The notes beneath the pieces are model-generated. The model did not search any database. It was not told the origin of the DNA and saw only the letters and a list, made by a program, of their open reading frames with translations. Below, in pieces: positions 1-46,664 of a stretch of DNA of 46,664 bases; positions within the stretch are counted from its first letter, which is position 1; the number at the start of each line of letters is the position of its first letter. The stretch lies in NCBI GenBank assembly GCA_015152565.1, contig SUTT01000012.1, positions 1-46,664 of the forward strand. The letters run 5' to 3'. Made by a program: the position numbers and the translations under genes. The DNA comes from Cyanobacteria bacterium SIG27. Lineage in GTDB: Bacteria; Cyanobacteriota; Vampirovibrionia; Gastranaerophilales; Gastranaerophilaceae.

Positions 1-19
1 CTAGTCGGAAGGAAGCGAT

Positions 20-1621
20 TCAGTTTCTTTGTAATTTGTTGTGAGCTCTTATCCATTGATCAATTTTATCTTTTTCCTTGATTTCAACTGATTCTACGTC
101 ATGTCTTACATAAAAAATTCCACCATGCGTTTTTAAGTATACTGGATCGTAATAGGGTTCAATATCGATTTTGCATATATATTTATTATGAATCTTATAA
201 AATTTTGTTTTTATATTTCCAATTGGAGAAGGAGTAATATTGTCTTTTATTGCATGGTCTATTGATAAAGCGAGACTATCTAAATTATTCTTGTTATTTT
301 TTATATCTTCTTTCAAGCCTCGTATTGTAGAATTATCTTCGACACCAAGAAGAAGTGTTCCCCCAGAATTTGAGTTAAGAAATGCACAAACTGTTTTAAG
401 AACCTTATGTTTCATTGTAGGAATATCTTCTTTTTTGCCTTGTGGTCTGTAATATAATTTATTGTTGCATCTTTTCTCATCTTGGGAATACTCATAAGCT
501 TGCTTAAATTCTAGTTCACTATTTTCACCTTTTGATATTAGAGTTAATATTTCTTTATCTTCGCTAATTAATGCTTTTATCTTATCAGATTGTCCAATTA
601 GTATATGATATTTATTCCATAGTTTAATAAATATAGGATCTTCAACACCTCTAACATTTCCTATGTGAGAAATTCTTCCTAATAAGACTCTTCTCAATTT
701 ACATTTTTTAAAATGTTCTTGAAAATATTTATCTGCGTTTTCTTCTCCATCTTTTTCCCATCTAAATAGTAATGCTCTGATATTTTTTATATAATCTCGA
801 GGTACATTAGTTTTTTTATTCACAATTAGGCCCGTTACAGATTGTCTTTGTATTTTTGTTTGTAATCGAATTTTTTGTTTATTAACTTCAAAACCATTAT
901 CTTCTATTATGCTATTCAAATCGGTAGATATAGAATTTTGAGTATAATCATATATTTCTTTAGGTAAAGTTTTTAAATTAGTAGATATAGTTATATCGTC
1001 AGCATATCTTGAATAAGTACATTTTAATGGTTTAACTAATTTAAGCATTTTTGAGTCAAAACTTTTTAAAATCATATTTGAAATTATAGGAGATGTTGGT
1101 GCTCCTTGAGGTAAAGCATTATTTGTACAGCATATTTGTGCAATTACGGTAGCAACATCAGAACTAAAATTGTGAGGTAATGCCATAAACATCCCTCTTA
1201 CACGGCCAAAATTTATAGAAGTAAAAAAATCTTTTAAATCAACATTTAATACATTATTTTTATTAATATGTAATTTGGCGTTTGGGCAGATTCCTTTATA
1301 AACAGTTTCTTGCTCCTTATTTTTATAATTTTTTTCAAAACCATATGAACATATTCTCGGATTATGAATTAAGTATAATATGTGTGCAAGATTTTTTTGT
1401 ATTAATTTAAAATTTTTTATTGGAGCAGTAATATCTCTGCTTCCACCATTCTTTTTAGGAATATTAAATTTAGTATATTTTTCTGTATCTGAAAGACTAT
1501 ACAAGTAATACCGAAGTTGTTTATCTGATATTTCAAGTAAATCGGCAACATCTTCTCTCGAAGAGAGCGCTTTAAATTTTTCTATTATGTCTTTAGGTTT
1601 TCTTTTTAAATTATGTTTCAT
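20..1621 (-). CDS. Retron-type reverse transcriptase fused to a C-terminal Schlafen AlbA_2 domain
   Basis: This 533-residue protein has two parts. Residues 1 to about 340 form a retron-class reverse transcriptase. NAKLH (114-118) matches the retron region X motif NAxxH. D128 in NVDLKDFF is the first catalytic aspartate, PQGAPTSP (171-178) is the primer-grip-side motif, YADD (206-209) is the catalytic pair, and SVTGLIVN (261-268) is the retron VTG motif. Residues from about 365 form an AlbA_2 (Schlafen-like, formerly AAA_4) domain, with GENSELEFK (365-373), GGTLLLGVED (420-429) and FYVRHDVES (503-511). In retrons the RT copies part of a partner RNA into msDNA, and a linked effector acts on infection. 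The fused AlbA_2 domain is inferred to be that effector. A fitting RNA gene lies 16 nt upstream. No strong ribosome binding site precedes the ATG, which is common for genes fused to a structured leader. I do not recall AlbA_2 among the standard retron effectors, but could not check. Confidence 0.88.
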   Translation of the reverse strand: MKHNLKRKPKDIIEKFKALSSREDVADLLEISDKQLRYYLYSLSDTEKYTKFNIPKKNGGSRDITAPIKNFKLIQKNLAHILYLIHNPRICSYGFEKNYKNKEQETVYKGICPNAKLHINKNNVLNVDLKDFFTSINFGRVRGMFMALPHNFSSDVATVIAQICCTNNALPQGAPTSPIISNMILKSFDSKMLKLVKPLKCTYSRYADDITISTNLKTLPKEIYDYTQNSISTDLNSIIEDNGFEVNKQKIRLQTKIQRQSVTGLIVNKKTNVPRDYIKNIRALLFRWEKDGEENADKYFQEHFKKCKLRRVLLGRISHIGNVRGVEDPIFIKLWNKYHILIGQSDKIKALISEDKEILTLISKGENSELEFKQAYEYSQDEKRCNNKLYYRPQGKKEDIPTMKHKVLKTVCAFLNSNSGGTLLLGVEDNSTIRGLKEDIKNNKNNLDSLALSIDHAIKDNITPSPIGNIKTKFYKIHNKYICKIDIEPYYDPVYLKTHGGIFYVRHDVESVEIKEKDKIDQWIRAHNKLQRN

Positions 1622-1637
1622 CTTTTTATTTTAAAAA

Positions 1638-1769
1638 GCAAGCTTAATTCTACTTATTGCAACTGTGTACCAGTATAAATATTTAGTAATTGTAAGGCTG
1701 TAGGCACTATGTTCCTAACATTGTTAAAACTCATTGCGAACCGACCAATGAAAAGTCAATTAAGCTTGC
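1638..1769 (-). ncRNA. Candidate retron msr-msd RNA with a1/a2 inverted repeat
   Basis: A perfect 12-bp inverted repeat, GCAAGCTTAATT, frames this 132-nt segment: a1 at 1758-1769 and a2 at 1638-1649. The a2 end sits 16 nt before the RT start codon, the usual msr-msd-ret order. Read on the minus strand, a guanosine just after a1 (1757) could be the branching G. The first hairpin pairs CAUUG (1750-1746) with CAAUG (1736-1732). A second spans 1730-1711. A third, possible msd, stem pairs 1696-1688 with 1664-1653, nine pairs with a three-base bulge. The structure was worked out by eye. The repeat, position and RT class are the strong evidence; the msr/msd boundary and the branching base are guesses. 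Confidence 0.7.
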
Positions 1770-1771
1770 AA

Positions 1772-2428
1772 TTAAAATGTAGCATGAAAATAGAATTTCT
1801 CAAAATATGTAGTCAGCTTTTTTCTGTAACGAAATATATGCTCAGCCACATGCAGTGCCAGGTTTTGTTTCATTTTAGAGTGATTTATTGAACGGCGGAG
1901 GCGGGAGTAAAGAACTTTTATCCACAAAGATTCTTCTTTTGTGTGCGGAAGTTTTTTGCGTTTTGTTTTTAGCGGTTTATCGACTACAAAAAGTTCGCCG
2001 TCATACAGATAAAAATAAACAGGTATATCGTAAAACCTCCGCATCTTGGCAGTTTTCGGCTTTTGTTCAAAGTGCGTTTTAAGAGCGTTCAATTGCCGTT
2101 CATAAATCATCTGCCGAAAATGTTTATAAAAATTCTGCATCGTCGCATCCCCGATATCTAAAAGAAAACTCGCCTGTTTTGACTTTACCCCGGCACAAAA
2201 ACACTTCGTTATCATCTCAATTTTTTCCTGCGAATGGAATTTGAAACAAAACGGCAGGGGTAAATTTCGCTCGGCCTTATATGAATATATTTCACCAACC
2301 AAATTCAACTGCCCGTCCTCAACGAGTTCTTGTAAAACGTCTTCTATCCCTTCGCCCATAATCGATTCAACATCTTCAAGTCTGAATGTTTCAAGCCTTT
2401 TCGCGAGTTTCAAAATCTTATTTTTCAT
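1772..2428 (-). CDS. Third protein of the Mu-like transposition operon, function unknown
   Basis: This 218-residue basic protein is not recognised by family. Its ATG overlaps the end of the MuB-like gene by 11 bases, so the two are probably translationally coupled and act together. The N-terminus (residues 1-50) reads like a winged-helix module (KILKLAKRLETFRLEDVES, then a short GEIYSYK hairpin). Residues about 70-110 could form a second helix-turn-helix (KSKQASFLLDIGDATMQNF). The C-terminal third is rich in K and R (KTKRKKLPHTKEE, YSRLRRSINH). A DNA-binding accessory role in transposition is inferred from context and charge only. The last 30 or so codons are AT-rich, unlike the rest, and contain the predicted retron promoter. 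Confidence 0.7.
   Translation of the reverse strand: MKNKILKLAKRLETFRLEDVESIMGEGIEDVLQELVEDGQLNLVGEIYSYKAERNLPLPFCFKFHSQEKIEMITKCFCAGVKSKQASFLLDIGDATMQNFYKHFRQMIYERQLNALKTHFEQKPKTAKMRRFYDIPVYFYLYDGELFVVDKPLKTKRKKLPHTKEESLWIKVLYSRLRRSINHSKMKQNLALHVAEHIFRYRKKLTTYFEKFYFHATF
1776..1803 (-). promoter_or_regulatory. Predicted promoter of the retron RNA
   Basis: Read on the minus strand there is a -35-like TTGAGA (1803-1798), a 16-bp spacer, and an extended -10, TGC plus TACATT (1784-1776). The expected start site, 6-7 bases on, is 1769, exactly the first base of the a1 repeat. This agreement supports both the promoter and the RNA 5' end. The promoter lies inside the last codons of the neighbouring transposon gene. 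Confidence 0.55.
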
Positions 2429-3107
2429 TCAATATTCCCTCCAAAACCGGCAGCGTAATCGTTTTCAAATTGTTCATCTCGGCAACGTTTTCGACTTTAT
2501 TTAAAAATTTCACAATCTGCCTAAACTGATTAAATTTTGTACAAACAAGTTCCAATGCATCAGGCTCAAATTCGACATCTGAAATTTCTGTCACGATTTT
2601 TGCCACATCATCTTTATTGAATGTTTCAAACTTCAAAACACCCAAAAGCCTGTCATAAATATGCTTATGCCGTTTGAGCTTTGCTTCCGCAAGGCTCATT
2701 CCGACAAGCACAACGGGAATCCCGATTTTATCGTGCAAATCGCGCACAATCTCAATCGCAGACGAGTTATTCAAAAGGAAATCAACCTCATCCACTACCA
2801 AAATCCGTGGCCGCTCCCGCAACTTATCCTCAATCTGCTTGAATAAAAGCGAAGTCAGGTATGTCGGCACATCATCAAGCTCCTCGACAATCTCGGTCAA
2901 AAGCCAACGTGCAGACATTTTGTGGTTACATCGCACATAAATCGCATCGTTATTTGTAATCCACCACATAATCGTTTGCGACTTTCCGAGCCCAAAATCG
3001 CCATACACAAGTGCCATCTTGGGCAGATTCGCCGGTGCGTTTTTGAGCGTATCCATCAAATCCACAAATCGTTTTACATTCTGCGTTACAACAAATTTAC
3101 GTTTCAT
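2418..3107 (-). CDS. MuB-like AAA+ ATPase of the transposon
   Basis: About 229 residues from the chosen ATG at 3107, preceded by a well-spaced GAGG; the reading frame is open further upstream but has no better start. Walker A is VYGDFGLGKSQT and Walker B is RILVVDEVDFLL. It resembles the MuB/TnsC/TniB group of ATPases, which bind target DNA and activate the DDE transposase. The start overlaps the end of the transposase gene by 11 bases and the next gene overlaps its end by 11 bases, so the three form one coupled operon in Mu A-B order. MuB-like is preferred over TnsC because the partner has a Mu-type N-terminus, but the distinction is not firm. Confidence 0.85.
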   Translation of the reverse strand: MKRKFVVTQNVKRFVDLMDTLKNAPANLPKMALVYGDFGLGKSQTIMWWITNNDAIYVRCNHKMSARWLLTEIVEELDDVPTYLTSLLFKQIEDKLRERPRILVVDEVDFLLNNSSAIEIVRDLHDKIGIPVVLVGMSLAEAKLKRHKHIYDRLLGVLKFETFNKDDVAKIVTEISDVEFEPDALELVCTKFNQFRQIVKFLNKVENVAEMNNLKTITLPVLEGILNEK

Positions 3108-5064
3108 ATAGACCTCGATATTCCTCACTTTGTTTGTATTCAGCAAGCCACACCCTGTCATCTTCACAGGTGCAGCCGTTTTTCATCAGCCATTCAAACT
3201 TTTCATACTTATTCAAAAACACAGGTGCACTCATCTGTACTTCTCTAGGTGTCGGCTTTTTAGTTTTTACCGGTTTAACTTCGATTACCTCTTGAAGATC
3301 TTCTTCAATATCCTGTTCAATAAATTTCAAATCCACATTCGGCAAGAATTTCTGCAATTTTTTAATCGTCTTATTTTTAAGCCGTTTTTGTTTTTGAATT
3401 TTTTGTTTCAAATCCTCAACATCTTTGATATAGCCGAGATGATAAGCCATCGGATGAGCTTTGGTTATGCGTTTTGCGGTACACAAAAATTGATTTTTGA
3501 CCGTGTAAACTTTAATCTCGGATAAATCAAAAAGCGAGTAGCGAATCATCACCTGAGTTTTAAGCCCATAAAGTTTATCAGAATAATAAAAAGTCCCGAG
3601 GAACCTAATACCGTTTTGATAAATCGTCTTGATATCAGCCGTCATCATCAAATCGTCGAGCCGAACCGTGTCGATTTTGATTTTCATGCGATTTTCAAAA
3701 ACTTCCGCAATCGTGTGATTTTTATCATTCGGACAAGTTTGTGAATTCTTAAATTCAAGCCACTTATCAACAAGCATTTTGACTTCATCAATCGTCGGGT
3801 AATAATTCGGCTTGAAATATTGCTTATGAAACTTCTCATTGCGCTTAAAATGCGCGGGTTTGTTTTCAATACTTGAACCCGAATAAGTCGGCAAAAGCTT
3901 TTCGAAACTCTCCTGAAACTCTTTGAAAAATCGCTCAATGACTTTGGCTCTCGCGTTATATGGTCGAGCAAAAACCGTTTTAATCCCAAGCCGAGCATAA
4001 ATCCCCTCAAACCCTGTTTCCTTAAAATCTGTATTCACAAAATACTTCGCCTTAAATGCTCTGCCGTTATCCTGATACACAATTTTCGGGATATTTTGTA
4101 AGTTAATTATCGCGTTACGCAGGGCAGATGCGATGCTTTCGGTATTTTCTTCGAGCATAATCTCATACCCGACAAGCGCCGTCGATTTCCAATCCAAAAA
4201 GCCGATTAAAGTTGCTCTTGTTGGTTTGCCGGTAAACGGATTTTGCACTAAAAATGCTAATTTATGCCCGTCTGCCACAAGCACATCCCCGACCTTAAGT
4301 TTTGAAATGTCGCGCAAAATATATGGTTCAACATTGTCTTTTAATGCTTTTTCACCATCTCGAGCCAACGTCCAAATGTCATAATGATTATCCCGAAACC
4401 AATTCGTATAACGACGAAATGTCATATCTTGAACATTTATCGGCCCCTCCTTTGACAAAATATGCTTGGTTATTGAAATTGCTTTGCCGACACAAAATTT
4501 GTTCGGGTGCAGCAAAATTTTCAAAAACACCTGTTTTTCATAATCGGTCAAAGACGTTCGAAAATCTGTCGCATACTCATATTTTGGCAACAGTAAATGA
4601 TAATCAGTAGTATTTCCCAGTTTGCGTTTCCAACGCTCAACCGAGCCGATTGAAGTTTTGCCAAGCACCTTAAAAATATGCGGATACAACATGCCGGTAT
4701 TGTAACTTTCAATAAACTCAACCCCAGCACGGGTTTTACCCTCAGGGTGATGTTTTCTGTATTTTTGCCACTCTCGAAGCAAATCCAAACGCGCCAAAGC
4801 GATTTCATTAACCTTAGTCGGAAGATTTTTGACAGGCAAAATCGGTATCAAAGCCGTCGATTCTGACGTTATTTGGGTCTTTTGCTCAAAATATTTTTCC
4901 TGTAAATCCAGCTCAATACTTGATAAGAGAATTTCAAAACTTTTTCCGCCCCTGACAATAATTTCGCGGGTGACATATTTATCACGCGACATCCGAATCG
5001 TTCGAGTGCTCACGCCTTTGAGGTCTGCTAATTCTTGAATTGATATGTATTTATCTTTGTTCAT
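3097..5064 (-). CDS. Mu-type DDE transposase (MuA family)
   Basis: The N-terminus (KYISIQELADLKGVSTRTIR) is a MuA-like winged-helix DNA-binding domain. The catalytic core is an RNase H fold with D in VLVADGHK, D in IVYQDNGRAF and E in KVIERFFKEF, a complete DDE triad (residues 271, 338 and 383 counted from the upstream GTG). A C-terminal beta-barrel-like region follows, then a basic tail. Such enzymes cut the transposon ends and join them to target DNA, helped by the downstream ATPase. ATG at 5064 is used because the conserved domain begins right after it; a GTG at 5082 is an alternative. The gene is clearly richer in G and C than the RT and HEPN genes on either side, a sign of transfer. Confidence 0.9.
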   Translation of the reverse strand: MNKDKYISIQELADLKGVSTRTIRMSRDKYVTREIIVRGGKSFEILLSSIELDLQEKYFEQKTQITSESTALIPILPVKNLPTKVNEIALARLDLLREWQKYRKHHPEGKTRAGVEFIESYNTGMLYPHIFKVLGKTSIGSVERWKRKLGNTTDYHLLLPKYEYATDFRTSLTDYEKQVFLKILLHPNKFCVGKAISITKHILSKEGPINVQDMTFRRYTNWFRDNHYDIWTLARDGEKALKDNVEPYILRDISKLKVGDVLVADGHKLAFLVQNPFTGKPTRATLIGFLDWKSTALVGYEIMLEENTESIASALRNAIINLQNIPKIVYQDNGRAFKAKYFVNTDFKETGFEGIYARLGIKTVFARPYNARAKVIERFFKEFQESFEKLLPTYSGSSIENKPAHFKRNEKFHKQYFKPNYYPTIDEVKMLVDKWLEFKNSQTCPNDKNHTIAEVFENRMKIKIDTVRLDDLMMTADIKTIYQNGIRFLGTFYYSDKLYGLKTQVMIRYSLFDLSEIKVYTVKNQFLCTAKRITKAHPMAYHLGYIKDVEDLKQKIQKQKRLKNKTIKKLQKFLPNVDLKFIEQDIEEDLQEVIEVKPVKTKKPTPREVQMSAPVFLNKYEKFEWLMKNGCTCEDDRVWLAEYKQSEEYRGLYET

Positions 5065-5103
5065 CGTACTTATATCTATCACTCTTCCGACCTTAAATTG
5101 GAA

Positions 5104-5170
5104 CTGTTTCCGAGTAATTTTGTATCATTCAGACACAAAAATTTAAGGACTTGATGTTTCTCGGAAACAG
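5104..5170. promoter_or_regulatory. Divergent control region with an 11-bp inverted repeat
   Basis: CTGTTTCCGAG (5104-5114) and its exact reverse complement CTCGGAAACAG (5160-5170) flank 45 bp between the transposase and HTH genes. The right copy also lies in the palindrome TGTTTC-TCG-GAAACA (5156-5170), and a third TGTTTCC occurs at about 5181. Repeated TGTTTCC boxes between divergent genes suggest operators for the HTH protein, transposase binding sites, or both. Confidence 0.55.
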
Positions 5171-5209
5171 AGTTAAGATGTGTTTCCCCAGAGAATTTCG
5201 GAGGTTTTT

Positions 5210-5476
5210 ATGAAGAAAAAAGAGCTACAAAGCATTGATTATATTAAAGAACGAGCCGATGAAAATTTGGCAAAGACTAAAAGCGTGTTTTTATATAGGC
5301 GGGAACTTGCGATACGGTTCGCTTTGAGGCAAAAAGAATTTACGCAAAAGAAACTTGCAAAAAGACTCAAAATGACCGAAAGCTATATTTCTAAACTCAT
5401 TACGGGCGAGAGATATAGCAAAGAGTTTGAGTTTTTTGTGAGGTACAACTTGGGGGTAGACTATTTGGGGATATAG
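5210..5476 (+). CDS. Small helix-turn-helix regulator of the transposon
   Basis: An 88-residue protein. The reading frame is open from a GTG at 5180, but ATG 5210 has a strong CGGAGG at the right distance and is preferred. Residues about 45-75 (FTQKKLAKRLKMTESYISKL) form a Cro/C1-type helix-turn-helix. It diverges from the transposase across a repeat-rich control region and ends just before the tyrosine recombinase, whose ribosome binding site overlaps its stop. By analogy with the Mu c repressor it may repress transposition; that is inference from layout. It could also control the recombinase. Confidence 0.75.
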   Translation: MKKKELQSIDYIKERADENLAKTKSVFLYRRELAIRFALRQKEFTQKKLAKRLKMTESYISKLITGERYSKEFEFFVRYNLGVDYLGI

Positions 5477-5484
5477 GAGGAAGT

Positions 5485-6024
5485 ATGAATATTGTCCAGC
5501 CGATAAGGAATAGAGAGGATATTGAGAAAATGAAGGCGGTCTTGAAACGCAAAAAGCGAGATCTTGTGCTTTTTATTTTCGGGATTAATTGCGGACTCAG
5601 GATTTCGGATATTTTGAAACTTGATGTAGGAGATGTTAAGGGCAGGGATTTTGTCGAAATCAAAGAGAAAAAGACGAAGAAAAATAAACGTTTTCCGCTA
5701 AATCCGGAGTTAAAGGTTGTGCTTGAAGATTTTGTAAAAGACCGCCCGGAAGACGAGCCGCTATTTATTACACAACAGGGAAACAGGCTTGATAGAAACC
5801 AGGCTTACCGAATTTTGAATAAGGCAGCAAAAACATTGAATCTACAAGACAAAATCGGCACCCACTCGCTGCGAAAAACGTTTGGCTACCACCATTATAA
5901 ACAGTTTGACAACATTGAACTCCTGCAGAAAATTTTCAACCATTCATACTCTGCCATCACCCTCCGCTACATCGGCATCGAACAGGATATTATTGATGAA
6001 AGTTATATGAATTTTTATTTGTAA
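5485..6024 (+). CDS. Tyrosine recombinase, catalytic domain only
   Basis: This 179-residue protein has the phage integrase/Xer catalytic fold: R in NCGLRISDIL, HSLRKTF (HxxR), a second histidine in FNHSYSA, and the nucleophile Y in ITLRYIG. It lacks the N-terminal core-binding domain of full-length XerC/D (about 300 residues), so it may need a partner or act on short sites. AGGAGG at 5476-5481 sets the start. It follows the HTH gene by 8 bases and is probably co-transcribed. Its role may be resolution of transposition intermediates, inversion, or integration of the element. Confidence 0.85.
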   Translation: MNIVQPIRNREDIEKMKAVLKRKKRDLVLFIFGINCGLRISDILKLDVGDVKGRDFVEIKEKKTKKNKRFPLNPELKVVLEDFVKDRPEDEPLFITQQGNRLDRNQAYRILNKAAKTLNLQDKIGTHSLRKTFGYHHYKQFDNIELLQKIFNHSYSAITLRYIGIEQDIIDESYMNFYL

Positions 6025-6049
6025 AATATGCTTGTAATAAAATATAGAT

Positions 6050-6709
6050 ATGAATACAAATGAAGAAATAGTATTTAAATCAAATGGCTGGCAAGCTATT
6101 AATAGAATGGGAATTATCAATGAAAATTACCATACATTAATATTGAATTATAGAGAATTAATGAACGAAATTGTACGAATTCAACAAGCCCAAGACCCTT
6201 TTCTATTGTTGTTTAATAATGAGCATTTAAATAGGTATATCTTTAATCTTTTGGCATCCACTTCAGCGCTCATTGATTCTTGTAGAAGCGTAATGGATTT
6301 CTACAAAAATACTGTGATATATGAGAACTATAAACAAAAAGTCAAGGAACAATTCGCAAATAATAAGATCGCCGTTTTTATAAAAGATTTAAGAAATTAT
6401 CAAATGCATTATAAAACAACTTTCCCTTATGTTACACCTGATAAACAAGTGTGTTTTGAAACACATGAATTTAAACAATATGACAGGTGGACAAAATTAT
6501 CTAAAGATTTTATAAAAAAGCAAGGCGAATTCATTATTATAAAACCATTATTTGAAACGTATTTTAAAATGTTAGAGCCTTTTTATATGAATATTTATGC
6601 AGAACTAACTAAGTATCATAAGCAAGATTTTAAAGAAACAATTGAGCTAGCCGCCAAAATAAATATGGCAATTCCTAATATTTATTACAAACTGCTAGAT
6701 CAAATGTAA
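6050..6709 (+). CDS. HEPN-like protein, possible ribonuclease toxin
   Basis: A 219-residue, largely helical protein not recognised by name. RNYQMH, within FIKDLRNYQMHYKTTF (about residues 112-127), fits the RX4-6H catalytic motif of HEPN domains, with an asparagine directly after the arginine as in active RNases. HEPN proteins in defence islands commonly cut RNA, alone or with an antitoxin. No nucleotidyltransferase partner lies beside it. It starts 25 bp after the recombinase and is AT-rich like the R-M genes, so it probably belongs to the older island rather than the transposon. No clear ribosome binding site precedes the ATG. A non-catalytic HEPN role is possible. Confidence 0.5.
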   Translation: MNTNEEIVFKSNGWQAINRMGIINENYHTLILNYRELMNEIVRIQQAQDPFLLLFNNEHLNRYIFNLLASTSALIDSCRSVMDFYKNTVIYENYKQKVKEQFANNKIAVFIKDLRNYQMHYKTTFPYVTPDKQVCFETHEFKQYDRWTKLSKDFIKKQGEFIIIKPLFETYFKMLEPFYMNIYAELTKYHKQDFKETIELAAKINMAIPNIYYKLLDQM

Positions 6710-6768
6710 TAATTTGTAAAAGTATTAGTTCGATAAATTATAAGTTTAAGGTATATTTTTAGATTTAT

Positions 6769-8580
6769 TTATGCAGAATATTTAGAGTATAAAAATTCAT
6801 TTATCTTATTTTTATTACTAGTAGTTAATAAAAATTTTTCATCTGCTTTATTAAATTTTGGAATCCCAAAATCTTTTATATAATTCTTTGCCAAAGCCTT
6901 ATACCCTTTAGAATATGATTTGCTTGTATTTTGTATATAATTCCAAAATACATCAGATGTTAATATTTTTTTTAGTATTAATAGTTCTTTATCGGTATTG
7001 GCAAAAACTGCATAACCACAGTAAAATAACATGTTTTCATCTTTTGATAGAATAGCAGTTGGTTTATCTGCGATATATGGTAGTAATATTTTCTTCCCTT
7101 GATTATTCAAGCCTTGTGTTCTTCCATATGCATACCACGCAGCATAATTACCTTTTCCTTTATCTCTGCGGAGTAATATGTCTTTTACAGCAACTAGAAA
7201 TTTATATGCTTCGGGGTAATTATTTTGAATAACTTTTTCATCTATAATATGATATTGATGATTCTTATAAAAATATGGAAAAATTGCTTTTTCGATTTTT
7301 TGTTCTAAATCAATTTCATTTTTCATTATGTTTGGCTTTGCAACATTAATACAGAGTTCTTTTTCTATTTTATAATGTTTATTATTGTATATTCTGTAAT
7401 AATATTTTTTGTCTTCAGAACACGGAGTAAAAAAATAAATGTCATTTTTTAAGGTTGCCAAACCATTTTTAATTTTATAATTACCCAATTTATTTTCCAT
7501 TTTATTGATTATTTTTATCATTGAAAGATAATCATTGTTACACATTTTCCATGGTTGATTAAACTTAAAATTATTATTGTTATATATTACACTTGCTGAA
7601 TCATCTATTTTTTCAATATCATTTATAGACAAATAGGATATTTCAAATTGAGACGACTTTTTACTTATTATAGTTACCGCAGTATAGTTAGTTGCTTTTT
7701 TAAATATTTTATTATCTTTATAGTCAAGAACTTTTATATGGTAATTTGAAGCAAGCATGTAATTTCGTAAGGAACGACCATTTATGCTTTGTAGATATGT
7801 ATTCGGTGTAATATAACCTAAAATCCCATTATCTTTTAATAAATTTAAACCAAGTTCAAAAAATGGAATATAAAGATCTACATTTCCGGAACTAGATGAT
7901 TTCCAATTTTTTAAATTATTTTTCATATATTCATCAATATTTTTTGAACGTACATATGGTGGGTTTCCTACAATGTAATCAAATTTTATATTTTTCAAAA
8001 ATTTATTATTTTTATCTAAAGAATCGCAGACTTTTAAATTGTATTTAAGCTGGTTATCATTCTCATGATTAAGTAGCATAATAAATCTATATAAAATTTG
8101 CGCTTTTATTATGCTTTTTTCTGAAATATCCATGCCGTATATATACTTCTTAAAAATTTCTGTGTATGAAAGTTTAAAAGTTTTATTTAAATATATTGCG
8201 CAAGATATTAAAAACGAACCACAACCACAGGAAGGATCGCAAATTTTACCAATAGGATTGCTGCCTAAAACATAATGAATAATACATTGTTTTATACTAT
8301 CTGGGGTATAAACAATCCCGTTAATTTTTTTATCATCATCAGGAATTAGTAGTTCAAATATCTCTATTAAATTTGATATTGAAGGCTTAATTTTCATAGA
8401 TTCAAAAACTGATTTTATCTTATCATATTTAGCATTATCAATATGTAAAAAATATGAAACAAAAAATCTGGAATTATTATAATTTATATTATTTACATCT
8501 AAAAATAACTTGATAATGCATTGTTCGCATATATCTACATCACTTACTATTTTTTTAATTTTATTAATGAACTGCTTCAT
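6769..8580 (-). CDS. Eco57I-type N6-adenine DNA methyltransferase
   Basis: This 603-residue methylase has GIVYTPDSI ahead of motif I (DPSCGCGSF, about residues 118-126, SAM binding) and motif IV NPPYVR (gamma-class adenine-N6 active site). The C-terminal half carries a TaqI-like specificity region (YAAWYAYGRTQGL, KKILLPYIADKP). AGGAGG precedes the start, which overlaps the stop of the upstream type IIG gene as ATGA, so the two are coupled. A second methylase beside a type IIG enzyme usually modifies the other strand of an asymmetric site. There is no nuclease motif in this protein. Confidence 0.85.
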   Translation of the reverse strand: MKQFINKIKKIVSDVDICEQCIIKLFLDVNNINYNNSRFFVSYFLHIDNAKYDKIKSVFESMKIKPSISNLIEIFELLIPDDDKKINGIVYTPDSIKQCIIHYVLGSNPIGKICDPSCGCGSFLISCAIYLNKTFKLSYTEIFKKYIYGMDISEKSIIKAQILYRFIMLLNHENDNQLKYNLKVCDSLDKNNKFLKNIKFDYIVGNPPYVRSKNIDEYMKNNLKNWKSSSSGNVDLYIPFFELGLNLLKDNGILGYITPNTYLQSINGRSLRNYMLASNYHIKVLDYKDNKIFKKATNYTAVTIISKKSSQFEISYLSINDIEKIDDSASVIYNNNNFKFNQPWKMCNNDYLSMIKIINKMENKLGNYKIKNGLATLKNDIYFFTPCSEDKKYYYRIYNNKHYKIEKELCINVAKPNIMKNEIDLEQKIEKAIFPYFYKNHQYHIIDEKVIQNNYPEAYKFLVAVKDILLRRDKGKGNYAAWYAYGRTQGLNNQGKKILLPYIADKPTAILSKDENMLFYCGYAVFANTDKELLILKKILTSDVFWNYIQNTSKSYSKGYKALAKNYIKDFGIPKFNKADEKFLLTTSNKNKINEFLYSKYSA

Positions 8581-11500
8581 GCACCCTCCTGTATATCCAG
8601 TAGATCTACACGATCAATTGTTCGTCCTTCATTTACGATTAATTCTATTTCTTTCTCAGATAATCCATATAATTTATAGCATAGATTATCTAAATTTTGC
8701 CATTTTTTATTTAGTATTTGTCTATATATATTTTTCTTAGCACTAATACTTTTTAGATATGCCATTTGTAAATCTGTAATTTCATCCACAATATTAGATA
8801 GCACATTGATTAATTCGGGAGATTGTTCTAAAACTTTAATTGGTAATGGTACTGGATTTAAAAATTGTTTATTAAATTTATAATAACCTCCAGACTGTGG
8901 ATTTGCTTCCAATTTTGCAAAAACAGAAAAAACGGTAGAATTTAATATTGCAGTGATAGATTTTGCTACTTCTATATTTGGATTATCTAATGTAATAAAA
9001 TTTACATTAGAATTGTCCATATACCCAGAATTTGCATTTACAAAAGTAGCAATTGTATCCAAGTGGGTCATTGGAACAATTATTTTATTTTTTGAATATG
9101 AATCTTGGTTATTTTCTCTTGTAAATGTATGCCAATAAATTCCCTCTCTATGTTCTACTTTTTCTTTTATTAAAGTCTCACATTTATTTAAATAATTCTT
9201 TGCCAACTTTGGCATTTCATCAAAGGGTATTCTATCAACTCCATTTTTATATGGGAATAAACAATATGTTGTTGTGTTTATTTCTTTAAAACAGTATAAT
9301 TTATCATTTTTTATTAAAGGTTTAACGATATCTTTTTCTAATGTAACAGTTTCTCCCACTCCATTGATGCCTGTTATTGTATTTGCATTAACCTTACAAT
9401 TTTGAAATTGGTATAATTTTTTCCATAAAAGTTGTATTCCTACCGATATATTTATACCTTTTGCGGTTTCTATGGTACCACATCTGACTCTTGCATTATT
9501 TAAAATTTCTATTAATTCCTTTTTAGCAAACGACCAAGTTTTATCCTTAAATTCAGAATTATTGATTGAACCATATTGCATATTTTTATTGTAATAATTT
9601 TCTAAATAGGATTTGGCTTGATTTTTATCACCTTTGATTAAATTATAGTTTAATTTATTTGATACATTTGATCCAAGTACAATAATTGCAACATATGTTA
9701 TGCGATTTTCAAATAAATCGGTGGCTTCAAAATCTATAATTTTAGTAACCTTATCGTAAATTTCATTACGAATATTTGTTCCATAATCTGTTTTAAACCA
9801 ACGTTTTTGAACAATAAAACTAAGACACCCACTCTCTGAAAGTAAAGATTTACATCTTTCAATAAATATGACTGCCAAATCTGCTTTGCCAGAATAACTA
9901 TTATAATGATCTTTTATATATTTATGCATATCCGAGTAATTATTTTTATAGTGCTTCGTCTCAACATACGGAGGATTACCTATAATGTATGTAAAACCAT
10001 TGTTATGTTCAAAAACTTCTTTAAATCCGTGTTTTATGTCAAATGGACGAATTTCATCAATTGCTTCAACTGGAAGTTCAATATCTATATCAACAAGAGT
10101 ATTTCCTAACAATATGTTTTTGTGGATATCTTTTAATATTTGTTTTCCAAATGCACCTACTTCAGTTAATGAGTTAGTATTGTCAATATCGATTAATTTT
10201 AATGCTAATGACATTTTTGTTACTTCTACAGCCATGGCATCATAGTCAACACCGTGAATGCATCGTATAAAAAGCATTTGTTTAGCTTTTATTGTCAAAT
10301 GATATGAATTATCGATTTTTATATATAATTCTTTATTTACGATACTGGAATCGTTATGGATAATTTCTATCATTTTTTTTGACAAAATATCAAAGCAATT
10401 AATTAAAAATATGCCTGAACCACAGCATGGGTCTAATATTTTTATATTTAATAATTCATCGATTGTTTTAATATGATCTAAATTAATTGTCTCTCTGCAA
10501 AGAGGTTGTACTAAAAAACTTGGAGTTGGGATAACTCCATTTGTTTTTACATAATCTGGTTTTAAATTTTCTTGAATTTTTCCCTCGGTGAAGCCTAATT
10601 CTTTTGACAAAAAGCCTTCATATATTTTAGCTATAATATCTGGATGTATTACGTCGAATCTATACGGACTAGGATAATATAATTTATTTATAAATTCTTC
10701 GAATATACTATTTTCTAGTACAATATCATCTAATAAGTGATCTAATGAAAACATTGCACCATCATAGTGTTCATAAAAATCAAAATAGCAACTATGTTTA
10801 AATTTTTCCCAAAAACCAGATTTATCTGAGAGATAGTTTTTCAAAATAAAGATCTGTTCTAATCCACGAGATTCACAAACTCGGATAAAAATTATTCTAT
10901 CAATAATTATTTGAATAATATAATTTAAAAAGTTCTTATTCTCAGTAAAAATGGCATTACTTTTTACTAATTGTTCAGCTAAAAGAAATCTAAATTTTGA
11001 CAAGAATTCGGTAAAATTGCTATCTAGGCTTTGTACCCCTTCCGCTTTTTCAGGTGTATATTCAATTTCAAGATAATTTTTATATACATTTTCTTTACTG
11101 AAGTGAGCGTATATAATGTCAAAATTATCCAAATATTCTTTATAAGTAAATTTCCGAGTGCCCAATGAAGCATCTTGTTTGATATCCGGAGTAAATGTAC
11201 AGTCGTAAATAACCAATTGAGAAAAATTCGATACGAAAGCACAAGGTACCATTGCAGACCATCCATATGATCTTATTTGAAATGCTGCATCTCGATCATT
11301 AAATATATCAACTTTTAATGATTTTGCATCAAGAAACGTTTTTATCTGTTTCCCATTTACGAAAGTATAATCTGGTTTGTTATGCTCTGATTCAATCTTT
11401 TCTAATCGTTGTGCCCATTCTCCTACTAATTTTTTCTCTTGCAAAATTTCATTGGTTTGCCTTACATCCCATCCAAAAATACCCAAAAATTTATTTAACC

Positions 11501-11609
11501 ATACCCTAATGGTTTCTTCGCTGATTTCTTCTAATCTAGAAGTATTGATAAATTCTTCATACTCACAGACTAAAACTTTTAATTTTTCTTTTGCAATATT
11601 TTTATCCAT
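8577..11609 (-). CDS. Type IIG restriction-modification enzyme (nuclease-methyltransferase fusion)
   Basis: A 1010-residue single-chain restriction and modification enzyme. The N-terminal domain has the PD-(D/E)XK pattern: PDYTFVNG with DAKSLKV about 15 residues later (residues 79-100). The central methylase has NGVIPTPSFLV, motif I LDPCCGSGIF and motif IV NPPYVETK. The C-terminal 350 residues fit a target-recognition domain. It resembles the Alw26I/Eco31I/Esp3I and Eco57I groups. Together with the coupled 603-residue methylase it forms a complete R-M unit for what is probably an asymmetric site. It is AT-rich and intact, with no frameshift. The site cannot be read from the sequence. Confidence 0.85.
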   Translation of the reverse strand: MDKNIAKEKLKVLVCEYEEFINTSRLEEISEETIRVWLNKFLGIFGWDVRQTNEILQEKKLVGEWAQRLEKIESEHNKPDYTFVNGKQIKTFLDAKSLKVDIFNDRDAAFQIRSYGWSAMVPCAFVSNFSQLVIYDCTFTPDIKQDASLGTRKFTYKEYLDNFDIIYAHFSKENVYKNYLEIEYTPEKAEGVQSLDSNFTEFLSKFRFLLAEQLVKSNAIFTENKNFLNYIIQIIIDRIIFIRVCESRGLEQIFILKNYLSDKSGFWEKFKHSCYFDFYEHYDGAMFSLDHLLDDIVLENSIFEEFINKLYYPSPYRFDVIHPDIIAKIYEGFLSKELGFTEGKIQENLKPDYVKTNGVIPTPSFLVQPLCRETINLDHIKTIDELLNIKILDPCCGSGIFLINCFDILSKKMIEIIHNDSSIVNKELYIKIDNSYHLTIKAKQMLFIRCIHGVDYDAMAVEVTKMSLALKLIDIDNTNSLTEVGAFGKQILKDIHKNILLGNTLVDIDIELPVEAIDEIRPFDIKHGFKEVFEHNNGFTYIIGNPPYVETKHYKNNYSDMHKYIKDHYNSYSGKADLAVIFIERCKSLLSESGCLSFIVQKRWFKTDYGTNIRNEIYDKVTKIIDFEATDLFENRITYVAIIVLGSNVSNKLNYNLIKGDKNQAKSYLENYYNKNMQYGSINNSEFKDKTWSFAKKELIEILNNARVRCGTIETAKGINISVGIQLLWKKLYQFQNCKVNANTITGINGVGETVTLEKDIVKPLIKNDKLYCFKEINTTTYCLFPYKNGVDRIPFDEMPKLAKNYLNKCETLIKEKVEHREGIYWHTFTRENNQDSYSKNKIIVPMTHLDTIATFVNANSGYMDNSNVNFITLDNPNIEVAKSITAILNSTVFSVFAKLEANPQSGGYYKFNKQFLNPVPLPIKVLEQSPELINVLSNIVDEITDLQMAYLKSISAKKNIYRQILNKKWQNLDNLCYKLYGLSEKEIELIVNEGRTIDRVDLLDIQEGA

Positions 11610-11725
11610 AGCTTACTGTTATAGTATCATGAATATGAGTTATTATCTTATTGTAAAAATGTTAACCTAAAACTTGAATATATTTCAATTGTGAGCAATG
11701 AATACGACACAACAAAGGGGGTCGT

Positions 11726-11958
11726 ATGGAAAAAGTCGGATTGAATATTACTCCAAAAGAGTTTAAGCAATTAAGCAAGTGGTCGAAAATATTTATAACA
11801 CAGCTGTTGTTATCGATTACTTTGTAGCCAGTTAGCCGGAAATTGAAGAATGTTACAATCTTTCACCCGTTGTTAAACATTTGCGAAATGATGCAGATGT
11901 TTTAAATGCATTCTTTATTGACCACGAAAAAGAAGTTGAAAATTTAAATGCCGTTTAA
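11726..11958 (+). pseudogene. Eroded small gene of unknown function
   Basis: A good ribosome binding site (AAGGGG) precedes ATG 11726, but the frame closes after 33 codons. A second frame continues with protein-like sequence (VVENIYNTAVVIDYF, then after one TAG, PEIEECYNLSPVVKHLR and FFIDHEKEVENLNAV) to a stop at 11958. A frameshift near 11780 and one in-frame stop would restore a small protein of about 75 residues. The family is not recognised. The rest of 11610-11987 shows only a 7-bp inverted repeat, ATACGAC/GTCGTAT, around 11702-11726. Confidence 0.4.
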
Positions 11959-11987
11959 AAGGTGTTTAATCGGTGTTCAAAAATATT

Positions 11988-12296
11988 TTAATATCTTGCA
12001 TTACGAGCAAACATTTCCTGCAATTCCTGCTGAGTAATAAATCGGTTATTATTAACCGGATTATATTGATGAATAAATTTTGATGCATCTGATAGCATTT
12101 TTATATTATGTATATTGCCTTTGCAATTTAGATAACTTGCATTTAGCCTATCAATTAATGCCTTTTTATCTTCTTCTGAAATTTGAGTGCTGTTTTTTAT
12201 CAAATTTAGACGTTTTTGAAACTCAATATCTGTGCTGATATCTAAATTTTTGAAAAAAGCTTCTTTTAAAATATCTTTTATTAATTCGTTAAACAT
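11988..12296 (-). CDS. Small hypothetical protein
   Basis: A 102-residue protein with AAGGA seven bases before its ATG. It is mostly helical and charged (MFNELIKDILKEAFFKNLD, ISEEDKKALIDRLNASYL), with a glutamine-rich C-terminal helix (FITQQELQEMFARNARY). No signal peptide, membrane segment or catalytic motif is seen and the family is not recognised. It stands alone, divergent from the small gene pair that starts at 12454. Confidence 0.55.
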   Translation of the reverse strand: MFNELIKDILKEAFFKNLDISTDIEFQKRLNLIKNSTQISEEDKKALIDRLNASYLNCKGNIHNIKMLSDASKFIHQYNPVNNNRFITQQELQEMFARNARY

Positions 12297-12360
12297 GCTG
12301 TATTCCTTATATTTTCTTGCATTTATATATTATATCACATCTCAAATTGGGCATTCATGC

Positions 12361-12408
12361 TAATTTTGTATCGGGATGATACGTTTTGGACACATATACT
12401 TGATGTTT
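12361..12408 (+). repeat. Second copy of the transposon-type leader segment
   Basis: TAATTTTGTATC (12361-12372) is identical to 5115-5126, and ACTTGATGTTT (12398-12408) is identical to 5149-5159, at nearly the same spacing (25 against 22 bases). Looser similarity continues (CCCCGAAAGAG against CTCGGAAACAGAG). Both copies precede plus-strand genes. They could be related promoters or operators, or an end remnant of a related element. Confidence 0.5.
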
Positions 12409-12453
12409 TTCCCCGAAAGAGTGATGAATGGTGTAGCTTGAAAGGAGCAAATT

Positions 12454-12654
12454 ATGGTTGAAAAAGATTACAAGTTATACGGAACAAAAATTTTAAATCT
12501 AAAAACACAAGAAATCGGATTGTTGATTTGTTTATGGGAAAACAAATTTGCTGACAAAACTATAGATTTTGCAACTTGTGTCGATAAAACCGGCAAACGC
12601 TACAATATTGAACTTGATAATATAAGAGGGTTTGAAGATGATTTTGAAAAATAA
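12454..12654 (+). CDS. Small hypothetical protein, first of a pair
   Basis: A 66-residue protein preceded by AAAGGAG. The sequence (YKLYGTKILNLKTQEIGLL, then DFATCVDKTGKRYNIELDNI) looks like a small all-beta fold, as in short plasmid or phage accessory proteins. The family is not recognised. Its end overlaps the next small gene, so they are probably translated together. It is transcribed from the region holding the repeated leader segment. Confidence 0.55.
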   Translation: MVEKDYKLYGTKILNLKTQEIGLLICLWENKFADKTIDFATCVDKTGKRYNIELDNIRGFEDDFEK

Positions 12655-12871
12655 ATTAACTAAAGAAACATTAGATATTCCATATTCTGAATTTAGAAAA
12701 AAGTTCGCAAAAGAAATTCAGGATGCGTTTGAAAGTTACCGCAAAACACAACTAAATAAATATTCTTGGAACTTCAAAGATGACAATTCTTTGGAGTTTA
12801 ATTTTTATTTTGAACTCCATTGGAATTTCAATCATTTTGAAATGTCTAACTGGTGCATAGAAAGAATGTAA
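12638..12871 (+). CDS. Small hypothetical protein, second of a pair
   Basis: A 77-residue protein from ATG 12638, chosen because AAGAGGG (12624-12630) lies seven bases upstream; a TTG at 12632 would add two residues. It overlaps the end of the preceding gene by 17 bases. It is rich in aromatic and asparagine residues (SWNFKDDNSLEFNFYFEL). Its stop codon directly abuts the stop of the convergent mrr gene. The function is unknown; a mobile-element accessory protein is the likeliest kind. Confidence 0.55.
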   Translation: MILKNKLTKETLDIPYSEFRKKFAKEIQDAFESYRKTQLNKYSWNFKDDNSLEFNFYFELHWNFNHFEMSNWCIERM

Positions 12872-13786
12872 TTATTCTCCTTCTATAAAGAAACCTTCAT
12901 CTATTTTCTTTCTTATAAAAATTGGTTCTATTGGTTTTACACCAATATTATGCTTTATCATTAAACTTGCTAATTGAGTACCATTAACTAAAACAATAAC
13001 ATTGCCTTGTATAGAAGATTTTTCAGCTAATTTTTTTGCACTTTCTATAAAGTCTGATGTTGTTATAAATACCCCTTTTTTAACAGATGAAGTTCCTAGT
13101 GTTGCAATAAAATCTTTCATATCTTTTGCATCAACTTTTTTATCTGAATATCTCTTTGCTTGAAGATAAATTTTCCCTAATCCTAATTCATCTTCATCGA
13201 TAATTCCGTCAATTCCATCATCATGGCTTTTAGGAGTTACAGTGCCAACCCCATAATTCATTTTTTCCATAACTGTTGTCACAATTCTTTCGAAATTGTA
13301 GGGATCAACAGATTTTAGTTTATCAATAAGCTCACTTCTTAAATTTTCATATAGTATCTTTTGAGCATATGCTAACAAATCATCTGGTGATTTTTGTTCT
13401 TCAACTAACTCAGATGTGTTTGTTTCGTTTTGTTCTGTATTAACAGCATTTTGGAAATCTTTAAATTCATCATATTGAAGCAAGAAGTTTTTTGTTATTT
13501 TATCTGGATTTGTTTTTAGTAAATCAATTCCTCGCTGCGTAATTTTTATTACACCTCTTGCCGGATAATCCAGTAAACATGCCTTTTTAAGATATGTTCT
13601 TGCCCACATTGCACGGTTATAATATGTAGCTTGCGTTTGGCTCGGCAACTTTTCTTGTCTATCTTCTTCTGACAATCCAAGCATATCTGCAGCTTGTTCA
13701 ACAATATCTCTGCTTTTGTGTTCGTAATTATCTGCTATAAGTTTAAGTGTTGGTAACATAAAATCTTGATAACTCGGTACTGTCAT
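12872..13786 (-). CDS. mrr: Mrr-type restriction endonuclease
   Basis: A 304-residue protein with the two Mrr domains. Residues 1 to about 95 are the winged-helix Mrr N-domain (SYQDFMLPTLKLIADNYEH, LPSQTQATYYNRAMWARTYL). Residues about 165-290 are the catalytic domain of the PD-(D/E)XK superfamily, with FERIVTTVMEKMNYGVG, then DDGIDGIIDED and the QAKRYSDKKV core, where QAK stands in for ExK as in other Mrr proteins. Such enzymes cut foreign or methylated DNA. AAGGAG at good distance supports the start. It is convergent with the small gene pair. The acidic linker (about residues 115-140) is unremarkable. Confidence 0.88.
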   Translation of the reverse strand: MTVPSYQDFMLPTLKLIADNYEHKSRDIVEQAADMLGLSEEDRQEKLPSQTQATYYNRAMWARTYLKKACLLDYPARGVIKITQRGIDLLKTNPDKITKNFLLQYDEFKDFQNAVNTEQNETNTSELVEEQKSPDDLLAYAQKILYENLRSELIDKLKSVDPYNFERIVTTVMEKMNYGVGTVTPKSHDDGIDGIIDEDELGLGKIYLQAKRYSDKKVDAKDMKDFIATLGTSSVKKGVFITTSDFIESAKKLAEKSSIQGNVIVLVNGTQLASLMIKHNIGVKPIEPIFIRKKIDEGFFIEGE

Positions 13787-13845
13787 ACTCCACTCCTTTT
13801 TCTTTTAGGGTATCACAAACATGGATTTGAACATATTTTTAACTG

Positions 13846-14202
13846 TTATAAAACGGGATTTGAATTAATTTGCCTTTTTATCCATTCCATAATTATAGAT
13901 ACAAGATAGTCTTGTTCGGTCGGGGTTAGTTCTCTGCCTTTTGGAAATTTGTGCCATTTTTCGATACAGCCGCGGCAACAGGTGGCAGTTGCGTGTTGAG
14001 CGATAAAAACAGGATGTCCGCGCATCGGGGTTTGTTTGCCATTATTTATTGGTTCTGCCGGAGCAACTCTATTCCGAATAAAATCACAGGCATGAGAATG
14101 GATTGTATCAAGTCCTTTTTCCTTGATATATTCAAGTCCTTTTGCCCGGAGTTTAAATCTGCTCCTGAATTTTGATTTTGTTAATCTTTCTAAAATGTCC
14201 AT
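13846..14202 (-). CDS. DUF4186 family protein
   Basis: This 118-residue protein matches the DUF4186 family as I remember it: KFRSRFKLRAKGLEYI, HACDFIRNRVAPAEP, KQTPMRGHPVFIAQHATATC, then CRGCIEKWHKFPKGRELT. The histidines and CRGC cysteines could bind a metal, but no function is established to my knowledge. It stands between the mrr gene, same strand, about 60 bases downstream, and the divergent gene at 14383. It is less AT-rich than its neighbours, which hints at separate acquisition. Confidence 0.8.
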   Translation of the reverse strand: MDILERLTKSKFRSRFKLRAKGLEYIKEKGLDTIHSHACDFIRNRVAPAEPINNGKQTPMRGHPVFIAQHATATCCRGCIEKWHKFPKGRELTPTEQDYLVSIIMEWIKRQINSNPVL

Positions 14203-14333
14203 AATTATATTTTATCACGTATATCTATGCTATAATAACCATAGAACGGAACATTCAAGAATCTTTAAGCTTAAGACAAAAAACAACTTTTTGTAAAATA
14301 CATACGGTATCTTAACAAATATTATAAATATAC

Positions 14334-14362
14334 TTGACAAATTTTAGGTTTTTAGAAATAAT
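14334..14362 (+). promoter_or_regulatory. Predicted promoter of the 14383 gene pair
   Basis: TTGACA at 14334-14339 is a perfect -35, followed 17 bp later by AATAAT (14357-14362) as -10. Transcription would begin near 14369, inside the palindrome that covers the ribosome binding site. Confidence 0.6.
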
Positions 14363-14387
14363 AGCATGTAAAGGAGGCTTACATGCT
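14363..14387 (+). promoter_or_regulatory. Perfect 9-bp palindrome around the ribosome binding site and start codon
   Basis: AGCATGTAA (14363-14371) and TTACATGCT (14379-14387) are exact reverse complements. The 7-base loop is AGGAGGC, which holds the Shine-Dalgarno sequence, and the start codon (14383-14385) lies in the right arm. As DNA it would be an operator over the transcription start, a natural site for the XRE-IrrE protein encoded next. As RNA it would hide the start codon, but only if transcription began upstream of 14363. Confidence 0.65.
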
Positions 14388-15129
14388 CGAAAAAATTAGT
14401 GAAGAATTAAAACAAAGAATAGCAAATAGCCATATCGAAGGCTTTGGGGAAGAATTAGAATATTGGGTTAAACAAATAAATACCCCTACCAGTAATTACA
14501 AAAATATGCTACCACGTGATTTAACAAATGGCATTCTTATTTCTTTTTGCGATGATAATTTAAGATACGATATTGTAAGACGTGGCTTTTATGAATTATT
14601 GTTATTGCTTGATTTAAATTCAAATCTTCTTTTTACATGCATGAGTGAAGATGCTCTTAACAAAATTTTAAAAGACAAAAAACGTGAAGTACCACATTAT
14701 ATAGACATTTTATCCCTTAAAAATAAAGGGTTGGAAGGTAAAACCCACCAAATAACTATTCCGGGAATTGATACAGAGTTATTTCCCGAGGATGAACTTG
14801 AACGACAATTGAAAGAATTGTGCTCAAATCTTGAATTGCAAACAGACAAAGAATTTAGACATTGTATAATTACAATTAAAAAAAGCGGTTATAATGTAGA
14901 AAAATTAAAAGCATATATTTTCAATTCTGCGTTAGAATTAGTTGAAGAAGAAAATTGGAGTCAATACCTGAAACCAAGTTATACATTCCTTGATGATACT
15001 AAAAAATCTAACGAGGTAGATATAATAAAACCGACATTAAAGAAAGATTTCTTAGTACAGGACAAAGATACAATGCCAGAAATTAAAAATGATAAAAATG
15101 ATGAAAAAGATGTTAATGAGGAAGAATAA
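14383..15129 (+). CDS. Unknown protein paired with an XRE-IrrE regulator
   Basis: A 248-residue soluble protein; the family is not recognised. AAGGAGG in a hairpin loop sets the start. It is helical at the N-terminus (LEKISEELKQRIANSHIEGF), with a central RYDIVRRGFYELLLLLDL segment and an acidic, lysine-rich tail (residues about 220-248) that looks disordered. It ends 6 bases before the IrrE-type regulator, so they form one operon. In many islands such pairs act as stress sensor plus effector, with the metallopeptidase cutting a partner repressor. That role here is only suggested by position. Confidence 0.6.
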   Translation: MLEKISEELKQRIANSHIEGFGEELEYWVKQINTPTSNYKNMLPRDLTNGILISFCDDNLRYDIVRRGFYELLLLLDLNSNLLFTCMSEDALNKILKDKKREVPHYIDILSLKNKGLEGKTHQITIPGIDTELFPEDELERQLKELCSNLELQTDKEFRHCIITIKKSGYNVEKLKAYIFNSALELVEEENWSQYLKPSYTFLDDTKKSNEVDIIKPTLKKDFLVQDKDTMPEIKNDKNDEKDVNEEE

Positions 15130-15135
15130 ATTATA

Positions 15136-16281
15136 ATGAAAAATAAATTTAGCGGTGAACAGTTAAAAATTGCTCGAACCTACAGAGGATTAACAACTGA
15201 AGAGCTTGCTCAAAAAATTGGAGTAAAAAAACAAACAATATCTTTGTATGAAACGGATAAAATTATTCCCGAGGTAGAAAATTTATTTAAAATAATTAAA
15301 GAATTAAACTTTCCAAGACAATTTTTCTTTCAAAATAAAAAAACTATACCAGCAGGAACTCCGTATTTCAGAGCATTGTTAACTACTAATAAAAAATACA
15401 GAGAACAACAAAAATTACAGAACCAGTTTAGAGCTCAATTATGCGAATATCTATTAAAATATATGGATTTCCCTGTTTTAAATATTCCAAATAATATTGA
15501 TTTTGATGGAGATATCGAGGCTTTTTCATTAAAAATAAGAGAGTTCTGGGGATTAGGTTTAGAGCCAATTACAAATATAATTCATTTGCTTGAAAAACAA
15601 GGACTAATTGTTTTACTTGCAAAAACAGATACTGATGATATTGATGCCTTTAATCAATCAATACAAATAAATGACGAGGAAAAATATATAGTTACTTTGT
15701 CTAAAAATAAACCATCTTTCTCAAGGATACAATTTGATGCAGCACATGAGCTAGGACATATACTTCTACATCCAAAAAGTGAAGATATTGAGGTTATTTC
15801 AAGAGAAGAATTTAAATTTTTAGAAAAGCAAGCCAATGAATTTGCCGCTTCATTTTTATTACCTAAGGAAGCATTTATAAAAGACCTTCCAGAACGATAT
15901 AGATACAGTTTAGATTATTATGTCAGATTAAAGAAAAAGTGGAATGTTTCAATATCAGCAATGATTATTCGTGCATATAATTTAAATTTAATGACATACA
16001 ATCAGTATCAGTACTTAATGAAAAAAATGTCACAAAAGGGTTGGAAAACACACGAACCATACGATGATTCAATTATAATTCCAGAACCTACAATGCTGAA
16101 ATATGCAATTGATTTGCTTTTAGATAACAATATTCATACAGTTCAATCACTATTAGAAGATATAAGTGAAGACTTAGCTTTAAATTCTGATGAAATAGAG
16201 TTTTTGTTAGGCTTAGAAAAGGGTAAACTTGCAATTCCGGATACAACAATTTCTAATATTAAACCTAAACTTAAGGTTTAA
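15136..16281 (+). CDS. XRE helix-turn-helix and ImmA/IrrE metallopeptidase regulator
   Basis: A 381-residue regulator. Residues 1-60 are an XRE helix-turn-helix (FSGEQLKIARTYRGLTTEEL, GVKKQTISLYETDK). Residues about 150-260 are the ImmA/IrrE (COG2856) zinc peptidase: HELGHILLH gives HExxH (about 203-207), and the downstream EKQANEFAASFLLP supplies the third ligand. IrrE-type enzymes relieve repression by cleaving a regulator when DNA damage or foreign DNA is sensed; the fused HTH lets one chain do both. The extra C-terminal 100 residues carry no motif I know. It probably controls its own operon through the palindrome at 14363-14387. Confidence 0.88.
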   Translation: MKNKFSGEQLKIARTYRGLTTEELAQKIGVKKQTISLYETDKIIPEVENLFKIIKELNFPRQFFFQNKKTIPAGTPYFRALLTTNKKYREQQKLQNQFRAQLCEYLLKYMDFPVLNIPNNIDFDGDIEAFSLKIREFWGLGLEPITNIIHLLEKQGLIVLLAKTDTDDIDAFNQSIQINDEEKYIVTLSKNKPSFSRIQFDAAHELGHILLHPKSEDIEVISREEFKFLEKQANEFAASFLLPKEAFIKDLPERYRYSLDYYVRLKKKWNVSISAMIIRAYNLNLMTYNQYQYLMKKMSQKGWKTHEPYDDSIIIPEPTMLKYAIDLLLDNNIHTVQSLLEDISEDLALNSDEIEFLLGLEKGKLAIPDTTISNIKPKLKV

Positions 16282-16340
16282 ATTTTGTCAAAAGTTGATA
16301 AAAATACATCACAATAAAACTTTGATGTTGTTTTATGATT

Positions 16341-16399
16341 AGATAATATATTATCTATATATTGACTTTTCGGGTAAAATAGGTTAATATATTATCTAT
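16341..16399 (+). promoter_or_regulatory. hipBA promoter and operators, predicted leaderless start
   Basis: A 15-bp repeat, TAATATATTATCTAT, occurs at 16344-16358 and 16385-16399. The first copy lies in the perfect 16-bp palindrome AGATAATATATTATCT (16341-16356). Between them, TTGACT (16362-16367) and TAATAT (16385-16390) form a -35/-10 pair with 17-bp spacing, so the -10 is inside the second repeat. The expected transcription start is at or next to the hipB ATG (16398), giving a leaderless message. The repeats are likely HipB binding sites for autoregulation. Confidence 0.65.
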
Positions 16400-16679
16400 G
16401 AACAACTTATTTTTAAATCAAAAAACTCCTAATGAAATAGCCAAAAGTTTAGCGGATAGAATTAAAGAACACCGTAAAATGCTAAAAATTTCTCAGGAAG
16501 TTTTAGCGCAAAAATCCGGAGTTAGTCTTGGCAGCATTAAGAGGTTTGAGACAAAATATGAAATATCCTTGCAATCTTTTATAAAAATTGCTATTGCACT
16601 TGATTTGGACAATGACTTTGAGAGTTTGTTTGCAGCAAAAACATACACTACAATAGATGAAATCATAAAAGGTAAATAA
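16398..16679 (+). CDS. hipB: HipB-like antitoxin
   Basis: A 93-residue XRE-family protein with a helix-turn-helix at residues about 22-60 (LKISQEVLAQKSGVSLGSIK). It sits 2 bases before a HipA-family kinase and is the expected antitoxin and operon repressor. There is no ribosome binding site upstream because the predicted transcription start is at the ATG. Operator-like 15-bp repeats overlap the promoter. Length and order (B before A) fit the hipBA family. Confidence 0.85.
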   Translation: MNNLFLNQKTPNEIAKSLADRIKEHRKMLKISQEVLAQKSGVSLGSIKRFETKYEISLQSFIKIAIALDLDNDFESLFAAKTYTTIDEIIKGK

Positions 16680-16681
16680 AA

Positions 16682-17788
16682 ATGGAAGATTATAAATACC
16701 TCAAAGTTTTTTATAATGATAAGTTAGTTGGGACTTTAGCTAAAACTCCTGATAGGCTTGTTGCTTTTGAATATGATAGTGAATGGCTTGCTACCGGTTT
16801 TAGTATTTCACCATTTTCTCTGCCGTTACTGAAAAAAGTATATTTGCCAAAATTTGAACCGTTCGAGGGGCTATTTGGGGTTTTTAATGACAGCTTACCT
16901 GACGGTTGGGGGCGATTGTTAGTTGACCGCCTATTGCTAAAAAATAAAATTAACCCAAGTGAAATTGATAATTTAAACCGTCTTGCTGTTGTTCAAGAAA
17001 GCGGCATGGGTGCTTTAACGTATAAGCCTGAGCATAACTTTGAAACACAAGAACAAGAATCTGATTATGACAAACTTGCTAAAGAGTGCTCAAAAATATT
17101 AGAGTCGCAAAATTCCGATAACTTGGATGAACTTTTTAAATTAGGCGGTTCATCAGGCGGAGCAAGACCAAAGATTCTGACAAAAATAAACAGTGAAGAT
17201 TGGATAATCAAATTCCCATCCTCACAGGATCCTAAATATATTGGAGAGCAGGAATACAAATATTCACTTGTTGCTAAAGATTGCGGAATAAAGATGAGCG
17301 AAACAAAACTTTTCGATTCTAAAATTTGTTCAGGATACTTCGGTATAAAACGTTTCGACAGGGAAAAGGGCAGAAAAGTACACATGGTTTCAGTTAGCGG
17401 ATTATTGGAAACAAGTCATCGTTTGCCAAATCTTGATTACAATATTTTAATGAAATTGACTCTCGAATTAACGAAAAATTATCAGGATATTGAGCAATTA
17501 TACAGATTGATGTGTTTCAATGTTTTTGCGCACAACAGAGATGACCATTCAAAGAATTTTTCATTTTTATATGATGAAGATAAAAAAGAATGGCACCTGT
17601 CCCCAGCTTACGATTTAACTTATAGCTCATCATTCAACGGTGAACATGCTACAACAATTAATGGAGAAGGCAAAAATCCAAGTTTAGAGGATATTCTTGC
17701 TGTTGCAAAAAATATTGGGATAAAAGAAAAATTGGCAAAAGATATTGCACTTGATATTAAGGATCAATGTTTGTCATTAGTTGATTAA
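16682..17788 (+). CDS. hipA: HipA-family serine/threonine kinase toxin
   Basis: A 368-residue HipA-like kinase. The N-terminal HipA_N region contains FNDSLPDGWGRLL (about residues 69-81). The glycine-rich GGSSGGARPK (about 157-166) is the nucleotide-loop region and holds the serines that correspond to the autophosphorylation loop. HNRDDHSKNF is the catalytic loop and SPAYDLTYS the metal-binding DFG equivalent. HipA toxins phosphorylate aminoacyl-tRNA synthetases such as GltX and halt growth until neutralised by HipB. It is somewhat shorter than the E. coli protein (440 residues) but all kinase motifs are present. It starts 2 bases after hipB. Confidence 0.87.
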   Translation: MEDYKYLKVFYNDKLVGTLAKTPDRLVAFEYDSEWLATGFSISPFSLPLLKKVYLPKFEPFEGLFGVFNDSLPDGWGRLLVDRLLLKNKINPSEIDNLNRLAVVQESGMGALTYKPEHNFETQEQESDYDKLAKECSKILESQNSDNLDELFKLGGSSGGARPKILTKINSEDWIIKFPSSQDPKYIGEQEYKYSLVAKDCGIKMSETKLFDSKICSGYFGIKRFDREKGRKVHMVSVSGLLETSHRLPNLDYNILMKLTLELTKNYQDIEQLYRLMCFNVFAHNRDDHSKNFSFLYDEDKKEWHLSPAYDLTYSSSFNGEHATTINGEGKNPSLEDILAVAKNIGIKEKLAKDIALDIKDQCLSLVD

Positions 17789-17890
17789 AATTTGTCATAA
17801 TTCAAGTGCATTTTAAATTCTCTATCTAATCTATCAATTTCATTAAGCTGAATTTTCAACCTATCTTTTTCATTTTGCCATTTATCATTT
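17785..17890 (-). pseudogene. C-terminal coding remnant, possibly of a recombinase
   Basis: On the minus strand, codons for DKWQNEKDRLKIQLNEIDR and then LDREFKMHLNYDKF end at a TAA overlapping the hipA stop. The frame has no plausible start, so it is a 3' gene fragment. The charged coiled-coil style resembles the C-termini of large serine recombinases, but the match is weak. It may mark the right side of the accessory island. Confidence 0.35.
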
Positions 17891-18266
17891 TGAGTTTTTC
17901 AAAAGTCATGAGTTATAGTGCCGTCCAATTTGAGTTAGTTGGTTAATATTTCTCACAATTCAGGAACATTTACAATTAACGAAAACCGTCAGAGTCTAGC
18001 AGATTTTAATTAGGATGTAACAGAGTTTATTTGCAAACTCATAATTAAATCTTTAAATGTAAAGAAGTAAAGAAGGTGTAGAGTGTGATGTTTTTTGCAA
18101 AACTTCCACATTGTATTAAAAAAGAGTATTATAAAAACCAAGAATACCTCCTGTTGTCTGCGCTCTTAGTATAGAATTTAGGTTAATATTAATTCATTGA
18201 GGTGCAAAACAATGACAAAAATATTTTTTACATGTTTTATATAGATGTTAAAGGTGAGGGTAAAAT
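17891..18266. other. Non-coding stretch at the island-core border
   Basis: No convincing gene was seen. It contains a 6-bp hairpin, GAGTTT/AAACTC (18023-18040), without a T-run, an imperfect hairpin near 18090-18112, and AT-rich sequence. AGGTGAGGG just before 18267 is the ribosome binding site of the next gene. No tRNA or att site was recognised. Confidence 0.5.
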
Positions 18267-19361
18267 ATGAGAGTAGAAAACATTTCTTTTGGCGCAAAAT
18301 TTAATTTAAAAGTTGGTGATAAAAATAATACAACACAAAAGCAACTCCATAATGAAATCGGATTAGCGCAACATGCAAGAGATATCGGAGTTTCAGTGCC
18401 AAAATATGATGTTTTATATGCTCCTGTTTTGATAAATTACGAAACAAAAGGCGAAGTTGCAGATTTTGAAACTAACCCAATAACTAAAAAACATTTTCCA
18501 AAATTATTCAATAACTTATATTTGCTCGATATTTCAAACATTTCTCATAATGACTTAGAAATGACTCATTGTTTTTATGCTGAAGATGGTGATGTTGAAT
18601 TTGATTGCTTCAGATTTGGAGATTATTTCAAAAAGAACGAGATTAATTTACCTCCTTTTGAAATGTCTAATAATTTAGTAAATTATGAAAATAATAGCTT
18701 GGCTTTTTATGCTGAGCAAATGCCAGATGAGCAATCAAAAATCGAATTTTTGAAAGAATTTTTAAAGGCAAGTAGTTTTTATCATCAAAAAAGAGTACAG
18801 TATATTGAGCAAAGGCTTGGTAAAACGATTAATTCTGGAGTTGTTTTAACAAAAGAAATGTTAGAAAACGAAAAAATTAGAGCTCAAATGTGTCAAAATC
18901 CAAGCGATGAAATGGCAAAATTATTATTGAAAAAATTAGAATTTGGCGCAAAACAAAGAAAAGCTTTTACTTTGTGGGACGAAGGTAATGGCGCTTGCGG
19001 GCATGAATTTAGTGCAAATAAAAGAATAAACGCAATTCCTGAATACCTAAATTCTATAAAATTAGGAATTGAATTTATCGATATGGCACAAAAATTGGCA
19101 AATAAAAGCGATGATGAACTTCAAGAGCAATATTACACGCTAGAAGCAAATGTTGGTAAATATTTTGTAGATACTTATCTTGGCTGGGTTTTTGGTATGG
19201 CGGATTATAACTTTTGCGACGAAAGAGTTTGTCCTAAACCTGATGAAGAAAGAGAAAGTCTAAAAAGCGCTTATAATGAAATAACCTTAGCGGATTATAG
19301 CTCAAAAACTAAAGCGATAGATGATTATATTAAAATATACCTTCAAGAAATAAACGCATAA
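18267..19361 (+). CDS. Unknown protein with SFGA-type N-terminus and faint kinase-like motifs
   Basis: A 364-residue protein preceded by GGTGAGGG. The N-terminus NISFGAKF resembles motifs in two other proteins here (CPNFKRA at 24053, SVSFKGN at 27443) and may be a lineage-specific sorting or binding tag. Residues about 94-118 include ISHNDLEMTH and VEFDCFRFGDY, which loosely recall the HxD and DxG loops of aminoglycoside-kinase-like folds; a clear ATP-binding lysine and loop were not found. No signal peptide or membrane segment is seen. The family is not recognised and the kinase idea is weak. Confidence 0.55.
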   Translation: MRVENISFGAKFNLKVGDKNNTTQKQLHNEIGLAQHARDIGVSVPKYDVLYAPVLINYETKGEVADFETNPITKKHFPKLFNNLYLLDISNISHNDLEMTHCFYAEDGDVEFDCFRFGDYFKKNEINLPPFEMSNNLVNYENNSLAFYAEQMPDEQSKIEFLKEFLKASSFYHQKRVQYIEQRLGKTINSGVVLTKEMLENEKIRAQMCQNPSDEMAKLLLKKLEFGAKQRKAFTLWDEGNGACGHEFSANKRINAIPEYLNSIKLGIEFIDMAQKLANKSDDELQEQYYTLEANVGKYFVDTYLGWVFGMADYNFCDERVCPKPDEERESLKSAYNEITLADYSSKTKAIDDYIKIYLQEINA

Positions 19362-19375
19362 AGTATAAGAATTAA

Positions 19376-20674
19376 TTACATATCTTTTTTATTTTGATTT
19401 AGTTTTTTGCCTAGTTTTTCAAGATTTTCTTGAAAAAGAATGATAAAAAATATCAATATGACAAAAAGGCTGAAATACAATTTGCCTGCATCTGCTTTTG
19501 AACTTAATATAAATCGATATTTTCCATAATTATTTAAATATTTAATAAAGCTTTGATGGTAAAAATTGCATTTTTTGCTTAATTCATTTTTTTGATATTC
19601 ATAACTTGAATAATACGAATTTGCAACATAAAAAACAAAAGGAGCTATGCTATTTATTCTTATATATAGTCCATAGCTATTATGTCTTTTGCCTGCTGCA
19701 TACATGTTAATTGAACAGCTCAAATTTGAATTAGGGGTAATGTTTATTTTTTTATTTAATTTAATAAGATTGAAATAAGTTTGCTCGACTTTACAATTAT
19801 GATGTGTGTCACATCTTAAAACCTCTTGTGTTGGATGAAAATATAAGATTGTCAAAACTATAAGCACAAAAATTGTAGTTTTAATAATAAAAATAAGGTT
19901 TATTTTGTCTTCTTTTTTGGTTTTTTGAGTTTTACTTTCGTTTGTAGTGCTTTTGCCATCCTTTCGCATTCTAAGAACTTCTAGGCTTTTTTTCTTATCT
20001 TCTTCATATTTATCTATTTGATGCAGTTTTTTATAAGAAACTCCACGTTTAGTGTAATAAAAATGATATGTCGGTTTTAATTCTATTGCTTTTGTGTAAT
20101 TTACGATTGCTAGATTGTAATCTTCTGCTGTATATAAAACATCTCCAATTGCAGCAAAATATTTGTCATCTTTTTCTTTGTCTTGATAGTAATTATTAAT
20201 CAAGTTTAGGGCTGTTCTCAAGTCCTTTAATGATATATATTCGTTAGCGCAAGAAGAAACGTAATCGAAATTATCAGGTGCTTTTTCTATTAAAAGCTTG
20301 TAGGTGGCAATAGCATTTTCGTGTTCTTTTAAGCGAGAGAATAAAAATGCTTTATTATTTATTGCATATAAATTATCTGGATTTTGCTTGATAAATTCTT
20401 CGCAAAGCTCTAATTCAACTTTAAGTTGAGATTTTGTTGGGTTTTCATCATATTCTGTTGATTTAAAATTTTGTTTTTTAAGATATAGTTTGTATGCTTT
20501 TTCTTCTTCTGTTCCAAAAACGCAATCTTCTAAAATATAATCAGTTTCTCTTCTTAGCCTATACATTTTAAAGCTAAGCCATATAAAGTTGAAAATTATA
20601 AATATTAAAAAACCTATTATTGACGCATAAAATAACATCATTACAACTGTGAAAATTGATTCTGGCATAAACAA
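19376..20674 (-). CDS. Membrane-anchored TPR protein
   Basis: A 432-residue protein. The N-terminal membrane helix is at about residues 7-35 (VVMMLFYASIIGFLIFIIF). Tetratricopeptide-like repeats span about 75-235, including ENAIATYKLLIEKAPDNF and LAIVNYTKAIELKPTYHFYY. A second membrane segment lies at about 255-278 and a third near 400-420, followed by a lysine-rich tail (KKLNQNKKDM). The region between the last two helices holds cysteines (RCDTHHNCK) and would be outside if the TPRs are cytoplasmic. It probably scaffolds other proteins at the membrane; no specific partner can be named. It is convergent with the 18267 gene. Confidence 0.7.
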   Translation of the reverse strand: MFMPESIFTVVMMLFYASIIGFLIFIIFNFIWLSFKMYRLRRETDYILEDCVFGTEEEKAYKLYLKKQNFKSTEYDENPTKSQLKVELELCEEFIKQNPDNLYAINNKAFLFSRLKEHENAIATYKLLIEKAPDNFDYVSSCANEYISLKDLRTALNLINNYYQDKEKDDKYFAAIGDVLYTAEDYNLAIVNYTKAIELKPTYHFYYTKRGVSYKKLHQIDKYEEDKKKSLEVLRMRKDGKSTTNESKTQKTKKEDKINLIFIIKTTIFVLIVLTILYFHPTQEVLRCDTHHNCKVEQTYFNLIKLNKKINITPNSNLSCSINMYAAGKRHNSYGLYIRINSIAPFVFYVANSYYSSYEYQKNELSKKCNFYHQSFIKYLNNYGKYRFILSSKADAGKLYFSLFVILIFFIILFQENLEKLGKKLNQNKKDM

Positions 20675-20969
20675 ACCTCGTAAACTAATCTTATTTTATT
20701 CTATTTAGTTTTTTATTTTATTCCATTTTGTTTTTAAAATCTCTCCTGATTTTCAAGGATTTTTGATTTATTAAGCTTGTTGAACTTAGTGAAAATTGGT
20801 ATGAAAAGAGTTCAAACTTTATTCCAATTGTGGGTGAAAGATATTTTAAACCATATCTTTCATAGATAAAACCAGCCAAACAATTGTTTGTAAAAACTGT
20901 GATATTTTTATTTTTGGTTTTATTTTATTAGAAAACTTGCTATTTTCATTAGTAATAAACCCTTTTGTT
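20675..20969. other. AT-rich intergenic region with a 10-bp inverted repeat
   Basis: No gene was seen. TGAAAGATAT (20835-20844) and ATATCTTTCA (20853-20862) form a perfect hairpin with an 8-base loop. It is not followed by a clear T-run on either strand, so an intrinsic terminator is doubtful. The minus-strand upstream signals of the TPR gene should lie at the left edge. Confidence 0.45.
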
Positions 20970-21548
20970 TTAATTTATTTTATCATATTCTTTTTTAATT
21001 TCTTGAATATCTTGCCACATGAGCCATTTTGGGGAGCCTTTTTCGCGAGAATCATTTCTTAACAAATATGAAGGATGAAAAATTGGCATCATTTTGGAGT
21101 TATATGGTCCATTAAACCACTTGCCTCTAGCAGAGGTTATCCCTCTTTCATTTGGAAGCATAGAATTTAGTGCAACTGAACCACAAATTAAAATTATTCT
21201 TGGTTTTAAAATTTCAAGTTGTTGGTCTAAAAATTCTCGACAAGCGTTTTTTTCCTCTGGTAAGGGGTTTCTATTTTCTGGTGGACGACACTTGATGGTG
21301 TTGCAAATATAAACGTGTTTTTGACGCGATAAACCAACTGATTCAAAAATCCTATCTAATAATTGCCCAGCTCGACCAACAAAAGGCAAGCCTTTCATAT
21401 CTTCCCAATATCCAGGAGCCTCTCCTATTAACATTAATTTTGAATTAGGAATACCATCAGAAAAGACAACATTTGTTCTAGAGTTTGCTAAGTGGCATTT
21501 TCTGCATTCCAGACATTTTTTCTTTATTTCATCAAGCTTATCAAACAT
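20970..21548 (-). CDS. Family 4 (Fe-S) uracil-DNA glycosylase
   Basis: About 192 residues from ATG 21548. The open frame runs further upstream but would cross the promoter and start of the divergent gene, and homologous sequence starts here. GEAPGYWEDMKGLPFVGRAG contains the uracil-binding motif, and HPSYLLR is the catalytic-end motif. CLECRKC and CNTIKCRPP with a later cysteine (KNACREF) fit the four [4Fe-4S] ligands of family 4 enzymes. It removes uracil from DNA arising by cytosine deamination, starting base-excision repair. It is divergent from a second member of the superfamily. Confidence 0.92.
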   Translation of the reverse strand: MFDKLDEIKKKCLECRKCHLANSRTNVVFSDGIPNSKLMLIGEAPGYWEDMKGLPFVGRAGQLLDRIFESVGLSRQKHVYICNTIKCRPPENRNPLPEEKNACREFLDQQLEILKPRIILICGSVALNSMLPNERGITSARGKWFNGPYNSKMMPIFHPSYLLRNDSREKGSPKWLMWQDIQEIKKEYDKIN

Positions 21549-21585
21549 AATGAAATTATAGTATAATAAAAAGAGTATAGGAGTT

Positions 21586-22233
21586 ATGATGATAGAAGTT
21601 TTTGAAAAAAAAGTTAATGAATTTGTTGAAAAATTAATTAATACAGATAAGACAAAATTTAAAAGGAACATTTTTAATCCTTGGGCTGAGTTTGATGAAA
21701 CTGATATTTCAAGTGAAGCACCAAAAATTAGAACTCAAAATTTAAAAAAATATTTGCTAAATCACAAAAATGCTTCCTATGTTCTTATTGCAGAATCTCC
21801 AAGTACAGGTGCAAGATATTCTGGAATTGCTATGACATCAGAAAAAGTTATAAATACCAATAATCTTGAATACGGTTATAGTTCCAAAAAATCAAAAGAT
21901 GGAAAATATGTTTATGAATTAACAGCTAAAAAAGTATGGGATGAAATTTTAGATAAAAAAGAAAATTTTGTTATGTGGAATGCTTTTGCTTTTAATATCC
22001 ATGAAAAAGATGGACGTTGGTTTGAAAATCCGACAATTGAAGAATTGGAACAAAATTTAGACATTTTAAATTCGTTTTTAGCTCTTTATAAAGATGTAAA
22101 AATTATAACTGTTGGAAAAACTGCACAAAATGCGCTAGAAATTCTTAAATTTAGCAATTTTGAATCAATAAGACACCCATCAAATGATTTTAAAAAAGAA
22201 TTTCCGCAACAATTTAAAAAGTATGTTGCTTAA
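21586..22233 (+). CDS. Uracil-DNA glycosylase superfamily protein
   Basis: A 215-residue protein with an ATAGGAG ribosome binding site. It lacks the Fe-S cysteines of its divergent neighbour but has superfamily motifs: LIAESPSTGARYSGIAMTSE (motif I region, about residues 67-86), VMWNAFAFN (about 129-137) and IRHPSND near the C-terminus. Similar proteins occur in gut Bacteroidetes and Firmicutes and are annotated only as uracil-DNA glycosylase-like. The substrate is unknown: uracil, another damaged base, or no glycosylase activity. It overlaps the end of the convergent glucanotransferase gene by 4 bases. Confidence 0.75.
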   Translation: MMIEVFEKKVNEFVEKLINTDKTKFKRNIFNPWAEFDETDISSEAPKIRTQNLKKYLLNHKNASYVLIAESPSTGARYSGIAMTSEKVINTNNLEYGYSSKKSKDGKYVYELTAKKVWDEILDKKENFVMWNAFAFNIHEKDGRWFENPTIEELEQNLDILNSFLALYKDVKIITVGKTAQNALEILKFSNFESIRHPSNDFKKEFPQQFKKYVA

Positions 22234-24053
22234 AAAACAACATCCAATCTGCCAAGTTTTTCTGCCCTATCGGCTTCTTTTCTTGTCATTGGTCCATCTT
22301 GAGTTAAAATTTCAGAAGCTTTTTTAAGTTGTTCAATTAGCTTATTATTGCTTGAATTTTTAGCTCTCAGCGCAACTTCATAAGCCTTAGGGAAGTTAAT
22401 TCCATAGCCTTTTGATAATTGTGAATAATAAAATCTTTCATAATCAGCTGGTATTCTAACTTTCCAGTTTGCAGCGTCAACTTTTCCAGTGTTGTTGATT
22501 TTTTCGCTCATTCCAAACAAATCCGTTAAAGTGTAATATTGATTTGCTGTTGTGAAAATTTCCGCTGCTTTTGCTGTTCTAAAGTCTTGTTCAAGACGTT
22601 CTTTGTATGGTTTTTCTTGATAATTTTTATCTTCATAACCTAAATATCTATAGCCTGCGCCTAGCGTTTCTTTTAATTGAGGGGTTTGAATTTTTCTTCT
22701 TTCAGCTTCTCTTGACATATTAACAATAGTATCGTTATCGTGATTTGCCATGCCAATTAAAAATTTACCATCAACATAGCCTTGTTGTTCTTTTAAATCT
22801 TTTGGGTTTTCGCCATATTGAGAATATGCTGTTGAAAAAACGTGAGGATAAATGTTTCTTGTCATATCTTTTGATTCTTGAACTCCATAGCCTACAAGTT
22901 CAAGCACAAAATCATCAGGGTTGAAATATCCTTTAGCGTCAATTGAAGCTTTTTCAATGATTTTTAAAATTTTATCTTGAAGATTATAAGTATATCCGCC
23001 TTTTAAATCTGAATTATATTCAAAAGGTGTAACATATTGCCAAAAAGCATCAAGCCTAATGCCATCATAAAGAGTTAAAAAGTTCTTAAATTTTTCATAT
23101 AAAAGTTCACCCACAACATCAAGACTTACAATTTCGCCGTTTTCATCAAATTCGCCTAATTTATCAAAATTTAACGACGGTGCCCACCAGCCTTGGATAT
23201 TGTTTGTTTCAGGGCAATTAGGGTCTTCTACACCCATAAAAACATCAGGCTTAAAACATTCAGAGTTCATTTGCACTTCTTTTTTTGAAAAACAAATTAA
23301 ACAATCGCCAAAATATTTAATTCCTTGTTCATTGAGTTCTTTTTTGGTTTCTAGGTGTTGTTTAAAAGCGATAAATTGGCAAAATTCTAAAAATTCAACT
23401 GATTCTCTTAATTCCCTAGCATCAAATTCGATATTTTTTCTTGCATATTGAGATAGCGTTTCTTTAAACGCTTCAAATTCTTGTTTTAGCTGCTCATCAT
23501 CAAGTTGTTTAAAATTGTCAAAAGCCTTGTGCAGCGCTTTAAATAAAATACCATCATATTTATTTCCTAAAACATAAGCGTAGTTTGTTGAATATTCTCT
23601 ATCTAATTTTGAAGCGGGGTAATTTTCATCCAATGATTTAATATAATTTTCATCTAACAGATTACCGTATTCATCATTGCATAGTTTATCAAGTGCAATT
23701 GTGTGTGAGCCAAGGGTGAAAGTTGTTCCTGAATACGGAGAAAGGTCAAAAACCAAGTCACCTCTTTGTTTTGAATATTGTAAGTCGCCTTGTGGAGCGG
23801 CTTGGATTTTATTTATTTGTGAAACATCTTGTAAAAATTGTATAAATTCAGGAGCGTTTGCTGAGTTAAGTGTTCCTATGGCATAGTTTTTACCGTAAAC
23901 TGATGGCACATTAAAATCAAAAATAATAGCTGCCGTTTCTTTTGTGCCAAGTTCTTCTCTAGCTTGTTCTTGAGCTTGTTTAAGCTTTTTTTGCTCATTT
24001 GAGCTTAGTGCTCTTTTAAAATTTGGGCAAGAAACAACGGAATTGATTTTCAT
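22230..24053 (-). CDS. GH77-like 4-alpha-glucanotransferase
   Basis: About 607 residues from ATG 24053; a GTG at 24062 is less likely. GH77 landmarks appear in order: FCQFIAFKQH with KYFGDCLICFS, then YDGIRLDAFW (nucleophile D, about residue 331), ELVGYGV (acid/base E, about 386) and MANHDNDT (third carboxylate, about 435, matching GTHDNDT). The family moves alpha-1,4-glucan chains during maltodextrin or glycogen use. The spacing fits, but the sequence is divergent and carries the N-terminal CPNFKRA tag seen in lineage-specific proteins, so the substrate may differ. No signal peptide was seen. It stands alone, convergent with the 21586 gene. Confidence 0.75.
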   Translation of the reverse strand: MKINSVVSCPNFKRALSSNEQKKLKQAQEQAREELGTKETAAIIFDFNVPSVYGKNYAIGTLNSANAPEFIQFLQDVSQINKIQAAPQGDLQYSKQRGDLVFDLSPYSGTTFTLGSHTIALDKLCNDEYGNLLDENYIKSLDENYPASKLDREYSTNYAYVLGNKYDGILFKALHKAFDNFKQLDDEQLKQEFEAFKETLSQYARKNIEFDARELRESVEFLEFCQFIAFKQHLETKKELNEQGIKYFGDCLICFSKKEVQMNSECFKPDVFMGVEDPNCPETNNIQGWWAPSLNFDKLGEFDENGEIVSLDVVGELLYEKFKNFLTLYDGIRLDAFWQYVTPFEYNSDLKGGYTYNLQDKILKIIEKASIDAKGYFNPDDFVLELVGYGVQESKDMTRNIYPHVFSTAYSQYGENPKDLKEQQGYVDGKFLIGMANHDNDTIVNMSREAERRKIQTPQLKETLGAGYRYLGYEDKNYQEKPYKERLEQDFRTAKAAEIFTTANQYYTLTDLFGMSEKINNTGKVDAANWKVRIPADYERFYYSQLSKGYGINFPKAYEVALRAKNSSNNKLIEQLKKASEILTQDGPMTRKEADRAEKLGRLDVVF

Positions 24054-24178
24054 ATTTAACACCTAACTAACTATATGTGTAGTATAAAACTAGTGAAAAT
24101 ATTTTTGTGCTATATATTACAATTTGTATCAAAATTTATTATTTTTTAAAGAAAATTTTTAAACGGTCGATAAATTAA

Positions 24179-26299
24179 ATGTATCAATGTGTGTATAAAT
24201 GTATGTATAATGTCGACTTTACAACGCTAAAAATAGAATTTAGCGAATATTTGCAAAAACTTGGGCTAATACCTGAAACTGAAAACGAAGAAGAAGTGTC
24301 AGGGGTTAGCATATTTGAGTATAGAGAAGAATTTAAGGAATTTATTCAAGAAAATTATAACATTGATATGGAATCTGAGGATTTTTCAACTAATCTTTCC
24401 GATTTAATGGAAACCGAAATTGAAGATGGAAAATTGGTTTTATCGGATGAAGAAGCGCAAAATAAAGATATGGCGTTTATGGTTAATCTTTTAAATGGGC
24501 TTTTTGAGGATGAAGAATTTGCAAAAAGCATTGATGAAGATGGGATTGAGGGTTTAAACGAAGAAGAAATTAAAAAGTTTTTAACTTTTGTGAGTTCTCA
24601 AGATGATGATGAAGAAACTTTAACTTTTGATGAAATTGCGGACGGTTATAAAAAAGTTGAAGATGGCGAGTATAACGTTAATGATATTGAATTAGAAGAA
24701 AAAGAAGAAATTGAAGAAGCTGAAGAAGAAACAGTGCAACCTGCTGTGCAATCATCTGGTGGAAACTCTGGTGGTGGATATAGCGGTGGTGGAAATAGCG
24801 GTGGAGGAAATAATGTTTCTAATACTCAAACAACCACACAAGATGACCCAAAAACTCTTGATCAAATGACTACTCAACAATTAAATGATGAATACGATAA
24901 ACAAAAGGTAAATGTAGATAATCACGCTCAAAATGTTAATAATGTCATTGCTCAAAATAACGAAAATGTTTTAAAAGCTAAAGAAGAATATGATAGCGCA
25001 ATAAATGTGGATGAAAATATTTCGCCTGAATTGTTAAATAAAAGAAATACTAATTTGGATGAAATTACAAAAACCGATTCTACTATTTCGCAATTAAAAA
25101 CAGAAATAAATGATATCGATGTTGAAATTTCTGCATGTGATAGTGAGCTTTCTTCAATTGAAAGCAGTATCTCGGCGCTTAATGCTTCTGTATCGTCTTT
25201 TTCTAATGTGCCAAGTGATGATAGCGAAGCACAACAAGAAGTGTCGGAAAAAAAACAAGTTGTTAATGAACAATTAACTCAATTGCAAACGAAGCAAAAA
25301 GAAGTTAGCGAGAAAAAAGCGCAATTGGAACAACAAAAAGCTCAAAAACAACAAGAGCTTGATCAAAACGCTGAAAAATTAAACACTTTAAATCTTGAAA
25401 AAGCTTCAATTGATGAAGAAATTTTAGCAAATGCTAATGAGCAAACAAAAAATGCTCTAAATGCTTATAATCAAGCAAGAGCTAATGCCGATACTTCGCT
25501 AAAAACTGCACAAGATAATTTAAAAACAGAAAAAGATAAATTAAGTAACATAGAAAAATATCTAAATGCTTCAAAATCAAAAGATATTCAAGATAAATAT
25601 AGCTACAGTCCGACCGCAGATATATTTAAAGAAGTGGGTGGATATAATTGGGATGAAGTAGTTGGACAAACAAAATTAAAATATGGGGTAATTTCGCCAA
25701 ATGAGATTGACCCAAATAAGAAAATGCCGCTTTTAATTTATCTTCATGGAACTGGTCATGAACAAGGTGGCTTAGACTTGATGGAGCAAAGAGTTTTTGG
25801 TGAAATTTTCAGTAATTATAAACAAGAAGATTTTAACGGATATGTTCTTTGTCCTAATTTAACCAGTGGAACTTGGCAAAGCGAGGATTCTGCTCGAGCG
25901 ATTGAAGAAGTAATTTCAAACTTTGCAAAAACTCATAATATTGATGAAGATAATATTGCTTTGGTTGGACACAGTTTTGGTGGTTCTGGTGCGCTATTTA
26001 TGGCAAACAGTGAAACATTTAATGGTTCAGGAAAATATCAACTTAAAAAAGCTGCAGCATTAACTGGTTATCCTGCAAAGAAATATAATGATTATAAAAT
26101 TCCAGTTACAATTTATGAAGATGCTGACTCTCATAAACTTTTAAAAGAAAGAGCTATTGATGCACTGAATGAACAAGATGGTGATCAATATTTTGACTAT
26201 AGAAGCGTTGATCATGGACTTGTTGATAATGTCGCTTTAACTAAAGATAAAGATGGCAACGGAAGAGCAGATTTATTTGAATGGCTTTATGGTAAATAG
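24179..26299 (+). CDS. Coiled-coil protein with C-terminal alpha/beta-hydrolase and EF-hand-like end
   Basis: A 706-residue mosaic protein. The N-terminal 190 residues are very acidic with helical, EF-hand-like stretches (SIDEDGIEGLNEEEIKKFL). A glycine-serine linker (GGNSGGGYSGGGNSGGG, about 197-213) follows, then a long coiled coil rich in K, E and Q (about 225-465). The C-terminal 230 residues are an alpha/beta-hydrolase: PLLIYLHGTGH (oxyanion region), GHSFGG (serine nucleophile) and SVDHGLVDN (catalytic histidine), like PHB-depolymerase/feruloyl-esterase types. It ends in DKDGNGRADLFE, a 12-residue calcium-loop pattern. An extracellular role is suspected but no signal peptide is visible; the first 25 residues hold several alternative ATGs. 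Confidence 0.72.
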   Translation: MYQCVYKCMYNVDFTTLKIEFSEYLQKLGLIPETENEEEVSGVSIFEYREEFKEFIQENYNIDMESEDFSTNLSDLMETEIEDGKLVLSDEEAQNKDMAFMVNLLNGLFEDEEFAKSIDEDGIEGLNEEEIKKFLTFVSSQDDDEETLTFDEIADGYKKVEDGEYNVNDIELEEKEEIEEAEEETVQPAVQSSGGNSGGGYSGGGNSGGGNNVSNTQTTTQDDPKTLDQMTTQQLNDEYDKQKVNVDNHAQNVNNVIAQNNENVLKAKEEYDSAINVDENISPELLNKRNTNLDEITKTDSTISQLKTEINDIDVEISACDSELSSIESSISALNASVSSFSNVPSDDSEAQQEVSEKKQVVNEQLTQLQTKQKEVSEKKAQLEQQKAQKQQELDQNAEKLNTLNLEKASIDEEILANANEQTKNALNAYNQARANADTSLKTAQDNLKTEKDKLSNIEKYLNASKSKDIQDKYSYSPTADIFKEVGGYNWDEVVGQTKLKYGVISPNEIDPNKKMPLLIYLHGTGHEQGGLDLMEQRVFGEIFSNYKQEDFNGYVLCPNLTSGTWQSEDSARAIEEVISNFAKTHNIDEDNIALVGHSFGGSGALFMANSETFNGSGKYQLKKAAALTGYPAKKYNDYKIPVTIYEDADSHKLLKERAIDALNEQDGDQYFDYRSVDHGLVDNVALTKDKDGNGRADLFEWLYGK

Positions 26300-26300
26300 A

Positions 26301-27443
26301 TTATCCCTTAAAACCATTTTTTGTTAAATCTTGCCAAATTGAGCTTGCTAGCGCTTTTTGGGCAGGATGAGTTAAATCTTGTTTTAGGCTATCTGATGGC
26401 AAATTTTTAAATTCTTCAATTAAGCCACTTGGTAGCGGGTTTGAAAAAGTATCATAAGCAAGGGCTGCTGCGTTTTCAATTTTACCATTTATTGTTGGTG
26501 GAACAATAATACCTTTGTAATCTTTTAAAACATCAACAGGAATTAATCTTCCTTCGTTTTGTCTTAGCCATTTTCCACCAGCGTCAAATTTAAATGCGTG
26601 ATCTCTTCCACCGGTTACAATGATGTTATCTGATAATTTACCGTAAACATCAACGTATTGCGGAATTGTATCTGTGATTATTGTTGGAAAAGGATGTTGA
26701 TTTCTTCCATAAATTGAATAATCAAAAGGAGTAACAGTTAGAGTGTTAATTCCGTTTTTCTGTCCTAAATCCATAACTGCTTTATCAACGCCACTATAGC
26801 TAACGCTTGAAACAAGTGCGATGTCATCTTGGCTTAGACCTATACCTTCTTTAAAATATTTTTGAATTGGACCATAAAATTCTTCAATTGCTTCTTCATA
26901 TTTTTTTGTTAATTCTGCTTTAGATAGCGAACTTCCGCCTTGTATGTTTTCTGGTTTAATATTTGTCCAACCAACCATACCAATTGTTGTTTTGGGTTGA
27001 GAACTAAATGCTTTATCAAAAATTTGAGCTTTTTGAATGTCATCAACTTTTTTAATTAAACCAAGATTTTTAAAACCGTCAACATTTTCAAAAATATGCT
27101 CAACAGCACTTCCATCCCAATTTTTGGCTAAAATTTTAACGCCATTATCAACTGTTGTAATTGAACCATTTGGAAGAGTCATAGAATTCAATTTTGCAAT
27201 TGCTTCGTTAATTTTTCCGGCTTGAACTAATGAAAATGCATCAACTACAAAATCGCTTTTTCCTTGAGAAATTAATTCGCTGCATTTTCTCAAAGCTTCC
27301 AAAATAGCGTCGCTACCATATTGTGCGGCTTTATTTCCTTTAAAAGAAACGCTATCAAATTGCATTGGTTTAAGGGAAATATTTTGTTTTTTGACATTTT
27401 GTGCTTTGTTTGAGATAGAAAAATTGATTTTATTAATATTCAT
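26301..27443 (-). CDS. Unknown protein with SFKG-type N-terminus
   Basis: A 380-residue protein not recognised by family. After a lysine- and asparagine-rich leader (about 28 residues) comes FDSVSFKGNKAAQYG, again the SF(K/G) motif of this lineage. The body looks alpha/beta: TTIGMVGWTN, DDIALVSSVSYSGVDKAVM, NTLTVTPFDYSIYG and DNIIVTGGRDHAF alternate strands and helices as in a Rossmann-like or SLOG-type nucleotide-binding fold, but no binding motif is certain. It is tail-to-tail with the esterase gene, one base apart. Location in the cell is unknown. Confidence 0.55.
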   Translation of the reverse strand: MNINKINFSISNKAQNVKKQNISLKPMQFDSVSFKGNKAAQYGSDAILEALRKCSELISQGKSDFVVDAFSLVQAGKINEAIAKLNSMTLPNGSITTVDNGVKILAKNWDGSAVEHIFENVDGFKNLGLIKKVDDIQKAQIFDKAFSSQPKTTIGMVGWTNIKPENIQGGSSLSKAELTKKYEEAIEEFYGPIQKYFKEGIGLSQDDIALVSSVSYSGVDKAVMDLGQKNGINTLTVTPFDYSIYGRNQHPFPTIITDTIPQYVDVYGKLSDNIIVTGGRDHAFKFDAGGKWLRQNEGRLIPVDVLKDYKGIIVPPTINGKIENAAALAYDTFSNPLPSGLIEEFKNLPSDSLKQDLTHPAQKALASSIWQDLTKNGFKG

Positions 27444-27544
27444 TATTTTACCCTTTAATTTATTTGCTTATATAAAACATATAAAAATAAAATATTGCTT
27501 AATTTGTGTTATAATTTTTTCAAGTTTGGAATTAAGAGGTGTTT

Positions 27545-28186
27545 ATGTTTAAAAAATGTTTGGAATTTATTAAAAATCATATTGATTTTAGATTTTATAG
27601 GGTTACTTGGTTTGTTTTATTGACTGCGCTATCAATTATTCCAATGTTAATGTATATGCCTCAAAAATATGGTTTTGAAAATGGTTTATTAGAAAATATT
27701 CAAATGACAACTTTGTTTGTTATTTTTGGCTTGTGTTTAGCCGCAAAAACGAATGTTAAATTTTTCAGATTTTGCGCTTTAGCTTTGACTTTGTTAATCA
27801 TAAGAGAAGTAAACTGCGGAAGAACATTGTTTTTCCCAATTCCAGGCGAATATCATAAATATTACTCTTGGAGAGATTTACCTTGGCCTTGGCTTGGAAA
27901 AGTTGTCCATGGTGTTTATGGAACTTGGATTGCTGTTGTTGGTTTAATTTTTCTTAAAAAGAAGATATATGTTGAATTATGGAATACTTTAAAAAACATT
28001 AAAATTCCATTTTGGAATATTGTTTTTGCAGCAGTTGCAACGTTTATGGGTGCAATTGCAGAAGAATTTACAAATAATAATTTTATTTTTGAAGAAGGGT
28101 TTGAACTATTATTTTATGTTTCTATTTTGAGCCTTGTTTGGCTGTATTCTAGAAACAAAAACTTTTCTTTAGAAAAGGCTGAATAA
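27545..28186 (+). CDS. Six-helix integral membrane protein, unknown
   Basis: About 213 residues from ATG 27545, chosen for AAGAGG five bases upstream; a GTG at 27539 is less likely. Six hydrophobic helices are visible: VLLTALSIIPMLMYM, TTLFVIFGLCLAA, FCALALTLLIIREV, YGTWIAVVGLIFL, IVFAAVATFMGAI and LLFYVSILSLVWLY. Charged residues fall near helix ends (IIREVNCGR, AIAEEFTNN). The family is not recognised and no transporter signature is seen. Only 64 bases separate it from the small secreted protein downstream, so co-transcription is possible. Confidence 0.65.
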   Translation: MFKKCLEFIKNHIDFRFYRVTWFVLLTALSIIPMLMYMPQKYGFENGLLENIQMTTLFVIFGLCLAAKTNVKFFRFCALALTLLIIREVNCGRTLFFPIPGEYHKYYSWRDLPWPWLGKVVHGVYGTWIAVVGLIFLKKKIYVELWNTLKNIKIPFWNIVFAAVATFMGAIAEEFTNNNFIFEEGFELLFYVSILSLVWLYSRNKNFSLEKAE

Positions 28187-28250
28187 TAGCGACTTTGTTA
28201 AAATTTGCTACTATTGTGGTATATATAACTTAAGTTTTTTAAGGATTGTT

Positions 28251-28607
28251 ATGAGAAAAAATTCGATACTATTATTTTTAATAGCATTTGTTTTCTTTGC
28301 TCAAAATGTTAGTGCAAAAATGTATGAATGCACATATAAAAATAAATATGGAGTAGATGTTGTTTCTTCGTATAATACTTTGGTTAAAACCACACCAAAC
28401 TATAAGGAATTATTAAACGCTTATAAAATAGGCAATTGTAGAGAGTTAATTATTAAAAAATATTTCCTTGATGGAACAATTTGTAATATTCAATTTTATA
28501 AAGATACTAGAAAAATTAGCTATATAACTTGTCCTAAGGGTGAAGATGAAGCCTATAGACAATTAAAAGAAATTGCAAGAAGAGATTACGGTTATTTTAA
28601 AAATTGA
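28251..28607 (+). CDS. Small secreted cysteine-containing protein
   Basis: A 118-residue protein with a clear signal peptide (KK/R n-region, SILLFLIAFVFFAQ core, cleavage after NVSA). The mature chain of about 95 residues has four cysteines (MYECTY, IGNCREL, GTICNIQ, YITCPKG), which could form two disulfides in the periplasm. The family is not recognised. Its stop codon abuts the stop of the convergent pdxJ with no gap. Confidence 0.6.
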   Translation: MRKNSILLFLIAFVFFAQNVSAKMYECTYKNKYGVDVVSSYNTLVKTTPNYKELLNAYKIGNCRELIIKKYFLDGTICNIQFYKDTRKISYITCPKGEDEAYRQLKEIARRDYGYFKN

Positions 28608-29315
28608 TTATTTTATTAATTCAAGCATTTGCTTAATGGCATTTTCAAGCCCGACAAAGATTGATTTTGAAATAATACTATGACCAATGTTTAGTTCTGA
28701 TAGTCCGTCGATTTCTTTCATTAAATAAACATTTTCATAATTTAAACCATGACCTGCATTAACTTTTAAACCTAAATTTTGAGCTAGTTTTGAAGCGGAT
28801 TTTAATTTTTCTAATTCAATTTTAAAATCGCCTTTTTCAAAAGCATTTGAAAAACATCCCGTGTGCAGTTCGATATAGTCAGCACCAATATAATTTGAAG
28901 CTTCTACTTGTTTAAAATCGGCATCAATAAACATACTAACTAAAATTCCAGCTTCTTTAAGCGGTTTGATGAATTCTTTTAAATATTCTTTTTGACCAAA
29001 TACATCCAAACCGCCCTCTGTAGTCACTTCTTGGCGACGTTCAGGAACGATGCAAACGCTATAGGGTAGTAAATCTAGTGCAATTTGTTGAATTTCTTTT
29101 GTTGCAGCCATTTCAAGGTTGATTTTTGCACCAAGTTTTTTGACTTCATATAAATCGTTGTCTTTAATGTGGCGTCTATCTTCTCTTAAATGCATGGTTA
29201 GTGCTAAAATATCTTCTTTTAATGCGATTTTAGCTGCTTCAATTAAATTTGGCTCTATTCCACCTCTTGCGTTTCTTAAAGTTGCTATGTGGTCTATGTT
29301 TACTCCCAGTTTCAT
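28608..29315 (-). CDS. pdxJ: Pyridoxine 5'-phosphate synthase
   Basis: A 235-residue protein that is recognisably PdxJ: KLGVNIDHIATLRNARGG at the N-terminus, HLREDRRHI (phosphate and catalytic region), VPERRQEVTTEGGLDV, IELHTGCF, and the C-terminal GHGLNYENV and LNIGHSIIS. It is a TIM barrel that condenses 1-deoxyxylulose 5-phosphate with 3-amino-2-oxopropyl phosphate, the ring-closing step of vitamin B6 synthesis by the DXP-dependent route. Length is normal and key residues are intact. It is a single gene facing away from the 29441 operon. Confidence 0.96.
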   Translation of the reverse strand: MKLGVNIDHIATLRNARGGIEPNLIEAAKIALKEDILALTMHLREDRRHIKDNDLYEVKKLGAKINLEMAATKEIQQIALDLLPYSVCIVPERRQEVTTEGGLDVFGQKEYLKEFIKPLKEAGILVSMFIDADFKQVEASNYIGADYIELHTGCFSNAFEKGDFKIELEKLKSASKLAQNLGLKVNAGHGLNYENVYLMKEIDGLSELNIGHSIISKSIFVGLENAIKQMLELIK

Positions 29316-29440
29316 AATTAAATTTTACATCAATAAATTAAAAAGAAACAAAAAATTTACAAAGTTTACATTAAGTGTCAAAAATATAGGATTTATATTA
29401 TAATTCAATTAAGTGTTACAACAAACTGGGATATTAAGTT

Positions 29441-32400
29441 TTGATTTGTCCAAAGTGTAAGACTAAGGTGTCTAAAAATGACACGGTTTGTCCAACATGT
29501 AAATTAAAATTAATCTTCAAATGCTCCAAATGTGGCTCCCCAACCCGCCTTGGTTCTGTGAGCTGCAAAAAATGTGGCAATGTTTTTGTTAAATTTTGCC
29601 CAGAGTGTAATTGTGCAAATATTCCAACAGCTACTGCGTGTAGAAAATGTAGCTATAAGTTTGAAAAATCAAAAATACAAGAAGAAAAAAAAGTTAAGTT
29701 TTTAGAAAATAAAGTTCAACAAGAACCTCAAGAAAAGAAAAAAGTTATAAATATTACCCAAGAAATAAGTACGAACGCTACTATTGGGGATGTTTCTTTT
29801 CTTGAAAAAGATAAAAATAAAGAGCAAGAAGAAAATAAACCGTTTTTATTTTATATAGATTTTATCAATCTTGATAAATTCCTTGAAAAATACAATAAAA
29901 AAGAATTTGAACATGAAGTAATTCAAAACATCAAAACTACGATTAAAATTGCTTTTGGGGTTAATTGTGAATTTATTAATTCTCACGTTGCAATGTTTAG
30001 CTTGAATTACAACAAGCAAATGAAAATTCTTGACAAGATTGGTCTTTTTGAGCAAGAGTTTTCTAAATTTAACCAAATTTTAGAAAAGAAACTCGATAGT
30101 GGCTTATCTTATAAATTTGCAATTTCAACAGCGCAAGAAGTTAGAAAAAGCAGTGAAATAATTCAACTTAAACATGGTTGCGATAAAGATGTTATTGTTT
30201 CAAGTGGAGCTTATTCTAAGCTTAGTTCTGAATTATCTTTAATTAAAATAACATCTGATTCATACAAGCTCATATTTCTTGAACAAAGACCTGTTTTTGA
30301 GCAGGCAAAAGATGTTAAATATGATAAAGCTTTAGAAATGATGCTTGAAAGCTTGTCTGATAATGCAAGTTCAATTAGGGCAATTTCTTTGAATGCTCAA
30401 AGAGGGGCGGGAAAAACTCACTTGTTGAGCGATTTATACAATAAACTTTATGTTAAAAAACCAGCTAACACTATTGTTTTTCACGCTCAATGTAGCGCAT
30501 TAACTCAAGTTAGTCCTTATGGGCTTATTCAGAATTTCTTTTCAACATTGTTTAATTGTCCTGCTGTTTTAAGGGAAGATTTTAATATCAACGGTTTTGA
30601 AAAGAAGGTTTTAGATAGATTGCAACTTGATAAAATCGATAAAGACCACTTAGAAACATTAGCTAATCTTATATATCCAATTAAAAAAGATTACTACGAA
30701 AATATTTTAATTAATAAAGAAATTACTTATCGATATTTAAAAGATGTTTTTGATTATATCAAACAAAAGAAAAATTTAATCTTCATTATTGATGATTTTG
30801 ATTTAATCGATGAATCTTCTTATGGATTTTTGAAATTTTTAGTTACAGAAAATTACTTTGAAAGAGATGCAAAATTGGTTCTTGGATATAAAAACCAGCA
30901 TTCAATTTCAATGTATTTCCAAACTGATAAGTTAAATAATAACAATTGCTTAAATATTTCACTTCGTAGTTTAAATTCTTCTGAAAGTAAAATTTTCATT
31001 AAAAAAGTTCTTGGTCAAGAATGTCAAATTCCAAATGATATCTTATCTCATGTTGCATATAATGCTCAGGGAAATATTGCTTATATTGAACAAATTCTTC
31101 AATATTTCTTTGAAAGAAGAATTTTGCTTGTAAAAGATGGGGAAGTTATATTTAATAAAGAATTTGCTGATGTTGAAATTCCCGCAACTTTAGAAAAAGT
31201 TTTCTGCAAAAGATTAGATTTTTTAAGGGAAAATAATGAAAAAGAATATATTTTCTTAAATGTTGCTTCGCTTCTTGGTGATAGACTTGATTATCGTTTA
31301 TTGTCAGGTGTTTTTCAATTAACAGAAAATGAGTTTTTTGAAATCGTTAACCTGTTAGAGAAAAAAGGATATTTGAAGCGTAAAGTTGATGATATTTATG
31401 GCTTTAAAAATTCTCTAACTTGGTCATATTGCTACATTAAGGCAAAAGAAGAAGATTTAATTAAGGAAGATGCTAAGAAATTATTATTAGAGTTAAACGA
31501 TAAAACAATTTCAACTCCTTTAATTTGCCCAATTTTAGCACAAGTTATCGGAAATAAAGATTTAGCTTTTAGCTTATGGACTAAAAATCTTCAATATGCA
31601 AGCTATATTGGTGATGTAAATATCTATACAATGGCGCAAAAGCAAAGTTTAATTTTGCTTGAAAATGTTAAATTGGATAATTTTGAATATACTAAAAACA
31701 ATATTTGTGAGCGTCTTGGTAAGTTAATTTACGATAAAAATCCATCTGAAGCAAAAGAATATTTATCAGTCGCAATTGCTGCAGCGCAAAAAAACCACGA
31801 AATTAATAAAATCATTGAATTAACCGGATATTTGGCTAAAAGTTCATATTTAACTCAAGATTACAATGCTGTTGTTGAAGTTGTGGATAATGTTTTAAAA
31901 TTCTTCAATAAACATGATAAAACAGATAGAAAATCAACAATTGAGCTTCAAATCGCTTTAATTAAAACAAGAAAATTAGAAGCATTGTTGCAGCTTGGCT
32001 CTTGGCAAGAAATTTCAAGTTTGGTTAATACTGAAATTACTCCGGTTTTAGAAAAACATTTGAATTTCTTTTCAAAACACAAATGGATTAGCCAAAGTGA
32101 AATTTTCTATTCTTGGATTGAAGCAAATATTATTTTAGCTCAAAGTTACGCCCAACAAGGCTCTTCAACTGCTTTTGAATTGATATCAGAAATCGATAAA
32201 GTTCTTCAAAAAGAAAGAGGAACAAGAATAGATATGCTTCGAGTTAAGCTTGCTTTTGCAGACGCCATGGCAAGCACTTCAAGAGGCTTTTTTGATGAGT
32301 CTGATACGATTTTGCAAGAAATAGTTAAAGATTATTCTTATGTTATTGATAATCCAAATTTAATTTGTGATTGGAATATTATCAATCTAATTAATAAAAT

Positions 32401-33073
32401 TTTAAGAGGTGAGCTGATTAGCGTAAAAGAAGATTTATTTGAGGCAACAACTTATGCAAACAATTGCAATGATGAAGTGGCTAAAAATTTCTTAAAAACA
32501 TTGCTTGCTTACGTTATGCTTGAAGAAAAATCTTATGTAAAAGCAATTGAAATTGCAACCGCTCAAATGCAATATTTTTCTAGCAAAAAGCTTGCTTTGG
32601 GTGCACTTTTGGCTTGGTATATTTCAGCTAGTGCAACAAGCGCTAATAAAGCTGATATGTATTGCATTGAAATATGTGAAAAAGCGGTTAAAATATGCGA
32701 AAATGCTCATAATAATAATTATTTCTTTAAAATATTGTTTCAAGAGTTGTTGGCCAAAACTTACCTTAAACTTGGAAACAAGGAAAATGCGCAAATGTAT
32801 TGCGATTTAGCGCTTCAAACCGCACAAGCTCAAGAGCTTTTATATCTTCAAGTAAGGCTAAATGAGCTAAAAGCAAATATTTCAAATGAAAGATTGATTG
32901 ATCAAGTGGATTCAAAAAAAGTTGAACATGCTCAAAATACGATTAAAATGTATGGTAGGGCGATTGATTCTGCTAAAAAATTAAATCTTTCCAACTATAC
33001 AAGAAGAATTGAAAAAGAGTTAACAGCCTTTAGGGCGCATTGTCAATTGAACAGAATTTTAGAGGAGAAATAG
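29441..33073 (+). CDS. Zinc-ribbon, cyclase-like, AAA ATPase and TPR signalling protein
   Basis: A 1210-residue protein starting at TTG 29441; no other in-frame start exists because a stop lies two codons upstream, and GGGA provides a weak ribosome site. Three CxxC zinc ribbons fill residues 1-75 (CPKC/CPTC, CSKC/CKKC, CPEC/CRKC). Residues about 125-285 resemble a degenerate class III adenylate/guanylate cyclase domain (FLFYIDFINLDKFLEKY), lacking a clear pair of metal aspartates. An AAA/STAND ATPase follows, with Walker A LNAQRGAGKTH (about 318-328) and Walker B NLIFIIDDFD (about 442-451). The last 500 residues are TPR-like helices. The layout matches cyclase-AAA-TPR regulators; it probably senses or scaffolds rather than makes cAMP. 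It starts a run with plsC and mfd. Confidence 0.8.
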   Translation: MICPKCKTKVSKNDTVCPTCKLKLIFKCSKCGSPTRLGSVSCKKCGNVFVKFCPECNCANIPTATACRKCSYKFEKSKIQEEKKVKFLENKVQQEPQEKKKVINITQEISTNATIGDVSFLEKDKNKEQEENKPFLFYIDFINLDKFLEKYNKKEFEHEVIQNIKTTIKIAFGVNCEFINSHVAMFSLNYNKQMKILDKIGLFEQEFSKFNQILEKKLDSGLSYKFAISTAQEVRKSSEIIQLKHGCDKDVIVSSGAYSKLSSELSLIKITSDSYKLIFLEQRPVFEQAKDVKYDKALEMMLESLSDNASSIRAISLNAQRGAGKTHLLSDLYNKLYVKKPANTIVFHAQCSALTQVSPYGLIQNFFSTLFNCPAVLREDFNINGFEKKVLDRLQLDKIDKDHLETLANLIYPIKKDYYENILINKEITYRYLKDVFDYIKQKKNLIFIIDDFDLIDESSYGFLKFLVTENYFERDAKLVLGYKNQHSISMYFQTDKLNNNNCLNISLRSLNSSESKIFIKKVLGQECQIPNDILSHVAYNAQGNIAYIEQILQYFFERRILLVKDGEVIFNKEFADVEIPATLEKVFCKRLDFLRENNEKEYIFLNVASLLGDRLDYRLLSGVFQLTENEFFEIVNLLEKKGYLKRKVDDIYGFKNSLTWSYCYIKAKEEDLIKEDAKKLLLELNDKTISTPLICPILAQVIGNKDLAFSLWTKNLQYASYIGDVNIYTMAQKQSLILLENVKLDNFEYTKNNICERLGKLIYDKNPSEAKEYLSVAIAAAQKNHEINKIIELTGYLAKSSYLTQDYNAVVEVVDNVLKFFNKHDKTDRKSTIELQIALIKTRKLEALLQLGSWQEISSLVNTEITPVLEKHLNFFSKHKWISQSEIFYSWIEANIILAQSYAQQGSSTAFELISEIDKVLQKERGTRIDMLRVKLAFADAMASTSRGFFDESDTILQEIVKDYSYVIDNPNLICDWNIINLINKILRGELISVKEDLFEATTYANNCNDEVAKNFLKTLLAYVMLEEKSYVKAIEIATAQMQYFSSKKLALGALLAWYISASATSANKADMYCIEICEKAVKICENAHNNNYFFKILFQELLAKTYLKLGNKENAQMYCDLALQTAQAQELLYLQVRLNELKANISNERLIDQVDSKKVEHAQNTIKMYGRAIDSAKKLNLSNYTRRIEKELTAFRAHCQLNRILEEK

Positions 33074-33077
33074 CGAT

Positions 33078-33908
33078 ATGAAAACAATTGAAACTCCAAA
33101 ACATTTGTATTGTGAAACACCTCCGACTGTTTTAAGAAACAGAAAAGAAAAGTTCAGAACAGCAAAAGACGTGCCTTTCTGGCATGTTATTGCAAAATAT
33201 GTTTTTGGAAAAATGGTAAAAGCCAGATTTCATTCTTTGATGTATAAAGGTGTTGAAAATCTGGAAGCTCGAGATAAGTCAAAAGCGACGATTTTTTATG
33301 TTAATCATAGTAATTGGTGGGATGGAATTATAGGCTACACCATGGTAAGACATGTCTTTAAAGGTAGATTGCGTCTTATGATTGAAGAAATGAACAGATT
33401 TCCTCTATTCCAATATATTGGTTGTTTCCCAATTAATAAAAAAACAGCGCAAGACGCTATGAAATCACTTAAATATGCAGCAACTACATTGAGCAGTGGC
33501 GATATTTACTTTTGGCTTTTTGCAGAGGGAATAATCAGACCTCCAAGAAATAAAAATAAAAAATTCCAAACGGGAATTGCGTATTTAATTGAAAACGCTA
33601 TAAAACAATATGGCGGCATTAACATTGCCCCAATTAGTGTTGATTATAGTTTTTTAAGGCAAGATAAACCAGAAGTCATTATTGAAATTGGACAGGTTCA
33701 AACGTTCTATGAATTTAATGAGAACAGAAAAGAATTTTGTGCAAATTTAAGTAAAAGCTTTGAAGCGTTTTGTATTAATCAACATGATCAAATTTCAAGC
33801 GGAGATTTTAAAGGCTATAGATATCTTTTTAAAGAAAAACTAAGCTGGTGGAGAGATATCGAGCGAAGACTTAAAAATATAGGAATGAAAGACGATAACA
33901 AGCAATAA
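33078..33908 (+). CDS. PlsC-type 1-acyl-sn-glycerol-3-phosphate acyltransferase
   Basis: A 276-residue acyltransferase of the PlsC/LPLAT family. NHSNWWDG (about residues 76-83) is the NHx4D catalytic motif. CFPINKK and LFAEGIIRPPRN (FxEG substrate-binding motif, about 153-164) follow at the usual spacing. It would acylate a lysophospholipid or related glycerol phosphate at the membrane. No transmembrane helix is obvious, so attachment is likely peripheral. It lies 4 bases after the AAA regulator and directly abuts mfd, so it is co-transcribed with both. Confidence 0.87.
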   Translation: MKTIETPKHLYCETPPTVLRNRKEKFRTAKDVPFWHVIAKYVFGKMVKARFHSLMYKGVENLEARDKSKATIFYVNHSNWWDGIIGYTMVRHVFKGRLRLMIEEMNRFPLFQYIGCFPINKKTAQDAMKSLKYAATTLSSGDIYFWLFAEGIIRPPRNKNKKFQTGIAYLIENAIKQYGGINIAPISVDYSFLRQDKPEVIIEIGQVQTFYEFNENRKEFCANLSKSFEAFCINQHDQISSGDFKGYRYLFKEKLSWWRDIERRLKNIGMKDDNKQ

Positions 33909-36900
33909 ATGGATAAAGATTTTATAAAACTAAATTTTGTAGATGGTTTTATTAAGTCTAATTCTAAATTAAGACTTGTTTTGTCGGGGCTTTTATCTCC
34001 TTTTGATTTGTTTTTAATTAAATCAATTGCTTCTTTAGGGAAAAAAATTCTCTATATTACAATTGATGAACAAACTGCGCTAAAAGCACAAAAAGACCTA
34101 GAAACGCTTTTAAACATTAAAAGCGAGGTTTTACCTAATCAAGAAATTGGACTTTATAGTGAATTAGAAAAAAATTATTATATTTATCAAGAACAAATTA
34201 ACATATTTTTAAATCAGCCAAATGTTATTTTTGCGCCTATTAAAGCATTAAGTGAAAAATTTGGAACAATTGATTTTTATAAAAATAATATAATCGAATT
34301 TAAAAAAAATGATACGGTTGATTATACTGAAATTACAAAAAAATTAGTTGAGTTAGGATATAAAAGAACAACAAATGTTGTAGATATTGGTGAATTTGCC
34401 CTCAGGGGTGATATTTTAGATATCCATGGGCTTGATTATAATCCAATTAGAATTGAATTTTTTGCAGATACAATTGAAGATATCAGATATTTTAATCCTA
34501 ATACTCAAAAAAGTTTTAAAAAGGTTGAAAATGCTCGGATTTTACCGCTTTACAAGTTTATTTTAAATGATAAAAATAAAGCTCAATTTATTGAAAAAAT
34601 TAAAAAAATAAAAAATAATGACGATTTCACAACTCAAATTAAAAACGAATTAATGGAAAAAATTCAAGAGCGAGGTTATTTTGAGGGGATTGAATATTAT
34701 ATAAATTATATCGAAGAAAAAACTAATTCTGCTTTAGATTTTTTCAGTGATTATATTTTAATTTTCAAAGAAACAAGTCAAATAATTTCAAAATATCAAA
34801 ACATTGATGAAAAATATATTCAAGAATATGATGAAGCAATAAAAAGCAATTTAAAGCTTCCTTTAGAAAAATTAAACCATGTAAAAACTGACGAATTTTT
34901 AGCTCAAACTAAAAAATTTAAATCAATTGGTTTGGATAATTTTTTAGAAGATGATTACGATAAAATAATTGAATTTGATTTATCGCTGCCTCCAGTGTTT
35001 TCTTGTGATATTGAAAAAATTGGTAAATTTATAAAAAAATATTTAAATGAAAATTATAAAATTTTAATTTGCACTAATTTCCCAAATCGCTTAAAAGAAG
35101 TATTTGATGAATTGGAAATTTTTTCTGATGATATTTTTTATTATCCCGATATATCAACCGGTGGTGTAATATCAGATGATGAAAAAATATCAAACGAAAA
35201 GATTTTAATTTTATCTGATAAAGAGCTTTTTTCTCGTCATAATAGAGATATAACAACTAAAAAACACTATTCCAATAAGCAAACCCAAGATTTTATCGAT
35301 TCGATTAACGATATTAAAATTGGCGAATATGTTGTTCATAGCGTCCATGGGATTGGGATTTATAACGGAATAACAAAACAAGTAATTGATGATAATCAAA
35401 AAGATTACCTTGAAATTCAGTTCCAAGGAACTGATAAGCTTTTTATGCCAGCTGAACAAATTAATCTTTTGTGTAGATATCGTGGTTCAGGAGCCGCTAA
35501 ACCAAAATTATCCAAAATGGGTGGAACTGCTTGGGAAACAACAAAGGCTAAAGCTAAAAAAGAAGTTGAAACAATTGCTTATGATTTATTAGATTTATAT
35601 GCTAAAAGAAAAATGGCAAAAGGTATTGAATTTGAGCTTGATTCTACTTGGCAATACGAGATGGAAGAAAATTTTGAATTTACTGAAACTCCAGACCAGA
35701 TGAAAGCTATAATTGAAACCAAAAAAGATATGGAAAATTCAAAACCAATGGATAGGTTGATTTGTGCTGATGTTGGTTTTGGAAAAACAGAAATTGCGCT
35801 AAGAGCTATGTTTAAAGCGGTTATGTCGGGTTATCAAACCGCACTAATTGCTCCAACTACAATATTAACTATGCAACATTTTGAAACCATAAAACAGCGA
35901 TTTGAGCCGTTTGATGTAAATGTTGCAGTTTTAAATAGATTTTGTTCTAAAAAAGAGCAGAAAAAAACTATTGAAGAAATTAACGAAGGGAAAGTTGATG
36001 TTGTAATTGCTACTCATAGGCTTTTATCAGATGATATTGAATTTAAAAAATTAGGGCTTTTAGTTATTGATGAAGAGCATAAGTTTGGCGTTCGACATAA
36101 AGAAAAATTGAAAAAATTCAAAGAAAATATTGATGTTTTATCTTTGAGTGCCACTCCAATTCCAAGAACGCTAAATATGGCATTGTCAGGAATTAAAGAT
36201 TTATCTGTCATAAATACTCCTCCTAAAAACAGGCTTCCTATTAAAACTTATGTTGGGGAGTTTAGTGAAACTTATGTTAAAAATGCAATAAATCAAGAAC
36301 TTCAAAGGGATGGACAAGTCTATTATCTTTATAATCGAGTTGAAACAATTAATAAATTTAAAGAAAAATTACAAGAAATTGTTCCAAACGCAAGAATTGC
36401 AATAGCACACGGGCAAATGCAAGAAAAACAATTAGAAGAAGTAATTTGTGATTTTGCTGCTAAAAAATATGATATTTTATTATCAACTACAATAATTGAA
36501 TCTGGTTTAGATATTCCAAATGCCAATACTATGATTATTCATGACGCTGATAATTTTGGTCTTGCTCAACTTTATCAATTAAGAGGACGTGTTGGAAGAT
36601 GCGATAGACAAGCATATTGCTTTTGTTTTTATAAAAAAACAAAAGAGTTAAATGAACAAGCAAGAAAAAGATTAGAATCAATTAAAGATTTTTCAAGACT
36701 TGGAAGCGGATATCAAATTGCTCTTCGTGATATTGAAATTAGGGGCGTTGGAAATATTTTAGGAACTTCTCAACACGGGCAAATGGTGTCTGTTGGGTTT
36801 GATACATATTGCAATTTATTATCAGAATGTATTGAAGATATTAAAATGAAGCAAAATAAAAACCCTTATGAACAAGTTTCAATCAAAAAGAAAGAACCTG

Positions 36901-37382
36901 CAATTATTGATATAAATGCTGATGCTTATATACCTGATGAATGGGCTCAAACGTATGAACAAAAAATATTGGAATATAAAAGACTTTCAGATGTTTCAAG
37001 TATATCTGAGCTTGAAAATATGGAGCTAAATTTAAAAGATAGATTTTCAAAAATTCCAGCTTGTGTTGAAAATTTGATTAAATTAATTAAGCTTAGAATT
37101 TTAGCAATGAATGCAAATATTTCTCTTGTTCGTCAAGCGGGTAATCAAATAAGAATTTATACGCCATTTAGTGCACAAGAATGGATAATATTAAAATCAA
37201 AGATTGAACCCAAATATACTAAAAATATAACTTATTCAACTCCGCCTAAAAACTTAGCCAAAACAAAAGGCATTCTTCTTGTGAACAAAAATGAAGATGA
37301 TTTTGATGAAATATTTAACAAATTGGCGGATTTGTTTTATTATATTTCTGAGGTAATTTTAAATTTTAAGGTTGAGATTTAA
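33909..37382 (+). CDS. mfd: Transcription-repair coupling factor Mfd
   Basis: A 1157-residue protein of full family length. The N-terminal third has the UvrB-like module. YVVHSVHGIGIYNG (about residue 475) starts the RNA polymerase-interacting domain. The RecG-like motor has Walker A ADVGFGKTE (about 619-627), DEEH (about 720), SATPIPRTL and QLRGRVGR (about 889). Mfd displaces RNA polymerase stalled at DNA lesions and recruits UvrA for excision repair. Its ATG follows the plsC stop with no gap. No damage is seen in the motifs. Confidence 0.97.
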   Translation: MDKDFIKLNFVDGFIKSNSKLRLVLSGLLSPFDLFLIKSIASLGKKILYITIDEQTALKAQKDLETLLNIKSEVLPNQEIGLYSELEKNYYIYQEQINIFLNQPNVIFAPIKALSEKFGTIDFYKNNIIEFKKNDTVDYTEITKKLVELGYKRTTNVVDIGEFALRGDILDIHGLDYNPIRIEFFADTIEDIRYFNPNTQKSFKKVENARILPLYKFILNDKNKAQFIEKIKKIKNNDDFTTQIKNELMEKIQERGYFEGIEYYINYIEEKTNSALDFFSDYILIFKETSQIISKYQNIDEKYIQEYDEAIKSNLKLPLEKLNHVKTDEFLAQTKKFKSIGLDNFLEDDYDKIIEFDLSLPPVFSCDIEKIGKFIKKYLNENYKILICTNFPNRLKEVFDELEIFSDDIFYYPDISTGGVISDDEKISNEKILILSDKELFSRHNRDITTKKHYSNKQTQDFIDSINDIKIGEYVVHSVHGIGIYNGITKQVIDDNQKDYLEIQFQGTDKLFMPAEQINLLCRYRGSGAAKPKLSKMGGTAWETTKAKAKKEVETIAYDLLDLYAKRKMAKGIEFELDSTWQYEMEENFEFTETPDQMKAIIETKKDMENSKPMDRLICADVGFGKTEIALRAMFKAVMSGYQTALIAPTTILTMQHFETIKQRFEPFDVNVAVLNRFCSKKEQKKTIEEINEGKVDVVIATHRLLSDDIEFKKLGLLVIDEEHKFGVRHKEKLKKFKENIDVLSLSATPIPRTLNMALSGIKDLSVINTPPKNRLPIKTYVGEFSETYVKNAINQELQRDGQVYYLYNRVETINKFKEKLQEIVPNARIAIAHGQMQEKQLEEVICDFAAKKYDILLSTTIIESGLDIPNANTMIIHDADNFGLAQLYQLRGRVGRCDRQAYCFCFYKKTKELNEQARKRLESIKDFSRLGSGYQIALRDIEIRGVGNILGTSQHGQMVSVGFDTYCNLLSECIEDIKMKQNKNPYEQVSIKKKEPAIIDINADAYIPDEWAQTYEQKILEYKRLSDVSSISELENMELNLKDRFSKIPACVENLIKLIKLRILAMNANISLVRQAGNQIRIYTPFSAQEWIILKSKIEPKYTKNITYSTPPKNLAKTKGILLVNKNEDDFDEIFNKLADLFYYISEVILNFKVEI

Positions 37383-37406
37383 TTTTTAACAATAAAGGAG
37401 GAAATA

Positions 37407-38522
37407 ATGAAGTTTACAAAATTAGCATTAACGCTTTTATGTTGTACGGCTTTGTTCTGCGGTTGCACAAAAGACAGCGATGTTGTAATCAAAGTTAATG
37501 ACAAGGGAATTACTAAAGCTGAATTTAGTGAAGATTTCAATAGAATAAAAAATGCAGAACTAAAAAATGCTCCTAAAGAATTGCAAAAAAATAATAGCTA
37601 TGCTGTTTTAGCTCTTAAAAATAGATATGTTAATGATGTTGTAGTTAGAGAATTACTTGCCCAAGAATTTGAAAAAAGAAAACTAACTGCAAGTGAAGAA
37701 GAAATCAAAGCTAAAAAAGAGTTTTTAGTTAAGCAAATTGGTTCTGAAGAATTATTTAATAAAATTTTAAAAGAAAATGATATTTCGGAAGAAAAATTAA
37801 ATTCTGATATGGCAAAAGAAGTAAAAATGGATAAGCTTGTTGCTTCTTTGGCTAATGTTAAAATAACAGATGCAGATGCTGAAAAATTTTATAAGGAAAA
37901 TAAAGCAGAATTTACTTTACCTGAAAGAGTTCAAGCTTCGCATATTCTTTTTGAAACTAATATTGAAGCAATTAAAAAATCAATCGCTGATGCTGATAAA
38001 AACGCAAATTTAACTACAGAAGCTATTGAGAAAAAAGCAAAAGAACAATTAGATAAAAACTTGGCTTTAGCACAAGAAGTTCAAAAAAAAGCAAGCAAAA
38101 ATCCTAAAAACTTTGCTCAGTTAGCTAAAGAATATTCACAAGATAAAGGTTCTGCTCAAAATGGCGGAGATTTAGGCTTTATTACAAGAGAACAAGTTGT
38201 TAAAGAATTTGGTGATGCTGCATTTTCTCAAAAAGTTGGAACAGTTAGCCCATTAGTTAAATCTCAATTCGGAACTCATATTATTTATGTTAGAGATAAA
38301 GCTGCTAAAGAAACTCAAAGTTTCTCTAAAGTAAAAGCAGATATCAAACAATTCCTTGAAAAAAGACAAAAAATTGACACTACAAGAGAATTGATTGTTG
38401 GCTTAAAAAATAAAGCAACAATTGAATTTGTTGATAAAAGTCTAGACCCTGCTAATATTCAAAAACAATTAGAAAAAGCAATGCCTGGTCCTAAACAACA
38501 AAAACAAGAAAAGAAAAAATAA
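37407..38522 (+). CDS. SurA/PrsA-like parvulin peptidyl-prolyl isomerase lipoprotein
   Basis: A 371-residue protein with AAAGGAGG before its start. The signal peptide ends in a lipobox-like LFCGC with C20 as the probable lipid anchor, though the -3 residue is unusual. Residues about 45-165 form the SurA_N-type chaperone domain. Residues about 170-310 are a PpiC/parvulin domain (RVQASHILFE, GGDLGFITREQ, SQFGTHIIYV). It would fold exported or outer-membrane proteins. It ends the operon with mfd, and a strong terminator follows. The lysine- and glutamine-rich tail (PGPKQQKQEKKK) is low complexity. Confidence 0.88.
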   Translation: MKFTKLALTLLCCTALFCGCTKDSDVVIKVNDKGITKAEFSEDFNRIKNAELKNAPKELQKNNSYAVLALKNRYVNDVVVRELLAQEFEKRKLTASEEEIKAKKEFLVKQIGSEELFNKILKENDISEEKLNSDMAKEVKMDKLVASLANVKITDADAEKFYKENKAEFTLPERVQASHILFETNIEAIKKSIADADKNANLTTEAIEKKAKEQLDKNLALAQEVQKKASKNPKNFAQLAKEYSQDKGSAQNGGDLGFITREQVVKEFGDAAFSQKVGTVSPLVKSQFGTHIIYVRDKAAKETQSFSKVKADIKQFLEKRQKIDTTRELIVGLKNKATIEFVDKSLDPANIQKQLEKAMPGPKQQKQEKKK

Positions 38523-38526
38523 AATT

Positions 38527-38550
38527 AAGCCGCCTAAAAGGCGGCTTTTT
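38527..38550 (+). terminator. Intrinsic terminator
   Basis: A 9-bp perfect stem, AAGCCGCCT/AGGCGGCTT, with a 3-base AAA loop, followed by a T-run. It lies 4 bases after the parvulin gene and closes the 29441-38522 transcription unit; the downstream gene has its own start 20 bases on. Confidence 0.9.
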
Positions 38551-38569
38551 AGGCAAGAAAGAGGATAAA

Positions 38570-39040
38570 ATGGGTCAAGTTGTTAATAGAATAGAAATAG
38601 TTGAAATTGTTGAAGATTTAAAAAAACAAAATAAAAAAGTAGTTTTTACAAATGGCTGTTTTGACATCTTGCATATTGGACATGTTCGATATTTAAAAGA
38701 ATCGGCAAAATGCGGTGATATTTTAGTTATCGGATTAAATTCAGATAGCAGTGTTAAAAGATTAAAAGGAGAAACTCGCCCGATAAATAATGAATTTGAT
38801 AGAGCAGAATTATTATCTGAATTGGGCTTTGTTGATTATGTTGTGATTTTTGAGCAGGACTCACCTGTTGAATTGTTAGATGAAATAAAACCAAATATTT
38901 ATACAAAAGGAGCTGATTATACCATTGAAACGTTGCCTGAAGCAGAAACTGTTTTAAAAAATGGGGGCAAGGTAGAATTTATTAATTTAGTTGAGGGTAA
39001 ATCTACAACAAATGTTATTAAAAAGATTGAACAAAAATAA
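38570..39040 (+). CDS. rfaE2: D-glycero-beta-D-manno-heptose 1-phosphate adenylyltransferase
   Basis: A 156-residue nucleotidyltransferase equal to the C-terminal half of E. coli HldE. FTNGCFDILHIGHVRYL contains the HxGH nucleotide motif (about residues 33-36), and KRLKGETRPIN and EGKSTTNVI are family signatures (the last is the ISSxT-like site). It makes ADP-heptose for the LPS inner core. The kinase half (rfaE1) is not in this window. The ribosome site AGAAAGAGG precedes the ATG. A terminator lies between this gene and the parvulin gene. Confidence 0.92.
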   Translation: MGQVVNRIEIVEIVEDLKKQNKKVVFTNGCFDILHIGHVRYLKESAKCGDILVIGLNSDSSVKRLKGETRPINNEFDRAELLSELGFVDYVVIFEQDSPVELLDEIKPNIYTKGADYTIETLPEAETVLKNGGKVEFINLVEGKSTTNVIKKIEQK

Positions 39041-39123
39041 AATATTTGTTAAGAAATTAGCAATTTTTTTTGAATTGTTATAAAATAGATTTACTTAGAC
39101 TAGATATATTAAGGGAGTGTCGT

Positions 39124-40233
39124 ATGGGTGAAAGAAAATTTAGCCTTGAAGAATTGGCTCAAATAGTAGGCGGTATTTTAACAAAAGCACAAGATGTAAC
39201 TATTGATAAAGTTGCACCTCCAAAATTAGCTGATGAAAATACGCTTGCGCTTGCAATGAATGAAGAAGAAATTGAAAATATTGCCCAATCTAAGGCTAAA
39301 GCTGTATTGGTACCATTAGGTGTTAATTTAGATGGTATTTCAACAATCGAAGTTGAGCGTCCAAGATTGGCATTTATGAAATTGTTAAATGTATTTTACA
39401 TTGCCCCTGATACTCCAAGAAATATTCACCCAACAGCAGTTATTGATCCATCTGCAAAATTAGGTCAAAATGTTTCAATTGGTGCTAATGTTTTTGTTGG
39501 AAGAAATGCTGTAATTGGTGACAATACTGCGCTAATGCCAAATGTTTATGTTGGAAAAGAAGCAGTTATTGGTTCTGATTGTTTATTCCACCCAGGCGTA
39601 AATATTGGCGATTTTGTTAAAGTCGGCTCTCGTTGTATTTTTCACCATGGAGTTAGCCTTGGTGCTGATGGTTTTTCTTTTGTAACAGAAGCTCCAAATA
39701 ATATTGAGCAAGCTCGAGCTGAGGGCGCTATTAAAGAAGTTAATACTGAAGTAAAAGTGTTTAAAATTCCATCACTTGGTTCTGTTGAAATTGGTGATGA
39801 TGTTGAAATTGGCGCTAATACTTGTGTTGATAGGGGAACTGTTGAAAATACTGTAATTGGTTCTCAAACAAAAATTGATAATCTTGTTATGATTGGTCAT
39901 AACTGCAGAATTGGCAAAGCTTGTACAATTGTATCTCAAGTTGGTATCGCTGGTTCTTGTGTGATTGGTGATAGAGTAGTAATTGCTGGTCAAGCTGGCT
40001 TAAAAGACCATATTGAAATTGGCGATGATTCAATTATTTTAGCACAAGCTGGTGTTACTAAATCATTCCCAAGAAAATCAGTTGTAATGGGTGCTCCTGC
40101 GGTTCTTAGAAAAGATTTCATTAAGAGATTAAAATATCTTGATGAAGCAGAAGTTATGGTTCAAAAATACAAAAAATATCAACATTTATTAGAAGATTAT
40201 GAGAAATTTTTAAATGAAGACGGTAAAATCTAG
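39124..40233 (+). CDS. lpxD: UDP-3-O-acylglucosamine N-acyltransferase LpxD
   Basis: About 369 residues from ATG 39124, chosen over an upstream start at 39070 because AAGGGAG is correctly spaced. The N-terminal uridine-binding domain ([12 protein letters not shown]) is followed by a left-handed beta helix of hexapeptide repeats ([38 protein letters not shown]). [12 protein letters not shown] holds the catalytic-site histidine and MIGHNCRIG is a typical LpxD turn. It adds the second, N-linked acyl chain in lipid A synthesis. Its end overlaps lpxC by 20 bases. Confidence 0.96.
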
Positions 40234-41035
40234 TTTTAAATTATCAGGAGCAGGCTTAATGTTTGCTGCTCCGGTGGAACTTACTATAAAACCATCTGAT
40301 AAAAAAGGAATTCGTTTTTTTATTGGTGATGGTGTGGTTGAGGCAACTGTAAATAATGTAGTTTCAACAGAACATTGTGTAATTTTGGCTGATGTTATGG
40401 CAGGTGCTAAGCATAAAATTGCTCTAGTTGAACATTTTATGGCTACTTGTGCAATATGTGAAATTGACGCATTAGATGTTTATTTTGAATCGGCTGGGTT
40501 TGAAATGCCAATTTTTGATGGTTCGGCTCGTGTTTGGGTTGAAGAATTTAACAAAGTTGGTTTTGAGGGTGTTTCAGAAGCAACAAAAGCATTAAATGAA
40601 GTTGTAACATTTAACAAAAATCATTCTTCAATTACATTAATGCCCGATGAAAACCCTACAACAATAACTTATGCTGTTAATTTTAATCACCCTGATTTAA
40701 ACAACAGGTGGGTTAAATTAAATGATAATTTAGATGAAATTATAGAAGCAAGAACTTTTGGCTATTTAAAAGACCTAGAAAAATTTCAAGCAGCAGGATA
40801 TTCAAAAGGTGTAACTATAGAAAATACTGTTGGTTTAACTGATAATGGTTATACAACAGAATTGAGAAGTCAATATGAACCTGCTAAACATAAGATTTTA
40901 GATATCATTGGTGACTTGTATTTAACAGGATATAACCCACTTAAAATGAATGCTAAAATTATAGCTATTGAAGCAGGGCACCAGTACCATGTTGAACTAG
41001 CAAAGAAATTAAAGCAAACACTAGATAAAAATTAA
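40214..41035 (+). CDS. lpxC: UDP-3-O-acyl-GlcNAc deacetylase LpxC
   Basis: A 273-residue zinc enzyme for the committed step of lipid A synthesis. Metal ligands are present: H in LVEHFMAT, and H and D in [16 protein letters not shown] supplies the catalytic histidine. [10 protein letters not shown] is a family motif. The N-terminal motif, normally GxGLHSG, reads GAGLMFAAP, so the usual histidine is methionine. The length is slightly short of the usual 280-305. It starts inside the end of lpxD and is translated with it. The family is clear despite divergence. Confidence 0.94.
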
Positions 41036-41055
41036 AATAAAAGAGGAGATATAAA

Positions 41056-41502
41056 ATGGATTCGATAATCGCACCAGTTTCTCTGGATTATGCTCAAATT
41101 CTAGAGATGTTACCACATAGATACCCATTTTTATTGGTTGATAGAATTACTGAGTGTGTTCCAGGACAATATTCAAAAGGATATAAAAATGTTTCGTTTA
41201 ATGAACCATTTTTTCATGGGCATTTCCCTGAAAATCCAATTATGCCAGGAGTATTGCAAATTGAAGCATTAGCTCAAACATCTGCTCCAATTTTGATGTT
41301 AATGGAACAATATAAAGGTAAGTTAACTCTTTTTGCAGGGGTTGATGGAGCTAAATTTAAAAACATTGTTCGCCCAGGTGACAAATTGGAAATGGAAACA
41401 GAAATTATTAAAATGAAAGGTCCTATCGCAAAGTGCTTTGGTCGTTCATTTGTAGATGGAAAATTATGCTTAGAAGCAACTTTAACAGTTGCTCTCAAAT
41501 AG
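41056..41502 (+). CDS. fabZ: 3-hydroxyacyl-ACP dehydratase FabZ
   Basis: A 148-residue hot-dog-fold dehydratase preceded by AGAGGAG. LPHRYPFLLVDRI, FFHGHFPENPIMPGV (catalytic histidine) and QIEALAQ (catalytic glutamate) are complete. It dehydrates 3-hydroxyacyl-ACP in fatty acid elongation. Its place between lpxC and lpxA is the classic order, since it competes with LpxA for the same hydroxyacyl-ACP pool. Confidence 0.97.
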   Translation: MDSIIAPVSLDYAQILEMLPHRYPFLLVDRITECVPGQYSKGYKNVSFNEPFFHGHFPENPIMPGVLQIEALAQTSAPILMLMEQYKGKLTLFAGVDGAKFKNIVRPGDKLEMETEIIKMKGPIAKCFGRSFVDGKLCLEATLTVALK

Positions 41503-41521
41503 GAATTAAGGAAAAAATAAA

Positions 41522-42331
41522 ATGGCAAATAAAATTCATCCAAGCGTTGTGATTCACGAAAGTGCTAAAATAGCTGAAAATGTTGAAATTGGAGCTTATA
41601 CTATAATTGGTGAAAATACAATTATAGAAGAGGGTTGTAAAATTGGCGAAAACGCTAATATTCAATTTGCCCATATTGGCAAAAATACTCGCATTTCTCC
41701 TTTTGCTTCAATTGGTGGTGAACCTCAGGATTTAGGTTATAAAAATGAAAAAACAGGTGTAATTATTGGTGAAAACTGTTGGATTAGGGAATTTTCAACA
41801 ATTAACCGTGCATCTGGTGAGGGCTCTAATACAATTATTGGTAATAATTGCCTGTTGATGGCTTATACTCACGTTGCTCATAATTGCGTGCTTGGTGATA
41901 ACGTCATTATGGCTAATGCTGCAACATTAGGCGGACACTGCCATGTTGGTTTTGGTGTATTTTTAGGTGGTCAAAGCGTATTTCATCAAAATCTTAGAAT
42001 TGGTGATATGGCAATTGTTTCAGGAGCTTCAGCAGCTAGACTTGACATTATTCCATATTGCAAAGCAGAGGGAATTCCTGCTATTCCAATGGGGACAAAC
42101 GCTATTGGTTTAAGAAGAAAAGATGTTGATAAAGAATCACGTGATGCGCTTCATAAGGCAATTCGTTTATTAAAAAGTGACGAATATAATACAACTCAAG
42201 CGTTAGAGTTAATTGAAGCTGAATTTAAAGGCAATAAATATGTAGATAATCTTGTTGAATTTGTAAAAAGTTCAAAAAGAGGTTGTTCTCTAAAAAGACA
42301 CAAAACTACATTTGGTCAAGACGAAGAATAA
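41522..42331 (+). CDS. lpxA: UDP-GlcNAc acyltransferase LpxA
   Basis: A 269-residue left-handed beta-helix acyltransferase. It opens with IHPSVVIHESAKIAENVEIG, has the QDLGYKNEKTGVIIG loop, and THVAHNCVLGDN holds the catalytic histidine. A helical C-terminal domain follows (EGIPAIPMGTNAIGLRR). It catalyses the first acylation of UDP-GlcNAc in lipid A synthesis, using 3-hydroxyacyl-ACP. Length is normal. It sits 19 bases after fabZ. Confidence 0.97.
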   Translation: MANKIHPSVVIHESAKIAENVEIGAYTIIGENTIIEEGCKIGENANIQFAHIGKNTRISPFASIGGEPQDLGYKNEKTGVIIGENCWIREFSTINRASGEGSNTIIGNNCLLMAYTHVAHNCVLGDNVIMANAATLGGHCHVGFGVFLGGQSVFHQNLRIGDMAIVSGASAARLDIIPYCKAEGIPAIPMGTNAIGLRRKDVDKESRDALHKAIRLLKSDEYNTTQALELIEAEFKGNKYVDNLVEFVKSSKRGCSLKRHKTTFGQDEE

Positions 42332-42343
42332 TAAAGGATGAAA

Positions 42344-43450
42344 ATGTATAATCCAATAATCAACAAATATGCTGATGTTTTAGTTAATTATTCAACCAAA
42401 GTTGCTAAAGGTGATTTAGTAATAATTTACGCTAGAGGCTATGAGGCTCAGCCATTGGTTAAAGAAATTTTTAAGTTGTGTCTTCAAAATGGAGCTCATC
42501 CTATTGTTAGAACGTCAATGGATGAAATAGCAGAAACATTTATTAAATATGCAACAGATGAGCAACTTGAATATATTGATGAGATGTCAAAGCTTGAAGT
42601 TGAGAAAGCTGATGTAATGATATTTATTGGTGCTCCAAGCAACATTAAAAATTTAGCTAATGCTGATAATGATAAACTTGCAAAACATTCTCGTGCAACT
42701 CATCCAATATTAGCAAAAAGACTAGAACGCTCTGCAAGTGGTGATATGCGTTGGGTTATTGCAAACTATCCAACAAACGCACTAGCACAAGAAGCTTCAA
42801 TGAGTTTAGAAGAATATAGCGAATTTTTGATTAATTCTTGTTATTTAGATCTAGAAAATCCATCTCGAAAATGGATTGAAATTGATAACGAGCAAAAAAG
42901 ATTAGCGGATATCTTAAATAAAACTTCTAAAATTAGAATTGTAGGAGATAAAACAGATATTACTTTTTCAACAAAAGGAAGAACTTGGGTTCCGTGTTCT
43001 GGGAATATGAATTTTCCTGATGGTGAAATTTTCACTTCACCAGTTGAAGATAGTGCGTCTGGTACGATATATTTTGATTTTCCTCAAAATTACCATGGTT
43101 CAACATCTAAAGAGGTTTATATAGAGTTTGTTGATGGTAAAGCTGTTAAATATCACGCTGAAATTGGCAATGATTTCTTGTGTAAAATGTTAGAAATGGA
43201 TGAAGGTTCAAGGTTTGTTGGCGAAGTTGCAATCGGAACAAATGATAGAATACAAGATGTCACAGGTAATATTCTTTTTGATGAAAAAATTGGTGGTTCA
43301 ATTCATATAGCGCTTGGCGCAAGTTATCCTGAAGCTGGCGGCAAAAATCAATCTGGACTTCATTGGGATATGATAAAAAATATGAAAAATGGCGGAAAAA
43401 TTTACGCTGATGATAAATTAATTTATGAAAATGGTAAATTTATAATTTAA
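42344..43450 (+). CDS. M29-family metallo-aminopeptidase
   Basis: About 368 residues. ATG 42344 is preferred over 42338 because AAGGA fits its spacing. M29 (AmpS/PepS/aminopeptidase T) metal and active-site segments are present: FPDGEIFTSP, RFVGEVAIGTN, and FDEKIGGSIHIALGASY, with SGLHWDMIKN near the C-terminus. It removes N-terminal residues from peptides in the cytoplasm using two metal ions. It is 12 bases after lpxA and appears co-transcribed, though not part of lipid A synthesis. Confidence 0.93.
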   Translation: MYNPIINKYADVLVNYSTKVAKGDLVIIYARGYEAQPLVKEIFKLCLQNGAHPIVRTSMDEIAETFIKYATDEQLEYIDEMSKLEVEKADVMIFIGAPSNIKNLANADNDKLAKHSRATHPILAKRLERSASGDMRWVIANYPTNALAQEASMSLEEYSEFLINSCYLDLENPSRKWIEIDNEQKRLADILNKTSKIRIVGDKTDITFSTKGRTWVPCSGNMNFPDGEIFTSPVEDSASGTIYFDFPQNYHGSTSKEVYIEFVDGKAVKYHAEIGNDFLCKMLEMDEGSRFVGEVAIGTNDRIQDVTGNILFDEKIGGSIHIALGASYPEAGGKNQSGLHWDMIKNMKNGGKIYADDKLIYENGKFII

Positions 43451-43451
43451 A

Positions 43452-44309
43452 ATGGAAAAAATAATATTCCCTATAAAAAATGAATTAGAAATATTTGAAA
43501 ATGAATTAAAAGAAGTTATTGCATCTTGTAATAACTTCTTAATGCAAGATTTAGAAAAATTTATGTTTCAAAAAGCAAAAAGATTTCGCCCAATTCTGGT
43601 TTTTTTGTTTGCTAAAATTTTAAAGATTGAAAGCCCTCTTGTACAAAAAATTGCTCTTGTGACGGAATTAATCCACAGCGCTTCTTTAGTTCATGATGAT
43701 ATTATTGATGAAGAAAAAACAAGAAGAAATACTCCAACTTTTTATGATAAATTTGGTTCTAAAATAGCGGTTTTAGAGGGCGATTTATTGTTATCTTTAG
43801 CTTTAGAAAAAATTAGTGAAACAACTCTTGAAATATCAAAAATATTTGCAAAAAGAATTAAAAAAACAATTCAAGGAGAGATTGAACAAAATCAACATCC
43901 TAAAAATATAGATTTAGGTTTATATTATAAAAAAACATACAACAAAACTGCAAATTTATTTTTGGCTGGGCTTGAGGCGTTGTTTAGTTTGGGCAAAAAA
44001 GATAATAATCTGTTTGAATTTATGAAAAATTATGCTCTTGCTTTTCAAATCAAAAACGATATTGATAACTTTAAAAATAACAAAACGGATTTTAAAAATG
44101 GCAACTACACCTTGCCTGTGATATACTTTTTTATGGAAAATAAAGTGGCAAATATCAATATTGACGCTAATTTTGATGAATTTATCGCTAAATCATTAAA
44201 AGAAGTTGAAAATTTAAAAAATGAAGCAATTGACAATTTGTTAAATATAGAAAGTTCAATTTATAAAAATAGTTTAATTGAATTAACAAATTATAGTTTA
44301 AGGGGTTAA
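43452..44309 (+). CDS. Trans-polyprenyl diphosphate synthase, divergent
   Basis: A 285-residue isoprenyl chain elongase. KRFRPILVFLFAK and LVHDDIIDEEKTRR (first Asp-rich motif, about residues 82-95) are clear. The second motif, normally GQxxDDxxDF, reads FQIKNDIDNFK (about 198-208), losing some aspartates. Chain length cannot be told; it could make the side chain of a quinone or a carrier lipid. It overlaps nothing but lies 1 base after the aminopeptidase, in the same run. The weak second motif might lower activity or mean it is one subunit of a pair. Confidence 0.8.
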   Translation: MEKIIFPIKNELEIFENELKEVIASCNNFLMQDLEKFMFQKAKRFRPILVFLFAKILKIESPLVQKIALVTELIHSASLVHDDIIDEEKTRRNTPTFYDKFGSKIAVLEGDLLLSLALEKISETTLEISKIFAKRIKKTIQGEIEQNQHPKNIDLGLYYKKTYNKTANLFLAGLEALFSLGKKDNNLFEFMKNYALAFQIKNDIDNFKNNKTDFKNGNYTLPVIYFFMENKVANINIDANFDEFIAKSLKEVENLKNEAIDNLLNIESSIYKNSLIELTNYSLRG

Positions 44310-44311
44310 AT

Positions 44312-45673
44312 TTGAATAGAATAGCAAACTTTTTTAATAAAAATTATAAAACATTAGTATTTTGTGCAATATTTTTGATTGTTTGTTTTTTATATAATAT
44401 CAACAATCAAGAATTAAATAATTTTTTAAAAAGAGGTATTGTTCTTGAATATTCAATTCCTTTAAATCAAAAAATCGATAAAGAAAAAATTGAAAAAAAA
44501 TTAGCAGATTTAGATATTAAATATGCACTTGTAAATAACATCCAAAATGAGAAATCTTACTATTACGATAAAGATAATAATAAAGTAGTAAATGCACTAT
44601 ATATTTTACTTCCATATCTGGCAGATAACAGCAAAAAAGAGCTTTTTAATCAGATATCTGACTATGTTTTTGATAATTATAAATCGTCTAAATTGTTAAA
44701 TGTTAAAACCTTAAATGATAATTATCATAAACCGTTTGGTGCTTTTATTAAGTTTTTGAGTGTTTTAATTGTTAGTTTTTTTGTTTGGATAATGTTTTTT
44801 TATTTGCTTTGCAGAGAAAAAGATATTTTTAAAAATATTATTAAAAATATCAAAATTTTTATAGTTGCAAAAAAAGACGCATTTGTTGAATTTATCAAAA
44901 AAACAAAAGAAAAAGGCGTTGGATATTTCTTTAAAGTAATTCTTTTTGACGAAACAAAAGATGAAAACGGCAACGAAAAAGAAGTTGATATGACAAAAGA
45001 AATAGTTGGAACTATTGTTTTTGTTTTAGTGAGCGTGATATTAATTAGATATTTTTTAGGTGAACTGCGTTGGATCCCATCTGGTTCAATGCGCCCTACA
45101 ATACTTGAAAAAGATAGGGTTTTTGTTGAAAAACTTGATTTTCCTAAAAAAGAAATTAAACGTGGAGATATTTTGGTTTTTTATCCACCAGAAGTTGTTT
45201 TGAAAAATGATGTAATTTCAGTTTTTTCTAGACTATCTGGCATTTTTTGTAAAGACATAGCGTACATTAAAAGAGCTATTGGCATGCCTAATGATAAATT
45301 TGAAATAAAATATGATGAAATTAAAAACCAATATAGAGTTTTTATTAATGATGTTGCGCTGAATGAACCTTATGTTATTTCAAAAAGCGAATGGAGTCCG
45401 TGCAATGAAAAAATGTATTGCGGTCCATTTATAATTCCAAATGGGCATTACTTTATGATGGGAGATAACAGGGGTAACTCTCAGGATAGCCGTTTTTGGG
45501 GCTTTTTAGATGAAAAAAGAATAATTGGCAGAGCTAATTTTATGTTTTGGCCAATATCAAGAATTAATATTTTAAATGATAAATATATTGAGCTTCATTC
45601 AAAGAAAGAAGATGAAAAATATATCAATCAAAATTACATAATTAATAGATATGAATTTTTATATAATATTTGA
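44312..45673 (+). CDS. lepB: Signal peptidase I with long N-terminal membrane extension
   Basis: A 453-residue protein starting at TTG 44312 after AGGGG. The last 220 residues are the S26 signal peptidase: WIPSGSMRPT has the catalytic serine (about 257), YIKRAIGMPND the general-base lysine (about 319), and HYFMMGDNRGNSQDSRFWGF the conserved box. Membrane helices appear near residues 14-31, 148-170 and 230-248, the last being the usual anchor. The 230 residues before the anchor are not part of a normal signal peptidase (about 170-320 residues) and have no recognised domain. It cleaves signal peptides of exported proteins. Confidence 0.9.
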   Translation: MNRIANFFNKNYKTLVFCAIFLIVCFLYNINNQELNNFLKRGIVLEYSIPLNQKIDKEKIEKKLADLDIKYALVNNIQNEKSYYYDKDNNKVVNALYILLPYLADNSKKELFNQISDYVFDNYKSSKLLNVKTLNDNYHKPFGAFIKFLSVLIVSFFVWIMFFYLLCREKDIFKNIIKNIKIFIVAKKDAFVEFIKKTKEKGVGYFFKVILFDETKDENGNEKEVDMTKEIVGTIVFVLVSVILIRYFLGELRWIPSGSMRPTILEKDRVFVEKLDFPKKEIKRGDILVFYPPEVVLKNDVISVFSRLSGIFCKDIAYIKRAIGMPNDKFEIKYDEIKNQYRVFINDVALNEPYVISKSEWSPCNEKMYCGPFIIPNGHYFMMGDNRGNSQDSRFWGFLDEKRIIGRANFMFWPISRINILNDKYIELHSKKEDEKYINQNYIINRYEFLYNI

Positions 45674-45737
45674 CATGCCTTACTCTTTTATAGTCTAATT
45701 AATATACTAGGCTGATTAAGAGTTTACAAATAAGTAG

Positions 45738-46664
45738 ATGTATATAAAAGAAATAGAAATTGACAACTTTAAATCCTTTGCAAATAAGGTGACTGTTCCT
45801 TTGATGCGCGGTTTTACTGCGATTTCTGGGCCAAATGGTTCTGGCAAAAGTAACATTATTGATTCAGTTTTGTTTGCGCTTGGGCTTACTACTGCTCGCA
45901 CATTAAGGTCTGAACAAGGTGTTGCTGATTTAATTACAAATCACAATAAACGTGGCGAAGCAAGCGTTAAAGTTACTTTTTCAGATGATGAAAACAATAA
46001 TGAATTTTCAATAAAAAGACATATTAAAAAAGGTAGAAATGGCGTTCAATCTAACTATTATTACAATGATAAACCTGCTACTTTAACTCAAATTCACCTA
46101 GAACTTGAAAAATATAACATTTCCCCAAACAGTTATAACGTTATGATGCAAGGGGACGTTACAGAAATTACAAAATGTTCTCCAATCGAACGTCGTAAAA
46201 TTATAGATGAAATCGCTGGAACTGCTGATTTTGATAGAAAAATCAACTTAGCATCCGAACAAATTCAAAGCGTTGAAGATAGAGTAGCTAACACTAATAT
46301 CTTAATGAATGAAATTGATAACCGTATTGAACAGTTAAAGCAAGAAAGAGAAGTTGCTCTTAAATATAAAAAGTTTAAAGATGAAAAAACAGAGCTTGAA
46401 ACAAAAATTCAATCTGCAAAATATTTTGATACTCAAAGAGCACTTGAACTTGTTCATCAAAATATTTTATTAGCTACAAAAACAAAAAAAGAACTAACGC
46501 AAAAATTAAAAGAAGCAGAATCAAAAATTAACGACACCAAAGCAAAATATGATGAAGTTAATGCTCAGGTGCGTGCTCAGGGCGAAGAAAAACAACTTGA
46601 AGTTAAAAAAACTGCAGAAGAAAAAAAGGGTGCAATTGAGCGCAAAAATTCAGCTATTGCGCAA
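45738..46664 (+). CDS. smc: Chromosome condensation protein SMC, N-terminal part
   Basis: The frame opens at ATG 45738 and is uninterrupted to the window edge (309 codons), so the gene is truncated by the window. MYIKEIEIDNFKSFANKVTV and GPNGSGKSNIIDSVLFALG (Walker A, about residues 34-41) are the SMC head. QGDVTEI and SPIERRKIIDEIAG follow, then a long charged coiled coil begins at about residue 185. SMC dimers with ScpA and ScpB compact and separate chromosomes. A possible promoter (TTGACA at 45670, weak -10 near 45694) lies between lepB and smc. Confidence 0.95.
   Translation, partial: MYIKEIEIDNFKSFANKVTVPLMRGFTAISGPNGSGKSNIIDSVLFALGLTTARTLRSEQGVADLITNHNKRGEASVKVTFSDDENNNEFSIKRHIKKGRNGVQSNYYYNDKPATLTQIHLELEKYNISPNSYNVMMQGDVTEITKCSPIERRKIIDEIAGTADFDRKINLASEQIQSVEDRVANTNILMNEIDNRIEQLKQEREVALKYKKFKDEKTELETKIQSAKYFDTQRALELVHQNILLATKTKKELTQKLKEAESKINDTKAKYDEVNAQVRAQGEEKQLEVKKTAEEKKGAIERKNSAIAQ

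Follow-up and report, generated by a model that had tools for sequence, protein, structure and literature searches.

A reverse transcriptase (RT) gene that is preceded by a perfect inverted repeat raises the question of whether the two belong to one retron and, if they do, what toxic arm that retron carries. A retron couples a template RNA and its reverse transcriptase to a toxic arm, and normally serves as a phage alarm. The DNA analysed here, referred to as the window, is a 46,664-nucleotide contig of Cyanobacteria bacterium SIG27 (SUTT01000012.1). The initial annotation proposed a complete msr-msd RNA directly before the RT gene; the Schlafen domain fused to the RT and the mobile cassette around them were absent from it. 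Our reading, to which we give a probability of roughly 0.78, is that the locus is a complete retron of a type XI-like clade, borne by a transposon, in which an RNase domain of the Schlafen (AlbA_2) type, fused to the RT, would act as effector and be restrained by msDNA.

The RT gene (20..1621, minus strand, ATG at 1621) encodes a protein of 533 amino acids in which all three retron-type RT motifs are found, NAXXH as NAKLH at residues 114–118, YADD at 206–209 and VTG at 262–264. NAXXH and VTG are hallmarks of retron RTs. In alignment A2 residues N114, A115, H118, T263 and G264 are invariant and V262 is nearly so. Profile searches identify the N-terminal part as a retron RT (PADLOC RT-TIR_XII, 5e-123; RT-Protease_XI, 2e-121), and a PDB search gives the protein of Retron Ec67 (E = 7e-58) as the closest solved chain. 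The C-terminal part is a SLFN_AlbA_2 domain (residues 366–513; 83..526, minus strand) that matches PF04326 (Schlafen AlbA_2) with 70.3 bits against a curated cutoff of 25.3. A profile of this domain matches SLFN11 at 1.3e-9, followed by the cores of SLFN14 and SLFN5. The E-x4-E...D acids of Schlafen RNases are present as E366, E371 and D429, the assignment of the aspartate, which belongs to a GVxD motif, being tentative, and all three are unchanged across three divergent RT-Schlafen fusions of 38–41% identity. The catalytic acids of SLFN13, E205, E210 and D248, have the spacing seen in the fusion (PMC5862951). Toprim, protease and TIR effectors were ruled out, as the C-terminus matches none of them: neither a fused Toprim nor a fused TIR domain was found in the 533-residue protein by the domain search and the respective query, and the domain search together with Toprim, protease, TIR and AlbA_2 queries gave no trypsin-like protease match in the C-terminus.

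To place the fusion we compared it with clade RTs found in other genomes, on plasmids and in viral contigs, and built a tree from 61 RTs, on which the RT-Schlafen fusions, three in all, group together (SH-aLRT 93, not starred). They sit inside a type XI-like set of 26 rows with a support of 96*, which also takes in RTs fused to a protease, a few RTs labelled as Toprim and cyanobacterial RTs that are not fused. Fused effectors elsewhere in the clade are Toprim, trypsin-like protease and TIR domains. Among approximately 100 clade RTs the AlbA_2 domain occurs only in the window locus/L002, L010 and L011. No further RT-Schlafen fusion was found in phylum-wide relatives (approximately 390 genomes), nor among the matches listed from plasmids, phages and viral contigs, for which C-termini were checked in the fetched loci. 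Used as queries against viral contigs, the RT alone and alignment A1 gave no match; the broader A2 alignment yielded 80 loci. Because the fusions found here are limited to three lineages that form one clade, RT-Schlafen is a single, rare exchange of effector within a lineage where such exchanges are frequent.

Several other members of the clade have their own unusual arrangements. An ORF of L040 (MT837349.1, 1469–3748) combines a clade RT with a C-terminal extension of approximately 380 residues, to which the Toprim, protease, TIR and AlbA_2 queries gave no match, and is preceded by a 14-bp a1/a2 pair; it is possibly another new effector fusion. A 757-residue protein of a cyanobacterial relative (L212, G453) joins a clade RT to a part that by eye resembles an AAA-type ATPase (GSVGVGKTSLVEK). 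The nearest unfused relatives, L037 and L039 on Geminocystis and Picosynechococcus plasmids, have the gene order RT, hypothetical protein and AAA/ATP-binding protein, and are likely to be multi-gene retrons of the same clade.

AlbA_2 was long described as a DNA-binding domain, and many proteins containing it are annotated as regulators. The locus could be a genuine retron in which this domain is not a nuclease but a sensor or regulator that binds nucleic acid or NTP, the effector being a host target or absent altogether. An AlphaFold model of the fusion, made from three-sequence input, is too poor for use (pLDDT 48.6) and leaves room for this explanation. We nevertheless consider it unlikely, since the three acids are kept in fusions as divergent as those described above, sequence comparison gives Schlafen RNase cores as the best structural relatives, and the partners fused to RTs within the clade are effectors. 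A nuclease is therefore the function that we prefer for the AlbA_2 domain, a prediction that rests on E366, E371 and D429.

Directly before the RT gene, the proposed perfect 12-bp inverted repeat around 132 nt is present as described. Its arms, a1 (GCAAGCTTAATT, 1758..1769) and a2 (AATTAAGCTTGC, 1638..1649), both on the minus strand, each occur once, and a2 ends 16 nt upstream of the ATG. When the 300 nt preceding the RT gene were dinucleotide-shuffled 3000 times, 9 of the shuffles gave a perfect inverted repeat of at least 12 bp with a span of 90–200; taken alone, the a1/a2 repeat is suggestive, not proof. The putative RNA runs from a1 through a2 (1638..1769, minus strand). Its 108-nt interior shows no extra stability against shuffles (z = +0.39; 128 of 200 shuffled versions fold as well), and of the three or more hairpins first reported only one, hairpin 1 (1751–1731), is backed by comparison, and this is left out of the minimum-energy fold. 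The whole segment folds with a z of -2, a value that comes from the a1/a2 stem because the interior is not unusually stable. The predicted msd template region (approximate borders 1650..1725, minus strand) is weakly structured both as RNA and as DNA, unlike many msDNAs. An Rfam scan of the window gave no match at gathering scores.

The promoter proposed for this RNA consists of a -35-like TTGAGA (1798..1803, minus strand), weak on its own, and an extended -10 element TACATT (1776..1781, minus strand) with TG at 1784–1783, giving a predicted start at approximately 1769. The sequence is present, but the combination TTGAGA-16-TACATT with TG (1803–1776) is by itself at chance level, with two sites against 3.2 expected in shuffles. 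It is the position that gains from comparison: across 63 relatives, -10-like hexamers are most frequent 6–7 nt upstream of a1, at 25% and 14% of the loci, against typically approximately 5% at other offsets, which supports a transcription start at a1. Of the three independent signals first put forward for the RNA, the repeat and the promoter position have held up, while folding has not, the one hairpin having been revealed by comparison alone.

Close RT homologs lacking the repeat would have spoken against a msr-msd. Instead L002/L005 and L006 to L011 all have a 12–14-nt a1/a2 pair in the same place and of different sequence, as in L008 (GGTATATAATTC/GAATTATATACC) and L011 (GAAGATACGGACT/AGTCCGTATCTTT). 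Pairs of approximately 9–18 bp, again differing in sequence, are found in most of the remaining type XI, I-C and XII clade members, including L043 (GGAAAAGTAGGAA/TTCCTACTTTTCC); a simple search found no convincing pair in L041, L087, L110, L128 and L138. In the relatives a1 is followed by a short linker and then a hairpin, with a loop end that is mostly UCG or CUG. In the window this is hairpin 1 (1731..1751, minus strand), in which TCATTG and CAATGA enclose a 9-nt loop. The covariance among related loci that the initial annotation suggested looking for is present: in nine aligned sequences 98.1% of the cells of the 6-bp stem are paired, five of the six pairs show two-sided changes, and there are 12 double-change cells compared to 3.4 in shuffles and 0–2 when the arms are slid. 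Alignment A4 gave no consensus pairs, its 5′ arms being shifted, and for this reason A5 and A6 were built as fixed-length blocks cut by hand around the hairpin, which biases them toward pairing; the slid controls and a held-out match in the window limit this concern. That match came from a covariance model of seven relatives with every RT-Schlafen retron left out, which ranks 1760–1726 first in the 46.7 kb (23.0 bits, E = 0.009; next 15.7 bits). The same model matches L096, L078, L002, L011 and L107, and misses L010, whose loop is one base shorter. Since the relatives have a1/a2 pairs of their own, hairpin 1 covaries and the held-out model has its top match here, the 132-nt segment is, as far as sequence can tell, a genuine msr-msd, in agreement with the initial annotation.

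The first base after a1, at 1757 on the minus strand, is a candidate branch guanosine. It is included in the sequence AATTGAY, which is kept after a1 in L010, L011 and L043 together with the G itself; several type XI relatives have no G at this position. Eco2-type loci have G directly after a1. In L006, L007, L008, L009, L082 and L096 an A is aligned with the Eco2 branch guanosine (ATTAATTTTTC, ATTTAACTTTC); type XI retrons may prime from a nucleotide other than G.

Promoter, ncRNA and RT-Schlafen together form an exchangeable cassette (19..1835, minus strand), defined by its contrast in identity with the flanks. Two copies of the retron in different genera are 98.7–100% identical over the promoter (100%), the ncRNA (99.2%) and the RT, while the transposon backbone on either side is 89–94% identical. 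The retron thus moves as a whole, its borders lying near 1836 and 19, and because these borders enclose all three parts they are independent evidence that the parts belong together. Between the two copies the RT has 17 synonymous and 4 nonsynonymous changes, from which it follows that selection maintains the retron. A rumen MAG contains the same retron, and this and the other relatives suggest that the host is of a gut lineage allied to Cyanobacteria (Gastranaerophilales-like).

The core of the carrier (1836–6020) contains an integrase, an Xre protein, a MuA/TniA-like transposase (3097–5082, minus strand), a TniB/MuB-like ATPase (2418–3167, minus strand) and most of a 218-residue protein encoded by a carrier transposition gene (1772–2428, minus strand). 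A dozen further genomes of the order contain this core at approximately 84–94% DNA identity. Common to these genomes is a 260-bp element downstream of the cargo (window -247 to 11), which in most of them adjoins a tRNA-Asn gene. The sequence past the RT was read on contig C15 through its join with C10, the 127 bases at the start of C10 (window 1–127) being identical to the end of C15. The slot between core and element (12–1835 in the window) holds a different, mostly defence-like cargo in each genome (L186 to L197), here the retron and elsewhere DUF4917, a Schlafen-group-3-type helicase, an AAA ATPase with DUF4435, Beta protein, Fic or a trypsin-like protease. The cassette is cargo of a Tn7/Mu-like transposon by tRNA-Asn. 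No clear candidate for the left transposon end was found near 11668–11981.

Further genes of defence type or of possible cargo were seen around these elements. L186 and L189 each hold two cassettes, and the 260-bp element is present there twice. On contig C15 a 934-residue KAP-family NTPase (L163, 6452–9256), absent in G194, lies between the 260-bp element and tRNA-Asn and is probably a second cargo. The RT-Schlafen gene of L010 (L223, G164:C1) is also close to a MuA-like transposase, and its neighbours include a Fic-like protein, Schlafen group 3-type helicase-like ORFs and a second RT of another kind. The defence-type genes at 6769–17788 of the window encode a type II methyltransferase and a type IIG-like enzyme (6769–11609), a Mrr-like type IV enzyme (12872–13786), a RmrT-like protein (14383–15129) and, by eye, a HipB/HipA-like pair (16398–17788).

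The cassette also bears on two weaker explanations. The retron could be decayed, with RT-Schlafen kept for another reason and an RNA that no longer makes msDNA, as an interior no more stable than shuffles might suggest; this is very improbable given that a1/a2 is intact, that ncRNA and promoter are almost unchanged between genera whose flanks differ by 6–11%, and that most changes in the RT are synonymous. That the inverted repeat is instead a by-product of the mobile element (a cassette border, operator or terminator) would fit its place inside a cargo slot, just past a stop codon, in AT-rich DNA that yields such repeats at approximately 0.3% per 300 nt, but is already largely refuted by the cassette borders, which lie away from the repeats at 1836 and approximately 19, by the shared architecture of relatives in other contexts and by the covariation of hairpin 1.

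For the msDNA-restrained Schlafen retron that we prefer, a course of events can be proposed. The promoter ending at 1776 would start the RNA at a1, which would pair with a2, while hairpin 1 would dock on the RT. The RT would prime from the 2′-OH of the G just after a1, presumably 1757, copy the msd into msDNA and, as in the family, stay bound to it. In the nearest example that has been worked out, Retron-Eco2, branching is at guanosine rG15, the RT-Toprim fusion works as an RNase, and its Toprim domain is toxic when truncated or cut free, while the full-length fusion is not (PMC12405507). By analogy, the RT-msDNA assembly may keep the fused Schlafen nuclease inactive until a phage disturbs or modifies the msDNA or RNA, upon which the domain could cut tRNA or other RNA, leading to growth arrest of the infected cell. 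Bacterial Schlafens are reported to be anti-phage tRNA-cleaving effectors in a preprint (Taboada 2025), according to its citation in PMC12839542. The whole unit travels as cargo in a Tn7/Mu-like transposon near tRNA-Asn genes.

The RT-Schlafen fusion is absent from the PADLOC 2023, NCBIfam 2026 and Pfam libraries, and a pairing of retron and Schlafen was not found in the open-access full texts searched. We lean towards an undescribed, transposon-spread retron subtype in which an msDNA-controlled Schlafen RNase, probably a tRNA cutter, is part of a single polypeptide. The fused retrons of this clade show one RT-msDNA sensor coupled to interchangeable toxins. If our reading is true, the Schlafen arm connects retrons with a family of antiviral nucleases that animals also have, and a strategy used both in animals and in bacterial defence has been wired to a retron sensor. 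With one RNA and one gene, RT-Schlafen is also a compact test system for the restraint of an RNase by msDNA.

Of the closest known systems, type XI (RT-protease) shares the RT clade (96*), with types XII and I-C nearby, the single-gene fusion of RT and effector and the layout of a1/a2 and msr hairpin. It differs in having a trypsin-like protease in place of Schlafen AlbA_2, and many of its RNAs in this set have A where the RT-Schlafen RNA has its candidate branch G. Type I-C (Retron-Eco2/Ec67, RT-Toprim) is likewise a fusion in which a1 is followed by G and then a hairpin with a TCGC loop end, and its Eco2 Toprim acts as an RNase (PMC12405507), but its RT belongs to a different branch and its effector has a different fold. 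The model of type XII (RT-TIR) gives the best PADLOC score, mostly through the RT part, whereas RT-Schlafen has no TIR domain. The Schlafen RNases SLFN11, SLFN13 and SLFN14 and the bacterial Schlafen defence proteins have in common with RT-Schlafen the AlbA_2 domain and the E-x4-E...D acids; here, unlike in those proteins, the domain is a single lobe behind a retron RT, and would be tied to msDNA.

Follow-up and report, generated by a model that had tools for sequence, protein, structure and literature searches.

A predicted calcium-binding, coiled-coil front shared by a lineage-restricted family of modular hydrolases in Candidatus Gastranaerophilales

The DNA analysed here (hereafter the window) is a stretch of 46,664 nucleotides from a gut bacterium related to cyanobacteria that carries, on its forward strand, an open reading frame of 706 residues (24179-26299) in which an acidic N-terminal module, a Gly/Ser linker, a coiled coil and an alpha/beta hydrolase head succeed one another in one chain. 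The sequence-only reading had listed an acidic region, a GGGNSGGG linker, a coiled coil of about 240 residues, a GHSFGG esterase and the C-terminal DKDGNGRADLFE, and all of them are found in this single protein (GGGNSGGG at residue 203, GHSFGG at 597 with Ser599, and DKDGNGRADLFE at 690). Since the homology to its relatives begins near Met9 in their alignment, the true start may be at 24203 instead of 24179. The gene is solitary, with neighbours on both sides encoded on the opposite strand: a GH77-like gene upstream (22230-24062; Pfam Glyco_hydro_77, 62.4 bits) and a convergent gene of 380 residues downstream (26301-27443), only 1 bp away. Elsewhere in the window (20970-22233), two genes of the uracil-DNA-glycosylase superfamily lie on opposite strands with a head-to-head overlap, the second being a weak match (20.7 bits vs 24.3). 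A paralogue encoded in the same genome (C4:241-2325) is 44% identical across residues 2-705 and also has an esterase head. As this paralogue spans nearly the whole protein and the family collected comprises 85 complete, distinct members, the mosaic architecture is not due to chance. The full-length AF2 model has a mean pLDDT of 83.0 and a pTM of 0.48, a low value at which the modelled placing of the domains relative to each other is tentative.

The N-terminal region is acidic, as had been claimed (net charge of -41 and 30% D+E over residues 1-178), yet it is not a plain acidic tract: the alignment, the AF2 model, the profile match and Pfam delimit a helical module with an EF-hand pair (24203-24712, forward strand) that lacks a signal peptide and is common to the family. 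The first EF-hand loop covers residues 119-130 (24533-24568), with D119 and E130 nearly invariant in the alignment; a second, weaker EF-hand-like loop, the boundary of which is approximate, covers residues 142-153 or so (24602-24637), with D142 nearly invariant. The model of the isolated module (mean pLDDT = 85.1, pTM = 0.80) places helices on either side of residues 119-130, and the module thus contains the 12-residue DxDxDG...E loop and flanking helices that characterize EF-hands. The best match of its profile is the Entamoeba calcium-binding protein 1jfj (E = 6.3e-12). Pfam EF-hand_1 was found in 18 of 53 members (E<=0.01) and is not listed for the 706-residue protein itself, and dockerins are absent among the Pfam matches listed for this protein and the 53 members. 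Regarding the fold alone, Foldseek returned no match at E<=0.001 and a second structural comparison retrieved mostly EF-hand chains, weakly (Z of 2.9 or less), which speaks neither for a new fold nor for a known one. Taken together, sequence and model indicate that the module is an EF-hand pair predicted to bind calcium. The shared front as a whole is not covered by any of the Pfam, NCBIfam or PHROGs families met in the scans.

The module is followed by a disordered Gly/Ser/Asn linker (residues 179-231, 24713-24871, forward strand) that includes GGGNSGGG and has pLDDT values below 50 at residues 175-191 and 193-220. The coiled-coil region comes next (24872-25600, forward strand). Its length of about 243 residues agrees with the previous estimate, but its continuity does not hold in the AF2 model, where it is split in four helices (232-276, 283-343, 349-418 and 421-474); these separate helices may fold back or may form a single rod. 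SMC-like coiled-coil matches occur in 46 of the 53 members. The SMC/Rad50 matches in NCBIfam were set aside, and so was the defence role suggested by PADLOC, whose matches are confined to the coiled coil.

The C-terminal head (25619-26296, forward strand) is assigned by its fold, Pfam and alignment to the CE1/feruloyl-esterase-like alpha/beta hydrolases. The head alone reaches 23.8 bits against PF00756 (Putative esterase; cut-off of 22), while the whole protein (18.9 bits) remains under the cut-off. In agreement with the esterase previously suspected from GHSFGG, its modelled fold most resembles that of feruloyl esterases from cellulosomal enzymes: it can be superposed on 1jjf, the feruloyl esterase of XynZ (Z = 18.8, 2.5 A, 197 residues), as well as on 3doh (Z = 18.8, 2.9 A, 201 residues) and on 3wyd, the C-terminal esterase of LC-Est1 (Z = 17.9, 2.7 A, 180 residues, 23% identity). 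When eight esterase heads are aligned, the predicted nucleophile (Ser599 in GHSFGG, 25973-25975) is invariant and the predicted catalytic histidine (His679 in VDHGLVD, 26213-26215) is present in seven, the eighth ending before this position; the catalytic acid is not strictly conserved, with a D/E position that shifts between heads. The calcium-loop C-terminus of the earlier reading is borne out as a calcium-type motif (DxDGxGxxDLxE, residues 690-701, 26246-26281) retained in related heads, since a DxDGxGxSDLxEWL-like tail recurs among the eight. Alignment and fold thus show a CE1/feruloyl-esterase-like head with a predicted Ser599 and His679.

The look of a one-off mosaic was not upheld by a check of domain architectures, which revealed a lineage family with a common front and a variable head. 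In total, 99 family proteins were collected; six candidates from the first search for relatives (L005, L027, L029, L052, L054 and L057) were excluded as single esterases or unrelated sequences. In L005 (1273-2301), the same esterase head is carried by another, short N-terminus without a coiled coil, and the same contig also encodes a head-less family member. A profile of the N-module built from 29 members matched 33 of the 117 genomes from the taxonomic family of this bacterium, with up to 16 matches per genome (G062) and nine in G098; these counts refer to stretches, of which one protein may yield two. In draws of 146 genomes each, the same profile matched 23 at the level of the order and five at the level of the phylum, all five belonging to the same taxonomic family. 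When the whole protein served as the query against 58 relatives, 33 of them gave a match at E<=0.001, in a few cases via the esterase head only; matches to the whole protein were obtained in genus g14 as well (G040 and G045), from a different family of the same order. In these searches, the protein family was confined to some genera of Candidatus Gastranaerophilales. No description of it was met in searches of the openly licensed literature on Gastranaerophilales/Melainabacteria and on EF-hand coiled-coil CHAP hydrolases. Every component is of a known kind; their combination and its restriction to one lineage appear undescribed.

The N-module and the coiled coil are constant among members and the C-terminal head differs. 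After exclusion of 13 truncated sequences, 86 proteins were complete at their 3' end, and the head count used 85 members distinct over their last 150 residues, which contain at least nine different C-terminal contents. BLAST clustering of the last 190 residues groups these 85 members in clusters of 43, 12, 6, 6, 4, 3, 2 and 2 plus seven singletons. Heads were identified using Pfam on cluster representatives and whole-protein scans of 53 members; they include CHAP-like, lysozyme-like, glucosaminidase, SLT, GH108, YkuD, C39-like, M15, calpain-like (a single case) and CE1/feruloyl-esterase-like domains, or none. In the cluster of 43, CHAP is over the cut-off in two of the six representatives scanned and the other four (L050, L006, L067 and L096) have no Pfam match; in the lysozyme-like cluster of 12, glucosaminidase was detected in two of three, the third (L039) having no Pfam match. 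Further representatives correspond by Pfam to GH108, SLT, YkuD_2, C39-like and M15, the esterase group makes up one of the six-member clusters, and the members of the cluster of three, like three of the singletons, finish with the coiled coil or a short tail, with no head visible in the sequence. The calpain-like match, below its cut-off, is at the C-terminus of a 1786-residue member from G098 (L103:4183-9543) that also has a hydrophobic segment near residue 1030. Many heads match endolysin and tail-lysozyme families in PHROGs. By domain match, most heads are of peptidoglycan-cutting types, which suggests that bacterial cell walls are the theme of the family.

The relationship between heads and front was studied on a tree built from 53 N-modules, those of the 78 labelled proteins that had sufficient length and coverage. 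The head classes need 13 changes on this tree (minimum of 7; shuffled mean of 24.2), although 26 of its 50 inner branches are weak, the bootstrap is unsettled and the well-supported branches force few changes. Heads therefore mostly track the N-module in this tree: they are strongly clustered and incompletely congruent with it, which is limited evidence for head exchange. A phage origin of the front was considered and rejected: the front and stalk (residues 9-478, head omitted) had no match in 50,697 phage records, and a scan of viral contigs, which reaches close relatives only, found no relative of the 706-residue protein or of three CHAP-headed members.

Where these proteins act is a separate question. 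As the earlier reading had observed, no export signal is visible. The 706-residue protein has neither a signal peptide nor a strongly hydrophobic segment that could anchor it, and a simple Kyte-Doolittle test found no hydrophobic stretch, and hence no N-terminal signal of a Sec-exported surface enzyme, in 90 of 91 family N-termini (family median of 0.49, against 2.24 and 2.44 for two control proteins of the window). The start of the only hydrophobic exception looks as if it had been called too far upstream. The lack of a signal peptide could be explained if these proteins were cytoplasmic enzymes or degenerate relics without export. Nevertheless, their frames are intact, the predicted catalytic Ser and His are preserved and the peptidoglycan-type heads would have no substrate in the cytoplasm, making this scenario scarcely credible. 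Because peptidoglycan lies only outside the cytoplasm, the heads are expected to act there. There is about an even chance that the 706-residue protein belongs to a family of modular hydrolases, specific to this lineage, that work outside the cytoplasm.

Markers of dedicated secretion systems were sought in the 117 genomes of the taxonomic family. VirB4 (T4SS) and the VipB sheath (T6SS) were found in none, their positive controls being matched in Caulobacter and E. coli, respectively; WXG100 (T7SS; positive control matched in B. subtilis) was over the cut-off in none, with one weak sub-threshold match. A phage-type sheath was detected at E<=0.001 in 17 of the 117, and neither in the genome of this bacterium nor in the four further genomes that represented its genus in the draw. 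These results bear on a second explanation, according to which the family would be a weapon against other bacteria, in the form of a lysin-like, polymorphic effector that is set free by lysis or delivered to neighbours and whose head varies under competition. Variable heads on a constant front, their resemblance to phage endolysins and the multiple copies per genome would all be congruent with it. Yet, besides the lack of T4SS and T6SS markers and of any T7SS marker over the cut-off, a short co-directional reading frame (<250 residues) within 100 bp downstream accompanies only four of 48 members, and the 706-residue gene itself faces the convergent 380-residue gene. This scarcity of immunity-like neighbours argues against classical effector-immunity pairs and is compatible with a role against other cells; overall, the weapon scenario seems unlikely.

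The same scarcity would also fit a housekeeping role, in which these enzymes remodel the wall of their producer during growth or division, or where the basal body needs a gap, in response to external calcium and in a manner similar to CwlO or PcsB. The association of a coiled coil with CHAP/NlpC-like heads and the scattering of single genes among housekeeping genes are consistent with such a role. Nevertheless, since 84 of the 117 genomes have no N-module match, the function would not be essential to the lineage; moreover, CwlO and PcsB have signal peptides, and the esterase, calpain-like and head-less members fit poorly, so that this role appears quite unlikely. It had also been suggested that the protein is a surface tether with a hydrolase head for dietary ester-linked polymers. 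The hydrolase part is sustained by the esterase fold; the tether is not, given the lack of a visible anchor and the broken coiled coil. A cell-surface esterase acting on dietary or host glycan esters, with the coiled coil as a tether, would agree with the likeness of the head to the feruloyl esterases of enzymes from cellulosomes and from the gut, and with the gut sources of some named relatives. On the other side, sister proteins with the same front mostly carry peptidoglycan hydrolase heads, which do not act on diet. That both copies in this genome are esterase-headed makes a local specialisation possible but unproven; the surface tether and dietary ester roles of the protein are likewise unproven, and we consider this explanation improbable.

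If these hydrolases are indeed extracytoplasmic, the question arises of how they leave the cell. FHIPEP, the flagellar/type III export gate, was detected in 116 of the 117 genomes, including flagellin-less ones, and flagellin in 49. The richest carriers of the N-module, G062 and G098, have no flagellin; the flagellum was thus discarded as a necessary route. FHIPEP scores fall into two classes: a flagellar class with at least 847 bits in 48 genomes, all of them among the 49 with flagellin when both lists are compared, and a second class with around 713-736 bits in genomes with or without flagellin. The genome of this bacterium has two full-profile copies, on contigs C7 (L144:9007-15638) and C32 (L146:11207-17592), and its second-class gene (FlhA) adjoins FliE, FliF, FliH and an SLT gene whose product shows no signal peptide. 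In the flagellin-less G098, a second-class FHIPEP gene has apparent rod protein genes as its neighbours (L147). This second class, present in nearly all genomes including flagellin-less ones, and its gene neighbours suggest a retained, flagellin-less basal body. Most Gastranaerophilales known at the time were reported to have only a subset of flagellar genes, which was taken to mean no functional flagellum (PMC4040986), and another study similarly mentions a partial flagellar gene set (PMC5877343). As the gate is near-universal (116/117) and the protein family patchy (33/117), no co-variation backs export through FHIPEP.

Two other observations concern the envelope and the N-termini. At 38570-42331, the window contains genes that read by eye as a lipid A/heptose run (rfaE2-, lpxD-, lpxC-, fabZ- and lpxA-like), and from these reading frames an outer membrane is likely in this bacterium. 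In addition, a short low-complexity N-terminus ending in SFKG or NFKG precedes a folded domain in several proteins of this lineage (window 26301-27443, L111:13280-13912, L145:12415-13728, L104:8737-9465 and L114:1127-4045). Counted as F[KT]G, this pattern occurs in 5/103 first windows vs 5/511 later windows in pieces of the same genome, and in 8/262 vs 19/1406 elsewhere, several of the matches being ordinary signal sequences; as a putative N-terminal tag, SFKG/NFKG is a weak lead.

Returning to the lineage-specific, extracytoplasmic hydrolase family, its functioning could be envisaged as follows. The 706-residue protein would be exported independently of Sec; its EF-hand module would fold or dock on meeting extracellular calcium, the coiled coil would oligomerise or space the head, and the esterase head would cut acyl esters on envelope or cell-wall glycans while sister heads would cut peptidoglycan. 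Export could proceed through the flagellar/type III gate kept by nearly every genome, as for the signal-less FlgJ; this step, reached by elimination, is the least certain one and can be proposed only tentatively. A bolder possibility, which we regard as a long shot, is that the flagellin-less, flagellum-derived basal body is a true secretion machine in Gastranaerophilales and that the EF-hand/coiled-coil family is its calcium-folded cargo of signal-less enzymes, whose interchangeable heads open or modify the walls of neighbours. If the family is exported, testable questions follow: by what route enzymes leave the cells of an uncultured gut lineage that has no T4SS, T6SS or T7SS markers, and what purpose the retained flagellin-less basal-body genes serve. 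Databases sort these proteins by their heads and so miss that a single lineage has built a toolkit in which exchangeable hydrolases for walls and esters share one calcium-binding stalk.

Several known systems resemble this family in part. FlgJ is a flagellar rod-capping muramidase, a signal-less wall hydrolase exported by the flagellar gate. Like the family, it lacks a signal and carries its C-terminal head behind a front that is not catalytic; it differs in being a rod protein with no EF-hand and no coiled coil, and the FlgJ-type rod-binding domain is absent among the Pfam matches listed for the 706-residue protein, whose head is an esterase, and for the 53 members. In PcsB and CwlO, too, a CHAP or NlpC/P60 head comes after a long coiled coil, but these proteins carry signal peptides, no EF-hand module and heads of one kind. 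The LXG/T7SS polymorphic toxins have a similar constant front with an exchangeable C-terminal enzyme, whereas here no WXG100 is over the cut-off in 117 genomes and 44 of 48 members have no immunity-like neighbour. With phage endolysins, the likeness lies in the many family heads that match PHROGs endolysin families, and the difference in the front and stalk of the 706-residue protein, not met in the phage records. Finally, some CE1 feruloyl esterases form part of cellulosomal enzymes that also contain calcium-binding dockerins. The CE1/PF00756 proteins (1jjf of XynZ, 1gkk of XynY, 3doh and 3wyd of LC-Est1C) share the fold of the head (Z of 17.9-18.8) and the Ser nucleophile motif; compared with them, the 706-residue protein shows 13-23% identity, lacks a signal peptide, and possesses both an EF-hand and coiled-coil front and the extra DxDGxGxxDLxE motif.
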